Shown: positions 1 to 47,895 of the stretch, piece after piece
How the letters are laid out: every line of letters starts with the position of its first letter
Numbering within the stretch: the first letter of the stretch is position 1
IMG/VR virus record: IMGVR_UViG_3300044655_000269
Span: 1 to 47,895 of that record
Origin: a virus
Strand: one strand, 5' to 3'
DNA length: 47,895 nucleotides
Translations under genes and position numbers: made by a program
Notes under the pieces: generated by a model
Database searches by the model: none
Seen by the model: only the letters and a program-made list of their open reading frames with translations
Told to the model about the DNA's origin: nothing

Positions 1-45
1 GGTCTCAAGAATAACAAAGCATATGACCCAAAGGAAAATGTATAA
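1..45 (+). CDS. C-terminal end of an upstream gene (partial)
   Basis: The first frame reads 14 codons and stops with TAA at 43-45, overlapping the next ATG by one base. This TAATG junction recurs elsewhere in the window (2471, 18836, 46965), which suggests the tail of a real upstream gene. Too little is present to name a product. Confidence 0.45.
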   Translation, partial: GLKNNKAYDPKENV

Positions 46-308
46 TGCCTAACTATACGTGGATGAACAAAGAGACTGGTGAAGAATTTACTAACACCAT
101 GACCATTGCAGAACGTGATGAATACGAAAAGAACAACCCACAGTTGCAGCAAGTCATTCGCAACTTCACAATGGTTGATCCTGTCAATATCGGTGTAACC
201 AAACCCCCAGCCGACTTCCAAAAGTATGTATTAGGTCGTATCAAGAGTGCTGTGCCTGAGGCTTCGGCCGTCGCAAGTAAGCGTTGGGATATCCCTAAGG
301 AGATTTAA
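45..308 (+). CDS. Small conserved-type phage protein, unknown function
   Basis: An 87-residue protein starting with MPNYTWMNKETGEEF. It starts at the ATG overlapping the previous stop, with AAGGAAAA about 8 bases upstream as a ribosome site. The N-terminus resembles short phage and bacterial proteins that begin MPxYxxxNxxTGEExE, but the Cys-rich zinc-ribbon part of FmdB-like proteins is absent. There is no signal peptide or membrane segment. A rho-independent terminator begins 32 bases after its stop, so it is probably the last gene of the upstream transcript. Function not recognised. Confidence 0.7.
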   Translation: MPNYTWMNKETGEEFTNTMTIAERDEYEKNNPQLQQVIRNFTMVDPVNIGVTKPPADFQKYVLGRIKSAVPEASAVASKRWDIPKEI

Positions 309-339
309 CCTGACAGACCAGACACCTTCAAAAAAGTTT

Positions 340-376
340 AGAGGTCGAGCCCGTAAAAAGGCTGCGACCTCTTTTT
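340..376 (+). terminator. Rho-independent terminator upstream of phoH
   Basis: An AGAGGTCG/CGACCTCT stem (340-347 with 365-372) is extended by AGCC/GGCT around a small loop and followed by TTTTT. It lies inside the upstream extension of the phoH reading frame, which argues that the extension is not translated and that the gene starts at 418. Confidence 0.85.
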
Positions 377-417
377 GTTATGATGATGTGCCTAACGATA
401 AAAACAAAGGCAAATAT

Positions 418-1128
418 ATGTCACGCAAGAGTAGAAGAAATAATAACCAGCCTAATGAGAACCATGCCGAAAAGAACCACTTTGAACTACGCCACATTCG
501 TCCGCTAACAGTAAATCAGCAAAGAGTGTGGGATGCTTATTATGCCGGCGCTAATCTCATGCTACATGGTTATGCAGGAACTGGTAAAACATTCCTGTCA
601 TCTTATTTGGCAATCAATGACGTTTTAACATCCGACATATATAAAAAGGTTGTTATCATCCGCTCCGTAGTACCATCCAGAGACATGGGCTTCCTACCAG
701 GTACCGAGAAACAAAAAGCGGAAGTATATGAACAACCCTATCAAGAGATTTGTGACGATCTATTTGGTCGTGGTGATGGATATCGCATATTGAAGATAAA
801 GGGTCTAGTCGAATTTACTACCACATCCTTCTTGCGTGGTACTACGTTTAACGACTCAATTATCATTGTTGACGAGTGCGAGAATATGACGTTTTCAGAG
901 ATCGATACAGTTATGACCAGAATTGGTAACAACTCTCGTATCATCTTCTCTGGTGACTACAGACAGACAGACTTGCATAAGCCACACGACAAGACTGGCA
1001 TTAAAGAGTTGATGGCTGTTACTCGCCGTATGGATTCATTCGATCATATTGAGTTTGGCATTGAGGACATTGTAAGAAGCGGTGTCGTTAAAGAATATAT
1101 CATTCAAAAAACTGAAATGGGGCTATGA
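418..1128 (+). CDS. phoH: PhoH-like P-loop ATPase
   Basis: A 236-residue PhoH-family NTPase, common in T4-like phages of marine and soil bacteria. Its role in infection is unsettled; the name comes from the phosphate-starvation-inducible E. coli protein, and RNA/helicase-like activity has been proposed for the family. Walker A is GYAGTGKT at residues 51-58, Walker B is IIIVDE at about 148-153, and a sensor-like IIFSGD lies at 175-180. The frame stays open back to 247, but that would overlap the preceding gene by 62 bases and run through a perfect terminator hairpin. I therefore place the start at ATG 418, with weak AAAGGC upstream; GTG 388 is an alternative. The N-terminal 20 residues are basic and Asn-rich. 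Confidence 0.92.
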   Translation: MSRKSRRNNNQPNENHAEKNHFELRHIRPLTVNQQRVWDAYYAGANLMLHGYAGTGKTFLSSYLAINDVLTSDIYKKVVIIRSVVPSRDMGFLPGTEKQKAEVYEQPYQEICDDLFGRGDGYRILKIKGLVEFTTTSFLRGTTFNDSIIIVDECENMTFSEIDTVMTRIGNNSRIIFSGDYRQTDLHKPHDKTGIKELMAVTRRMDSFDHIEFGIEDIVRSGVVKEYIIQKTEMGL

Positions 1129-1157
1129 CTAAATAGATAGAATAAAGGAGTAGACTT

Positions 1158-2471
1158 ATGGCTCAGTTTCGAATAGACTCACATCAATACCTACCACAAG
1201 AGAAAACCCTCTTTGAAGTAGTAATGCTAGCCGACCAGTATGGTAATCAGGTTGGTCCAGCTAATCCTACGGGTATGGCTGTTGATGCTTTCGGCCGAGC
1301 CAGAATGTCTACTCCTCTCACTCTATTCGATTCCAGCCATCGCTTCAAAGATAATGGACTCTGGAACACAGCAAACACATCCGGCAACTCTACATATGCC
1401 TTCTCTATCACAGAGGGTCTAATTAATATGAATGTGACAACGGCTGCTAATGCTGAGGTCGTTAGAGAGACATCTAAAGTATTCTCATATCAGCCAGGCA
1501 AGTCATTACAGATTTTATCCACATTCGTTATGAATACAGCCAAGCCTAATCTCAGACAGAGAGTTGGTTACTTTGGCACTGATAATGGTATCTATCTTGA
1601 ACTTAATGGATCTACACTTTCATTTGTTCAAAGATCAAACACCACTGGCACAATCACAGAAACAAGAGTAAATCAAGCCGACTGGAACATGGACACATTA
1701 CTTGGTCCTGTTGCTTCAAGCCCATCAGGTATCACACTAGACATTTCAAAAGCACAGATTTTGTTTATTGACGTTGAGTGGCTAGGTCTTGGTACAGTTA
1801 GATGTGGTTTCGTTATTGATGGTCAGCTAATTCATTGTCATTCGTTTCACCACGCCAATCTAATCACATCAACATACATGACCACAGCGTCATTGCCGTT
1901 GCGTCAAGAAATCAAGAATACAGCCGTCACAGCAAACAATAGCACGATGAAACAAGTCTGTTCTTCTGTTATTTCAGAAGGTGGTTATGAGTTGCGAGGT
2001 TCACAGCAAGCAGTTGGTACGGTTATCACAGCACCAAAAGCACTAACTACAGCAGGTACATATTATCCAGTTGTTTCAATAAGACTGAAATCAACAGCAT
2101 TGGACGCTATCGTTATTATGACCGCTCTATCTATTCTAGGTCGTGGTAATGGTGTAGATTTCAACTGGCAGGTCATAACTGGAGGCACGGTTACAACATC
2201 ATCATGGACTCCAGCAAGCGCCGACTCAGCCGTTGAATATACCATTTCAGGTACCGCTATTACTGGTGGTAGAGTTATGGCTTCTGGATTCGTTAATTCA
2301 TCTACACAAGCATCACCTTCTATTGACGTTCTCAAAGAGGCTCTATTCAAGTTTCAGTTGGAAAGAAACACATTCACAGGAGTGGCAACACCACTCACAC
2401 TAGCTATAGCAGCAGGCACAGATACTAGCACCTGTTTTGGTGCAATGGATTGGGAAGAGGTAACACGATAA
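1158..2471 (+). CDS. Putative virion structural protein
   Basis: A 437-residue protein, Thr/Ser/Ala-rich and mostly beta in character, preceded by a strong AAAGGAG site 7 bases before the ATG. Its look (FxVVMLADQYG, DAFGRARxS, a long soluble beta-rich body with no catalytic motif) matches large phage proteins usually annotated as virion or capsid-decorating/fibre-like structural proteins. I cannot assign a T4 counterpart. The gene overlaps the next by one base (TAATG), so the two are probably cotranslated. CTAAATA at 1131-1137 between phoH and this gene resembles a relaxed phage late -10 element. Structural role is inferred from composition and context. Confidence 0.75.
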   Translation: MAQFRIDSHQYLPQEKTLFEVVMLADQYGNQVGPANPTGMAVDAFGRARMSTPLTLFDSSHRFKDNGLWNTANTSGNSTYAFSITEGLINMNVTTAANAEVVRETSKVFSYQPGKSLQILSTFVMNTAKPNLRQRVGYFGTDNGIYLELNGSTLSFVQRSNTTGTITETRVNQADWNMDTLLGPVASSPSGITLDISKAQILFIDVEWLGLGTVRCGFVIDGQLIHCHSFHHANLITSTYMTTASLPLRQEIKNTAVTANNSTMKQVCSSVISEGGYELRGSQQAVGTVITAPKALTTAGTYYPVVSIRLKSTALDAIVIMTALSILGRGNGVDFNWQVITGGTVTTSSWTPASADSAVEYTISGTAITGGRVMASGFVNSSTQASPSIDVLKEALFKFQLERNTFTGVATPLTLAIAAGTDTSTCFGAMDWEEVTR

Positions 2472-2983
2472 TGCTAACATTTTTAGACTTTATACTAGAA
2501 GGTAACAAACTACGCAAGAAGGTTGTTGAGCCACTTTCTAAGGGCCAGGATGTTGGCATTGTTTCTTCTGAGCGTGGTGGTATGTCACGCAAGCAAAAGA
2601 GAACCGCAGACAAGAGCCTAAGTGGCGACCTTGAGCGTCTTAGAAAGAAGGGTGCTATCTCTAAACATGCTCCTGCTGGTGGTAGATATCAATACGCCGA
2701 ACCAAAGCCAGGTGAGAGTGGTGTTGCTAAGGAAAAGTCACACGTTGTTTCCGCCTCTGGTGATCCGAAGAAAGCAAAGCATTTCGGAAAGATTATGCAG
2801 GGTCTTAGGTCAAGATACGGTCAGGAAACTACCGCACAGATTTCCGCTAAATCTAAGGAAATGAAATATCATCATGCTGGCGGAAAAGAAACGCCAGAGG
2901 GAAAACTTCGTCTTAATAAGAAGATGACGACCGGAAGCGGTGAAACTCGACTAAAAGGCGGATCATTTACTACGGAAAAATGA
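2471..2983 (+). CDS. Basic protein with capsid-targeting-like N-terminus (candidate internal head protein)
   Basis: A 170-residue, Lys/Arg-rich protein. I use the ATG at 2471 (GAGG 12 bases upstream, TAATG overlap with the previous gene) and not the in-frame ATG at 2450. The N-terminus MLTFLDFILEG closely resembles the T4 internal-protein capsid targeting peptide (MKTYQEFIAE-A), and I-L-E before Gly fits the T4 gp21 protease rule (Ile/Leu-X-Glu). The rest is highly basic, Gly/Ser/Lys-rich and low in hydrophobics, as expected of a DNA-associated or ejected protein. That role is inferred; no enzymatic domain is recognised. Many phage proteins begin with an MxTFxxFLxE-like peptide, so the match is suggestive only. 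Confidence 0.8.
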   Translation: MLTFLDFILEGNKLRKKVVEPLSKGQDVGIVSSERGGMSRKQKRTADKSLSGDLERLRKKGAISKHAPAGGRYQYAEPKPGESGVAKEKSHVVSASGDPKKAKHFGKIMQGLRSRYGQETTAQISAKSKEMKYHHAGGKETPEGKLRLNKKMTTGSGETRLKGGSFTTEK

Positions 2984-2984
2984 C

Positions 2985-3013
2985 TTGACTTCCGATGGTG
3001 ATTAATATATAAT
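2985..3013 (+). promoter_or_regulatory. sigma70-type promoter
   Basis: TTGACT at 2985-2990, a 17-base spacer, and TATAAT at 3008-3013. It overlaps the end of the preceding gene and lies 27 bases before the ATG of the next, so it probably starts the small-gene transcript from 3040 onward. This is a host-polymerase type promoter, in contrast to the TATAAATA late elements elsewhere. Confidence 0.8.
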
Positions 3014-3039
3014 ACTAATACAATGAAAGTGAGGCTCCT

Positions 3040-3336
3040 ATGTCAGGTACAGTTGAAGATGAATTTAATGCTTTTGCGGAATCGTTAGCAAAGAGCGAAT
3101 ATACCAAGGAACAGTCCGTCCTAATCTTAAAAGAATATGTCAATGTGCTAATCAAGAATAACATTCCATTAGAGCAGCGCCAGGGTGTTGCTCTAACGAC
3201 TGGTGACTTCACCAAGCGTGTGCGTAAGCACGACTGGAAGTTTGCTAATGGCTTCTTTGGCAACTGGGCTAAGTCTGCCGTTGAAGGCAAGAAAGGTGAG
3301 GTCGAAGATTATGATGACCACTATTCAGGCTGTTGA
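3040..3336 (+). CDS. Small phage protein, unknown function
   Basis: A 98-residue, acidic and mostly helical-looking protein; its C-terminus is EDYDDHYSGC. It is the first gene behind the promoter at 2985-3013, with GTGAGG as a plausible ribosome site about 8 bases upstream. Its stop overlaps the TTG start of the downstream nuclease gene, implying coupled translation. The motif region around residues 50-75 (GVALTTGDFTKRVRKHDWKF) is basic and aromatic and could bind nucleic acid, but I do not recognise the family. Confidence 0.75.
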   Translation: MSGTVEDEFNAFAESLAKSEYTKEQSVLILKEYVNVLIKNNIPLEQRQGVALTTGDFTKRVRKHDWKFANGFFGNWAKSAVEGKKGEVEDYDDHYSGC

Positions 3337-4007
3337 AAACTTTTAAGCATCTACACAACGATCCTGTTCTTGTAAATCTGAAAAGAGAAGAATATAATGG
3401 CAAGCGATTTTATATCTCGCCAAAAGGTACTAAACTCCTATCGGTTACGACTTTTCTATCTCACTTCAAAGGCGACTCTATTGAGAAATGGAGAAAAAAA
3501 GTCGGCGAAGAAGAAGCGAACAAAATCTCGGCACGAGCAAGCCGCAGAGGTACAAAATTCCATTCTCTTATGGAATCTTATATCTCTAATCAGGAAGGGT
3601 TCCTTGACGAAGATGTGATGCCTGATATGCGCCATGCGTTTCGTCAGTTTGTTCCAATCTTAGATAGAGTTGATAATGTCCATTACATGGAAACTATGCT
3701 TTATAGCGAGATTCTTGGTCTTGCTGGTCAGGTGGATTGTATTGCCGAGTTTGATGGTGTCCCTTCTATTATTGACTTTAAAACATCTTTAAAGCCTAAG
3801 AGAGAAGATTGGATCCTCAACTACTTCGAACAATGCACCTGCTACTCTCTCATGTATGAAGAAATGACAGGTGTTCAATGCAAGCAGATTGTGGTTATGA
3901 TTGCCGTTGATCACGAAAAACCACAGGTGTTTGTTCGTAATCGTAAAGATTATATGCCAGAGTTGGCACGTAAGATAAGGCAGTTTAGGGATGAAACAGT
4001 TATCTAA
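3333..4007 (+). CDS. PD-(D/E)XK exonuclease, RecB/MGME1-like
   Basis: A 224-residue nuclease of the RecB/Cas4/MGME1 branch of the PD-(D/E)XK superfamily. Visible motifs in order are RGTKFH at residues 72-77, E120, GQVD with D135, the D-x-K pair in IIDFKTS (D148, K150), and Q167 with Y171. Together these form the usual H, E/D, D, ExK/DxK, QxxxY metal site. There is no Cys cluster, so no Fe-S Cas4-type domain. Proteins of this kind occur in T4-like phages without DexA and could supply single-strand exonuclease activity in recombination or host DNA breakdown (inferred). The start is TTG at 3333, overlapping the previous TGA; it gives MKTFKHL, and no better start is seen. Confidence 0.85.
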   Translation: MKTFKHLHNDPVLVNLKREEYNGKRFYISPKGTKLLSVTTFLSHFKGDSIEKWRKKVGEEEANKISARASRRGTKFHSLMESYISNQEGFLDEDVMPDMRHAFRQFVPILDRVDNVHYMETMLYSEILGLAGQVDCIAEFDGVPSIIDFKTSLKPKREDWILNYFEQCTCYSLMYEEMTGVQCKQIVVMIAVDHEKPQVFVRNRKDYMPELARKIRQFRDETVI

Positions 4008-4194
4008 AACCTGTTATGTGTCTGATGACAATCTTGTTGGTTGTGCAGCGTCTACTGATGGTCGTTTCGCATATATCGAAAACGATCCAGCAGGAGTTAA
4101 GATATTGAAAGTGGTCAACTCACTAGCAGAAGGTAAAGAGTTAGTGTTAGACTATGAAATGTCAATGAAAGAATTTTGGGCAGTCTTTAAGTGA
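3991..4194 (+). CDS. Small protein, unknown function
   Basis: A 67-residue protein overlapping the nuclease C-terminus by 17 bases. AAGG at 3978-3981 sits 9 bases before the ATG. Its own stop overlaps a GTG start (GTGA) of the next short gene, which supports a translated chain. No domain recognised. The overlap makes it less certain than its neighbours. Confidence 0.55.
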   Translation: MKQLSKTCYVSDDNLVGCAASTDGRFAYIENDPAGVKILKVVNSLAEGKELVLDYEMSMKEFWAVFK

Positions 4195-4343
4195 GATCCA
4201 TTGGCACACATTGTAAAGCTGGTAACATCAATCTCAAAGGTAAGAAATATAAACTCTTATCTTGTAAATGCTGTGTTATTCAGGATCTTCGTGGTAAAGA
4301 ACGTATCAAAGAAGCAAAGAAAGAAATAGGGGAATACAAATGA
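4191..4343 (+). CDS. Small Cys-containing protein (putative metal binding)
   Basis: A 50-residue protein from a GTG start overlapping the previous TGA. It contains HC near the N-terminus and a SCKCC cluster in the middle, followed by a Lys/Glu-rich helical tail, a layout typical of very small zinc-binding phage proteins. The TGA overlaps the ATG of the lipoprotein gene (ATGA). Function unknown; supported by the unbroken chain of overlapping starts and stops and by the Cys spacing. Confidence 0.55.
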   Translation: MRSIGTHCKAGNINLKGKKYKLLSCKCCVIQDLRGKERIKEAKKEIGEYK

Positions 4344-4459
4344 AGAAAGTATATCTAGCAATCGCATTGGTGTTTCTTAGTTTGGGCTTGTCTGGTTGCT
4401 TGGTGGCGACCGTCGGTGAGTGCATTATACGGGACACAACTAACAAGCCGTGCCAGTAA
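4340..4459 (+). CDS. Small lipoprotein
   Basis: A 39-residue protein, MKKVYLAIALVFLSLGLSGC followed by about 19 residues. It has a Lys-Lys N-region, a hydrophobic core and an LSGC lipobox with Cys20 as the acylation site, and two more cysteines (28, 38) in the short mature part. GGGG sits about 7 bases before the ATG. It would be exported and lipid-anchored, probably in the outer membrane. Candidate roles are a small outer-membrane spanin subunit or a surface-exclusion lipoprotein; there is no Pro-rich mature region as in Rz1, so neither is established. Confidence 0.75.
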   Translation: MKKVYLAIALVFLSLGLSGCLVATVGECIIRDTTNKPCQ

Positions 4460-4479
4460 CGGACCCGGAGGCATACAAG

Positions 4480-4773
4480 GTGCAGAGATTGAAGATTTTG
4501 AAAATACTATTGATGCTAATTAGCACACCAGCATTGGCGTCAGAAGATATCTCGTGTGAGAAGAAACTGGCAGATAGCCATGTTGTTCATTGTAAAGCGA
4601 AGAAGGTGATAGATGTTTCGTTGGTCAGCATTAATGGTGGTGAGTGTAACGCTCCTGCATTTCACTGGCATGGTTCAGGTGGGTTCGCTATCCCAGGAAC
4701 AAAAGAATGTCACTATGTTGGTGCAGTCACATTATCAATAGACGGACATAACAAGACATTTGCCCCATTATAG
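4480..4773 (+). CDS. Secreted (signal-peptide) protein, unknown function
   Basis: A 97-residue protein from GTG 4480, chosen because GGAGG at 4467-4471 lies 8 bases upstream; an in-frame GTG at 4450 would add ten residues before a clean signal peptide. The N-terminus (QRLKILKILLMLISTPALA) is a typical Sec signal with cleavage after ALA. The mature part of about 78 residues is beta-looking with four cysteines, so probably two disulfides in the periplasm. It follows the small lipoprotein gene with only a 20-base gap. The pair could act in the envelope at lysis or in superinfection exclusion; this is inferred from location signals only. Confidence 0.7.
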   Translation: MQRLKILKILLMLISTPALASEDISCEKKLADSHVVHCKAKKVIDVSLVSINGGECNAPAFHWHGSGGFAIPGTKECHYVGAVTLSIDGHNKTFAPL

Positions 4774-4784
4774 GAGATAGATTA

Positions 4785-4943
4785 ATGGATAAGCCTAAGA
4801 CATTAGAAGAAAAGAAAGAACAGTTTTATGAAGGCCTAAGAAAGATCATCGAGGCTAAAGAAAAGCTAGGTCTAACAAAAGACGCTACCTATAAAAAGTC
4901 AAAAGAACTCTTGGATAAGCTGACACAAGAAAAGACACAGTGA
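4785..4943 (+). CDS. Small charged helical protein
   Basis: A 52-residue, Lys/Glu-rich, predicted all-helical protein with TAGGAG 10 bases before its ATG. Its TGA overlaps the GTG start of the following enzyme gene, so it may couple that gene's translation. No family recognised; no signal peptide or membrane segment. Confidence 0.6.
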   Translation: MDKPKTLEEKKEQFYEGLRKIIEAKEKLGLTKDATYKKSKELLDKLTQEKTQ

Positions 4944-6442
4944 ATAAGATTATCACCCGTGACTGGATAAACGACGACATTGTTATCCGTTGTGGTGTGA
5001 CATACAAGATGCCTAGAAAGGTGTTGATTGAAAGTTACACCAAACAGGATTTGTGTCAGTTTATAAATTTCTGGAAGGTAGAATTGCTATCTAATGGAGC
5101 CAAGCGTGGTGATAAGATAGGCTATTGTATCGAACCTTCAGACATTCACTCAACCGCACTTATGTTTGCTGCTTTCGAGTTAGGCATGAGTGTGGTTGTT
5201 TTGCATAGACCAAACAACGAAAGAGAATGTCTGGCCCCTAAAAGTAACTCACACCTACCATTAGACTTCTTTGTTTATCTGGCAGCGTATGAGCATATTC
5301 CATTACTAGTTACCGCTATAGTTCATTTCAGTCGTAACTCAAAGAAGGTATTGGTGTATGGTAATCACGATTGGCAGAACCAGCGTTCGACTCTAAAATC
5401 AGACGAAGAAACTCCCATACTAGCCCAGCCGGGTGATGTTGCTCTATTGTGCAATAGCAGCGGCACTACTGGTGTTCCTAAACTCATATCACACACCCAT
5501 GAGTTTTTCTATGACCTATGCACGTATAACTGGGAGGTGTTGAAATATGATCCTGAGGATCATTTCATGCATCTTTCTTCGCTCAATCATGGTGCCGCAT
5601 TATCATTTGTTCTACCTGCACTACACATATGCAAGCATAACTATTTTTATGTTGATATGGGTGGCAAAGGTGAGTTACAATCAGATCCTTTCTATCAAGA
5701 ATACTACGATCTAACTAACGACTGTATTGAGCATGGCATCACCAGAATATTCTGTGCAGGTGGTGGCGCTATCAATGAGTTTATCAAACACCTAAGAGCA
5801 AGAGATATCAAGCTACCCAATACTAACATTATGATACTATCATTCATTAGTCCTGACTGGCGTGCTGCTATCAGCGAGAGTGTGCTACAAAGCATTAACA
5901 GCCCATTTGGATGTAGTGAGGTATGTGGTCCAGTGTTCATGACATGGCTTGATAAGGATACTGTAGATAAGTTTGATCCTAGATATCTGGGATATCCTAC
6001 AGAAGGCTTCTATGATACAAAGGTCATTGATGGTCGTATTCATACTAGCACACCTTACAATCAGGTTGTCTTTGATGACATTGTAGAAGAAAGAGCCGAT
6101 GGCTATTACTTCAAGAGTAAGAACAGACTGCAAAAGCTAAACGATATTGATATCAATCCAGTGGATATTATGGAGATACTTGAGCATTATAATACCAGAT
6201 ATGCGTTTGAGATTTATATTGACGAGGTCTATAATGAGTTGTATATTCTAACGTCAGACTCGAAAACGTATAAGATGGGTAAGTTTATCGTGGAAGATAT
6301 CGACTCGTTCTATCACGGTAAGATACCCACCGCTAATGTCATATATGATCCCGAACTAAACCAAGCCACGATAAGCAACAAAGCGGACAAAGATAAGCTG
6401 GCAGGTATAGTTGAAAGATATCGCTTGACAAAAAACTCCTGA
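4940..6442 (+). CDS. Adenylate-forming enzyme (AMP-binding, ANL superfamily)
   Basis: A 500-residue protein of the acyl-CoA synthetase/adenylation-domain superfamily, which activates carboxylates as acyl-AMP. The ATP-binding A3 loop is clear at about residues 170-186 (CNSSGTTGVPK). An A5-like FGCSEVCGP lies at 323-331, and an A7/A8-like segment runs GYYFKSKNRLQKLNDIDINP at 388-407. The small C-terminal subdomain is present but diverged; I do not see the usual PKTxSGK lysine motif, so it may adenylate an unusual substrate or be altered in the second half-reaction. Start is GTG 4940, overlapping the previous stop. No carrier protein, thioesterase or other biosynthetic gene lies nearby. Rare in T4-like phages; probably acquired. 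Confidence 0.85.
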   Translation: MNKIITRDWINDDIVIRCGVTYKMPRKVLIESYTKQDLCQFINFWKVELLSNGAKRGDKIGYCIEPSDIHSTALMFAAFELGMSVVVLHRPNNERECLAPKSNSHLPLDFFVYLAAYEHIPLLVTAIVHFSRNSKKVLVYGNHDWQNQRSTLKSDEETPILAQPGDVALLCNSSGTTGVPKLISHTHEFFYDLCTYNWEVLKYDPEDHFMHLSSLNHGAALSFVLPALHICKHNYFYVDMGGKGELQSDPFYQEYYDLTNDCIEHGITRIFCAGGGAINEFIKHLRARDIKLPNTNIMILSFISPDWRAAISESVLQSINSPFGCSEVCGPVFMTWLDKDTVDKFDPRYLGYPTEGFYDTKVIDGRIHTSTPYNQVVFDDIVEERADGYYFKSKNRLQKLNDIDINPVDIMEILEHYNTRYAFEIYIDEVYNELYILTSDSKTYKMGKFIVEDIDSFYHGKIPTANVIYDPELNQATISNKADKDKLAGIVERYRLTKNS

Positions 6443-6455
6443 TATGTTATAAATA
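6425..6455 (+). promoter_or_regulatory. Overlapping sigma70 and T4-type late promoter for the tmRNA
   Basis: TTGACA at 6425-6430, a 17-base spacer, then TATAAATA at 6448-6455. The first six bases of the octamer serve as a sigma70 -10 box (TATAAA), and the whole octamer is the exact T4 late-promoter consensus. Transcription would start near 6460, just before the acceptor piece of the tmRNA. The promoter overlaps the end of the upstream enzyme gene. Confidence 0.8.
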
Positions 6456-6459
6456 CTAT

Positions 6460-6770
6460 GCTTAGGTCGTTGAGAGACGAAACATAGGTTTCTTGGACGT
6501 GGGGGCAGTTCCCACCCGGTCCACCATAAGCACTTGCGTATTAGCCGCACCATGAAAATGACGTATGCGGGGGAATGTAAATCGGGTAGTGCTTATGATG
6601 GGCCGGAATCAGGTTCGACAGGATTCAGTAAGGTCGTAAGGAGACCGAAAGCAAATCGTAAATGCAAACGACAACAATGCATATGAGGCTTTCGCTCTAG
6701 CAGCGTAATCCTTTGGGTATGGGCTCCACCTCGAAACAGAACGGGCCCGCTATGTGTTCCATCGCACACG
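6460..6770 (+). ncRNA. ssrA: Permuted two-piece tmRNA (tag ANDNNAYEAFALAA)
   Basis: Circularly permuted tmRNA gene of the alphaproteobacterial kind. The acceptor piece comes first: a T-arm (GTGGG/CCCAC, 6499-6503 with 6511-6515, 7-base loop GGCAGTT), CCGGTCC at 6516-6522, discriminator A and encoded CCA ending at 6526. The coding piece starts at 6600 with GGGCCGG, which pairs over all seven positions with CCGGTCC (one G-U), followed by the D-like AATCAGGTTCGACAGG. The resume codon is GCA 6664; the tag is ANDNNAYEAFALAA with TAA at 6706-6708, and its ALAA end is a ClpXP-type degron. The GTTCGACAGG signature and AAATGCAAACGAC context fit tmRNA. The 5' and 3' outer ends are approximate. It would rescue stalled ribosomes during infection. 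Confidence 0.93.
6525..6597 (+). other. Excised spacer between tmRNA pieces, closed by a 10-bp inverted repeat
   Basis: CATAAGCACT at 6525-6534 and AGTGCTTATG at 6588-6597 are perfect inverted repeats flanking the segment between acceptor and coding pieces. An inner CCGCA/TGCGG stem (6545-6549 with 6566-6570) lies within. The outer stem stacks next to the acceptor stem and should present the CCA end and the 5' end of the coding piece for processing, as in other permuted tmRNA precursors. Confidence 0.75.
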
Positions 6771-6787
6771 ATTTTCCCCTTTTTCAT

Positions 6788-6795
6788 TATAAATA
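6788..6795 (+). promoter_or_regulatory. T4-type late promoter element TATAAATA
   Basis: Exact TATAAATA, 19 bases before the ATG of the 31-residue membrane peptide, placing the expected start near 6801. It sits in the loop between TTTCCCC and GGGGAAA inverted arms (about 6773-6812), so the read-through transcript and the new transcript would fold differently around the ribosome site. Confidence 0.7.
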
Positions 6796-6814
6796 CCAAT
6801 GAGAGGGGAAAGCC

Positions 6815-6910
6815 ATGATCAAAGTCCTTCAAATCTACTTGACAGCCTTTATCTTTGTTGCTACAATACTACCAATCATGACCTATGCTGCACTAGCCTC
6901 TACATGCTAA
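6815..6910 (+). CDS. 31-residue single-pass membrane peptide
   Basis: Starts MIKVLQIYLTAFIFVATILP, then about 11 further residues ending in STC. GAGAGGGG lies 7 bases before the ATG, a very strong ribosome site, and a consensus late promoter precedes it. Almost the whole peptide is one hydrophobic helix; the APxx/AxA-like end could also be read as a cleaved signal. Size and late expression suggest a role at the membrane (a lysis-associated or pinholin-like peptide is possible), which is inference. Confidence 0.65.
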   Translation: MIKVLQIYLTAFIFVATILPIMTYAALASTC

Positions 6911-6925
6911 TAAAAGGAATATATT

Positions 6926-7120
6926 ATGAGTGAGAAAGACAAATACACTGGTATGCGTGAGTTTAACTTTGCTCTAAGCGCCAACGTCTATATCTGTGCC
7001 TTTGCCGGTTTGTTTCTAGGTGCTATTCTAGGATACTGGGCAACAGGAGTAATCGAAATCACTATCGCATCCGCAGTTACAATATCGCTTCTTTCAGGCA
7101 TCTTTGGTATGTTCGTATGA
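6926..7120 (+). CDS. Small two-helix membrane protein
   Basis: A 64-residue protein with AAAAGGAA 8 bases before its ATG. Residues 1-18 are polar, then come two hydrophobic segments (about 19-41 and 43-64) with Gly-rich packing motifs (GLFLGAILGYW). It is inserted directly upstream of gp33, with an ATGA overlap. The topology is compatible with a small holin, but no family is recognised and holin function is not shown by sequence. Confidence 0.7.
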   Translation: MSEKDKYTGMREFNFALSANVYICAFAGLFLGAILGYWATGVIEITIASAVTISLLSGIFGMFV

Positions 7121-7341
7121 CGCCCGACGACATTCAGAAATTCAGTTTGCAGATTGAGGAAATGGTCTATATGAAAGACATTCCTTATATCGATGCTGTT
7201 ATCATGTATTGTGAAGAAACAGGATTTGAACTAGAGACAGCCGCCAAACTTATCTCTGGCGTTCTCAAATCTAAGATAAAATTAGAAGCCGAAGACCTCC
7301 ACTACCTTAAGAAATCAAACACCTCCCAACTCCCTCTCTAA
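7117..7341 (+). CDS. 33: Late transcription coactivator gp33
   Basis: A 74-residue homologue of T4 gp33, which bridges host RNA polymerase (beta flap) to the sliding clamp and activates late promoters together with sigma factor gp55. The pattern IEEMVYMKDIPYIDAVIMYCEETG, then K-L-I-S, E-A-E and finally a TNTxxLPL-like tail parallels T4 gp33 (IEKMVEEFGMSYLEATTAFLEEN ... TNTLDFLL). It is shorter than T4 gp33 (112 residues) because the N-terminal extension is missing. Starts at an ATGA overlap. Lying in the 33-59-32 neighbourhood, as in T4, supports the call, and the TATAAATA elements in this window are its expected targets. Confidence 0.8.
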   Translation: MTPDDIQKFSLQIEEMVYMKDIPYIDAVIMYCEETGFELETAAKLISGVLKSKIKLEAEDLHYLKKSNTSQLPL

Positions 7342-7350
7342 TATGGTGAT

Positions 7351-8133
7351 ATGATGTTTAGTGAATATGAAGTATATGATATTGAAAAAGCAAAGAACCA
7401 TATCAAAACTCTAATCGGAACCCGTAGCCTTTTGTGGAATGGTATCACTCGCAATGTCGTGATTGCTGGTGGTTTCTTTACAAGCGTTTTACAAAACACA
7501 CCTTTCAAGGACGTTGATATCTTTATTCTGAACAATGATGTTGATGTTTATAACAACTTGACCGAGCGCCAGCAGCGGCCGCTATGGCGCCGATCTGAAA
7601 TGATGTCATACATGCACAATAAAAACATTGTTGATGTTATCAATAATACTAAAACAGATGCACAGTATATTCTCACCAAGTATAAGACCCGTGAGGAACT
7701 ACTGAGTCACTTTGATTATAAGCATTGCAAGGTTTCATTTGTTCCTGCGGAAGATAAACTCTATATCAACCGTGAGACCTTCGACTGCATCAAGAATAAG
7801 ATCCTCAAGTGGAACAACAATAAACAACTTGAACACCCAAATCAGATATATCGTAAGAACAGGTTTCTCAATCAAGGTTGGGTGCTTGAAACAGATAAAA
7901 AAGAAGAACAATCATATGGTAATATTTTGATGCAGTCTTATGAGAAGTTGAATTATGAGAAGTTGAAAGAATTGAAAGAAGAAGCTGCGGCCAAGATGTT
8001 GGATGCATACGGACTCCCCCCGATGCAGCAACAAAAAGAATATGTTGATGCATATTCTATGGCGGCACCAGTGCCATATGACAATCAAGGCTTCATAGCA
8101 CAAACAGTTGATAATATCCTACAGATAAAATGA
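7351..8133 (+). CDS. Nucleotidyltransferase-fold protein
   Basis: A 260-residue protein with the polymerase-beta nucleotidyltransferase signature: GGFFTSVL at about residues 34-41, then 8 residues later DVDIFIL (D50, D52), matching hG[GS]xxxS...DxDhh. A third acidic residue is not obvious. Similar proteins occur in T4-like phages of marine bacteria. Substrate unknown; nucleotide transfer to RNA or protein is possible. The C-terminus is Gln/Glu/Lys-rich with PPMQQQK. Two adjacent ATGs begin at 7351. It sits between gp33 and gp59, and its stop overlaps the gp59 start (ATGA). Confidence 0.75.
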   Translation: MMFSEYEVYDIEKAKNHIKTLIGTRSLLWNGITRNVVIAGGFFTSVLQNTPFKDVDIFILNNDVDVYNNLTERQQRPLWRRSEMMSYMHNKNIVDVINNTKTDAQYILTKYKTREELLSHFDYKHCKVSFVPAEDKLYINRETFDCIKNKILKWNNNKQLEHPNQIYRKNRFLNQGWVLETDKKEEQSYGNILMQSYEKLNYEKLKELKEEAAAKMLDAYGLPPMQQQKEYVDAYSMAAPVPYDNQGFIAQTVDNILQIK

Positions 8134-8741
8134 AACACTTTTCTGGCTATGGAGCATATCTGTTATTCTTAGCCTTGCGAACTCATTTCACTAAGGCTAA
8201 GTATGACTTCTTTCAGATGAACGGCAAACTCCGTGCAAACAAGGAGTCGTATCTAAAGCGTAACGATAAGGCGTTCTTTGAAAAGTTGGCGAAACTATAT
8301 AATGCCGAAGAACTAAAAAACTTCTACGTTGCAAATCTTTTAGATGATCGGCATTATATAACCGATATGTTAGAGGAGGATGCTCATGGCTCATTCTATG
8401 AACTACAGAAGCGACAACAATCTCTCTCCTACATATTCAGAAATGACATGGAGAAAGTCTTTGAGCATGGCTGTAAATCTGCTTTCGCTGTTAACGATGG
8501 TGACTACCCTGCTGTTGTCAGTATGGTTATGCGTAGAGATATTACTATTGAGTCTGCGATTATTTTGAATGACTTTGTTCCATATGCTGATAAGTTTGAT
8601 AAATACTTAGGAGACGATGATATCATTTGGTCCAGAATTGCTTTGAAGCTGCGGAAGTATAAACCATTCGTTAAGTATGACTCCGACAAATTCAAAGCCA
8701 TATTGAAGGAGAAGATCGATGGTACCGGTAATACAGGGTAA
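8130..8741 (+). CDS. 59: DNA helicase loader gp59
   Basis: A 203-residue homologue of T4 gp59 (217 residues), which loads replicative helicase gp41 onto gp32-covered forks and coordinates leading-strand start. The N-terminal block KAKYDFFQMNGKLRANKESY, then KRNDKAFFEKLAKLY, parallels T4 GKYDVIKYN...YQKRRDKYFFQKLSEKY. A second half with LNDFVPYADKFD and IALKLRKYKPFV parallels the T4 LLDSFLNIIDKHD...SIKLKAYRKIL region. All-helical composition fits. It lies upstream of gp32 and downstream of gp33, the same cluster as in T4 but with a different internal order and an added nucleotidyltransferase gene. Confidence 0.85.
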   Translation: MKHFSGYGAYLLFLALRTHFTKAKYDFFQMNGKLRANKESYLKRNDKAFFEKLAKLYNAEELKNFYVANLLDDRHYITDMLEEDAHGSFYELQKRQQSLSYIFRNDMEKVFEHGCKSAFAVNDGDYPAVVSMVMRRDITIESAIILNDFVPYADKFDKYLGDDDIIWSRIALKLRKYKPFVKYDSDKFKAILKEKIDGTGNTG

Positions 8742-8913
8742 CACTTCTGATATTATGCTCCTGATTGCAGACGGCTATTACAGTCAGATGTTTAATGAAG
8801 AAGGAAGAATAGTCCTATTGAATCAGGACTCACAATCACTATATCTACCCACACAAGAGGTAGAATACTTCCTGGAGGTATTATGGGCATATGAACTACT
8901 CGGACAAGACTAA
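8719..8913 (+). CDS. Small acidic protein, unknown function
   Basis: A 64-residue, acidic, Leu/Tyr-rich protein. The ATG at 8719 has AAGGAG 8 bases upstream and overlaps the gp59 C-terminus by 23 bases; its 3' end overlaps the next gene by 23 bases. No motif recognised. It lies inside the replication cluster, so an accessory replication or regulatory role is possible but unsupported. Confidence 0.65.
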   Translation: MVPVIQGNTSDIMLLIADGYYSQMFNEEGRIVLLNQDSQSLYLPTQEVEYFLEVLWAYELLGQD

Positions 8914-9214
8914 ACGACAAAAGAGATTTCAACAAAAAGAACGCCATATCGAACGCCAGTTTGATATTGCTAAATCTAACCATCACGGTTACTATAACGA
9001 CAACAACAAACACAAGTTGCACAAGAAACATGCCATGAACTGTGGTGTTCCTGGTTGTCTTATGTGTGCTAATCCTCGCCGCACATGGGGTGAGAGAACA
9101 CTACAAGAAGTAAAGTTTGAGTGTCAGGCTATTGAAGATGTGAGAAAGGATCCTATCTCTAGACAAGAATGGGAAGACTTGAATGATCCTGACATTGATT
9201 GGAATGGTAACTAA
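8891..9214 (+). CDS. Small basic Cys-motif protein
   Basis: A 107-residue protein, strongly basic in its first 55 residues (Lys/Arg/His/Asn), then a HxxNCGVPGCLMCANPRRTWGE motif (CxxxxCxxC) typical of a widespread family of short phage and bacterial proteins of unknown function, then an acidic tail. The Cys cluster with the neighbouring His suggests zinc, and the basic arm suggests nucleic-acid binding. GGAGG lies 12 bases before the ATG; the nearer ATG at 8883 stops after three codons and is not used. Confidence 0.75.
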   Translation: MNYSDKTKRQKRFQQKERHIERQFDIAKSNHHGYYNDNNKHKLHKKHAMNCGVPGCLMCANPRRTWGERTLQEVKFECQAIEDVRKDPISRQEWEDLNDPDIDWNGN

Positions 9215-9243
9215 ATAATAAAAACAGTTAAGGAGAAAGGTAT

Positions 9244-9426
9244 ATGACGAGAGAAGAACTTATTGAATCAATGGAAATCATAATCAAGAAACATACTCCT
9301 GAGGACGCTGCCGAGTATATTCATCGTCTGTGGATGAACCATAACGACTATGAAATTCACAAGGGTACTGTCCGTCATATTACTAAGGGTCTTGATATCT
9401 CTAAAAAAGTACCTAAAGATACCTAA
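9244..9426 (+). CDS. Small protein, unknown function
   Basis: A 60-residue protein with AAGGAG 10 bases before the ATG; mixed charge, probably helical, with no motif recognised. It is the last gene before the gp32 promoter. The short gap before it contains CTAAATAATA at the stop of the previous gene, a weak match to the late element. Confidence 0.65.
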   Translation: MTREELIESMEIIIKKHTPEDAAEYIHRLWMNHNDYEIHKGTVRHITKGLDISKKVPKDT

Positions 9427-9434
9427 CTATATAC

Positions 9435-9463
9435 TTGACAGGGGCTTCGGCCCCTGTTATAAT
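9435..9463 (+). promoter_or_regulatory. Consensus sigma70 promoter of gp32 with a hairpin spacer
   Basis: TTGACA at 9435-9440 and TATAAT at 9458-9463 with an exact 17-base spacer: both boxes are perfect consensus. The 20 bases ACAGGGGCTTCGGCCCCTGT (9438-9457) form a perfect 8-bp stem with the very stable C(UUCG)G loop and fill the spacer plus half of the -35 box. In a read-through RNA it would act as a barrier hairpin; in DNA it is a palindrome inside the promoter. The leader from about 9470 to the gp32 ATG is about 55 bases. Confidence 0.88.
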
Positions 9464-9524
9464 ACTACTATTGTTATGATGATGTGGATAATACGACTAT
9501 ACAACGTTATACGGAGAAAATACA

Positions 9525-10472
9525 ATGAACTTTTCAAACCTCAAGAAACAATCCAAGGACTTTTCTACCCTACTCAAGAAGGTAGATGACCTCAACAAAC
9601 CCACCTACGATAAAGACGACACTACCAATAACTACTGGAAGCCAACACAGGACAAGGCAGGTAATGCTCTTGCTGTTATTCGCTTTCTACCTGGTCCTGC
9701 CGTTGATGGTGACGATGCTCTACCATGGGCCCAGTATTGGGATCATGGCTTTCAGAACAAGATCACCGGTAAGTGGTATATTGAGAACTCTCTGACTACA
9801 ATCGGTCAGAAGGATCCTGTTTCTGAATATAACTCCACCTTGTGGAATACTTCGGGTGATGACAACTCACCAGAACGCAAGCAGGCTCGTGATCAGAAGC
9901 GCCGTCTGCATTATGTTTCTAATATCTATGTTGTGAATGATCCTAAGAATCCTGAGAATGAAGGCAAGGTCTTCCTATTCAAGTATGGTAAGAAAATCTT
10001 TGATAAGATTACAAAGATGATGAACCCAGACCTTGACTCGGAAAAGAAAGTCAATCCATTTGATCTATGGGAAGGTGCTAACTTCAAGTTAAAGATGACC
10101 CGTCAGTCTGGTTTTCCAAACTACGATGAATCAACATTCTTGACACCAGGTCCATTGTCAGAGGATGACAGCGAACTAGAACAGATTTGGAAGAGTGAGT
10201 TTTCTCTTGCTGAGATTACCGATCCAAAGAACTTTAAGACATATGACCAGTTGAAGGCTCGTCTTGAGGATGTTCTCGGTCTATCTGCCGGCGCCACCTC
10301 TAGCAGAACCTCACATACTGAGGAAATGCTAGAACGCAATCTTGCTAAGGCTCGTGCTGATGAAACACCATTCACTGACTCCAAGCCAGTTGCTAAGAAG
10401 GCTGCTGCGCCTGTAGTAGAGGATGATGAAGATGAAGATTTGGCGGAGTTTCGCCGTCTGATTGCTGACTAA
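9525..10472 (+). CDS. 32: Single-stranded DNA-binding protein gp32
   Basis: A 315-residue homologue of T4 gp32 (301 residues), the cooperative ssDNA-binding protein of phage replication and recombination. Clear matches are AGNALAVIRFLPG near residue 45, WDHGFQNKITGKWYIENS, YVVNDPKNPENEGKVFLFKYGKKIFDKI and WEGANFKLKMTRQSGFPNYDESTF. The C-terminus is acidic (EDDEDEDLAEFRRLIAD), as required for partner binding. The zinc site of T4 gp32 (His64, Cys77, Cys87, Cys90) is absent: there are no cysteines in the protein. Preceded by a consensus promoter and followed by a strong terminator, so it can be expressed as its own unit. Confidence 0.95.
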   Translation: MNFSNLKKQSKDFSTLLKKVDDLNKPTYDKDDTTNNYWKPTQDKAGNALAVIRFLPGPAVDGDDALPWAQYWDHGFQNKITGKWYIENSLTTIGQKDPVSEYNSTLWNTSGDDNSPERKQARDQKRRLHYVSNIYVVNDPKNPENEGKVFLFKYGKKIFDKITKMMNPDLDSEKKVNPFDLWEGANFKLKMTRQSGFPNYDESTFLTPGPLSEDDSELEQIWKSEFSLAEITDPKNFKTYDQLKARLEDVLGLSAGATSSRTSHTEEMLERNLAKARADETPFTDSKPVAKKAAAPVVEDDEDEDLAEFRRLIAD

Positions 10473-10479
10473 TATGATC

Positions 10480-10507
10480 GGGGAGCAGAAATGCTCCCCT
10501 TTCTTTT
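10480..10507 (+). terminator. Rho-independent terminator of gp32
   Basis: GGGGAGCA (10480-10487), loop GAAA, TGCTCCCC (10492-10499), then TTTCTTTT. It closes the replication block where it meets the convergent minus-strand hub operon. In the opposite direction no T-run follows the stem, so termination is mainly rightward. Confidence 0.92.
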
Positions 10508-13391
10508 ATCTTGCGTTACCGTAACTAAAGTGATTTTGTCCTACCTCACCTGGTGTTGATTCACCATTCACATTGAACATTGCACGTTGAAACGATGGTG
10601 TATTCATTGGCTGGGCTATCTGCTTCATTGCATGATCAGGATTGAAGCCCTGTGTAGGTGGTGCCTGCATTGATGCCTGGCGTGCCATTACCGGAGTGCT
10701 TTGTTGTTGAGCAATAGCAGCCATTTCATTTCTCATAGCGCCCATTTGTGCTGCTGACATATCAGGTGCAGGTCCAGGTGCTGGCATTGCTCCTGCTGTT
10801 CCTTTAATAGGTGGTAATGTGGCCGCTTGAACACTAGAGCCTGGCATAACAGTAGCAGACATATTCTTACCTTCACCAAAAGCATTGAGCGAAGGCATAG
10901 GTGCAGTTGTTGATGCTGTTGCTGGAGTTGCTCTTACTCCAGGTGTGGTTGCTAGAGGTGATGCTGCCGCTGCTCCTTGCGAACCAATAGGTGCTAACTT
11001 AGCAAGCCTTTCACCGAGCGTAACCTCTCTAGCTGCCTGTGCTGTAGTGGCTGCTGGGCCAGTTGGAGGTGTAGGAACACCAGGACCGACTGTAGGTGTA
11101 GTTGCTTGTGCAGATGCTACTTGTGTTGTTGGGTAATCTCTATTATATCTACCAACATCCATAGCTAGAATGTCTTGCTTCTCTGCACCATATCTCTTAG
11201 AGAAGTTTTGTCTATTCTTCATTGTGTATTGATGTCTTGCATCATATAGAGCGGCGATTTGTTGCTCTGGTGTTCCGCCGGCAGCACCTTTAGCCATGGT
11301 AACAATTCTATTTGCTTTACCATGCTGCACTGACATACTGAATAGAGCCTCTTGCACACGAGGATCGTCTACATTGTATCCTAGCTTCTTTGCGTGTCTA
11401 TAGACTGGCTCATAGTGTGTTCTAGTAATGAATGAGTGCTGTGACTTTGCAAAGCCTGTAGGATCATTCTGTGCTATTTGTTTATACACCTTATTGAACT
11501 GTGGTGTGCCTGGTGTCAAACCTGCAAAGTTATGAGCATATGGTTGAGCCTCTTTAGAACTGACATACTTAGCCATTGTTCCAGTCTTAGTAGCCAACTG
11601 ATGTTCGCCATATGATATGCCGCCAGGATCTTTTCTACCAGTTGAAACTGTATGAACACCTCGCTTACCTGATTCATATTGGCGTGATAACTCACCTAAA
11701 CTGCTACGATGCACGATAGGTGTTGTATCAACTGGTTCGGCTGGCTTACTGCTAGATGCTGTCTGTCTTGGTGTTACACCTAGATGGCGTCTCGTATGTC
11801 TGCCATGTGATCTATGTGTTCTTCTGGGTCCATCACCCATACCTTCACCAGATATTCTCTCGCCCATGAAAGAACCAATAAGTGGCATAATAAAGCCCAT
11901 AGCAGTTGTGACAAGACCGAGAGGTGTTGCTGACTGCATACCGCCGATACCACCCATCATTCCCATCATCATGTTCATTGGGCTGCCCATTAGATTAGGC
12001 ATCATACCATTAGGCTGCATTAGAGAGGCAGTCTGACCATCGACAGGACCACCACCATAATCACCACCCTGATAGACTTCGCCTGATACACCAGGCGCTG
12101 CTTCACCACCTGCACCAGGAGCGCCAGAGTTAGAGCCAATTGACTTCTTTTGTTCGGGTGTTGCTAGCCCGTGTCCATACTGTAGAGCCTCTTGAGATAC
12201 TTCGTCATGAACTTTACCATTAGATGAAATGAGTCCCCATGATGTTGCTTGTCCTGTGTTGCCGATCGGATAGCTATTCTTATTAACCCATCTTGTCTTA
12301 GCACCACCGGAGTTATTATACTGCTCCATCAATAGGAAGTCACCCTTTTCATTAGGTGCTGTTAGTGCTACGCCTGTGTGATATCCAGCACCCGTTCTAT
12401 CTGCACCACCATTGTTATACTGTTTAGTTGCTACAACCTGACCCGCTTTGATATCACCATCAACGATAGTCCATCCTGATGATCTACCGATACTAGGATT
12501 AAATGCTTTACCTAGTGTAGCACATTGCTGGGCGTTTCTTGTATCATATAGATTATTATCTTTAGGTACGACATATCCACTCTTAACATCAAACGACATG
12601 CCACCGCCAGATTGCCCACCACTGCCTGCTAGAGGTGTAGCGCCTTGCTTTGCTCTTTCTTTATCGGTTGCTGTAGCAGTTGAATCATCGGTAATGTTTA
12701 GACCATTATAGTATTGCATACGGGCGGTTACTGCACCACCAACGTCTTGTGGTCTTTCATAATCAGATACGAGTGTATTCATACGCACAGAGGTAGGTGC
12801 ATTATCGTCCGTCAATGCACTGTATGATTTACCATAATAATTTTTCATTTCCCAGATGGCTGCTTTAGTCTGTTGTGCTACAGACATGTCCTTAGGATAA
12901 GCACCAAACTGGTTTTTAATTCTCTCTGCTCTTGATGGATCCCATTGCACAATACCTTGTGACATATGCAAACGATCCCAGTGATGATCACCAGGATTCT
13001 TTAGAGACTCACCTGACATATTAGCAACAAGGATTCTAGCAGCGGAGTCTGATAGTCCTTCTGCTCTTGCTGCCTTATACGCCTCTTGCTGATTTGCTTT
13101 TAGATTGCCAGTGGCAGTTGTTGAACTATACTGCTGGCGCATATTCTCAAGCCAGCCAATCTTCTTATTCTGTTCATTTGTGGCTGCTGCCTGTCTCTCG
13201 GCAGTCTGTTTAGAGATAGCAGCACGAAAGCCGCCAATATCTGGTGTTCCTCTTTTGAAATAATCAGGGAAGAGTAATGCAATCTCGGTAGGTGTGAGTT
13301 GAGACAGTAAAGAGTTATTAACACTGACAGCTTGTCGTCTATCAGCCATACTCATTTTTCTTAGCTTGTTAAAGTTTGATTTGTTTGCCAT
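10506..13391 (-). CDS. Multi-domain tail lysozyme/murein hydrolase protein
   Basis: A 961-residue protein with up to three cell-wall modules. Residues about 100-232 resemble the phage tail-lysozyme family: ANMSGESLKNP (E128 the likely catalytic Glu) and SQGIVQWDPSRAERI. Residues about 285-390 resemble a cysteine amidase/NlpC-like fold with QC at 289-290 and GYHTG (H338). Residues about 565-750 resemble the VgrG3-C-like lysozyme: YESGKRG (E573) and DPGGISYGEHQLATKTGTM. Between modules 2 and 3 is a Met/Gly-rich hydrophobic stretch (about 465-510) and then a His/Arg-rich linker; the C-terminal 200 residues are Ala/Pro/Thr-rich. Last gene of the hub operon. Presumed to sit in the tail tube or hub and cut murein at injection. 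Domain calls are by pattern only. Confidence 0.82.
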   Translation of the reverse strand: MANKSNFNKLRKMSMADRRQAVSVNNSLLSQLTPTEIALLFPDYFKRGTPDIGGFRAAISKQTAERQAAATNEQNKKIGWLENMRQQYSSTTATGNLKANQQEAYKAARAEGLSDSAARILVANMSGESLKNPGDHHWDRLHMSQGIVQWDPSRAERIKNQFGAYPKDMSVAQQTKAAIWEMKNYYGKSYSALTDDNAPTSVRMNTLVSDYERPQDVGGAVTARMQYYNGLNITDDSTATATDKERAKQGATPLAGSGGQSGGGMSFDVKSGYVVPKDNNLYDTRNAQQCATLGKAFNPSIGRSSGWTIVDGDIKAGQVVATKQYNNGGADRTGAGYHTGVALTAPNEKGDFLLMEQYNNSGGAKTRWVNKNSYPIGNTGQATSWGLISSNGKVHDEVSQEALQYGHGLATPEQKKSIGSNSGAPGAGGEAAPGVSGEVYQGGDYGGGPVDGQTASLMQPNGMMPNLMGSPMNMMMGMMGGIGGMQSATPLGLVTTAMGFIMPLIGSFMGERISGEGMGDGPRRTHRSHGRHTRRHLGVTPRQTASSSKPAEPVDTTPIVHRSSLGELSRQYESGKRGVHTVSTGRKDPGGISYGEHQLATKTGTMAKYVSSKEAQPYAHNFAGLTPGTPQFNKVYKQIAQNDPTGFAKSQHSFITRTHYEPVYRHAKKLGYNVDDPRVQEALFSMSVQHGKANRIVTMAKGAAGGTPEQQIAALYDARHQYTMKNRQNFSKRYGAEKQDILAMDVGRYNRDYPTTQVASAQATTPTVGPGVPTPPTGPAATTAQAAREVTLGERLAKLAPIGSQGAAAASPLATTPGVRATPATASTTAPMPSLNAFGEGKNMSATVMPGSSVQAATLPPIKGTAGAMPAPGPAPDMSAAQMGAMRNEMAAIAQQQSTPVMARQASMQAPPTQGFNPDHAMKQIAQPMNTPSFQRAMFNVNGESTPGEVGQNHFSYGNAR

Positions 13392-13610
13392 TTACATCTT
13401 TTTTCTTAACATAGATTGGAGTTGTGCCTTCTGCTCATTCTCTAGGTCTTTCATTTTCTGCTCTTGTTCTTTTAGGAACTGTGTGAGCATTTCAATGTAT
13501 ATTTGTCTCTCCCACGGTATCATGCCTTCAATATCCGATAGTCCCCATTTGTGATGATGCATCAAACTAAAGTTGTTTTTAAAATGCGTCATCAAGCCTT
13601 CATAGGCCAT
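13392..13610 (-). CDS. 51: gp51-like baseplate hub assembly protein (probable)
   Basis: A 72-residue protein; HHHKWGLSDIEGMIPWERQIYIEMLTQFL resembles short proteins following gp26 in T4-like phages and annotated as gp51, the hub assembly catalyst. The second half is a charged coiled-coil-like helix (KEQEQKMKDLENEQKAQLQ). It lies between gp26 (2-base gap) and the tail lysozyme gene (adjacent). The gene order 26-51 is the T4 order, which supports the call; sequence similarity to T4 gp51 itself I cannot judge. Confidence 0.65.
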   Translation of the reverse strand: MAYEGLMTHFKNNFSLMHHHKWGLSDIEGMIPWERQIYIEMLTQFLKEQEQKMKDLENEQKAQLQSMLRKKM

Positions 13611-13612
13611 GA

Positions 13613-14335
13613 TTATAGAAAAAAATCAGCGAAATCTGTATACCTCACATCATGGTGAAAGCCACATTTAGGGCAGTCTGCTTCTATTCTTACAGCGAAT
13701 GTTGGGAAGTTATCTACAAACTCCTCCAGCTTTCTAAAGTTTTCTTCTGTCAGTGCCTCGATGAACTCCTGCAAATCTTCTTTAGTCTGATCTCTAGCAG
13801 GATATGTTCCATCTTTATCGTAAATGAAATCGATTGACTGTATTACCATATCAATCTTTCTATCAATCTCTAAGCCACCGTCTATGCGTTTCATAGCACC
13901 GTAGCCAGGGTATTTCATTCTTACACCCTTATCACCACCTAGCTTGATATCATTAGATACATCTTCTTCTAATATCTCACAGTTATTGATATCCATTTCT
14001 GCATTGAATACCTCACCGCAAGTCTCACCATCTTCTAATACGTTATTGCATGATAGTTTAACAGCAACCTTTTCACCAATGCTCTTGGCTCTTAGTGCAA
14101 TGAATAGATAATCAACATCAAAGAATGGTGCCTTATCTACGTTAAACTCACCACGCACAACACAGTTATTGACCACCTGCTTAACGGTATTAACAACTTC
14201 GTTTTGATCGTTTGACTCTAGTGCTATTAGCAGTAGCTTTTCTTCTTTAACTGAGAAAGGTCTTACTGTAATAATCTTATCACTAGAAGGAACTTTCATT
14301 TCATATGTTGGTACATCAATCTTAGGCAATGCCAT
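13613..14335 (-). CDS. 26: Baseplate hub protein gp26
   Basis: A 240-residue member of the T4 gp26 baseplate family (T4 gp26 is 208 residues), needed for hub assembly. Signatures are PTYEMKVPSSDKIITVRPFSVKEEKLLLIALES at the N-terminus, FFDVDYLFIALRAKSIGEKV in the middle, and a Cys-containing segment (CNNVLEDGETCG) typical of relatives in marine T4-like phages. The C-terminus carries another CPKCGFHH motif, so a zinc site made of the two Cys pairs is likely. It lies in the 48-54-26-51 operon. Confidence 0.85.
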   Translation of the reverse strand: MALPKIDVPTYEMKVPSSDKIITVRPFSVKEEKLLLIALESNDQNEVVNTVKQVVNNCVVRGEFNVDKAPFFDVDYLFIALRAKSIGEKVAVKLSCNNVLEDGETCGEVFNAEMDINNCEILEEDVSNDIKLGGDKGVRMKYPGYGAMKRIDGGLEIDRKIDMVIQSIDFIYDKDGTYPARDQTKEDLQEFIEALTEENFRKLEEFVDNFPTFAVRIEADCPKCGFHHDVRYTDFADFFL

Positions 14336-14351
14336 AATCTAAAACTCCATA

Positions 14352-15080
14352 TTATTGTGCTATCTTTTTAGCGATACCTTCTGAATCGCCTGGACGATCC
14401 CAATACTTATAGGCGAATGATACCTGCAATCTTAGAATGTCGGTATCTGCCCATGTTACTTGCTGAGGATTGACCATCATAGGCCATGCTTTTAATAAAC
14501 GCCAGCCGTAAATGACTTCTGGTTCATATTTAATTGTTGGGTTGGCAGAAGGACTTATGCTTTGTGAGTTACGTTGTGATGCAGATGTTATACCATTACC
14601 GGGTGACCAATAGCTGCCACCTGCACTAGATACACCAGAATCTTTCTTACCAAACTCGGCATAATGAAACACCTCAATAGTTGAGTAGTAATCTTCTGGA
14701 TACTTAAAGTGAAATGATGTTGGTGGGTTGATAATATCCATCCAATCGTCAAATAGCTGGCGCTCGAATGTCTTGCTTCTTACAAGAAATGATAATGTAA
14801 TACCGTCACCATATGTCGTATTACCTGGTGTCATTTGCTTAGGACCATAGTAACGCATTTCTGCTACCTGAAAGCCACGGCCGGGAAACTCGGCAGCGTC
14901 ACATGCAAAGATCATACTCTTGCTAATATCATTGAAATAGCTTAGTCGGCTCAATAGTCCTTGTGGGTTGATTCTAACGATAAAGCGACAACTTTTAGTG
15001 ACTTGATCCTGCCCATTGAGAGCAGATAGCATATCATTGATTGCTATTTGTGTGGGAGGATTATTACCTGAATATGCCAT
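14352..15080 (-). CDS. 54: gp54-like baseplate/tail tube initiator
   Basis: A 242-residue protein with the tail-tube-like fold pattern of the gp19/gp54 group: CRFIVRI near the N-terminus, ACDAAEFPGRGFQVAEMRYYGPKQMTPGNTTY, FLVRSKTFERQLFDDWMDIINPP, then a C-terminal LLKAWPMMVNPQQVTWADTDILRLQVSFAYKYW. In T4, gp54 caps the baseplate and starts tube polymerisation; the order 48-54 with a stop/start overlap here matches. A copy of the tail tube itself (gp19) is less likely because that gene normally sits with the sheath gene. Confidence 0.7.
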   Translation of the reverse strand: MAYSGNNPPTQIAINDMLSALNGQDQVTKSCRFIVRINPQGLLSRLSYFNDISKSMIFACDAAEFPGRGFQVAEMRYYGPKQMTPGNTTYGDGITLSFLVRSKTFERQLFDDWMDIINPPTSFHFKYPEDYYSTIEVFHYAEFGKKDSGVSSAGGSYWSPGNGITSASQRNSQSISPSANPTIKYEPEVIYGWRLLKAWPMMVNPQQVTWADTDILRLQVSFAYKYWDRPGDSEGIAKKIAQ

Positions 15081-15847
15081 TAGTAGCCCTGTTCGATAAG
15101 TGTTTTATCTACGATCTGCATTTCAACAAATTCCATTGTCAGTCTTGAGGTGACGGCACTACCATCTTCAAAGGTACTAAACTCTGTTTCTGGATTATAA
15201 TCAACATCAACTCTGACGAAAGCACCTTTTGCTACTTTCGGAATCTTTTCATTTGGTCTCCAGCCACCGCTGGCGTCTTTAATCCAGAAATCAATCTCCC
15301 ATTCTGATGGGCTTTTAAATTGTAGGCTATCATAGCTGGTGATGCCTGTAATCTCTGGTGCAGCATAATATCTGAAACGATTTAGTAGTCCTGTTCCTGT
15401 TGATGTGCCATATAGCATTTCAGAGTCAGCTTGATTTTGTGGTGCAAATGTAAATGAAAAGTTATAACGTCTTAGTGAGGTTCCTCTATAGAGAACTTCG
15501 ACACCAGGATTGATTTGTCGTCTAAACAAACCACCAGAAAGAGCATTAGCACCAGATATAAGATCAGAGCCAACACCGACAACGGCAGACGCAACACCTG
15601 CACCAAGTCGTGCTAGTTTAATTTCATCATATTCATGGCCCTGCTGAAAACTTAGATTGTTTGATTGTCCGCCGCCGGGCATATACAATTGAAATGAGTC
15701 GAGCATTTGTCTGCCGTTGAGCAACCCACGAGCGGCACCTGCCGCCTGAACAAACGACTGTGGTGTATATGCTGAAAACTGGACCATCGCACCATATTCT
15801 GGTGAATCCAATAAATCAGATGGAAATCTATATGAGTTAGCTGGCAT
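15080..15847 (-). CDS. 48: gp48-like baseplate tail tube cap
   Basis: A 255-residue protein, shorter than T4 gp48 (364). It shows YRGTSLRRYNFSFTFAPQNQADSEML followed by RFRYYAAPE, comparable to the T4 gp48 segment TWDLTPRSTEDLMAIINIYQYFNYF, and ends with a beta segment and MQIVDKTLIEQGY in the position of the T4 terminal ITLNRASLYAGTF. It is the first gene of the minus-strand hub operon, with GGAG 7 bases before its ATG and a CTAAATA element upstream in the 42-base divergent gap. Together with gp54 it would connect hub, tube and tape measure. Confidence 0.7.
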   Translation of the reverse strand: MPANSYRFPSDLLDSPEYGAMVQFSAYTPQSFVQAAGAARGLLNGRQMLDSFQLYMPGGGQSNNLSFQQGHEYDEIKLARLGAGVASAVVGVGSDLISGANALSGGLFRRQINPGVEVLYRGTSLRRYNFSFTFAPQNQADSEMLYGTSTGTGLLNRFRYYAAPEITGITSYDSLQFKSPSEWEIDFWIKDASGGWRPNEKIPKVAKGAFVRVDVDYNPETEFSTFEDGSAVTSRLTMEFVEMQIVDKTLIEQGY

Positions 15848-15889
15848 TTATATCTCCAAAGACGCTACATATATTTAGCGAGGTATATT
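15848..15889. promoter_or_regulatory. Divergent intergenic region with late-type element
   Basis: Only 42 bases separate the minus-strand gp48 and plus-strand gp4 starts. On the minus strand CTAAATA (complement of 15872-15878) precedes GGAG and the gp48 ATG at a suitable distance for a late -10 element. On the plus strand AGCGAGG, 7 bases before ATG 15890, serves as the gp4 ribosome site. No plus-strand TATAAATA is seen in the gap, so gp4 may be transcribed from an A/T-rich overlap of the same element. Confidence 0.55.
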
Positions 15890-16336
15890 ATGGCTTACGA
15901 TTACAAACAAGGAATATTCAAACCCACGAAACCAGAGAAGTATAAAGGCGATGCTTCTAATATCGTATATCGATCTGGCTGGGAAAAGAGAGTTATGGAC
16001 TGGTGTGACACCAATTCAAATATAGTAGCATGGTCATCAGAGGAGATTGTCATACCATATATCTCACCAGTAGATAACAGACCACACAGATACTTTGTAG
16101 ACTTTTATGTTGAGGCTGTAGATGGTAAAGGTAAGAAGCAGACATATCTACTAGAGGTTAAACCTAAAGGACAGACTAAAGAGCCAACACCACAAAAGAG
16201 AAAGACTAAAAGATATATCACCGAAGTTGTCACATGGGGTGTTAATCAAGCAAAGTGGAAAGCGGCCGAGGAGTTTTGTGCTGACCGTGGCTGGACTTTC
16301 AAACTAATAACAGAAGCGGATCTGTTCAAAAAGTGA
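15890..16336 (+). CDS. 4: Head completion protein gp4 (nuclease fold)
   Basis: A 148-residue protein, the same size as T4 gp4 (150). Nearly every block matches: the KYKGDASNIVYRSGWEKRVM start region, SSEEIVIPYISPVDNRPHRYFVDFYVE, LLEVKPKGQTKEP, KRYITEVVTWGVNQAKWKAAEEFC and the terminal DRGWTFKLITEADLFK. It carries a TnsA/restriction-like nuclease site with E32, D71 and E89-x-K91. In T4 it completes heads after packaging so that tails can join, possibly trimming DNA. First gene of the long plus-strand late run and upstream of gp53, as in T4. Confidence 0.93.
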   Translation: MAYDYKQGIFKPTKPEKYKGDASNIVYRSGWEKRVMDWCDTNSNIVAWSSEEIVIPYISPVDNRPHRYFVDFYVEAVDGKGKKQTYLLEVKPKGQTKEPTPQKRKTKRYITEVVTWGVNQAKWKAAEEFCADRGWTFKLITEADLFKK

Positions 16337-16350
16337 GATAAATACTAGTT

Positions 16351-16854
16351 ATGGTAGACTACTCACAAAAAGACCTAACTGATTGGATTAATAATAAAGC
16401 CATGGACCTTACTAGTGGTGAGGTTCATAGAACTTTGTTAAATAGTGATAGAGGTGGTAAATCGATAGTAGGCAATCTATACTTCTTTAAGTATGATCCT
16501 AAGCACAAAGATACTCTAAACATATATGATCGTTACCCAATGGCGTTTCCGATCAAGTTATATAAAGACGGATTCTTAGGTGTTAATATGCATTACTTAC
16601 CTACAGGTGAGCGTCGATTGTTTGTTCGAACCGTTAATGAGTTTAAGCAAACACTGAGAGAGGGTGATAGGTTTAAAAACAATGCAGAGTTTATCACTAT
16701 GCTTGAACGAACTAAAAGAATATACAAGATTATGCCACAAGCCGTGCATCGTTACCTAAACGATCATACTAGATCAAAGTTTATTAGAATATTACCAGAA
16801 GAATATGATAAAGCAGTTCAACTAAAAATCGACGAATGGGTCATTAAGGGATAA
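16351..16854 (+). CDS. Conserved-type T4-like protein between gp4 and gp53
   Basis: A 167-residue protein. It starts DYSQKDLTDWINNKA and has a central NIYDRYPMAFPIKLYKDGFLGVNMHYLPTGERRLF block, a pattern I associate with phage structural or assembly proteins of unknown role near the neck/baseplate genes. The C-terminal part is basic with PQAVHRYLNDHTRSKFIRILPEEYDKA. The gap to gp53 is 3 bases. A GATAAATAC motif lies only 6 bases before its ATG, too near to serve it as an ordinary promoter with a leader. Confidence 0.7.
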   Translation: MVDYSQKDLTDWINNKAMDLTSGEVHRTLLNSDRGGKSIVGNLYFFKYDPKHKDTLNIYDRYPMAFPIKLYKDGFLGVNMHYLPTGERRLFVRTVNEFKQTLREGDRFKNNAEFITMLERTKRIYKIMPQAVHRYLNDHTRSKFIRILPEEYDKAVQLKIDEWVIKG

Positions 16855-16857
16855 CAA

Positions 16858-17565
16858 ATGGCAGTCAGCAGTTTCTTTGATTCGTTTCCTAAAATCAAAT
16901 ACGATATCAACAACACATCCACCTTTCAGGCAGGCTCTCATGAGTTGGTTACTGATATCTTCTTTCGTCTAGGTGTTATTCAGAACGCATTGAATAACAT
17001 TTCATCTTACTTTGTATATGATATTGAAGATGGTGACACACCAGAACTTCTTGCAGAAAGATTTTATAACGATCCTGGTGCAGCATGGATGATCCTGCTA
17101 GCCAATAATATTGTAGATGCACAACACGAATGGCCTCTAGATTATTCTTCATTTCAACAGTTTGTTACCGACAAATACGGTTCAGTTGAACTATCCCAGA
17201 CAACCGCACATCATTATGAAAAGGTCATTGAAAGACGCAATACCAGAACAGATGTGGTCAATGAAACTCGCTTTATAATCAATGAAGATATTATAACCGA
17301 TGATCCTCTTTCTGTACCATACGATTATTATCAGTCACTAGCTACTGGTGGTGCATATTATAGTTCCGACACATATGATATTGGTGATGACTCGATTGAG
17401 GTAACTGTTCGTGGTGAAGAAGTCTCATGCTATGATTATGAGAATAGAAAGAACGATGATCGTCGTTCAATCAAAGTCATCAAAGCAGAATACTATGTCC
17501 AGATTATGGACGAGTTTAGATATCTAACAGGACAGAAACCTGATTATATTAGGAAGTTGTTTTAA
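16858..17565 (+). CDS. 53: Baseplate wedge protein gp53
   Basis: A 235-residue homologue of T4 gp53 (196 residues). Family features: FFDSFPKIKYD start, VTDIFFRLGVIQNALN, a LysM-like block YDIEDGDTPELLAERFYNDPGAAWMILLANNI, then WPLDYSSFQQFV. In T4, gp53 clamps adjacent wedges around the hub and joins the gp6/gp25 core. The C-terminal part ends EFRYLTGQKPDYIRKLF. Position between gp4 and the hub/gp5 genes matches T4. Translation is coupled to the next gene by overlap. Confidence 0.9.
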   Translation: MAVSSFFDSFPKIKYDINNTSTFQAGSHELVTDIFFRLGVIQNALNNISSYFVYDIEDGDTPELLAERFYNDPGAAWMILLANNIVDAQHEWPLDYSSFQQFVTDKYGSVELSQTTAHHYEKVIERRNTRTDVVNETRFIINEDIITDDPLSVPYDYYQSLATGGAYYSSDTYDIGDDSIEVTVRGEEVSCYDYENRKNDDRRSIKVIKAEYYVQIMDEFRYLTGQKPDYIRKLF

Positions 17566-18836
17566 TGTCTGATAATTATTTTGATCGTGGCTTAGTCCGA
17601 CTAAACGGACAACTTGGTGGTGCTGATAGCTATACGCAGGTTACCTGTAAAGAGGTATCTTGTACCGAGAGTTTATTGACACCAGGTCTGCAAACATCAG
17701 CGACATTTCAATCTCAAATCTACAAGAATGATGTATTCAAGAATTGGGATGCCATCAAGAATAAGCCCATGACGATTACTATGGAAGATGGTTATGGTAA
17801 TCAAATGTCATTGCAGCAAACAGTTTATAGAATGGATGGTAGAGAGTTTCATCCAGTCAATATTTCACAGGTTGAAGAATTTACTGTTCATGCATGTGAT
17901 CAATCTCTATTAGACGATGCTAAGAAACTTGTAAGCAAATATTGGAAATGCACCACACCTTCTAAGATTGTAGAGGAGGTTCTTGGCACTTGTTTAAATA
18001 TTCAGAACACATATATTCAAACTGCTGAACCCGCTCGTGATTATGCAGCGGAAATGATTCACCCATTTCAAGTAATTGCACAGCAAGCCAATGTGGCACT
18101 AGATGGTGACGATCCATCTTTTGTGCATTATATGACATATTCTAATAGAGCCCAAGGTGCTAACTTTATGCAGGGCGGTTCTTATTGGCAGCCTACACAT
18201 AACTTCCGTTCATTGACACATTTGGCCAGACAGGCACCAAGATATACATTCTTTCATTCTGAAACTGGCTTGGCTGGTGGTGCAGATTATAATAACGAGA
18301 AGTATAGAACACCCAACGCATTTAATCGTCCTGCTATTCAGTTTATGTTCCCATGTGACTTTGATTTACTATCTGACCTATTAAATGGTGTAGATGAACA
18401 AGGACAAAATATCAACGCAGGTTCGTTCATGAACGCTATGGATATGGCCGCTGGCTTTCTTACAGGTGGTGGCGGTGGTCGTATGCAAATGTGCGCCCCT
18501 AATGGTAACTTTAAACAGTCACTAACTAATAAAGGTTCAGCCGGTCAACAAAATGGTTGCCCATCAAATGTCGAGCAGCACCTATTAAAGCGTCAAGCTA
18601 GAATGGGTCTGTTAGAAAAAGATAAAGTTGCTCTTAGAATGATCGTAGCATGGAATCCATATATCAGCGTAGGTGATGTTATCTCTCTAACATGGAAAGA
18701 TAAAGACAGAGGACAGAATTTATACGGGTCTGGTGATTATCTAGTTGCATCACTAACTCATAGAGTGCAGAAAGGTGGTTATGCTACGACTACACTCGAT
18801 TGCGTATCAAATACAGTTGGACAGGGAATAGTATAA
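17565..18836 (+). CDS. 27: gp27-like baseplate hub protein
   Basis: A 423-residue protein in the position where T4-like phages with this layout encode the central hub. N-terminal beta part: VTCKEVSCTESLLTPGLQTSATFQSQIY; central KLVSKYWKCTTPSKIVEEVL; the C-terminal beta part LRMIVAWNPYISVGDVISLTWKDKD with DYLVASLTHRVQKGGYATTTLDCVSN is the common gp27/VgrG-like hub end that carries the spike. Similarity to T4 gp27 (391 residues) is at fold-pattern level. It overlaps the following gp5-like gene (TAATG), consistent with hub-spike partners. Confidence 0.7.
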   Translation: MSDNYFDRGLVRLNGQLGGADSYTQVTCKEVSCTESLLTPGLQTSATFQSQIYKNDVFKNWDAIKNKPMTITMEDGYGNQMSLQQTVYRMDGREFHPVNISQVEEFTVHACDQSLLDDAKKLVSKYWKCTTPSKIVEEVLGTCLNIQNTYIQTAEPARDYAAEMIHPFQVIAQQANVALDGDDPSFVHYMTYSNRAQGANFMQGGSYWQPTHNFRSLTHLARQAPRYTFFHSETGLAGGADYNNEKYRTPNAFNRPAIQFMFPCDFDLLSDLLNGVDEQGQNINAGSFMNAMDMAAGFLTGGGGGRMQMCAPNGNFKQSLTNKGSAGQQNGCPSNVEQHLLKRQARMGLLEKDKVALRMIVAWNPYISVGDVISLTWKDKDRGQNLYGSGDYLVASLTHRVQKGGYATTTLDCVSNTVGQGIV

Positions 18837-20359
18837 TGGGAAACGCAAGCACACCTTCACATCCCCATGGTGAAATAACACCAATGGTAATTGCTGGCGG
18901 TGATAAGACCGATCCAGCGCAGCGCCGTGATGGCTCAATGAAGCTATTTGATCCTAGTCGCTGGAGTCAGCAAGATTATGATCTAAGCGATTTGTGGTTC
19001 AATGGCTTTCTACAGAACCCCACACAAATGGGACAGATGAGTACCGGCGGTGGTCTTGATCCTGGTACAATCGTATATGTATTGAAGCAGGCGGGTGAGC
19101 CTGGTGGTGTTATTCTAGGTGCAGCAAGCGGCAACCGCAAAGGATCGTCTGGCGGTTCTATCGGTGGACAGAACTTGATGGACGGCAGCATTATGCAAGA
19201 GTTGGCATCAAGAAAGATCGGTGTTAATGTTCCTCCACAGATTGAAGAAAAGACAGAACGTGGCGCCAAGATTAGAAAGATTAAAGAAAAGGGTGAGCAG
19301 CATTCATTAGATATGCTCGACGGCTTGCCTCTACACGGTGCATTGTTCCAGATGACTGGCTTTAGATTGCCAGAATTAAAAAGCATTCCTACTGCCAAGC
19401 AGAAGAATGATAAGATGATGAATAACCAGATGATGCAACAGCTACAAGGACAGGTAATGTCCATGGCGCAGATGTTTCAAGGGTTGATGAATAATGGTCG
19501 TAGCGGTACATCGGCCGCCGGTGGTATTCCTGCTTCGTCAGGTATGATGAGTACCGTTTCTAATCCTAATACAGGAACAGAAACACAAGTCGATTTATCT
19601 AAGACAGGCGCTGGTCTAGGTCCTGACGGTGTATCGTATATGGATGAAGTTCTACAGACGCTAGAACCACACATGCAGACTGCCGTTAAGTCACTTGCTA
19701 AACTAGTGCAAGGACTAGAAACAAATGACGGTGTAGAATTTCCTACAGGTGGTGCTGTTCATTATACTATCTTTATGGAGAATGCTGCTGGTCTATTAGC
19801 GCAAGCAACTACTATTGACGACCTAATGATTGGTATGCAGAGACTACAATGGGACGAGAGTTTATTCGGTCAAGATAAATTATCACCAGTTGTCTTTGAG
19901 GTAGACACCGCTCATGGTGCAGCATTTCAGTATATGTATTATGACGGACATATTGAGACTGTTTATACCAGCAATACAATGAACAGCATGAACGCATGGG
20001 CTAATACTATTACAAGCCCAACCACATCACCTGCCGTAGGTTCATCAACACCTTCTAGCAGCACAGGAACAACACCATCAAGCGGCTCTGGCTCTGGGCA
20101 GGGCCAACAAATGCAGTCAATGATGCAGCAAATGTTTGGTCAGTCTGCACAGATTATGCAAGAAATGTTCAAGCGTTTGGCACCACAGCAAGAAAAAGAA
20201 GCCAAGAAAATGCACGAGAAGCTAAATCAGTCTGCTGATGCCAAGAAGATACAATCAATCTCAAAAGATACGATTGAAGGTGGCGAACCTTTAAGCAAGC
20301 AACATTATCAGGCTGATGCTGCTGGTACAGATCAGTTCAATTTACAATTTTTGGAGTAA
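18836..20359 (+). CDS. 5: gp5-like OB-fold baseplate hub/spike adaptor
   Basis: A 507-residue protein from ATG 18836 (AGGGA 9 bases upstream, TAATG overlap); the in-frame ATG at 18800 would lie inside the previous gene. Residues about 25-100 (QRRDGSMKLFDPSRWSQQDYDLSDLWF ... LDPGTIVYVLKQAGEPGGVILGA) fit the OB-fold N-domain of T4 gp5. There is no lysozyme domain: instead come a Met/Gln-rich segment (about 190-215), a Ser/Gly/Thr-rich linker (about 400-425) and another Met/Gln-rich helix (about 430-465). It lies between the gp27-like hub and the beta-helix spike, so it probably links them. The assignment rests on position and the N-terminal pattern. Confidence 0.65.
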   Translation: MGNASTPSHPHGEITPMVIAGGDKTDPAQRRDGSMKLFDPSRWSQQDYDLSDLWFNGFLQNPTQMGQMSTGGGLDPGTIVYVLKQAGEPGGVILGAASGNRKGSSGGSIGGQNLMDGSIMQELASRKIGVNVPPQIEEKTERGAKIRKIKEKGEQHSLDMLDGLPLHGALFQMTGFRLPELKSIPTAKQKNDKMMNNQMMQQLQGQVMSMAQMFQGLMNNGRSGTSAAGGIPASSGMMSTVSNPNTGTETQVDLSKTGAGLGPDGVSYMDEVLQTLEPHMQTAVKSLAKLVQGLETNDGVEFPTGGAVHYTIFMENAAGLLAQATTIDDLMIGMQRLQWDESLFGQDKLSPVVFEVDTAHGAAFQYMYYDGHIETVYTSNTMNSMNAWANTITSPTTSPAVGSSTPSSSTGTTPSSGSGSGQGQQMQSMMQQMFGQSAQIMQEMFKRLAPQQEKEAKKMHEKLNQSADAKKIQSISKDTIEGGEPLSKQHYQADAAGTDQFNLQFLE

Positions 20360-20365
20360 TTAATA

Positions 20366-21580
20366 ATGGCAAGTGGCCCAGAGTCTAAAAATACAAACCC
20401 AGGTAAAGAAACACCAGATGAATTTAATGTCTTTGGTGATGCTCGTGGTCGTAAAGGTGCTGGTGAATATCCTAATTACTGGAACTTTAAAGACCGTTCT
20501 GGTAACTCATTCGGTATGGACGCTTCTGAAGGTAATGAGTCAATTACAATTCAGCATAGAGGTGGTTCAGCGGTTCAGTTTCATCCAGATGGTTCTCTAC
20601 ACATTACAGCACACAACGGTAAATATGAAATAACATTCGGTGAAAATCGTATGACTATTTCTGGTGCTCAAGATATCACAGTCAAGGGTGATGCATCATT
20701 GAGAGTATATGGTGATTATAACGTCACCTGTCATAAGAACTACAATCTATCTGTTATGGGTGATATCAACATTACTGGTAAAAATATGAATAGAGCCATT
20801 CGTGGCAATATGGACACACAAGCTAAGAACGTCAATAAGAAGATCGAAGGATCTATCAGTTATCAGGCGCAAGGTGGACAGGCATATGTTTCTAAAGGTG
20901 CCACTACGGTTGCTTCACAGGGTGATAAAACATTCTTGGCTGGTGCTTCTGGATTACATGCTGCCGTTACTAACGAAGGTGATATGTCATTCTTAAACGA
21001 AAAGGGTGATATGTACCACGAAACAAAAGACGGTAAGGCAGATCAGAAGTATGCCAGCGGTGGTAAAGAAGTTAAGATTATGCACAAAGATGGTAAGACA
21101 GATCATACCGCCGACGAAGAAATCACCACAAAATCTACTAATAAAGGTATTACTACAACCGCCAAGCAAGACATTACTACTAAGTCGGAGTCAGGTGGTA
21201 TTCAAATGAAAGCCGATGCTGGTTCTATTTCGGCACAAGCACAACAGAATATTGAAGTTAAGTCACAACAAGATACCCACGTTATTGCACAGGGTCATGC
21301 TGCTATTGAAGGCTCAAGTGGCACTACAGTCGGTAATGCTACCGCTACCACTAACGTTGTAGGTGGTGCATCTGGTGTTAATATTGATCCACTTGGTGGT
21401 CTATTGAACCTAGCAGGCGGTGGCGGCCAGGCCTTCGGTGGTCTTGGGCAGCTATCATTTAACTTCCTAACAGGTGATCAGGCAACTGGTATTCAAGATA
21501 GACAAGCAACTAGAGCAAATCAGCCACAGGCAGAAGCCGACGCTTCCGCTTGGATCAATGCTCTTGATAGAACGGCATAA
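20366..21580 (+). CDS. 5: gp5-like central spike with triple beta-helix
   Basis: A 404-residue protein. The N-terminal part PNYWNFKDRSGNSFGMDASEGNESITIQHRGGSAVQFHPDGS is a VgrG/gp5 spike entry motif. From about residue 85 to 330 there are repeated short strands (DITVKGDASLRVYGDYNVTCHKNYNLSVMGDINITG, then ITTKSTNKGITTTAKQDITTKSESGG) typical of the intertwined trimeric beta-helix of T4 gp5C and T6SS VgrG. A Gly-rich tail (LLNLAGGGGQAFGGLGQ) follows. There is no lysozyme domain. The ribosome site is TTGGAG, 10 bases before the ATG. It should form the membrane-piercing needle below the hub. Confidence 0.85.
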   Translation: MASGPESKNTNPGKETPDEFNVFGDARGRKGAGEYPNYWNFKDRSGNSFGMDASEGNESITIQHRGGSAVQFHPDGSLHITAHNGKYEITFGENRMTISGAQDITVKGDASLRVYGDYNVTCHKNYNLSVMGDINITGKNMNRAIRGNMDTQAKNVNKKIEGSISYQAQGGQAYVSKGATTVASQGDKTFLAGASGLHAAVTNEGDMSFLNEKGDMYHETKDGKADQKYASGGKEVKIMHKDGKTDHTADEEITTKSTNKGITTTAKQDITTKSESGGIQMKADAGSISAQAQQNIEVKSQQDTHVIAQGHAAIEGSSGTTVGNATATTNVVGGASGVNIDPLGGLLNLAGGGGQAFGGLGQLSFNFLTGDQATGIQDRQATRANQPQAEADASAWINALDRTA

Positions 21581-21602
21581 ATATAATAAACTAGAGGACC
21601 TC
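21576..21602 (+). promoter_or_regulatory. Late-type element and palindromic ribosome site of gp25
   Basis: CATAAATA at 21576-21583 differs from the T4 late octamer by its first base and would start transcription near 21590. The ribosome site lies in the 11-base palindrome AGAGGACCTCT (21592-21602) directly before ATG 21604. Because the promoter begins the gp25-gp6-wedge run, it could raise wedge protein levels over hub proteins. Confidence 0.55.
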
Positions 21603-21603
21603 T

Positions 21604-22008
21604 ATGTCAGTCAATCAGGTAAATAGACAGCCAGATTATTCAGACCTTGATTTGGATTTTTTCAGAAATCCATCAACTAATGACGTTACCCGCAAGGTGG
21701 GTGATGAGTCAATTAAACGTGCTGTTCGTAATCTAATATTGACTAACTATAATGAGCGCCCATTTCAGAGTTATATTGGTTCTGATGTTAGAAGATTACT
21801 ATTTGAACCAATGACCTCTTTTACTGCTATTCAGTTACAGAAGGCCATTAAACTATGTATTGAGAACTTTGAGCCACGAGTTAAGTTACAGGCAGTTGAT
21901 GTAACCGCTGATATTGATAATAACGGGTTCAATGTTCGCTTGCAGTATATTATTCTGAATAGAGACCTACCAGTAACAACAACAATATTCCTTGAAAGGA
22001 TTCGTTAA
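21604..22008 (+). CDS. 25: Baseplate wedge protein gp25
   Basis: A 134-residue member of the gp25 family (T4 gp25 132 residues; also TssE/GpW). Signatures are DYSDLDLDFFRNPSTNDVTRKVGDESIKRAVRNLILTNYNERPFQ, then GSDVRRLLFEPM, and a C-terminal RLQYIILNRDLP. The gp25 proteins have the EPR-like core (here FEPM/NFEPRVKL) that starts sheath assembly in contractile systems. It is followed by gp6, its wedge partner, after 5 bases. Confidence 0.93.
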   Translation: MSVNQVNRQPDYSDLDLDFFRNPSTNDVTRKVGDESIKRAVRNLILTNYNERPFQSYIGSDVRRLLFEPMTSFTAIQLQKAIKLCIENFEPRVKLQAVDVTADIDNNGFNVRLQYIILNRDLPVTTTIFLERIR

Positions 22009-22013
22009 GAGCC

Positions 22014-24098
22014 ATGGCAAGTTCCAACAATATACTTAGAGTTGCGGATCTAGACTTCTTCTCTATTCGCAATAATCTAAAAGAGTATCTCCGCAGTCAG
22101 AATACTTTTCAAGATTATGACTTTGAGGGTTCTGGTATGTCTGTAATGCTAGACATTCTGGCATACAATACCTATTACAATTCATATTACTTGAATATGG
22201 CTGCTAACGAAGCCTTTCTTGATACGGCGCAGCTTAGAAAGAACATCGTATCACACGCCAAGGTGATCAACTATGTGCCTATGTCTATGCGTGGTGCAGA
22301 GGCTATGGTAAATGTTGTTGTCACACCAGGTCCCGATGAAGATCAGATCATCAATTATATTACACTAGACAAATGGACAACCTTTCTTGGTGCTGATAAG
22401 GAACAAGTTAATTACCCATTCGTTGCAATACATTCTAATACCGCATATAAGAGCAACGGTTCATTTGTGTTCAGCAATGTAGTTGTTAGACAGGGTGAGG
22501 CTGTTACAATGCAGTTCCCAGTGCTGGCTAATAACACATCAAGACGCTTTCAGATTCCATCTTCTAACGTCGATACATCAACTCTAACTATTTCAGTTCA
22601 GGAGTCCGCATCAAATACTACCACAACTGAATATGTATTAGCCGCTGACATTTCAGAAATTCAAGCTAACTCTACGGTATATTTCATCGAAGAAGATCAG
22701 GACTCATATTACACAGTTTATTTTGGTGATAACTACATCGGTAAGAGACCTTCTAATGGCTCTATCGTTATTGCAACTTATCTTGATACTGTAGGTCCTA
22801 GAGGCAACAATATTTCAAGAATTGGTCTATCTGACGCTGACGGTATTGCAGGATTCAGTAGCAATGTTAGAGTTACAGTAACAAGCGCCTCTGCTGGTGG
22901 TTCTGATAAAGAAACGGTAGAACAGGTTCGTTTCCGTTCTACTAACTATTACACCTCACAAAATCGTGCTGTTACCTCTGGTGACTATGAAGCACTCGTT
23001 ACTAAAGACTTCCCTAACATTGAAGCTGTTTCTGTTTGGGGTGGTGAAGATAATGATCCTATCGTATATGGTAAAGTGTTCATGTCTCTCAAGACCAAGG
23101 GTTATTATACACTAACCAATCTAGAAAAAGAAACAATTAAAAATAGCCTTGTTGAAAATCGCAACGTTCTAACTGTTAAGCCAGATATCGTCGATCCTGA
23201 ATATGCATTCGTTCTTATTCGTGGTAAGGTTAGATATAATCCTAACTTGACAACTAGAACACAAGGGCAAATTCTAAATCTAATCAAAGAAGCTATCTAC
23301 AATTACGCCACACAGGAACTATACACATTCAAATCAACTTTTAAGTTGTCTAAGATGCAGTATTATATTGAACAGTCAGAAGCATCTATTACATCTTCTG
23401 ATATCGATATCTTCCTACAACGCCGTGTCAAGATGGAGATTGGCGGAACTAATACATATGTTATTAGCTTTAACACACCGCTTCGTAAGGGTGACTATGC
23501 GTTCAAGCTAAACACATATCCAACTCTTAAAGTAAAAGACTCCGCAGCTATTCAGCGTGACGTATTCATTGAAGAAACTCCAGAGTCCTATACTGGTATT
23601 GATTCGGTATCAATTCTAAATCCTGGTGTTAATTATACTAGCAAACCAACACTAACAATTACTGGTGACGGTTCTGGTGGTGAAGTTGAGCCAGTCATCG
23701 TCAATGGACGTTTTGTTTCTGTCCGAGTTATAAACCCTGGTATTAATTACACCAGAGCGTTCGTTGAGATTACCGACAGTCAGGGTTCTGGCGCAGTTCT
23801 AGCAGTTAACCTAAGATCAACAACAGGAACACTAAGAACATATTACTATAAGCCAAACGGTGAAAAGGTTATCGTTAATGCAGCAGCAGGCACTATTGAT
23901 TATCTAACTGGTAAAATTATTCTAGATACATTGACACCTATTTCAATGCCAGCAAACGATTTCTATGATCAAGACGTTCTTACAATTAACGTTGTTCCTG
24001 AACAGGGCGTTATTGTTCCTCTGAGAAATCGTATTCTCGCTATTGACACTAACAACATACAGGCAATTCAGCTAGACATGGTAGCCGAAACAGCATGA
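22014..24098 (+). CDS. 6: Baseplate wedge protein gp6
   Basis: A 694-residue homologue of T4 gp6 (660 residues), the wedge dimer that forms the inner baseplate ring. Family features are ILRVADLDFFSIRNNLKEYLRSQ, FQDYDFEGSGMSVMLDILAYNTYYNSYYLNMAANEAFLDTAQ, RKNIVSHAKVINYVPMSMRGAEA, a central VRFRSTNYYTSQNRAVTSGDYEALVTKDFPNIEAVSVWGGED block (shared with P2 gpJ-like proteins) and MQYYIEQSEASITSSDIDIFLQRR. Two Gly-rich beta segments with LNPGVNYTSKPT/INPGINYTRAFVEI near residues 530-600 are repeats also found in the next protein. Confidence 0.95.
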   Translation: MASSNNILRVADLDFFSIRNNLKEYLRSQNTFQDYDFEGSGMSVMLDILAYNTYYNSYYLNMAANEAFLDTAQLRKNIVSHAKVINYVPMSMRGAEAMVNVVVTPGPDEDQIINYITLDKWTTFLGADKEQVNYPFVAIHSNTAYKSNGSFVFSNVVVRQGEAVTMQFPVLANNTSRRFQIPSSNVDTSTLTISVQESASNTTTTEYVLAADISEIQANSTVYFIEEDQDSYYTVYFGDNYIGKRPSNGSIVIATYLDTVGPRGNNISRIGLSDADGIAGFSSNVRVTVTSASAGGSDKETVEQVRFRSTNYYTSQNRAVTSGDYEALVTKDFPNIEAVSVWGGEDNDPIVYGKVFMSLKTKGYYTLTNLEKETIKNSLVENRNVLTVKPDIVDPEYAFVLIRGKVRYNPNLTTRTQGQILNLIKEAIYNYATQELYTFKSTFKLSKMQYYIEQSEASITSSDIDIFLQRRVKMEIGGTNTYVISFNTPLRKGDYAFKLNTYPTLKVKDSAAIQRDVFIEETPESYTGIDSVSILNPGVNYTSKPTLTITGDGSGGEVEPVIVNGRFVSVRVINPGINYTRAFVEITDSQGSGAVLAVNLRSTTGTLRTYYYKPNGEKVIVNAAAGTIDYLTGKIILDTLTPISMPANDFYDQDVLTINVVPEQGVIVPLRNRILAIDTNNIQAIQLDMVAETA

Positions 24099-27031
24099 CC
24101 GATAAAATCGATAACAAAACATCTATACTAGTTAAGTCACAGGTACCTGATTTCGTCAGAGCCGACCATGAGTTGTTTGTTCAATTCATGGAGCATTATT
24201 ATAAGTTCTTAGAACAAGACGGACAGCTACAGTATGTCACTAAAAACTTTCCTCGCTTTCTTGATATTGATGAAATCAAGATGGATATCGATCATGATAT
24301 ACAAGAAGGTGAAGAACATTATATTGAAGAAGAAAGTGACTATCATGCCTTCCTACAGAAGCTATACGATAATTACACAGCACTAATTCCTGACAGTATT
24401 CTAGCTGATAAGGTCGTGTTGCTAAAACATGCCAAGGAGTTTTATCGTACCCGTGGTTCAGAGAAGTCAATTCGCTTTCTTATGCGAGCCCTGTATAACC
24501 AGGATATTGATTTCTATTATCCTAAAGATGATATTCTTCGTGCGTCAGATGGTAAATGGTTCGTAGAAAGATCACTAAACGTTAAAGACTTTGCGGTCGA
24601 TAATGTTGCCAACAGTTCTGCATATTCTCTGTTTATCGGTAGAACAATTCGTGGTGCTAATTCTAATTCTACTTGTACCGTTGAAACTGCCGATCAGTAT
24701 TATGATAACGGTGTTCTAGTCACAGAACTTAAAGTTTCCGCAGTTGAACAGGACTTTGAAAACGGTGAAGAAATCTTCACGTTCTATGATGACAACGGCC
24801 TAGTCAAGAGACTGTCTTGTAATCTATTCTCTGGTCAGATTTACACCGTTACAGTAACAAACCCTGGTTCAGGATACGTTCAAGGTTCTGCTGTTCCTAT
24901 TAGTAGTAATAGTGGTTCTGGTGGTCTTGTCGTTATCTCTAAAGTTATTAGAGCATATCTTGAAGGTAAGATTAGATCGGTTGAGGTTACTCTACCAGGT
25001 GCTGGCTTTAGAGCAAACGACGCATTGCTATTCACTGGCGGTGGTGGTCGTGACGCCGCTGCTAACATCTTCGTTGTTAATGAGGACGAGACATATCATC
25101 CTTCTAGCTATGATATTATCGGTACTAGAATTATCGATGTTGCTAATAATGTAATCGCAAACACTCTAAACGTTAATCAGAGTGAAGCCTATACCAATAT
25201 GGCTAACATCTATGTCAATACATCAAATCTCATTATCTCGACAGGTATCGGTCCTGCAACAACTGTTAACCTAGATTATTGGGCATCTAATTCAAATGTT
25301 TATTTTGAGACTGGTGACGTTATCATGGCTAACAATGAGTTTGTTACAATTACTAGTAGTAATACAAAATCAAATATTATTACAGTATCACCAGCACTAT
25401 CAGGAAATATTGGTGGTTACTCTTTCGATATCTATAAGAAGCCTAACGCCAATACAGTAGTAGCCAATTCTATGATATATTGGCAGTATGCAAACTGCGG
25501 TCCTGTTCTTTCTGTTAAGATTACAAACCCAGGTCTAGGTTATTACGAACTACCATCAGTTGACGTTCTCTCTAATACCTTTGTTCGTTCTATGGGTATT
25601 CTTGGTAGAATGGAAATTGCAAACGGTGGATTCGGCTATGTTGTCGGTGATATTCTAGAGTTCAATAACAGATATGGATATTATGGTGAAGGTGCTAATG
25701 GTGTCGTTACAATCGTCGATTCCAATGGTTCAATCCAGCAAGTATCATTTACACCTCGCACAGGTTACACAATCGGCGGTTCAGGATATATACAGTCTGC
25801 ACTACCTAACGTTTCTGTTATCTCACAAAACGTCAATGCATATGGTGCGAATGTTCAAGCGGTGGCAATTATCGGTGACGGTGAATTACTTGAAGCCACA
25901 TCAAATATCATTGGTGGTATTGAGCAGTTGCGTGTTCTATCTCGTGGTGCTGGATATCAACCAAACACAACTCTAAATCTTTCTACACAGGGCGACGGTC
26001 TAGCACAGGCAGATATTACAGTTATCACTGGTATCTATACATACCCAGGCCGTTATGTCAATGATGATGGTCATCTATCTGGCTATAACTTCCTACAGGA
26101 TCGTGATTATTATCAGCCTTATTCATATGTCATTAAGTCTGACACATCGCTTGAGAAATACAGAAAGTCAATCAAAGAACTTTCACATCCTGCTGGTATG
26201 AAGCTATTCGGTCAGCATGTTTATAGAAGTGAAACCGAAAGATATGATATCAACGTGGCAGCCAATGTTGTTAACACATATATCACAACAGACATTGCAT
26301 ATCAAAATCTAATTCTAAAATTTGCTACATCAAATGGCTCAAGTTATGTTCCTACAGGAAACTTTGCATATCTAACATATGACACAAGAAGAGGAACAAC
26401 AAACACCGCAGCCAATGTTGGCAACGTGATATATGATACTCAGAACATTTGGTACAATGCTGCTAATACTCAGCAATACGCCAATCTCAAAGCTAACACT
26501 TACTTTGCATCAGCTGGCTTGCGTGTAATGGGTATCTACAGTAATGGTGGTGCTATCATGTCACATGCCAATACTATGAATGTTTCAAACGTCATTTCGG
26601 TTGCTGCATGGGTAAATCAGTCAAACGTTCTAGCATATAAGACAATTCTAACAAAGAGTGATAAGTCAACCTCAGGATATGAATTGTATATGAACGGCAG
26701 CAACCCAACGATTGATATCTATCCATCGTCTGCTGATAACTCACTAGTGATCACAACAGGTCTAGCAAATAATAGCTGGCAGTTTGTTGCATTTACATAT
26801 GACGGTATTAATATCCGTGGTTACTCAAACGGCGCCTTTATGTCCATGTCGACAGGAACATCAACTGGTGTCACTGACTCTACACAACAACTAATGGTTG
26901 GTCGTCGCAGCGGCACACCACCTCTACCGTTTGAAGGCAAGATTGCTTCTGTTGAGATATATAATAAAGTGCTTTCAAACAACGAAATTCAAACACTATT
27001 CAATAGAGACCGCCGTAGATACGGCTTATAA
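24095..27031 (+). CDS. Large wedge/virion protein in gp7 position with lectin-like C-terminus
   Basis: A 978-residue protein starting at an ATGA overlap with gp6. The N-terminal 160 residues (VPDFVRADHELFVQFMEHYYKFLEQDGQLQY ... AKEFYRTRGSEKSIRFLMRALYNQD) are typical of large baseplate-associated proteins in T4-like phages of marine bacteria. The middle contains several VTNPGSGYVQG/ITNPGLGYYELP beta repeats like those in gp6 and gp8. The last 200 residues (AAWVNQSN ... LTKSDKSTSGYELYMNG, then WQFVAFTYDGINIRGYSNG, and GKIASVEIYNKVLSNNEIQTLF) are a LamG/concanavalin-like jelly roll that binds sugars in other proteins. It takes the slot of T4 gp7 and may combine wedge and surface-binding roles. 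Confidence 0.8.
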   Translation: MTDKIDNKTSILVKSQVPDFVRADHELFVQFMEHYYKFLEQDGQLQYVTKNFPRFLDIDEIKMDIDHDIQEGEEHYIEEESDYHAFLQKLYDNYTALIPDSILADKVVLLKHAKEFYRTRGSEKSIRFLMRALYNQDIDFYYPKDDILRASDGKWFVERSLNVKDFAVDNVANSSAYSLFIGRTIRGANSNSTCTVETADQYYDNGVLVTELKVSAVEQDFENGEEIFTFYDDNGLVKRLSCNLFSGQIYTVTVTNPGSGYVQGSAVPISSNSGSGGLVVISKVIRAYLEGKIRSVEVTLPGAGFRANDALLFTGGGGRDAAANIFVVNEDETYHPSSYDIIGTRIIDVANNVIANTLNVNQSEAYTNMANIYVNTSNLIISTGIGPATTVNLDYWASNSNVYFETGDVIMANNEFVTITSSNTKSNIITVSPALSGNIGGYSFDIYKKPNANTVVANSMIYWQYANCGPVLSVKITNPGLGYYELPSVDVLSNTFVRSMGILGRMEIANGGFGYVVGDILEFNNRYGYYGEGANGVVTIVDSNGSIQQVSFTPRTGYTIGGSGYIQSALPNVSVISQNVNAYGANVQAVAIIGDGELLEATSNIIGGIEQLRVLSRGAGYQPNTTLNLSTQGDGLAQADITVITGIYTYPGRYVNDDGHLSGYNFLQDRDYYQPYSYVIKSDTSLEKYRKSIKELSHPAGMKLFGQHVYRSETERYDINVAANVVNTYITTDIAYQNLILKFATSNGSSYVPTGNFAYLTYDTRRGTTNTAANVGNVIYDTQNIWYNAANTQQYANLKANTYFASAGLRVMGIYSNGGAIMSHANTMNVSNVISVAAWVNQSNVLAYKTILTKSDKSTSGYELYMNGSNPTIDIYPSSADNSLVITTGLANNSWQFVAFTYDGINIRGYSNGAFMSMSTGTSTGVTDSTQQLMVGRRSGTPPLPFEGKIASVEIYNKVLSNNEIQTLFNRDRRRYGL

Positions 27032-27034
27032 ATA
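27027..27034 (+). promoter_or_regulatory. T4-type late promoter element of gp8
   Basis: Exact TATAAATA overlapping the end of the preceding gene, 20 bases before ATG 27055, with AAAGAGAGAG as the ribosome site downstream. Start expected near 27040. Confidence 0.75.
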
Positions 27035-27054
27035 TTATCTAAAGAGAGAGAATA

Positions 27055-28386
27055 ATGGCTTCAGTTCGTTCTAAAGATTTTGGCATTTATGTTGCTAAAC
27101 AGTTTCGTGAATCGGTTTCAGAACCATCAGGCGCTAATCTATATCTGACATTTGGTAGAGTGCAGCCATGGACAAACGATATCAGCCCACCACAAGCTAA
27201 TACTTCCGAAGCTAGTGTTTATGAAGTATGGGATAATATGGTTGGTGGAAAGAGACTAACATCAAACGACATGAGACATGTTGTTCCTAGATTTGATTGG
27301 TCTAACAATACCGTTTATGTTGCTTACGATCATCTTACGGATTCTAGATCATTAAAGAATCCAAACACAGCCTTCTATGTTCTCACTGATGATTTCAATG
27401 TTTATAAGTGCATTGCAAACAATTATGGTGCTGCTTCTACAGCTAAACCATCATCAACAAATCCAGCAGGTGTGTTCCAGACACCAGACAAGTATATCTG
27501 GAAGTATATGTATAGCTTGAGTGCAGAAGATCAGCAAAGATTTTTGACTAGTTCTTTCATGCCTATTAAAACTCTAGCTACTGACGATAACACTCTACAG
27601 TGGCAAGTTCAAGATGGTGCTGTTGATGGTGCTATTAATAGCATTATTCTCACCAACAGAGGTTCGGGATATACTTCAAATCAGATTTCAGTAAATATTG
27701 CTGGTGATGGTTTGTTCGCCAATGCATTCGCTACACGCAATACAACCACTTCACAAATTGACTCTATTACCATTGACAATAAAGGTGCTAGATATACCTT
27801 AGCAAATGTAACTATTAGTTCATCTGTCGGATCCGGTGCTAATGCAAGAGTAATTATTAACCCACCAGGCGGCCATGGATCAGATCCTCTATATGAACTA
27901 GGCGGATCATATCTAATGATTGATACTCTTATCAAAAACCAAGAAGGTGGTGTTCTATCTGTAGAAAATGATTACAGACAGATTGCTATCATTGAAGATC
28001 CACGTAACTTCGATGAGACAAAAGTTATGTCTAATGCTGCCGTATCACAGTTGACAGTAATTACAATGGCCGAATCAGCCGTTACTACAAACTACTATGA
28101 AGATGAATGGGTATATCAGGGTTCTAGCCTAGCCAATTCTACATTCAGAGGCATTGTGGCTGCTTGGGATTACTCTAACGTTACAATCAAACTTACTAAT
28201 GTAAGAGGCGTTCCTACATCCGATTTGCTAATCGGTGCAACATCAACCACATCACGTTACGTTAACTCGGTTCTAAATCCTGAAATGCTACCATACTCAG
28301 GAAAACTATTATATATAGATAATATAGTACCAATCGAACGTTCAATTGACCAGAACGAAGAATACAAAATCCTACTAAGTTTCTAA
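27055..28386 (+). CDS. 8: Baseplate wedge protein gp8
   Basis: A 443-residue homologue of T4 gp8 (334 residues). Matching blocks are NLYLTFGRVQPWTND (T4 TIFITFGRSEPWSSN), VYEVWDNMVGGKRLTSNDMRHVVPRFDW (T4 MWTHMMGTVKVLPSMLDAVIPRRDW), DKYIWKYMYSLS, DDNTLQWQVQDG, and the end GKLLYIDNIVPIERSIDQNEEYKILLSF (T4 GEMIYMENRPPIIMAMDQTEEINILFTF). The extra 110 residues include a beta-repeat insertion (ILTNRGSGYTSNQISVNI) shared with gp6 and the gp7-position protein. Own late promoter upstream. Joins wedge parts gp7 and gp10 in T4. Confidence 0.93.
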   Translation: MASVRSKDFGIYVAKQFRESVSEPSGANLYLTFGRVQPWTNDISPPQANTSEASVYEVWDNMVGGKRLTSNDMRHVVPRFDWSNNTVYVAYDHLTDSRSLKNPNTAFYVLTDDFNVYKCIANNYGAASTAKPSSTNPAGVFQTPDKYIWKYMYSLSAEDQQRFLTSSFMPIKTLATDDNTLQWQVQDGAVDGAINSIILTNRGSGYTSNQISVNIAGDGLFANAFATRNTTTSQIDSITIDNKGARYTLANVTISSSVGSGANARVIINPPGGHGSDPLYELGGSYLMIDTLIKNQEGGVLSVENDYRQIAIIEDPRNFDETKVMSNAAVSQLTVITMAESAVTTNYYEDEWVYQGSSLANSTFRGIVAAWDYSNVTIKLTNVRGVPTSDLLIGATSTTSRYVNSVLNPEMLPYSGKLLYIDNIVPIERSIDQNEEYKILLSF

Positions 28387-28401
28387 GGGAAAGAATAGAA
28401 A

Positions 28402-31400
28402 ATGGCAAATACTGCTAACACAACTGCGCTAACCACAGACTTTAACGTTACACCTTATTATGACGATTATGATGCTAATAAGGGTTTCTATCGAATCCTA
28501 TTCAAGCCAGGCTATGCAGTCCAGGCTAGAGAACTAACACAGATTCAGACTTCCCTACAGGAACAAATTCAGCGTTTTGGTCGCAATATCTTCAAAGATG
28601 GTACAATCGTTCTCCCTGGCGCATTCTACCTAGAAACTAACGATGGTCTAAATGCTGGTCGTGCTATTCGTTACGTTAAGATCAATGATACGGATTCAAC
28701 TGGTAACACTGTTAGTGTGTCAGAATGGAACACTCTAATTGAACAAGGCAAAGCAAATGGTAATACTCGCCTTGAGATTACTGGCGTTACATCGAACATT
28801 ACAGCACAACTTATTCAGACACTAGACGGTGTTCAGTCATCCGCAAACTCTAAAACACTATACGTTGCTTATACATCAGCTTCACCAACTAATCCTACTC
28901 AAAAGGTATTCTTGCCAGGTGAAACACTAAGAGCAAACGTAAATGGTGCAACTTATAGTGTAGTTGTTAAGAGCACCGACGCTGTTGCAAATACTGGCGT
29001 TGGTTCACGCTTTACTATTACATCAGGTGTTCTATTCGCTAAGAACCACTTTATTGCTTTCCCAGAACAGTCAATTGTTATTGATCGTTACAACCCAAAC
29101 CCAACCGCAAGAGTTGGCTTCTACATTTCAGAAGAAATTGTAACATCATCATCCGACGCATCACTACTAGATCCTGCACAGGAGGCATCAAACTTCTCTG
29201 CACCAGGTGCTGATCGTCTAAGACTAAATCCAGAACTACAGGTTGTCGGTATTGATGATACTGTAGATGTTCAGAACTTCGTAACTCTATTCACCATCGA
29301 AGCAGGACGTGTTAAGACATATCTAGCCAACACACAGTATTCATATATCAATGATGCTATGGCTAAGAGAACATACGACAACTCTGGTGACTATGTTGTT
29401 AATGGTCTTGATATCACTGTTAAAGAGCATGACAATACAGGATCTAACTATGGTCGTTACGACGATGGTAACAATAGCCTACTTTATGTTGGCGTGTCAC
29501 CTGGCTCTGGCTATTGTCAGGGTTATCAAGTCGGCGCCCTATCAACTTACGATCTATCAACTGACAAGGGTTTAACTTTCTCTAACGTTAACGGCCAGTA
29601 TGCCGCTGCTACAATGGGGCAGTATGTAACTGTCAATGAACTTGTAGGTGGTTGGGAACTAAACAAAGCCAAGACAGTTGAACTATACAATACTGCACAG
29701 GATAGAATTAGCACCAAGAAGTGGTCAATCGCCACACAGACTGGTTCTAAGATTGGTTCTGCTACACTACTATCATATGAATATGTAAGCGGAACACCAG
29801 GCTATGACGCAAGATATAATGTATATCTAGCCGATGTTAAGATGCTTGGCTCAAATACATTCTCAAGCGTAAGAAACATCTATGCTGCTGGCTCTGGTGT
29901 AAGTTCTCTAATGGGTGCTGATGTTATTCTTGATACATCAGGAAATGCAGTTCTTCAAAGAGTTCCAGATTCAACTCTACTCTATAGAACTGGTTCTGAC
30001 TTTACCAAGACAATTCGTAGCGTTGGTGATATATCACAGACAGATACATCATTCATCTTTAATCAGACCGATGGTGTAGCTTCTACGGTTCAGGCAGCCT
30101 CAAACGGTGTATTCACTCTATCACTACCTTCTGGTATTGAAAAGTTCCCATTCGGCTCAACTACACTATCTGCTAGTGCTGCACAGGGAATCTATCTAAC
30201 ATTCAACCAGACATCTGGCGGTGCTAACGTTGCTGCTATTACACAGACTGGTACCGCTGCATCTGGTGCTGGTACTACACAGCTAGTTGGTCTAGGTACA
30301 AGATTCCAGAGACTAAACGTTGGTGATAAGATCCAGCTATCTGGTAATGGTAATTTCTATTACGTTACAGCAATCGCCAACAATCTATATCTAACTGTTG
30401 ATTCCGCTCTACCAGCCGTTGTTTCAACAAATACCATTTCTAAGATTTATAAGTCTGGTGACTTGATCACTCTAACAGGTATTGGTTCTGATGCTGGCTC
30501 ACAGCGCACAATTACCGCAACTGATACAACTCTAAGATTTGATCTTAAAGAAACATTCCCAAGCGTGTTCTATGTCACAGTATCTTACCCAATTGTAAGA
30601 TCAGGCGCTCTTGAAATTGAAAAGAACCTAAACATTAGCCGTTATGTTAAGATCAATTGTGCTAACAACGTTGCTGGCATTGTAGGTCCTTATGATCTAG
30701 GCTTCTCTGATGTTTATCGTATCAGAAGCATTAGAGCCAGAACTGATGGTGTTTATCCAACATCAAACACAAACGGTTCTAATGTTATGTCATCTTTCGT
30801 GTTCAGCAATGGTCAGAAAGATACGCATTATGATCACGCAACAATTACTCCTACAGTTACACTAGACACAAACACAAGACTGCTAGTAGAGTTGGATTAC
30901 TTCACACCTGATTTCACTAATCGTGGTGGTTACTTCTCTATTGACTCATACCCAATTGAAGATGATGACACTCTATTTGATCCAACTACTGATATCAGAA
31001 CAGAAAATGTTCCGATCTTTAAGTCACCAATCAATGGTGCATCATATGATCTAAGAAACTGCCTAGACTTTAGACCAGTTAAGGCTGCGTCTGTAACTGG
31101 CTCCACAACTGTAGCTGGTGCTCCTGTCAACCCAGCAGTAACTACGACATTCAACTACCCTGCTACTGGTATGAAGTTCCCAGTGCCATCATCATTGATC
31201 ACTTATGACTTCTATTACTATCTCGGTAGAACTGACTTGGTTGTAGTTGATAAAGACAGCAACTTCCAGATCATTAAGGGTATCCCAAGCATCAATCCAC
31301 AGATGCCACAGATTTATCCTGGCTCTATGGCTCTTGCTTCTATCAATATTCAACCATACCCATCACTGTCACCACAGTATGCAGTATCTCTAGGACGTCC

Positions 31401-34400
31401 TGATCTAGCATGTTCAGCTAAGAGACTATCAAACCTACGCTTTACAATGCGTGATATTGGTGTATTGAAACAGCGTATCGTTAACCTAGAGTATTACACC
31501 TCACTATCTGTCCTCGAACGTTCTGCAACCAGCATGACAATCAAAGACGATGCTGGTAATGATCGCTTTAAGAATGGTATCTTTACCGATACATTCAACG
31601 ATAGTTCGCTATCAAACACTGATGATCCAGAACAGCGTGTAGCATTCGATGACGAAGAAAAGTCAATTCGTCCATTGTATAAGATGGAAACAATCGCATA
31701 CGACTATAAGACTGGACAGAATGTTCGTTATAGCAGCCCTGTTGTAACTCTACAATATACAGAAGTTGAATACTGGAAACAGCAAAGAGCAACCGTAGAA
31801 GTCAATGTTGAACGTCAGTCTTGGTTGTTCCTAGGCACAGTTAATCTATACCCAGATAATGATATCTGGATTGATACTACACTAATGCCAGATGAGCAGC
31901 TATCTAACAAGTCTGTTTCAATCGTCACTTACGGATCACAGGCTTCAGGATATCTAAACAATGCCTATACCACAAACAAGTATGGCTATTCTGGTAACAC
32001 AGTAACCAACTTTGGTACATTTACTGCAAATGCCACATCAGGTGTTGTCGATGTTCTCAACAGCACACAATGGGCATCATGGAACAAGTGGGTCACTGGC
32101 TATAAAGTTTATCGTGGCACTGGCTCAAGCAGATCATACGTTGGTACATATTCAACATACGATCAAGCTAGAAGCGTAGCTAACTCTAATAACCCAATCG
32201 GCGGTCCTGGTGTTACAGTTGAGACTGTATATAACAACAATCGTTCTGGTACACAGTATTGGGAAGCATCAGGTGCCGACGTTGTGCAGACAGACTATAA
32301 GGTAATCGACATTCAGTCTTACCCATATATTCGTCCGCAGATGATCACCGTTCGTTGTACCGGTATGAAGCCATACACTCGCATGTGGCCATACTTTGAT
32401 AACGTATCAGTTGCTAACAATGCCCGTCCTCTAACAGCAAATCAGTTTGGCTGGATCATTCAGAACGGTCAGTTTGGTCTATCACCAAACACAGTTATCG
32501 ATTTGACAAAGGGAACAACAAGCGCATCTAACACCACACTACCAGCACCATCTTCACTAACACCATGGTCATCATTCGGTACTGACCTAGTTACTGACGC
32601 TAACGGTGCTCTAAACTTCCAGTTCCAAGTAACACAGGGTCAGTTCCGTGTTGGTGAGCGTAGCATGTTGGTTATTGACAGCCGTTATCCAGTTGATCCA
32701 AACGTAGTAAAGACTAGATCAGATATCCCAGATGAAATCTCAACTGGTGGTGCTGCTACATTTACTGCATCTGGTACAGCCGTTAAGAAGCAGCGTTCAA
32801 TTCTAACAACAAAGACTGTTTCTTACCATACTGAAAAAGTTGTTCAAGACTTCCCATCATCAGATTGGGAATCAATTGCTGCTCCTCCACCACCAGCACC
32901 AGCTTCACATTCTTGTGCGGCTTATTCATTCTTGGCCAAAGCGCCTAATGGTGAAGAAGGTATTTTCATAACAAGTGTTGATATCTTCGTAGCAAGAATT
33001 GGTACAAAGGGCTTCTGGTGTGAAATTCGTGAAATGGATGCTGGTCAGCAGATCACTAGAAATACTGTTCCTTATTCAGAAGTATTCTTCAATAATCCAG
33101 CAGCAGTTCCAATTTCAACAAACGGCAGTAGCAATCCTTGCCGTGTAACATTCCAGGCACCTGTGTTCTTGTATAACGATACACAGTATGCGTTTATTAT
33201 TCACCCAATTAACGCTAACCCTGATCTATATGTTTGGGTATCTAAACTTGGTCAGACAGATGTTAATGGTCTCGGTCAGGTTGTTGATCGTCGTGGTACT
33301 GGTACATTCTATCAGACAAACAACAACACCAACTGGGATATCATTCCAGACACCGATCTAACCTGCAAGTTCTATCGTGCAGAGTTCGTTAAGAACACAG
33401 ACGGCGTTGCATATCTAGCCAATAAGCCAATCGAAAAGCTATTCGTTAGAAACGAAACGATCACCTTCGATGGCAACTATGGCGAAACATTTATGTCTGG
33501 TGATAAGATAACCGTTTCTGGCTTGACTGGCGGATCGATTTCTATCGGTGACGTTATTCACGGTAACGTTTCATTCCAGAACAGCACCGTTGTTAACGTA
33601 TCAGGCGGACTAGTTCATTGTTCAAACACTGGTTACATCCAGGGTGAGAACTTCTATGTTCTAGATGGTACTACACTACTATCAAAAGCTATCTTCGGAA
33701 CTGTATCCGATATCACCAATGCTCGTGGTAGCCTAAACTACTACATCAATGGTGATACATCAATGCTACATCTAAGTGGCTCTGGTGGTGGCTTCGTCAA
33801 CGGCGATTACGTTATTGCTTCTACTGATTGGAGCAAGCGTGGTTTCATTGAGAAGATCGAAGGTATCTCTAACTTTAGATATTCGTCAATGACTTTTGAA
33901 CCATCATTCTTGTCATTCAAGAATACTGATATCCAGTTCAAAGTCAAGACAACATCTATCGCTGGTGTTCCTGGTAACTTTATTGATGTTGATCCATCAG
34001 AAGTTCATTACTTCAAGACTGAGCAGGGCGTTCTTTCAAGAACAAACGAAAACGCTCTACTCTCCGGTGGTCAGTCAATGAACGTTCAAGTAACAATGCG
34101 TTCATCATCTAATGCCGTATCACCACTAGTTGATACAAACAGAACACATTCTATCATTCTTGACAATATCATCAACAATGATTACCGTGGTGAAACTTAT
34201 CCAACTCACGGTCTGCTACTTAACAAGTATATCTCAAAGACTGTTACACTAGCAGAAGGACAAGACGCAGAGGATATTCAAGTTATCATTGCTGCATATC
34301 GTCCACCAGGAACAGATGTAAAGGTATGGCTCAAGGCACTAAATGCCGAAGATGACACAGCATTTGACAATAGACCATGGGTAGAACTATATAAAGATGG

Positions 34401-34869
34401 TACAGGCGATGTTAAGTATTCATCACTAGATGATAGAAATGACTTTATCGAATACACATATCTCGTACCTACATCAACTATTGATAGACTAACTGTGACA
34501 AATACACTTGGTACAACAATCAATGTTGGTGATACACTAACTGGACTATCTTCTGCTAACTCTGCACAGGTATCAGCCATCGAAGGCTCAATCTATGTAA
34601 TGAGTGGCACAGGATTCTCTACTGGCGAAACAGCAAACGTTGTTAATTCAAGTGGCATCGTTACTGGTAACACTGTTGTTTCCACAATCGGTCGCCCAGT
34701 TGCACTAAATGGTGGCGTTGCTAATGTTCTAAGCTATACTACTGACGCTGGCGTTACTTATCAGTCATATAAGTATTTCGCAGTTAAGATTGGTCTACTA
34801 AACGACGGCTTCAATTCTGCTATTGTTCCACGTGTCGGTGACCTAAGAGTTATTGCTCTACAAATGTAA
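28402..34869 (+). CDS. Giant DUF4815-type baseplate/tail fibre protein
   Basis: A 2155-residue protein, the largest in the window. The N-terminus (FNVTPYYDDYDANKGFYRILFKPGYAVQARELTQIQTSLQEQIQRFGRNIFKDGTIVLPGAF) is the DUF4815 signature, found in large virion proteins of T4-like phages of marine bacteria. A long beta-rich body follows. A pro-rich hinge lies near residue 1495 (AAPPPPAPASHSCAAYSFLA), followed by a section with ISTNGSSNPCRVTFQAPVFLYNDTQYAFIIHP, and near 1830 FEPSFLSFKNTDIQFKVKTTS. It sits where T4 encodes gp9-gp10-gp11, so it probably attaches fibres to the wedge. RBS AAGGGAAAGA 10 bases upstream. The ORF is uninterrupted and its codon use looks like that of its neighbours. Confidence 0.88.
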   Translation: MANTANTTALTTDFNVTPYYDDYDANKGFYRILFKPGYAVQARELTQIQTSLQEQIQRFGRNIFKDGTIVLPGAFYLETNDGLNAGRAIRYVKINDTDSTGNTVSVSEWNTLIEQGKANGNTRLEITGVTSNITAQLIQTLDGVQSSANSKTLYVAYTSASPTNPTQKVFLPGETLRANVNGATYSVVVKSTDAVANTGVGSRFTITSGVLFAKNHFIAFPEQSIVIDRYNPNPTARVGFYISEEIVTSSSDASLLDPAQEASNFSAPGADRLRLNPELQVVGIDDTVDVQNFVTLFTIEAGRVKTYLANTQYSYINDAMAKRTYDNSGDYVVNGLDITVKEHDNTGSNYGRYDDGNNSLLYVGVSPGSGYCQGYQVGALSTYDLSTDKGLTFSNVNGQYAAATMGQYVTVNELVGGWELNKAKTVELYNTAQDRISTKKWSIATQTGSKIGSATLLSYEYVSGTPGYDARYNVYLADVKMLGSNTFSSVRNIYAAGSGVSSLMGADVILDTSGNAVLQRVPDSTLLYRTGSDFTKTIRSVGDISQTDTSFIFNQTDGVASTVQAASNGVFTLSLPSGIEKFPFGSTTLSASAAQGIYLTFNQTSGGANVAAITQTGTAASGAGTTQLVGLGTRFQRLNVGDKIQLSGNGNFYYVTAIANNLYLTVDSALPAVVSTNTISKIYKSGDLITLTGIGSDAGSQRTITATDTTLRFDLKETFPSVFYVTVSYPIVRSGALEIEKNLNISRYVKINCANNVAGIVGPYDLGFSDVYRIRSIRARTDGVYPTSNTNGSNVMSSFVFSNGQKDTHYDHATITPTVTLDTNTRLLVELDYFTPDFTNRGGYFSIDSYPIEDDDTLFDPTTDIRTENVPIFKSPINGASYDLRNCLDFRPVKAASVTGSTTVAGAPVNPAVTTTFNYPATGMKFPVPSSLITYDFYYYLGRTDLVVVDKDSNFQIIKGIPSINPQMPQIYPGSMALASINIQPYPSLSPQYAVSLGRPDLACSAKRLSNLRFTMRDIGVLKQRIVNLEYYTSLSVLERSATSMTIKDDAGNDRFKNGIFTDTFNDSSLSNTDDPEQRVAFDDEEKSIRPLYKMETIAYDYKTGQNVRYSSPVVTLQYTEVEYWKQQRATVEVNVERQSWLFLGTVNLYPDNDIWIDTTLMPDEQLSNKSVSIVTYGSQASGYLNNAYTTNKYGYSGNTVTNFGTFTANATSGVVDVLNSTQWASWNKWVTGYKVYRGTGSSRSYVGTYSTYDQARSVANSNNPIGGPGVTVETVYNNNRSGTQYWEASGADVVQTDYKVIDIQSYPYIRPQMITVRCTGMKPYTRMWPYFDNVSVANNARPLTANQFGWIIQNGQFGLSPNTVIDLTKGTTSASNTTLPAPSSLTPWSSFGTDLVTDANGALNFQFQVTQGQFRVGERSMLVIDSRYPVDPNVVKTRSDIPDEISTGGAATFTASGTAVKKQRSILTTKTVSYHTEKVVQDFPSSDWESIAAPPPPAPASHSCAAYSFLAKAPNGEEGIFITSVDIFVARIGTKGFWCEIREMDAGQQITRNTVPYSEVFFNNPAAVPISTNGSSNPCRVTFQAPVFLYNDTQYAFIIHPINANPDLYVWVSKLGQTDVNGLGQVVDRRGTGTFYQTNNNTNWDIIPDTDLTCKFYRAEFVKNTDGVAYLANKPIEKLFVRNETITFDGNYGETFMSGDKITVSGLTGGSISIGDVIHGNVSFQNSTVVNVSGGLVHCSNTGYIQGENFYVLDGTTLLSKAIFGTVSDITNARGSLNYYINGDTSMLHLSGSGGGFVNGDYVIASTDWSKRGFIEKIEGISNFRYSSMTFEPSFLSFKNTDIQFKVKTTSIAGVPGNFIDVDPSEVHYFKTEQGVLSRTNENALLSGGQSMNVQVTMRSSSNAVSPLVDTNRTHSIILDNIINNDYRGETYPTHGLLLNKYISKTVTLAEGQDAEDIQVIIAAYRPPGTDVKVWLKALNAEDDTAFDNRPWVELYKDGTGDVKYSSLDDRNDFIEYTYLVPTSTIDRLTVTNTLGTTINVGDTLTGLSSANSAQVSAIEGSIYVMSGTGFSTGETANVVNSSGIVTGNTVVSTIGRPVALNGGVANVLSYTTDAGVTYQSYKYFAVKIGLLNDGFNSAIVPRVGDLRVIALQM

Positions 34870-34879
34870 TGGAGAACAA

Positions 34880-35650
34880 ATGGAAATTCGTTTTGATTCA
34901 AGTGATTTTGTTGAACAAGTAGATATAGACTTTCAAGATGGTGCGGGACCTGTTCCCGCCCATCAGCATATCAGAGGTGGTGGATGGGTTGCTGAAACTG
35001 CCAAGGTAGACGATAACTGTTATATCGGTCCATTTGCCATGGTATATGGTGAAGCAAGAGTATCAGAGAACGTTATCATCAATGATTATGCTAGAGTATA
35101 TGGCAACGCCAAGATATATGGTAGAGCAAAAGTATATGGTGACTGTCAGGTATATGAAGAAGCACAAGTTTATGGTGATGCAAGAGTAAGCGGACACTCT
35201 AAAGTATATGGTAAAGTCAAAGTAATGGATAATGCCATGGTCTATGATTACTCAGAGGTTTATGGTGATGCCATCGTTCGTAACAATGCAGAGGTTCTAA
35301 ACTACGCTAAAGTATATGGTGGTGCTGATATATACGATTCCTTGAAAGTATATGCTAACAGTGTAGTCACCAGAAAACCTAAGGCATGTTATGGGTTTGA
35401 TTATAACGTAACGATTACAGATCATCATATCTGCCTAGGTTGTGTAGTTATACCACCAAAGTTTATTGATACTACTGCTAAAAAGATTGTAAGAATGATG
35501 GGGTATCATCCCGATGAAGCAGTTAAATGGGTACAGGCTCTAAAGTATGTTGCCGAGTTTCATGGATGCACAGATAGAGAAGAAGATATCGAAGCATATG
35601 ACGAACGTAAAATTATAACCGATTTGCTAAATGCTAGAGTAGGATTATGA
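34880..35650 (+). CDS. Left-handed beta-helix (hexapeptide repeat) protein
   Basis: A 256-residue protein from ATG 34880 (GGAG 7 bases upstream); the in-frame ATG at 34853 lies inside the previous gene. Residues about 40-175 are almost perfect hexapeptides of the form x-x-V-Y-G-D (AKVYGD, CQVYEE, AQVYGD, ARVSGH, SKVYGK, SEVYGD), giving about 20 rungs of a left-handed parallel beta-helix. The C-terminal 80 residues are alpha-helical. In acyl/nucleotidyl-transferases this fold carries an enzyme site, but no catalytic His loop is evident. It lies between the baseplate and the first fibre gene, and similar phage proteins are annotated as polymer- or structure-related. Role uncertain. Confidence 0.85.
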   Translation: MEIRFDSSDFVEQVDIDFQDGAGPVPAHQHIRGGGWVAETAKVDDNCYIGPFAMVYGEARVSENVIINDYARVYGNAKIYGRAKVYGDCQVYEEAQVYGDARVSGHSKVYGKVKVMDNAMVYDYSEVYGDAIVRNNAEVLNYAKVYGGADIYDSLKVYANSVVTRKPKACYGFDYNVTITDHHICLGCVVIPPKFIDTTAKKIVRMMGYHPDEAVKWVQALKYVAEFHGCTDREEDIEAYDERKIITDLLNARVGL

Positions 35651-35850
35651 GCAAAGAAGCTAAAACAGACATTCCAGGCATCTACAGAAGCCCCGAAGGA
35701 TTTCTTATAAATAAAGATAATAAATCTCTTGCTGCATACAAGGCTAGAAAAACAAGAGACAGGGAACTAGACACCGTAAAAGAAGAAGTATCCTCAATCA
35801 AGGAAGACTTACGAGAAATTAAAGAACTTCTAAAAGGACTGGTAAAGTAA
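35647..35850 (+). CDS. Small coiled-coil protein
   Basis: A 67-residue protein starting at an ATGA overlap. The second half (VKEEVSSIKEDLREIKELLKGLVK) is a clean heptad coiled coil; the N-terminal half contains DIPGIYRSPEGFLINKDNKSLAAYK, which looks like a small folded docking motif. It may trimerise and link the beta-helix protein or baseplate to the fibre encoded immediately downstream (inferred). An internal TATAAATA at 35706-35713 may be a late promoter for that fibre gene. Confidence 0.7.
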   Translation: MSKEAKTDIPGIYRSPEGFLINKDNKSLAAYKARKTRDRELDTVKEEVSSIKEDLREIKELLKGLVK

Positions 35851-35851
35851 C

Positions 35852-37777
35852 ATGGGATTAGCAAACGTAAACCTTACTGACACATTTGATCAGTGGAGAG
35901 TCAAAACAAACCAGATCATTCTATATGCTAATGAACAGCATGAGAAGATGAACTTGGTGTTTCAGACAACCAATTCTGTTTATGTCCAATCAAACACCGA
36001 CAATGTTAGACTATCCGCAGCATATGTAGTAACCAATGCAGCCTTTACACAGTCAAACACAGATAACGTTAGACTTACACAGGCATACAACGTATTAAAT
36101 GCAGCTTATACCTCAGCTAATGCCAACTATGTAGTCACTAATTCAGCATTCACCCAGTCAAATACAGATAACGTTCGACTATCAGCCGCATATGTTGTGC
36201 TAAACTCAGCATTCACCCAGTCAAATACCGACAATGTTAGACTAAGTGCGGCTTATGTTGTTCTTAATGCCGCCTTCACTCAGGCTAATACAGATAACGT
36301 CCGCCTGTCTGCGGCTTTTGTCTCTGGTAATGCCAACTATGTCGTATCGAATAGTGCATTCACTGTTGCCAATTCAGGCTTCGGTCGTGTCAATTCCGTA
36401 TATACTTTTGCTAACGGCATCTATGACTTTGCAAACAACATTAACATTAACGTTGCATCAGCTTACACGGTAACTAATTCATCATATGTTACTGCTAACG
36501 CAGGCTTTACAAAAGCAAATGACGCATACAGCCTAGCAATGACATTGGGATCAAATGCTGCTAATGCTTATGCCGATTATCAGAATAATTATAACCTAAT
36601 TAACGCATCTTTCACTGTAGGTAACGCATCTTTCGGTAGAGCAAACAGCATCTACGGTGTTTTGAATACAGCTTTTGGTGTTACTAATTCAGTCTATACA
36701 CAAGCCAACACCGATAACGTCCGCCTGTCGGCAGCCTTTGTGGTATTGAATGCTGCATACACCTCTGTAAATGCCAACTATGTAGTTACTAATGCAGCAT
36801 ATGGTACTGCTAATGCTGGCTTCACTGCCGCAAACCAAGCTGGTGTTGTAGCCAACGCAGTAAACACATTCTCAATTGCAACGTATGTAAGAAAAGCTGG
36901 TGACACTGTTAGTGGTGATCTAGTAGTTACTGGTAACCTAACGATCTCTGGCGTCACAACTTATGCTAATACACAGCAACTAAATGTTGGTGATAATATT
37001 ATCACACTAAATGCTGATCTACCAATAGGTACGGCACCATCACAAGATGCTGGTATTGAAATCAATCGTGGTTCATCAACTAACGTAGCACTACTATGGG
37101 ATGAAGCAACTGACGTTTGGGAATTTACAAACGACGGAACTAACTATAGAAGAATTGCATCTAACTCTGATATTGAATCAGTAGTTCAAAATACAACCGC
37201 TGCATTTGCTAAAGCTAACGGTGTTTCTGCTGGTGCTAATGGATATACAGTTCAAGTTGGTGCTGCTGGTAATACCTATGCTACTGCAATGGCAACTAGT
37301 GGAAATGCTTATGCACTATCTGTAGCCACATCTATCGGTGCATCTGGTAATGGATACGCACAGCAAGTAGGCGCATCAGCAAATGCATTTGCCGCTGCCA
37401 CTTATGCACCTCTATCATCACCATCAATTTCTAGCCCTACATTCACAGGTACGGTTACAGTTAATGCTAACATTAGAAATCAGACACTAACTGATGGTGC
37501 CACAATCAATTGGGACGTTTCAGTTGGACAGGTTGCATATGTTACACTTGGTGGTAATAGAACAATTGCAGCGCCAACTAACCTCAGAGTTGGTACATAT
37601 ATACTACATGTGATACAGGATGGTACTGGCAGCAGAACACTAACATGGAATGCTGTATTCAAATGGCCAGCTGGTGTCGCACCAATCCTGACAACGGCTG
37701 CAAATCGTCGTGACTTGTTCTCATTCGTATGTGATGGCACAAATCTATACGGTTCATTCCTACCAGACGTTAGATAA
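35852..37777 (+). CDS. Heptad-repeat tail fibre protein
   Basis: A 641-residue fibre. After a 30-residue DTFDQWRVKTNQI head, residues about 40-330 form a shaft of 7-residue units NxA[YF]xxx, including a 21-residue super-repeat (AAYVVLN-AAFTQSN-TDNVRLS) present about six times. Next comes a small folded domain (GDNIITLNADLPIGTAPSQDAGIEINRGSSTNVALLWDE type), then an Ala-rich segment. The last 110 residues (SPTFTGTVTVNA to FVCDGTNLYGSFLPDVR) are a widespread trimeric fibre tip domain. AAAGGA lies 12 bases before the ATG. The head domain probably docks to the baseplate. Confidence 0.88.
   Translation: MGLANVNLTDTFDQWRVKTNQIILYANEQHEKMNLVFQTTNSVYVQSNTDNVRLSAAYVVTNAAFTQSNTDNVRLTQAYNVLNAAYTSANANYVVTNSAFTQSNTDNVRLSAAYVVLNSAFTQSNTDNVRLSAAYVVLNAAFTQANTDNVRLSAAFVSGNANYVVSNSAFTVANSGFGRVNSVYTFANGIYDFANNININVASAYTVTNSSYVTANAGFTKANDAYSLAMTLGSNAANAYADYQNNYNLINASFTVGNASFGRANSIYGVLNTAFGVTNSVYTQANTDNVRLSAAFVVLNAAYTSVNANYVVTNAAYGTANAGFTAANQAGVVANAVNTFSIATYVRKAGDTVSGDLVVTGNLTISGVTTYANTQQLNVGDNIITLNADLPIGTAPSQDAGIEINRGSSTNVALLWDEATDVWEFTNDGTNYRRIASNSDIESVVQNTTAAFAKANGVSAGANGYTVQVGAAGNTYATAMATSGNAYALSVATSIGASGNGYAQQVGASANAFAAATYAPLSSPSISSPTFTGTVTVNANIRNQTLTDGATINWDVSVGQVAYVTLGGNRTIAAPTNLRVGTYILHVIQDGTGSRTLTWNAVFKWPAGVAPILTTAANRRDLFSFVCDGTNLYGSFLPDVR
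35960..36330 (+). repeat. Tandem 63-base coding repeats in fibre shaft
   Basis: Five to six imperfect 63-base units, each encoding the 21-residue super-repeat containing NTDNVRLSAAYVV. Third-position differences between units are frequent, so the repeats are old or under selection at protein level and are not a recent tandem duplication. One more unit recurs at about 36695-36765. Confidence 0.8.
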
Positions 37778-37790
37778 GCGAGTTGCTTGA

Positions 37791-38966
37791 ATGTTTGTAT
37801 TTCCGATATTAAGACCAACTAAGATCATCAACATTAGTTCAGCAACGAACAATGTTGATCTATATACACAGGCGGGTAATCCAACCTATCCTCTTAATGT
37901 TTTCTGTTTCGTTAATGCTAATATCGGTTCGTCAAATCCTTCTACACCAGCATTCAAAACTAGTTCGTCATGGACTGGTGGTTCATTGCTCTATATCGAA
38001 AACAATGCAACGATTACTGGCTCAACAGGAACAGCCGGCGCAACTGGTACAACAGGAACAACTGGTGACACAGGTACTACAGGCTCTACAGGTTCATCTG
38101 GTTCAGCAGGACATGGCGGCCATGGTGGCGGTGGTGCTCATGCTTCTGGTGCCTCGACATCTGGTGCAGGTCATGGAGGCGGTGGTGGCGCTGGCGAAAC
38201 AGGCGGAACTGGTGGTCCTGGAGGAACAGGCGGCACAGGCGGACCTGGTGGTACTGGAGGAACTGGTGGTACAGGCGGCATATCATTTCAAGCCGATGCT
38301 GCGACTGGAACAGCACTCATTCTAAACAACAATAACACAATTACTGGTGGTTCTGGCGGATCAGGAGGTCCTGGAGGTCCTGGTGGACTAGGAGGATCTG
38401 GAGGACCAGGCGGTTCAGGAGGACCTGGTGGTTCTGGTGGTGGTGGAGGCGGCGGAGGCGGCGGTGCTGCACACGGCTACGGTAGTCATCACGTTTATGT
38501 TTATTACGCCGTAGGTCATCACGGTGGCCATATTACTGCCGGTGGTGGCGGTGGTGGCGGTGGTGCAGGTACAGGCGGCCATGGCGCAGGCGGCGGTGGC
38601 CCAGGCGGCGGCCATGGTGCAAGTAATAACGGTGCTGGTGGTGGCGGTGGTCACGCCGATTACGGTGGAAACAACAACCACAGTCATGTTAGAGGTGGTA
38701 CAGGTGGTCACGGCGGTGGCTTTGGCGCCGGCGGAGGACACGGACATGCAGGACATGGTGGCGGTTCTCACAGCGGTCATGCTGGTGCAGCCGGAGGTGG
38801 TGCAGGTGCTACAGGACCTACAGGTTCTACAGGTCCAACAGGACCAGGCGGCGCACAAGGATCCACGGGTTCAGCAGGTGCATCTGGCTCACAAGGCAAT
38901 GCTATCACAGGCAATACAAACATCAGATATATCAATCAAGGCACAAGAAACGGGCCAGTATCTTAA
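37791..38966 (+). CDS. Glycine/histidine-rich collagen-like fibre adhesin
   Basis: A 391-residue protein. Residues 1-75 (ISSATNNVDLYTQAGNPTYPLNVFCFVNANIGSS) are a small beta domain. Residues about 78-110 are Gly-X-Y triplets of Thr/Ser/Ala type (GSTGTAGATGTTGTTGDTG). About 110-345 are Gly-rich (many G/GG runs) with His clusters such as GGHGGHGGGGAH and HGHAGHGGGSHSGHAG; a short hydrophobic insert (SFQADAATGTALILNNNNT) separates two halves. Residues about 346-378 are triplets again (GATGPTGSTGPTGPG). Gly-rich polyglycine-II tips are known in the gp38 adhesins of T-even-type phages, so a receptor-binding tip is a good guess. Many His suggest bound metal ions. Confidence 0.85.
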   Translation: MFVFPILRPTKIINISSATNNVDLYTQAGNPTYPLNVFCFVNANIGSSNPSTPAFKTSSSWTGGSLLYIENNATITGSTGTAGATGTTGTTGDTGTTGSTGSSGSAGHGGHGGGGAHASGASTSGAGHGGGGGAGETGGTGGPGGTGGTGGPGGTGGTGGTGGISFQADAATGTALILNNNNTITGGSGGSGGPGGPGGLGGSGGPGGSGGPGGSGGGGGGGGGGAAHGYGSHHVYVYYAVGHHGGHITAGGGGGGGGAGTGGHGAGGGGPGGGHGASNNGAGGGGGHADYGGNNNHSHVRGGTGGHGGGFGAGGGHGHAGHGGGSHSGHAGAAGGGAGATGPTGSTGPTGPGGAQGSTGSAGASGSQGNAITGNTNIRYINQGTRNGPVS

Positions 38967-38981
38967 AGGGAACAATAAGAA

Positions 38982-39500
38982 ATGAATCTAGGATACAGAA
39001 TAGTTAAAGCGGACTCATCAGAGCATGGCATTCTTGTTCGCTATTGGACAGACAAAGTAACAGAAATGGATTTGGCCACATCCTTCAATGAAGATGGTAC
39101 TGTAAAAGTAAACGCTGATGGTTATCCACTATCAACCAGAACAGATGTGTTCATGAGCATTTACGAAACACCAGCACCATCATATGAACAGATTGTAAAA
39201 GACATCATTCTAAGAGCACCTATCGATTGGCTCAAATTGCAAGAGAGTATTGTTGATGTTAATGTTGATACTAAACTTGCAGAACTAAAAGAACATGTTG
39301 GTGACACAGGAACATTTACACTAGAAGATGTAGAAGCCTTGCGTCTGGAATCAAGTCAACAGGCAGTAGCAAATGTTAATGCTGATATAACCGAAACTGT
39401 TCGCATCTTTGATTACGCTAACAGTGATCCTAAGATTTCGTCAGCTTTTGCCAATCTAGTTATTCATGCAATTCATACAGGAACAACTATTCCTCTTTAA
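38982..39500 (+). CDS. Fibre-associated phage protein, unknown function
   Basis: A 172-residue protein with AAGGGAAC 12 bases before its ATG. The pattern GYRIVKADSSEHGILVRYWTDKVTEMDLATSFNEDGT followed by RTDVFMSIYETPAPSYEQIVKDIILRAPIDWLKLQE looks like a family that accompanies fibre genes in T4-like phages of marine bacteria. Two small domains are likely: beta N-terminal, helical C-terminal. Because it stands between an adhesin and an oxygenase, a fibre assembly or cap role is possible; I cannot assign one. Confidence 0.75.
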   Translation: MNLGYRIVKADSSEHGILVRYWTDKVTEMDLATSFNEDGTVKVNADGYPLSTRTDVFMSIYETPAPSYEQIVKDIILRAPIDWLKLQESIVDVNVDTKLAELKEHVGDTGTFTLEDVEALRLESSQQAVANVNADITETVRIFDYANSDPKISSAFANLVIHAIHTGTTIPL

Positions 39501-39511
39501 GGATTATAACA

Positions 39512-40129
39512 ATGCGTTATGGTGAAGTGTCAAATGATTTGTTTATGAGAAGAAGGATGACACCTTCTAACTTTTGGATTGATGGTGTGTTTGATGATTC
39601 GGAGATAGGTAATATAGCAAACTATTGTGAAACTCTAGAATTGAATGATGCCAAGATTGTTACCGATGAGTATGTCAATCAGGTTAGAATTTCTAAAGTG
39701 GCATTTATCGGTAAAGATGATACCACAGAATGGTTTTACAATAAGTTTAACCATGTGATCAATAGAGTTAATAACAACTATTATGGGTTCGATCTACATG
39801 GCTATGAGTCGATACAATACACGACATATGATAAAGACGGAAAGTTTGAGTGGCACACTGACTTATTGTATGATGAAAATCTTGGTAATACTAAGAACAG
39901 TGACACACGAAAGTTAAGTTTAGTTATGTTGCTGAATACACCTGGCGAAGATTTTACTGGTGGTGAGTTTTTGATCAATACTGGTAAAGAAGAAGATGCT
40001 ATTACGATTGCCATGAAACGAGGAACCATTGTATCATTTCCTTCTTTCATTCCTCATAAGGTAGCACCTGTCACATCTGGAGTCAGAAAGTCTTTGGTTA
40101 TCTGGGTAGAGGGACCCAAGTTTAGATAA
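39512..40129 (+). CDS. 2-oxoglutarate/Fe(II)-dependent oxygenase (prolyl 4-hydroxylase-like)
   Basis: A 205-residue protein of the PKHD/P4H-type dioxygenase group. The iron-binding triad is H115-x-D117 (FEWHTD) and H182 (FIPHKVAPV), and the 2-oxoglutarate-binding Arg is R192 (GVRKSLVIW), all at normal spacing. The double-stranded beta-helix core is visible (YTTYDKDGKFEWHTD, LSLVMLLNTPGEDFTGGEFL, GTIVSFPSFIPHKV). Such enzymes hydroxylate a protein, nucleotide or small-molecule substrate. It lies between fibre genes, one gene after the collagen-like adhesin, and could modify a fibre protein; equally it could be a metabolic gene of the kind common in T4-like cyanophages. Confidence 0.9.
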   Translation: MRYGEVSNDLFMRRRMTPSNFWIDGVFDDSEIGNIANYCETLELNDAKIVTDEYVNQVRISKVAFIGKDDTTEWFYNKFNHVINRVNNNYYGFDLHGYESIQYTTYDKDGKFEWHTDLLYDENLGNTKNSDTRKLSLVMLLNTPGEDFTGGEFLINTGKEEDAITIAMKRGTIVSFPSFIPHKVAPVTSGVRKSLVIWVEGPKFR

Positions 40130-40141
40130 ATACTAAAGGAA

Positions 40142-40172
40142 TTGCTTATTATGAGAAGGTCTAAATAAGCAA
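40142..40172 (+). repeat. A/T-rich inverted repeat between oxygenase and fibre accessory genes
   Basis: TTGCTTATT (40142-40150) and AATAAGCAA (40164-40172) form a 9-bp stem with a 13-base loop. GATAAATA at 40125-40132 and CTAAATA at 40161-40167 sit beside it and resemble relaxed late elements. No T-run follows, so it is not a typical terminator; it may bound or regulate the next transcript. Confidence 0.5.
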
Positions 40173-40183
40173 AAGGGAAACAA

Positions 40184-40528
40184 ATGTCCGAGTATGTAGA
40201 ACTATACATAGACAAAGGCGCAGACTTCTATACTACCATCGATATCACCGATGATGACACAAACTTGCCCCAAGATTTGAACGGTTATACTATTAGAGGA
40301 AGCCTCAAGAGGTCTCTAGTATCTCCTAATGCATCTGCATCATTTGTATGCACCACTGATACAGCAAATAGCAACGGTACGATTTTCATTTCAATGTCAG
40401 CAGCTAATACAGCCAACCTAAAGGTCGGAACGTATTTCTTTGACATTTTGACTATTGTTAATGTAGGTAATACTCGTTCAAGATTGATTGAAGGCGTTGT
40501 CCATGTAACACCATCCATCACAGGATAA
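40184..40528 (+). CDS. Small beta-sandwich fibre accessory protein
   Basis: A 114-residue protein with AAGGGAAA 7 bases before the ATG. The pattern YVELYIDKGADFYTTIDITDDDTNLPQDLNGYTIRGSLKRS followed by GTIFISMSAANTANLKVGTYFFDI and IEGVVHVTPSIT is that of short immunoglobulin-like/BppU-N-like domains that occur next to phage fibre genes and may dock or decorate fibres. Six bases separate it from the next gene. Confidence 0.75.
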   Translation: MSEYVELYIDKGADFYTTIDITDDDTNLPQDLNGYTIRGSLKRSLVSPNASASFVCTTDTANSNGTIFISMSAANTANLKVGTYFFDILTIVNVGNTRSRLIEGVVHVTPSITG

Positions 40529-40533
40529 GTTAT

Positions 40534-40773
40534 ATGTCAATCAAGATTACACCTAAGCAAACTAAGGTTAACGTCACTACGACACCTAAGAATAGGATCA
40601 CCATAAATACTGGTGGTGGTGGTAGTGCATTACCCTCAAATATTGATACACTTGTAGAACTAAAAGATGTTAATGCAACAAATATAGCTAACACCAATAC
40701 AGTTGTTTACGACCAGGCAACAGGAAAGTTTGTTATTAGAGAACTGCCTATTGTAAACGGAGGAGATTTTTAA
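40534..40773 (+). CDS. Small fibre-accessory protein, unknown function
   Basis: A 79-residue protein of two parts: a basic strand-rich N-terminus (SIKITPKQTKVNVTTTPKNRITINT) joined by GGGGS to a second part (LVELKDVNATNIANTNTVVYDQATGKFVIRELP). The second part resembles the short motif TLxDVNVT.. DGxxLxYDxxTGKWV found in phage fibre and chaperone-like proteins. It ends NGGDF, close to the LDGGGF end of the next fibre, so the C-terminus may share an assembly signal. Confidence 0.7.
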   Translation: MSIKITPKQTKVNVTTTPKNRITINTGGGGSALPSNIDTLVELKDVNATNIANTNTVVYDQATGKFVIRELPIVNGGDF

Positions 40774-40776
40774 GGC

Positions 40777-42213
40777 ATGTCAAATACCATCATTCAAATC
40801 AAGCGTTCTAGTACCACCGGAACGCCACCTGGCGGTTCGCTCCAGCAAGCGGAATTAGCCTATTCATATCAGTCTGGCAAACTTTTCATTGGTTCTGCTA
40901 ATGGTCTGGACGTTATCACGATTGGTGGTAAGTATTTCCTAGATCAGTCTAATGCAGCCTTTGATGTAATCAACTCTGCTTATGGTGTAGTCAATGCTGC
41001 CTACACTATGGCAAACATGAATTACACCACAACTAATGCGGCATATGCAGTTCTTAACGCTGCTTATACAAGTTCTAATGCCAACTATGTTGTTTCTAAC
41101 GCTTCGTTCGATAAGTTAAACTCTGCATTTACAGTTCTCAATGCAGCCTATACTTCCGCAAATGCTAACTACGTTGTAACTAACGCCGCATACACCTCCT
41201 CTAATGCTGGCTATACGGTTGCTAACGCTGCATTTGATCTAGCTAATACCAAGTTCGCATCTGCTGGTGGTACAATCACTGGTAATGTTAATATCGTCGG
41301 CGACCTTACACTTTCTGGCAACACTTTCGTAGTAGATGCAGAAGTTCTAAGAGTTTCTGATTCGATGATCTACTTGGCAGGTAACAACTATACGACCGAT
41401 ATTGTTGATATTGGTTTTGTTGCCAACTATAATAACGGTTCAGCCAATCTACATACCGGTCTTTATCGTGAGCATTCTACTAAAGAATACTATCTATTCC
41501 AAGGCTATAACCAAGAACCTGATAACAATCATATCGATCCTACGGCCAACGGCTTCCAGCTAGCCGTTCTTAATGCCGATATCATCACTGGCAATCTAAG
41601 ACTTAACGGCGCTAACGCATACGTTTGGATCAAGACAAACTTCGATACCACAAACGCTGCCTATACAATGGCAAACATGAACTATACGGTAACTAATGCC
41701 GCATATGTAATGGCCAATCAGAACTATCTTACAACTAATGCCGCATATGATGTAGTTAATGCTGCCTATACAATGGCAAATATGAACTACACAGTTACAA
41801 ATGCTGCATATACATCATCAAACGCTGCATACGTTGTCGTTAATGCAGCTTATACATCAATCAATGCTGGTTACACTGTAGCCAACGCAGCATTCAATAC
41901 AGCTAACGTTGCTGATCAACATGCTGCTAACGCTTCTTACATGAACACTGGTACTGTTCCAGAGGCTCTAGTTGTTGGTAACTACCGCAATATCACTGGT
42001 CTAGGTAACGTAACAATCGGCACATGGACTGCTAATACAATCGGCGTGCCATGGGGTGGTACTGGTAACACAACCTTCACGACCAATGGTGTCCTATTCG
42101 GTAATGCAACTGGTCCTCTACAGGTTACTGGTGCTGGTACAGAAGGACAAGTGCTACAAGCCAGCGCATCAGGCGTACCATTCTTTGGTATCCTAGACGG
42201 AGGCGGTTTCTAA
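40777..42213 (+). CDS. Heptad-repeat tail fibre protein
   Basis: A 478-residue fibre. The N-terminal domain (NTIIQIKRSSTTGTPPGGSLQQAELAYSYQSGKLFIG) is the common head of the NxxIQIKRS..L..GELAY type. Next are about 13 heptads of NAAYTxA type (residues 60-160), a domain of about 100 residues with VLRVSDSMIYLAGNNYTTDIVDIGFVANYN (also present in the 1048-residue fibre), about 14 further heptads, and a C-terminal NVTIGTWTANTIGVPWGGTGNTTFTTNGVLFGN domain ending in LDGGGF, a tip or trimerisation domain seen in other phage fibres. Confidence 0.88.
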   Translation: MSNTIIQIKRSSTTGTPPGGSLQQAELAYSYQSGKLFIGSANGLDVITIGGKYFLDQSNAAFDVINSAYGVVNAAYTMANMNYTTTNAAYAVLNAAYTSSNANYVVSNASFDKLNSAFTVLNAAYTSANANYVVTNAAYTSSNAGYTVANAAFDLANTKFASAGGTITGNVNIVGDLTLSGNTFVVDAEVLRVSDSMIYLAGNNYTTDIVDIGFVANYNNGSANLHTGLYREHSTKEYYLFQGYNQEPDNNHIDPTANGFQLAVLNADIITGNLRLNGANAYVWIKTNFDTTNAAYTMANMNYTVTNAAYVMANQNYLTTNAAYDVVNAAYTMANMNYTVTNAAYTSSNAAYVVVNAAYTSINAGYTVANAAFNTANVADQHAANASYMNTGTVPEALVVGNYRNITGLGNVTIGTWTANTIGVPWGGTGNTTFTTNGVLFGNATGPLQVTGAGTEGQVLQASASGVPFFGILDGGGF

Positions 42214-42238
42214 TTCTCATATAAGTGGAGTCTAAACT

Positions 42239-42868
42239 ATGAGTGATCCAAACAAGTATATAAATTATTACGTTGAAAATTCCATGACTATGGTGCATGA
42301 ATACATCAACACTTTGCTACAAACAAAGACACAGTTGAGAGTATTGGAAGATCAAGTAAAGGAGAAGGATACCGCTATTGCTTCGTTACAGAATGAACTA
42401 AACACACACTTGAGCAATAAGCAAGAAGTTGACCGTGCGATGGCTAATGCCACAAACTGGGAAAACTCTTTCAATGATATGAAGAACAAGGTATCTCATA
42501 TGGATACTTTGAATCATCAAATCGGTGAAGCCAAGAAGATGTTAGTTGAGAAGAATGCCGAACTTACTAAAGCACTAGGCATTATTGATGATCTAAAGAA
42601 GCAGGCAGCCGAAAAGGATGGTCAGATCAAAGAACTAAAGAAGCTGGTACCATCTGTTCCTTCACCTAAAAAAGCTGTAATAAATAAGAAGAAATCTACA
42701 ACTGTAGGTGAGGAAGCGGTTAAAGAAATAAAGACTCCTGTTGCGCCATATGTGACAGGTGTTGTAGGAACTAAAGTTCCATATGAGCCTCCTAAGAAGG
42801 CTAATAATGAGGTCGCTTTAAAAGTTGTTAATGTAGTAGAGCCGGAAAACGAGACTGACGACTTTTAA
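42239..42868 (+). CDS. Coiled-coil protein in fibre locus
   Basis: A 209-residue protein with GTGGAG 12 bases before the ATG. Residues about 20-135 are a long coiled coil (KTQLRVLEDQVKEKDTAIASLQNELNTHL and AKKMLVEKNAELTKALGIIDDLKKQAAEKDGQIKELKKL). A Pro/Lys/Val-rich unstructured tail (SPKKAVINKKKS) ends in ETDDF. There is no enzyme motif. Related-looking proteins occur between fibre genes in T4-like phages of marine bacteria; a trimeric hinge or fibre assembly chaperone is possible. Its stop overlaps the next ATG (TAATG). Confidence 0.75.
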   Translation: MSDPNKYINYYVENSMTMVHEYINTLLQTKTQLRVLEDQVKEKDTAIASLQNELNTHLSNKQEVDRAMANATNWENSFNDMKNKVSHMDTLNHQIGEAKKMLVEKNAELTKALGIIDDLKKQAAEKDGQIKELKKLVPSVPSPKKAVINKKKSTTVGEEAVKEIKTPVAPYVTGVVGTKVPYEPPKKANNEVALKVVNVVEPENETDDF

Positions 42869-43791
42869 TGGCCAACACAACTATTAGACTAAAGAAATCT
42901 TCGGTATCTGCACATCTTCCTACTGCAACCCAGTTGGAACATGGTGAAATTGCGCTTAACTATGCCGATGGTAAAATCTTCTATAAAGATCCATCTAATA
43001 ACATTCAGCAGATTTCTGGTAGTGCTAATACATTCTATACCGTTAATGCCAACGGCACTCTCTTAGTATCAACATCACCAACTGATATTCTTACCATCAA
43101 TCCTGGTAACAATATTGAGATCACTGGTAACTTCCTTACTGATACTCTAACGATTGGCGCAAACCTAAAGTTTGTATATGATGTAGCCAATGCTGCATTT
43201 GATTCAGCCAATAACGTAGCACCTCAGGTAGCACCAAGTTATAATACTGCCAATGCTGCCTTTACGGTAGCTAATGCGGCATTTGATAAGGCAAATCTAG
43301 CAGCATCCGCAGCAACTATCAATGTTGGTCCTACTCCTCCAGTCGGTTCAGCCGGCGCTCTTTGGTGGGACACAGTTGGTGGCCGTCTATACATCTACTA
43401 TACTGACGCTGATTCAAGTCAGTGGGTTGAAACATCACCATCAGGTGGTACAGTTGATTATGTCGCTCTTGCTGATGTTCTAACAGGCAATGCTAACACT
43501 GGTACTGCCACAGTTTCATATGTCATAGATAGCTTCTCTGCTAATACATATAGAACAGCAAAGTATATCATTCAAGGTGTAAGTTCCTCAAACGTTCATT
43601 CTACAGAAGTTCTACTTACACATAACGGAGCAAATGTTTTCTTAACCGAATACGGAACGATCTTTACAGGCAATTCCGAACTATATACTGTTAGTGCCAA
43701 TCTTTATTCATCCAACGTGAACTTGATTATTAACTCAGCCAATGCTAACACTGTAGTGGACTTCTATAGGTTTAAATTAGCGGCTAGATAA
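42868..43791 (+). CDS. Fibre protein with common fibre N-terminal domain
   Basis: A 307-residue fibre. The head (TTIRLKKSSVSAHLPTATQLEHGEIALNYADGKIFYKDPSNNI) is the standard KRS/KKS..GELALN fibre head. A short heptad stretch follows (DVANAAFDSANNVAPQVAPSYNTANAAFTVANAAFDKAN), then a GPTPPVGSAGALWWDTVGGRLYIYYTDADSSQWVE segment, a small domain common in phage tail proteins. The C-terminal 100 residues (VSYVIDSFSANTYRTAKYIIQGVSSSNVHSTEVLLTHNGANV) are a beta tip domain frequent in cyanophage-type fibres. Confidence 0.87.
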   Translation: MANTTIRLKKSSVSAHLPTATQLEHGEIALNYADGKIFYKDPSNNIQQISGSANTFYTVNANGTLLVSTSPTDILTINPGNNIEITGNFLTDTLTIGANLKFVYDVANAAFDSANNVAPQVAPSYNTANAAFTVANAAFDKANLAASAATINVGPTPPVGSAGALWWDTVGGRLYIYYTDADSSQWVETSPSGGTVDYVALADVLTGNANTGTATVSYVIDSFSANTYRTAKYIIQGVSSSNVHSTEVLLTHNGANVFLTEYGTIFTGNSELYTVSANLYSSNVNLIINSANANTVVDFYRFKLAAR

Positions 43792-43818
43792 CATCATCCT
43801 AAGGGAAAGGGAACTTGG

Positions 43819-46800
43819 GTGTCAGACAATAAAGAATTTAGAGTCCGTCATGGACTCGTTGTTGGTAACAATGTGTTGGTCGCTAATGTTACCTCTAATA
43901 CAGCCTATGTCAATGATCTAGTAGCCGCTGCTAACGTCAGTGCCACTTACTTTGTAGGTAATGGTGCGGCTCTTACTGGCATCGTCACTGACTTTTCTCC
44001 CGCTTTCAATAAGGCAAATGCTGCCTATACAAACTCAAACGGCGCATTTGGTGTAGCCAATTCGGCTCATGATACGGCTAACAATGTTGTATTTGCTTTT
44101 AATACGGCCAACGCAGCGTATGTGATAGGTAACTCTGCCTACAACTTTGCCAACAGCGTCAATACATTTGTTTATGGTGTGGCAGACAATGCAGCGGCGG
44201 CCTTTGCTGCCGCCAATAACGTAGCACCTCAGGTAACTCCTGCTTTCAATACTGCTAATACGGCATATACAACCGCTAATGCCGGTTATAGTCTTACCAA
44301 CACCACTTATACTGCGGTCAATAGTGCATTTGGTGTTATTAATTCATCCTTTAGTTTATCAAATACTACTGCTAATAACCTTGCTAATACTGCTGTTGCT
44401 GCTAACAATTACTCTGGTGCAATGGCTAACTCTGTCAATTCCTATGCAGAGTCAGTTGGTGTAAATGCTAATACATATGCATCTTCCGTGGCAATTTCTG
44501 CAAATGCATATTCTGATACTCTATTAGTAACTGCTAGAGCATATACCAATACCTCCACTACAGCAGCCAATAACTATGCTGGTGTTATGGCTAACTCTGC
44601 CAATACATATGCTGATGGTACATATATCAAACTAACCGCAGCGTCACAAACAATCACTGGCAATCTTTCAATCACCGGTAATCTAACTTTACTTGGTGGT
44701 TCTACAATTATTTCATCAAACAACCTGTCAGTTGGTGATTCCCTAATCTATCTTGCTGCTAACAACTATTCTGGCACAGACTTTTTAGATATTGGTTTCA
44801 TTGCTAACTACGGCAATACCACTGGTGCTAATGTTCATACTGGTCTTGTTCGTGATGCTACCGATAAGCAATACTATCTATTCAATGGTTATGATCAAGA
44901 ACCAGCCAACAATACATTTGTTCCTGGTGGTAACAATATGGTCAATGCCGTATTGGTTGCAGATATCAATACTAGTAACTTGACACTAGGTGGTGCTAAT
45001 GCTATTGTATGGATCAAGTCATCTTATGACAATTCTAATGGTGCTTTTGATAAGGTAAATTCTGTAGCAACATCGGCCAACAATTATGCTGGTGCTATGG
45101 CTAACTCCGGTAATGCCTGGACACAGACCATTGTAGATGCCAACTTGGTAACGGCAAGAGCATATACCAATACCTCCACTACAGCCGCAAATAATTATGC
45201 TGGTGCTATGGCTAATAGTGCAAATGCCTATGCCGCAGCGACTTACTCGACCATCACACAATTAGGTCAGAACTGGGTTGTTACTAACGCAGCATTTACC
45301 AGAGGCAACACATCTGCACAGTTGGCATTCTTTAGAGTTGCTGCTGGTGGTACAAATTTGGATGCAGTATCAAACGCTGATACATTAACAATTTCATCAT
45401 CAAACAACATTGTATTGATTCCTAATGCAACAAACGATTCGATACAAATCACACAATCACCATCTGGTGTTACAGCAACCACATATGGTGGTGCTTCTGC
45501 AATACCTGTCATTACAATTGATGCCTTTGGTCGTGTTACTGCCGCAGCAAACCAAGCGGTTACAAGCGGCGGCGTTACATCCGTTGCTACAGGTGTCGGT
45601 CTTACAGGTGGTACTATTACCACAACCGGTACAGTTTCTCTTGCTACATATTCAACTGCTACTAACGTTGCTGTATCGGGTGGTATATCTTCTATTACAG
45701 TTGATGAATATGGTCGTGTTCGTGCTGTTTCAGGTTCAGCAGGTTATGGTACAGGAACAGTCACGGGCGTTTCTGGTACAACTGGCCGTATTACAAGTTC
45801 TGGTGGTACTGCTCCAACAATTGACTTGGCAACCGCTGGTGCTGGTGCAGCAACTTATTCAACCGGCATTTCTGCTATTACTGTAGATGCCTATGGTCGT
45901 GTAACGTCTGTTACTGGCTCTGCTGGTTATGTTACTTCATCTGGTGTAACCTCAGTTTCAGGAACAGGTACAGTATCTGGACTAACATTATCCGGAACTG
46001 TCACATCAACAGGTAGCTTGACATTAGGTGGCACTTTAAGTGCTTCTATTATTGATAATATGACAGACGAACATCGTCTATTCAATAACATGGGCGACAT
46101 TCATTCTACAAGAACCTCATTTGATGCTACAAATCCTTCTTATAACTTTGGATGGAGATTTATTCAAGGATCAGGTAATGGTCCTGGTGTTAATAGTGCC
46201 TCTCAATATTATTCTGAATATATCGGATTAGGCAATGATTATGTTGCAACAGGTGCTGGTTCATATGGTATGCAAATAGCATATCCAAGAAACGTTACTA
46301 CACCATACATTGCTATTAGATATAATGAAAATAATACTCTCGGCGCTTGGCAAAAAATTTCTGCTGGTTTTGCTGATACCGTAGGTTCTATTACCTCAGG
46401 ACAAGTAACAACGGCGCTTGGTTATACACCATATAACTCTACCAATCCTAGTGGTTATATCACATCTTCCGGTTCAATTTCTGGCTCTGCCGCAACATTC
46501 ACTAGCACGACACAAAATTCACGATTTAATTCAATTGGTGTTAATACTGTTGCGTCAGGTACTGCTGGCGAAATTAGAGCAACAAACGAAATCACCGCCT
46601 ACTTCTCTGATAAACGTCTAAAGACCGTTATTTCACCAATTGAATCACCACTAGAAAAATTGATGCAATTATCTGGTGTTATATATAAAAATAACGACCT
46701 TGCAAAAAGTTTTGGATATGATGACGACAAAGAACATGTTGGTGTTCTTGCACAAGATGTTGAGGAAGTTCTTCCACAAATTGTCAAAAGAGCACCATTT

Positions 46801-46965
46801 GATACTGGGTATGTAGATGGTAAAGAAGTATCTAAGTCTGGTGAAGATTATAAGACCGTTCAATATGACAAACTAGTACCGCTTCTAATAGAAGCAATCA
46901 AAGAACAACAAAAACAGATCGAATTTTTATCTGATAAGGTAAATAGTCTAGAAGGGAAACAATAA
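43819..46965 (+). CDS. Long tail fibre with S74 self-cleaving chaperone domain
   Basis: A 1048-residue fibre from GTG 43819 (AAGGGAAAGGGAA upstream). Order: an EFRVRHGLVVGNNVLVAN head, heptads (about 50-260), a fold domain at about 295-400 shared with the 478-residue fibre, more heptads, then three GRV-type beta repeats (ISAITVDAYGRVTSVTGSAGY). A pyocin-like knob near 750-850 (DIHSTRTSFDATN) follows. The C-terminal 119 residues are a Peptidase_S74 intramolecular chaperone: SDKRLK at residues 930-935, VGVLAQDVEEVLPQIV, VQYDKLVPLLIEAIKEQQKQI. In this family the domain guides trimer folding and then cuts itself off before the Ser, leaving about 929 residues. Confidence 0.92.
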   Translation: MSDNKEFRVRHGLVVGNNVLVANVTSNTAYVNDLVAAANVSATYFVGNGAALTGIVTDFSPAFNKANAAYTNSNGAFGVANSAHDTANNVVFAFNTANAAYVIGNSAYNFANSVNTFVYGVADNAAAAFAAANNVAPQVTPAFNTANTAYTTANAGYSLTNTTYTAVNSAFGVINSSFSLSNTTANNLANTAVAANNYSGAMANSVNSYAESVGVNANTYASSVAISANAYSDTLLVTARAYTNTSTTAANNYAGVMANSANTYADGTYIKLTAASQTITGNLSITGNLTLLGGSTIISSNNLSVGDSLIYLAANNYSGTDFLDIGFIANYGNTTGANVHTGLVRDATDKQYYLFNGYDQEPANNTFVPGGNNMVNAVLVADINTSNLTLGGANAIVWIKSSYDNSNGAFDKVNSVATSANNYAGAMANSGNAWTQTIVDANLVTARAYTNTSTTAANNYAGAMANSANAYAAATYSTITQLGQNWVVTNAAFTRGNTSAQLAFFRVAAGGTNLDAVSNADTLTISSSNNIVLIPNATNDSIQITQSPSGVTATTYGGASAIPVITIDAFGRVTAAANQAVTSGGVTSVATGVGLTGGTITTTGTVSLATYSTATNVAVSGGISSITVDEYGRVRAVSGSAGYGTGTVTGVSGTTGRITSSGGTAPTIDLATAGAGAATYSTGISAITVDAYGRVTSVTGSAGYVTSSGVTSVSGTGTVSGLTLSGTVTSTGSLTLGGTLSASIIDNMTDEHRLFNNMGDIHSTRTSFDATNPSYNFGWRFIQGSGNGPGVNSASQYYSEYIGLGNDYVATGAGSYGMQIAYPRNVTTPYIAIRYNENNTLGAWQKISAGFADTVGSITSGQVTTALGYTPYNSTNPSGYITSSGSISGSAATFTSTTQNSRFNSIGVNTVASGTAGEIRATNEITAYFSDKRLKTVISPIESPLEKLMQLSGVIYKNNDLAKSFGYDDDKEHVGVLAQDVEEVLPQIVKRAPFDTGYVDGKEVSKSGEDYKTVQYDKLVPLLIEAIKEQQKQIEFLSDKVNSLEGKQ
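44536..45185 (+). repeat. Intragenic direct repeat in the S74 fibre
   Basis: A 29-base stretch at 44536-44564 is repeated exactly at 45157-45185, and similarity continues for another 45 bases (encoding the NNYAGxMANS region). It lies within heptad-coding parts flanking the shared fold domain and could mediate deletion or exchange of the intervening domain by recombination. Confidence 0.8.
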
Positions 46966-47895
46966 TGCCTCTTCCAAGTAGCGGAGCAATCAATTTTGCT
47001 GCGATTAACACCGAATTAGGGGCAGCAACTAATACAACAAGAGCATTAGGTTCTGCCGCAGTAAGAGGTTTGTATGGGGTTGCTTCTGGTGCTATTCGAC
47101 TAGCAGCCGATGGTTATGGTAAATCAAATTTTTGGAAAGGTTCTTTAACTAAAGGATTCACCATGGGCGGCCGAGTGTCTCCGCCGTCGGTGTCCAACTC
47201 ATCTACAGCCGAAAAATATACATACTCTACTCAAACCGGAGCGGTTACGCCTGCTGCTTCTCTTAGCGTCGCAATAGGACTGTCCAGTGGAATGGGAAAT
47301 ACAGAAAAAGGATTTACTGGTGGCGGGGAAGTACCCGGCACTCCTGTTGTAGCCACATCACATAAGACAACATTTTCATCCGAAACCACGGCTGCTGCTC
47401 CCGGTTTAAACGTAAGCCCTGCTAGAAGAGGTATTCTGTCCGCCGGAAACAGCACTAAAGGATTTTTTACTGGTGGCGGCACGACACCTGCGACTCCCGT
47501 TAGTGAAAGAGTAACTTACTCTACAGAAACAAAGGCTGCCGTTCCTACTGCAAATATGATATTTGCACGATATGAAGGCGTTGGTGTAGGAAACGATACT
47601 AAAGGATTTTATACTGGTGGAAGAAACCCAGGTACTGTTTCGACTGCTGCTACGGAGAGAAACACTTTTGCTACAGAAACAAATGCTTCTGTTCCTGGCG
47701 CAAATTTATCTGTGGCTAGATTAGGTCTTGCGGGCTTTGGTAACCCTGCTTCAGCATACTTCGCCGCTGGGCTCACTGCTCCCGCAACATATCGCTCTAC
47801 AGTAGACAAAACAAGTTTTTCAACCGAAACAACCGCTGCGACGCCACTATCTGTTACCGCTAAACTACATGTTAGTTATTTAGGAGATGGCACTA
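46965..47895 (+). CDS. Kelch-like repeat receptor-binding fibre protein (partial, runs off window)
   Basis: Starts at the TAATG overlap with the S74 fibre; 310 codons are present and no stop is reached. The N-terminus PLPSSGAINFAAINTELG, then AAVRGLYGVASGAIRLAADGYGKS, is a phage fibre/tail-knob entry domain. Five degenerate repeats of about 48 residues follow, of the form TKGFxTGGxxxxTxVxxxxERxTYSTETxAAxPxANxxxARxxGxGxGN, resembling kelch/beta-propeller blades with the GG pair in each. Codons such as CCG, CCC, GGG, TCC and GTG are more frequent than in the neighbouring fibres, suggesting a separate origin. Most probably the variable receptor-binding tip. Its GG-containing repeats produce long antisense frames that are not genes. 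Confidence 0.8.
   Translation, partial: MPLPSSGAINFAAINTELGAATNTTRALGSAAVRGLYGVASGAIRLAADGYGKSNFWKGSLTKGFTMGGRVSPPSVSNSSTAEKYTYSTQTGAVTPAASLSVAIGLSSGMGNTEKGFTGGGEVPGTPVVATSHKTTFSSETTAAAPGLNVSPARRGILSAGNSTKGFFTGGGTTPATPVSERVTYSTETKAAVPTANMIFARYEGVGVGNDTKGFYTGGRNPGTVSTAATERNTFATETNASVPGANLSVARLGLAGFGNPASAYFAAGLTAPATYRSTVDKTSFSTETTAATPLSVTAKLHVSYLGDGT

Follow-up and report, generated by a model that had tools for sequence, protein, structure and literature searches.

A conserved hairpin within the consensus promoter ahead of gp32 in uncultured T4-like phages, with signs of selection on RNA

The closest described relatives of the element analysed here are the promoter-early stem-loops (PeSLs) of T4-like phages. 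A paper of 2010 is reported to have found their stem-loops to be effective terminators, and RB49 is said to be a phage of that paper. PeSLs are treated in Arbiol 2010 (doi 10.1093/gbe/evq006) and Comeau 2014 (doi 10.1093/gbe/evu129), as cited in PMC4503421 and PMC3950731, and the title quoted in PMC4503421 presents them as "composite conserved promoter-terminator motifs." Overlapping early and late promoters form another described class: according to PMC2984593, they represent the supposed middle mode in RB49 and S-PM2, and some S-PM2 genes with both promoters have no middle profile. The gene 32 leader of T4, T2 and RB69 has a pseudoknot and an RNase E site at -71 (PMC3014915), and in ompA a 5'-terminal stem-loop stabilises the mRNA (Emory 1992, through its citation in PMC7509114).

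We analysed a stretch of 47,895 nucleotides from a virus (IMG/VR record IMGVR_UViG_3300044655_000269, positions 1 to 47,895), referred to below as the window, and list in Table 1 the features around its gp32 gene. The 29 bases at 9435-9463, TTGACAGGGGCTTCGGCCCCTGTTATAAT, make up a sigma70 promoter with a 12/12 match, a 17-nt spacer and TG ahead of the -10 box; an exact TTGACA-N16-18-TATAAT occurs at one site in the whole window, where 0.09 are expected. The spacer holds a palindrome, ACAGGGGC-TTCG-GCCCCTGT (9438-9457), which begins 87 nt upstream of gene 32 and whose eight Watson-Crick pairs are extended to ten by flanking G.T and T-A pairs. It is predicted to fold with -18.6 kcal/mol when RNA and -9.9 kcal/mol when single-stranded DNA, none of 200 shuffles equals the energy of the RNA fold, and it is the sole TTCG hairpin with at least six Watson-Crick pairs across the window. 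The first-pass annotation of this DNA had pointed out a fully consensus promoter with a UUCG palindrome between and partly within its boxes, and both the 12/12 match with TG and the 8-pair stem bear this out.

Three of the eight pairs (ACA with TGT) are dictated by the -35 box and the TGT before the -10 box, so the independent evidence within a single sequence amounts to five pairs and the loop. By itself, the hexamer CTTCGG shows no clear enrichment across the window, with 14 copies against an expected 9.1. An Rfam scan above the gathering score matched no family at the hairpin, and family searches with the upstream ORF gave no match. The strong evidence for this predicted hairpin is comparative. 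The comparative tests are independent of the pairs that the boxes supply free.

Table 1. Features of the gp32 region, in coordinates of the window
Feature	Position	Strand	Remarks
gp59-type helicase-loader gene	8130-8741		upstream of gp32; small ORFs after it
CTAAATA, candidate late box ahead of upstream ORF	9211-9217	+	
Small upstream ORF, 60 codons	9244-9426	+	co-directional; stop 8 nt ahead of TTGACA
CTATATA, candidate variant late (gp55-type) box	9427-9433	+	1 nt ahead of -35 box; weak here
-35 box TTGACA	9435-9440	+	consensus match
Stem-loop, 10 pairs	9436-9459	+	8 Watson-Crick pairs within 9438-9457; covariation in relatives
TTCG (UUCG) tetraloop	9446-9449	+	C-G closing pair
TGT and -10 box TATAAT (extended -10)	9455-9463 (TATAAT 9458-9463)	+	
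Predicted sigma70-transcript leader, hairpin-free	9470-9524	+	start near 9470 inferred from -10 box
gp32 single-stranded DNA-binding protein, 315 aa	9525-10472	+	phrog_224, E 3e-105; Pfam PF08804, E 1e-43
Intrinsic-terminator-like hairpin, ordinary type, 3' of gp32	10480-10499	+	followed by TTTCTTTT

The only families matched by the Rfam scan were tmRNA families, in the window and in three of the four relatives scanned (L021, L039 and L048; no family matched in stretch L038). The window has a permuted two-piece tmRNA of the alphaproteobacterial kind at 6434-6799 (Rfam 6421-6751) with the tag ANDNNAYEAFALAA, and a promoter-like TTGACA...TATAAA at 6425-6453 overlaps its predicted start. A tmRNA of this type is a hint that the host may be alphaproteobacterial and that ribosome rescue may be under phage control.

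A search with the gp32 protein gave 114 relatives, from which we took the best 80 loci irrespective of their promoters. Sixty-three of these 80 are at 66-100% identity, and in 58 of them the promoter region can be read; of the other five, L019 and L052 are truncated by contig ends, and L045, L063 and L064 begin inside the gene. In all 58, seven or eight of the eight stem positions are paired, with G.T allowed. The gp32 loci yield 28 distinct hairpin versions (alignment A1), in which 98.2% of the cells are paired; 49 cells show a double change, against 14.0 (sd 4.5) in shuffles, and the covariation score is 0.438 against 0.161. Five pairs have changed on both sides (3.0 in shuffles; 8 of 500 shuffles reach five), and because the rows of the alignment are related, these shuffle counts are not probabilities. 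Sliding the partners as a control lowers pairing to 38-59%. Conserved and covarying in relatives, the composite of promoter and hairpin proposed at gp32 by the annotation is real.

The same 80 loci include 17 at about 50% identity, where the promoter is found in 16 and pairing at 2-5 of the eight positions. With the relatives at 66-100% paired and those at about 50% paired at few positions, the hairpin marks one clade. At six named gp32 loci (S-SRM01, DLP6, P-HM2, S-SM1, P-RSM4 and S-CREM1), read for 170 nt upstream of the match start (in DLP6, of the annotated start), we found no spacer hairpin of the window's type. The loop varies among the gp32 versions (TTCG, GAGA-type, TTAG, CTCG and CCTG), so UUCG itself is not essential. 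We considered the GAGA-type loops as RegB sites and dropped the idea, as GGAG is not kept in the sequences.

Other arrangements were seen between promoter and gene. L039 (just after 2884), L040, L048, L061 and L062 have about 54 extra nt inserted after the -10 box, ahead of the gp32 leader; the insert of L039 folds as a long stem, and early RNA there would also begin near a strong structure. Upstream of gp32 in DLP6 (KU682439, L355), there is a TTGACA, with TATAAATA at the -10 position and the hairpin GATCATCGGCATGATGATC directly after it, which reads as another way to join an early box, a late box and a hairpin close to the 5' end.

Is the selected molecule RNA or DNA? A palindrome that acts in its DNA form predicts equal numbers of G.T and A.C mismatches, each being the opposite-strand reading of the other. 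We counted mismatches in the four stem columns that vary, taking 27 distinct gp32 versions (from 55 of the 58 loci, as the search pattern omitted the version of L015-L017) and 16 distinct motif versions. There are 14 G.T, one A-A and no A.C mismatches, in sets that share a few versions, none of them mismatched, and whose related rows are not independent events; the unpaired Clostridia control gives 7 G.T, 4 A.C and 23 others. The loop-closing column of the gp32 set, whose pair may belong to the loop, has a further 12 G.T, two others and no A.C. The direction is plain: the comparison points to RNA of the promoter's own strand as the constrained molecule, and argues against a cruciform and a repressor site.

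The hairpin promoter also occurs ahead of other genes. A pattern search of IMG/VR that fixed the boxes and CTTCGG but left both stem arms free gave matches in at least 119 viral contigs; a loop-reversed control in the same collection found 2, with an identical 29-mer paired at 4 of the 5 inner positions. Among the matches listed (80 loci, 81 sites), 72 sites pair at 4/4 free positions and 9 at 3/4, and there are 16 different stems. A promoter-only search, with the spacer unconditioned, gave five sites paired at all five inner positions among the 133 listed; four of these have UNCG loops (TTCG twice, TACG and TGCG) and one is A/T-only, and both TTCG sites are already in the free-arm set. UNCG loops are very stable as RNA. 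In bacterial genomes, the pattern was found in 13 MAG contigs titled Clostridia, Ruminococcus, Gallimonas or Oscillospiraceae, where 1-3 of the 5 inner positions are paired; with 0/13 fully paired, we rejected a hairpin promoter native to bacterial hosts. Four Clostridia MAG loci (L341, L343, L346 and L353) share a near-identical promoter region, CGTCCCG-TTGACAAnTTCTTCGGGGCGTGTTATAATG...TTATCGTTGCGCGCGCA, which is unpaired as this hairpin and looks like another conserved element.

Sixty of the 73 downstream proteins among the matches listed join one family by blastp, 4 are gp32 and 3 are the gp44 clamp loader. The member of the large family in L136, the only annotated locus among the 60 (set L082-L161), is a DUF2201 metallopeptidase/VWA protein behind an AAA (MoxR-like) ATPase gene; Gp23, looked for as a sign that the contigs of the DUF2201 set are T4-like, was found in 1 of 13, partial and at the contig end. 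The best upstream ORF among the matches listed, with ORFs taken mechanically, is co-directional at 74 of the 81 sites, opposite at 4 and absent at 3, and usually stops within 20 nt of the -35 box. Each of the 23 contigs searched whole has one match, many contigs being fragments, and in two contigs of 165-174 kb the 10-pair stem occurs only at gp32 among the listed promoters with 0-1 mismatch. L118 (14694 bases) has two spacer-hairpin promoters with different stems, with single copies elsewhere, and contig G004 has one other promoter with an 8-pair A/T-rich stem. In named phages, a short-query BLAST matched mostly at chance level; one close site, TTGACACCTCCTTCGGGAGGTGTTATTGT, lies between hypothetical genes of Aeromonas phage Ahp1_CNU-2021. 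Our literature search on hairpins inside promoter spacers found no paper.

These results bear on the suggestion in the first-pass annotation that the palindrome might be a repressor site, or might extrude as a cruciform under negative supercoiling. The perfect palindrome in a promoter spacer and its predicted fold as single-stranded DNA speak for such a DNA element. However, pairing is conserved while the stem sequence varies, the mismatch counts lack the both-strand symmetry that DNA predicts, and UNCG loops are found at 4 of the 5 fully paired sites listed in the spacer-unconditioned sample. We consider a palindromic operator or a supercoil-driven cruciform very unlikely, and this part of the annotation is not supported. 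Nor do we give more than a negligible chance to a fortuitous palindrome built on the ACA/TGT complementarity of consensus promoters. The boxes do contribute 3 of the 8 pairs, and the 5/133 fully paired promoter-only sites listed, one of them A/T-only, could be read in this way; but such an accident would have to produce covariation and conservation across the gp32 relatives and a yield of at least 119 contigs where the reversed loop gives 2, while none of the 13 bacterial-genome matches of the same pattern is fully paired.

Which RNA carries the hairpin? The sigma70 transcript probably starts about 7 nt past the -10 box and would then be without it; the predicted leader folds no better than shuffled sequence. 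Since the hairpin lies upstream of that start, it is carried only by RNAs begun upstream, namely transcripts that run on from the upstream gene and those of any promoter located between it and the -35 box. RNA from the candidate late box ahead of the upstream ORF would read through the hairpin. The annotation had suggested that in read-through RNA the hairpin could isolate gp32 translation from upstream transcripts, and a role in such RNA fits. Its account is partly supported; the late-type box and the hairpin-free sigma70 transcript were missing from it.

HTAAATA stands exactly 4 nt ahead of TTGACA in 20 of 33 distinct gp32 flanks, and at no other spacing within 40 nt. When the upstream ORFs are clustered by blastp, all six clusters, some of which may be distant relatives, include at least one such case; overall, 15 of 28 distinct short flanks have the box at 4 nt, and 4 of 14 in the window's own cluster, the window itself deviating in both letters and spacing (Table 1). 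According to PMC1524935, late promoters of T4 have TATAAATA from -13 to -6, and in Aeh1 the late box CTAAATA starts at -12. With this spacing and the 4-nt gap, the late +1 would be the second T of TTGACA, the base at which pairing in the stem begins; the variant in the window would put it at 9439, inside the stem foot. Across the window, 8 of 22 TAAATA lie within 60 nt before 7 ORFs of at least 100 aa. Five of these ORFs belong to baseplate wedge (two), virion structural, tail tube cap and DNA end protector families, and the other two have no assigned function or are tail-fibre-assembly-like.

In the gp32 promoters of S-SM1 and S-CREM1, CTAAATA lies within the sigma70 spacer. HTAAATA was found in 0 of 59 distinct flanks, at any spacing, among the matches listed in the CTTCGG set, which includes a few gp32 loci. 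The DUF2201 and gp44 junctions have the same spacer hairpin with no late box, so late RNA does not account for them. Alternatively, the A/T-rich box may serve the sigma70 promoter as an UP element.

We are also interested in whether the spacer hairpin acts as a terminator. Of the 34 distinct versions at gp32, 33 have at most 4 T among the 8 nt that follow and the remaining one has 5, and for hairpins 3' of the gp32 stop there are at least 6 T in 23 of 27 distinct cases. In L044, L054 and L055, the upstream ORF ends 53-62 nt off and has its own UUCG hairpin after it, and the spacer hairpin is still kept. The T-tract counts and these extra hairpins speak against termination as the main role. We compared 47 locus pairs whose downstream DNA is at least 90% alike; in 26 of them, the likeness of the upstream DNA does not exceed the 99th percentile for shuffled flanks. 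Of the 13 pairs that are alike upstream, none is divergent downstream; a stricter preset cut for flank exchange, applied first, was passed by 1 of 820 pairs. These counts suggest that the cassette stays with gp32 while the DNA ahead of it changes, which matches the swap-point idea of PeSLs.

In RB49 (AY343333, L214 and L215; 119 of 164 kb covered), we find 106 promoter-like sites, with hairpins in the spacer at 11, around the -10 box at 5 and shortly upstream of the -35 box at 7. Counted over the 8 nt that follow, the spacer hairpins have 1-4 T and the seven upstream, terminator-like hairpins 6-7. The promoter of RB49's own gp32 has no spacer hairpin. Given the 11 spacer hairpins of RB49, the architecture of promoter and hairpin is not new. 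The element differs from PeSLs in that it mostly occurs once, at a core gene, that its loops are TTCG or GAGA-type, that a late box precedes it in register, and that there is evidence from covariation and from the strand test.

A strict PeSL, in which the hairpin is the terminator of the upstream gene fused to the next promoter at a gene swap point, would explain why RB49 has its 11 hairpins in the same spacer position, why the upstream ORF listed is mostly co-directional and ends so close to the -35 box, and why so many downstream-alike gp32 pairs differ upstream; the wording of the PeSL title favours it as well. Yet the T tract is absent after the stem in all but one of the distinct gp32 versions, and RB49's own spacer hairpins are as poor in T compared with its upstream ones. 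The element is mostly single copy in the contigs searched whole (L118 being the exception), three junctions also have a terminator-like hairpin of their own, and a late box directly ahead of a terminator would be self-defeating. We therefore regard a strict PeSL as possible, though unlikely. Alternatively, once the upstream mRNA has been processed or terminated by Rho, the hairpin might guard its 3' end, with the promoter fused to the hairpin for compactness. It does begin shortly past the upstream stop codon at most sites, such a role would account for the DUF2201 and gp44 junctions, and the G.T bias fits plus-strand RNA; but a 3'-end stabiliser would have little reason to be kept in L044, L054 and L055, or to remain with gp32 when the upstream DNA is exchanged, and we think it quite improbable.

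On the comparative evidence, the hairpin-promoter is real, conserved and constrained at the RNA level. We favour, with a probability of about one half, a dual-coded gp32 control cassette in a clade of uncultured T4-like phages, which would combine an early promoter with a hairpin for late and read-through RNA. As DNA, the 29 bases would be a strong early promoter for host sigma70; as RNA, the same bases would fold as a stem-loop that is absent from the sigma70 RNA, which starts downstream. Late (gp55-type) transcripts would begin at about the stem base and carry the hairpin, and read-through RNA from the preceding gene would carry it too. The stem-loop might then provide a protected, ompA-like 5' end for late gp32 mRNA and might separate gp32 mRNA from upstream RNA, and early and late gp32 mRNAs would differ at their 5' ends. 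We infer the use of the late box, the start sites, and stabilisation or insulation as the benefit. With no late box at the DUF2201 and gp44 junctions, these are better served by the read-through half of the model.

A further, more tentative proposal is that the 29 bases form a stage switch: early gp32 mRNA would be free of the hairpin, the late promoter 4 nt upstream would give an mRNA starting exactly with it, and stability or autoregulation would change from early to late, while the hairpin would be bound to a second duty as promoter spacer. The locus shows selection on an RNA fold within a bacterial-type promoter that must remain a working sigma70 promoter. The strand-specific G.T test separates an RNA from a DNA role by sequence alone and could be reused on other promoter palindromes. 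If the predicted late start is true, gp32 would have mRNAs of two stages with different 5' ends, and this would give a handle on gp32 control in T4-related phages lacking the T4 pseudoknot, a question left open in PMC3014915.

Like PeSLs, the cassette has a strong sigma70-like early promoter (12/12 with TG) in T4-like phages, a stem-loop joined to it in the same position as the 11 RB49 hairpins, and a place at a boundary of gene exchange, where close relatives have different upstream DNA. The many dispersed copies that a genome has of PeSLs were not found; there is usually one per contig, at a core replication gene. Where RB49 has many copies with other loops, the loops here are TTCG or GAGA-type and a late-type box stands in register. 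The overlapping early/late promoters of RB49, S-PM2 and Syn9 resemble this locus in placing a sigma70 promoter and a TAAATA-type box at one replication gene, and the fixed register of the late box is found in the clade (20/33 at 4 nt), the window having only CTATATA. In S-SM1 and S-CREM1, however, the box is inside the spacer with no such hairpin, whereas here it lies upstream and late RNA would begin with the hairpin.

As in the ompA type of stabiliser, the stem is predicted at or very near the 5' end of the late RNA; unlike it, the hairpin is encoded inside another promoter and is absent from the early RNA. T4, T2 and RB69 likewise have an RNA structure 65-90 nt ahead of gene 32, but the one predicted here is a simple stem-loop rather than a leader pseudoknot of the T4 type and lies upstream of the early start, outside the early leader. 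The first-pass annotation had called a distinct control site attractive, T4 controlling gp32 tightly through leader RNA structure. CUUCGG hairpins of T4 mRNAs are said to have been described by Tuerk in 1988. The window shares with them a C(UUCG)G loop in intergenic phage RNA, and differs in that its hairpin is fused into the boxes of a promoter.

Follow-up and report, generated by a model that had tools for sequence, protein, structure and literature searches.

Which protein opens the cell wall for a T4-like phage whose gp5-like proteins carry no lysozyme? This question is raised by a 47,895-base IMG/VR fragment that was assigned to a T4-like phage and is called here the window, meaning the whole stretch of DNA that was analysed. 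A first-pass annotation had singled out one 961-residue protein, here named P0001, as holding a tail lysozyme, a cysteine amidase-like fold and a VgrG3-C-like lysozyme, and had proposed that lysis activity had moved from the spike to this hub- or tube-located multi-hydrolase. The pattern of three candidate wall-degrading modules, which differ in origin, was confirmed in a single chain (Table 1), with E128 (MSGESLKNP), C290 (NAQQCATLG), H338 (AGYHTGVAL) and E573 (RQYESGK) all at the positions proposed. The premise about the spike was equally sound, as no lysozyme domain was detected with Pfam in either of the window's two gp5-like proteins. The gp5 of HTVC008M also has no lysozyme domain.

Table 1 Features of P0001, of its operon and of the gp5-like genes (positions in the window; residue numbers refer to P0001)
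Feature	Position	Strand	Basis
P0001, modular multi-hydrolase of 961 aa from the tail (hub/tube) operon	10506..13391	-	ORF list and Pfam; ATG start
C-terminal anchor, residues 908-961, PSFxRAxA...GHF...GN	10509..10670	-	alignment and family HMM
Module 3, VgrG3-C-type muramidase, residues 564-739, E573 and D588	11175..11702	-	PF21277, PDB, Foldseek
Hydrophobic segment, residues 449-520 (core about 491-509)	11832..12047	-	hydropathy, identity, family HMM
Module 2, Tae2/BPSL0067-like papain-fold amidase candidate, residues 271-403, C290/H338/Q357	12183..12581	-	iterative HMM, hhalign, sister-module matches
Exchanged segment, codons 66-248, window phage versus L005	12648..13196	-	blastn
Module 1, phi29 gp13-type lysozyme, residues 100-224, candidate catalytic Glu E128	12720..13094	-	PF18013
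N-terminal anchor, residues 1-66, LTPTxxAxLFPDYxxxxxPD	13194..13391	-	alignment, hmmsearch; common to about 40 slot proteins
72-aa ORF in gp51 (hub assembly) position	13392..13610	-	placed as the annotated gp51 of HTVC008M and Melnitz
gp26-like baseplate hub or hub assembly protein	13613..14335	-	PF12322, E 3e-55; phrog_150 (baseplate hub)
Tail-tube-like protein	14352..15080	-	phrog_45, E 1e-24
Baseplate tail tube cap	15080..15847	-	phrog_230, E 4e-26
gp5-like hub protein by position	18800..20359	+	Pfam: no lysozyme and no Gp5_OB match
gp5 C-terminal/VgrG-spike-like protein	20366..21580	+	Pfam: DUF2345, E 5e-8; Gp5_trimer_C, E 5e-4

The P0001 gene is the last of a minus-strand operon that runs from the tube cap through the tube-like, gp26-like and gp51-like genes, and its 3′ end is convergent with gp32. 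A gene of the same type closes the tail operon, together with gp26, gp51 and tube genes, in the relatives examined; copies of P0001 itself, identical or nearly so, were found in the independent IMG/VR contigs L001-L006. Beyond a divergent junction, the plus strand carries the gp53-, gp27- and gp5-like genes. The earlier placement 'in the hub operon' is thus correct for a tail operon with tube cap, tube-like, gp26-like and gp51-like genes, but does not extend to the gp27- and gp5-like genes. By position and by predicted domain content, P0001 is among tail genes and has murein hydrolase domains. In HTVC008M and Melnitz, curli CsgF/CsgG genes are present between gp32 and the tail operon, and in the window gp32 directly adjoins P0001.

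Three other loci of the window deserve mention. A baseplate wedge-like protein (24095-27031, plus strand) ends in a concanavalin-A/laminin-G-type lectin domain (PF13385, E 5e-20) and could form a sugar-binding baseplate arm. A hexapeptide-repeat protein (left-handed beta helix, YdcK-like; 34853-35650, plus strand) directly follows a 2155-aa gene, and a similar ORF is found in the relatives G001 and G003. A 500-aa ORF (4940-6442, plus strand) has an AMP-dependent synthetase-like signature, LLCNSSGTTGVPKLISHTHEF, which is odd for a T4-like phage; the relative L018 has a similar ORF.

Module 1 is a phi29 gp13-type lysozyme. It matched PF18013 (Phage_lysozyme2, phage tail lysozyme) with an E-value of 1.3e-11 and 45.3 bits, above the curated cut-off of 28.2, and a profile built from five module 1 sequences retrieved phi29 gp13 from the PDB (3csr, E 9e-9). 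E128 was conserved in all 25 distinct family modules and aligned with the ES motif of 3csr. Module 3 is a VgrG3-C-type muramidase: residues 565-723 matched PF21277 with an E-value of 7.4e-42 and 143.8 bits (curated cut-off, 27) and the VgrG3 structures 4noo/4nso with E-values of about 1e-21 (6e-22 for 4noo). E573 and D588, which are 15 residues apart, aligned with a Glu and an Asp of 4noo that we take to be the catalytic pair of VgrG3; in the family, the former was found in 9/9 modules and the latter in 8/9. The AlphaFold model of the full P0001 chain was weak (mean pLDDT 39), and a Foldseek search with it returned 4noo and 3csr/3csq, each with a probability of 1.00, and nothing else credible. 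The lysozyme assignments made earlier for the segments around E128 and E573 are therefore both borne out, the first by Pfam and the 3csr/3csq matches, the second by PF21277 and 4noo. A marginal match to Phage_GPA (E 0.026) was discarded as chance.

Module 2 was less straightforward. Searched alone, it had no direct match in Pfam, NCBIfam (E ≤ 10), PHROGs, the PDB, phage genomes or bacterial genomes. An iterative profile search with the slot proteins collected from related phages (i.e. the products of the gene in the P0001 position) linked it first to L099-like modules, and then to those of L102, L106, L094 and L087. These four sister modules scored 46.5, 46.9, 35.0 and 28.4 bits, respectively, against NF033857, the NCBIfam model of the BPSL0067 family (cut-off 27), and a sister-module profile matched the type VI secretion system (T6SS) peptidoglycan amidase Tae2 (PDB 6WIN) with an E-value of 2e-7. 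Profile-profile comparison with hhalign of module 2 and the Tae2/BPSL0067-type sister modules gave a probability of 95% and an E-value of 4e-8. When the search was reversed, in one pass and with decoys included, P0001 came out at E 0.0055 and the best decoy at 0.15, a result that is weak by itself, some clade-mates of P0001 being among the decoys. CHAP (PF05257) was not found when tested on the sister contigs, though controls worked.

The conservation of module 2 bears on the possibility that modules 1 and 3 are enzymes and that module 2 is degenerate or binds the wall. Such a reading would fit the lack of a direct family match and the low confidence of the structural model (AF2 pLDDT 37.8), of which the Foldseek list was noise, the model being too weak to use. 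Yet, module 2 is one of the best-conserved parts of P0001 (77-89% across the window's clade, with C290 and H338 invariant). The Cys and the Gln, as well as a Trp, are invariant in 21/21 distinct modules of this type, and Cys, His and Gln are each invariant in two alignments of separate sub-groups (C290, H338 and Q357 in A8, their counterparts in A7). Furthermore, other family members have known amidases or endopeptidases in the same position, and we consider a degenerate or wall-binding module 2 improbable. Module 2 is, to judge from this conservation, a real domain, and its predicted order of helices and strands fits a papain-like fold, the fold of Tae2 homologues (PMC10318531). We call it a candidate Tae2-like amidase, rather than a proven member, because the window's own module joins the family through intermediates and a profile link. 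The cysteine amidase initially proposed for C290/H338 has thus no direct database homologue to stand on, but gains a chain of profiles leading to the BPSL0067/Tae2 amidases and a conserved Cys-His-Gln set.

P0001 is one of about 40 slot proteins from IMG/VR that form what appears to be an undescribed family; both termini are conserved anchors, and the predicted hydrolase modules between them are interchangeable. The N-terminal anchor retrieved 58 loci, and no significant Pfam or PHROG match covered either anchor region of P0001. Family ORFs range overall from about 714 to 1242 aa, most of them being 730-1242 aa when complete, and a frequent order is anchor, glycosidase, amidase or endopeptidase, second glycosidase, linker, anchor. 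Of 43 members scanned with Pfam, 15 had PF18013, 10 had VgrG3-C and about 5 had SLT types; glucosaminidase, Amidase_2 and M23 were each seen in 2, and GH24 and GDSL each in 1. In the middle position, where Tae2 would be, L067 has Amidase_2, and L113 and L116 have M23. A GDSL/SGNH hydrolase (PF13472, E 7e-8) accompanies the anchors in the slot protein of L023 (1650-3791), indicating that a non-murein esterase may also be cargo. Inside an M15-like peptidase region, the slot protein of L032 (8897-11084) is broken up into two reading frames that overlap, through either a frameshift or a sequencing error. Between modules 2 and 3, P0001 also has a hydrophobic segment (TPLGLxTTAMGFIMPLIGS) with 67-93% identity in the window's clade; it was not detected with the family HMM in slot proteins outside this clade, and it may insert into the inner membrane.

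Comparison of closely related phages at the DNA level revealed replacement of single modules. With blastn, the window and L005 were 97.6% identical up to codon 66 and 94.6% identical from codon 249, with no identity in the interval, which encodes a lysozyme of a different sub-type. Identity between L013 and L014 was 99.3% as far as codon 63 and resumed at codon 261 (98.8%), the sequence between being replaced; L093 and L094 agreed at 99.3% as far as codon 108 and at 99.1% starting with codon 268, one having SLT and the other a gp13-type lysozyme. In these three pairs the edges were sharp on both sides and the flanks 94-99% identical. L086 and L089 were 97.4% identical to codon 182, where a glucosaminidase follows in L086 only, a case with one edge and two cut contigs. 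In the less close pair L070/L074 (87-88%), it is module 2 that differs (codons 222-452), the two having different Tae2 sub-types. The L027/L028 exchange, which is larger and less clean, was left out of the count. Exchange edges fall in linkers. The contigs behind these pairs are metagenomic, and chimeric assembly could imitate an exchange; this is unlikely to be the source, as the pairs come from different data sets, the same module-length replacement recurs in independent pairs, and module 1 of L005 matches L015, the one other contig compared with it at the DNA level, at only about 74%. The alignments are strong evidence for recombination of modules between phages.

We considered the possibility that the tape measure is none other than the slot protein, i.e. 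a gp29 equivalent with embedded hydrolases that determines the length of the tail and is ejected through the tube, a reading that is compatible with a role as lysin. In HTVC008M, the protein in the slot after gp26/gp51 is a tape measure protein according to its annotation and to tape measure PHROGs, and long hydrophobic proteins occupy the slot in Melnitz and SRB7757. The slot of the L033-L043 clade encodes a 560-aa hydrophobic protein, which in L033 weakly matches Hydrolase_2 (cell-wall hydrolase), and P0001 has kept one hydrophobic segment. Furthermore, the window and the relatives G001, G002, G014 and G015, a set with relatives of 55-75 kb and two of 164-174 kb, yielded no second tape-measure-like ORF when screened by length and hydropathy and with a few profiles, although these search criteria are limited. 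Against this, the lengths in the family span several hundred residues and vary with module exchange. Moreover, P0001 abounds in G/P/S/T linkers, not in long helices: a long helical region of constant length was not found in this linker-rich chain with its low-confidence model. The family anchors were not detected in the slot proteins of HTVC008M or Melnitz, and the match of P0001 to phrog_9570, considered in the comparison with tape measure families, covers the lysozyme module only. A second role as ruler is thus possible for the slot protein, though hardly as a classical one given the variable length and the many linkers; as an account of P0001, we regard the tape measure as possible but the less probable choice. 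Hydrolase modules alone would fit equally well an endolysin-like enzyme that acts from inside at the end of infection without being a virion component, and some phage proteins with VgrG3-like domains are annotated as endolysins. We rank this reading very low because, in the relatives examined, the gene closes a tail operon that also has gp26, gp51 and tube genes, and because the protein is some 1000 aa long and has anchors that stay constant; in HTVC008M, too, the corresponding slot encodes a tail protein.

The reading that we prefer, and hold to be probable, is that P0001 is a virion-carried modular tail lysin that degrades peptidoglycan and whose modules are swapped by recombination, its location in the virion and its activity being deduced from gene position and domain content. 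Its N- and C-terminal anchors would probably hold it in the hub/tube assembly, as gene position suggests, with the enzyme modules and the hydrophobic segment on flexible linkers between them. Upon tail contraction, P0001 would be released into the periplasm, where the glycosidases would cut glycan strands and the amidase stem peptides, making a local hole in the wall for DNA entry. P0001 would in this way stand in for the lysozyme that is absent from gp5. Homologous recombination in linkers and conserved flanks would swap single enzyme modules between phages.

In phi29 gp13, too, a glycosidase is combined with a domain that cuts peptides, of the M23 type. This tail-tip morphogenesis factor (PDB 3csq/3csr) is a tail-carried wall enzyme, as predicted for P0001, and its lysozyme domain is homologous to module 1; phi29, however, has a short tail and infects a Gram-positive host, and gp13 has two catalytic domains where P0001 has three, with Tae2- and VgrG3-type partners. 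The C-terminal muramidase of Vibrio cholerae VgrG3, a T6SS spike effector (4noo), is homologous to module 3, with matching Glu and Asp, but is fused to the spike, whereas in P0001 it is part of a separate slot protein. Tae2/BPSL0067 (T6SS amidase effector 2, 6WIN; papain-like, PMC10318531) shares the Cys-His-Gln set and includes the sister modules by profile; the window's module is divergent, joins through intermediates, and is here one module of a phage tail protein. The literature searched contained no report of Tae2 from the tail of a phage.

T4, with its gp5 tail lysozyme and gp29 tape measure (PMC3004832), has the same kind of virion, and the slot operon contains homologues of its gp26 and gp51. 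In contrast to T4, the lysozyme is absent from the gp5-like proteins and the predicted enzymatic function is in the separate, modular P0001, the presumed task being the same. In the cyanophage S-SRM01, gp041 (M23 peptidase, weak SLT) also comes after gp26/gp51 in the hub operon, preceded by the hydrophobic gp040, but has no detectable homology to the anchors. Multi-hydrolases occupy the slot in about 40 contigs, and S-SRM01 has its hydrolase pair in the hub operon, so that the predicted removal of lysis from gp5 is a common trait within this section of the T4-like phages. The transfer from spike to hub/tube protein that had been proposed for the window is consistent with the three modules, the gene position and the gp5-like proteins; the view that it is an unusual solution is not, a multi-hydrolase being found in the same slot of so many related contigs.

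Tail lysins with several domains, as well as lysins located in tape measure proteins, are already known (PMC10194240), and so is the shuffling of domains (PMC10684548). The former are virion-associated lysins of enterococcal phages, some of them inside tape measure proteins, and belong to other phages and families; they are not known to show exchange of modules between near-identical phages, in contrast to the P0001 family. Domain shuffling is known in receptor-binding proteins, endolysins and others (PMC10684548); the process is the same, but here it affects a T4-like hub/tube-operon lysin and is module-precise between phages up to 99% identical. As far as shown by the literature searched, what is new is the family with its anchors, the joint presence of two modules of T6SS-effector type, Tae2 and VgrG3-C, in one tail protein of a T4-like phage, and the module-precise replacement seen between near-identical phages.

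The exchanges suggest adaptation, in this part of the tail, to bacterial walls of different kinds. A bolder proposal, on which our confidence is evenly balanced, is that the family acts as a cartridge holder: the constant ends would dock in the hub/tube, single modules would be recombined between phages that are nearly identical elsewhere, tuning wall penetration to the host, and the protein might double as tape measure. The pool of modules comprises VgrG3-C and Tae2, both shared with type VI secretion effectors, phi29-type lysozymes, SLT, glucosaminidase, Amidase_2 and M23. Wall penetration is usually seen as a fixed function of the tail, and host range is put down to the fibres. If the proposal is true, wall chemistry would be a second, separately evolving barrier to host range, one that is testable through natural variants. 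Two T6SS murein-effector families would then serve as interchangeable parts of phage tails, a concrete link between contractile tails and the evolution of T6SS effectors, and the modules would represent a set of enzymes adapted to the walls of environmental bacteria.
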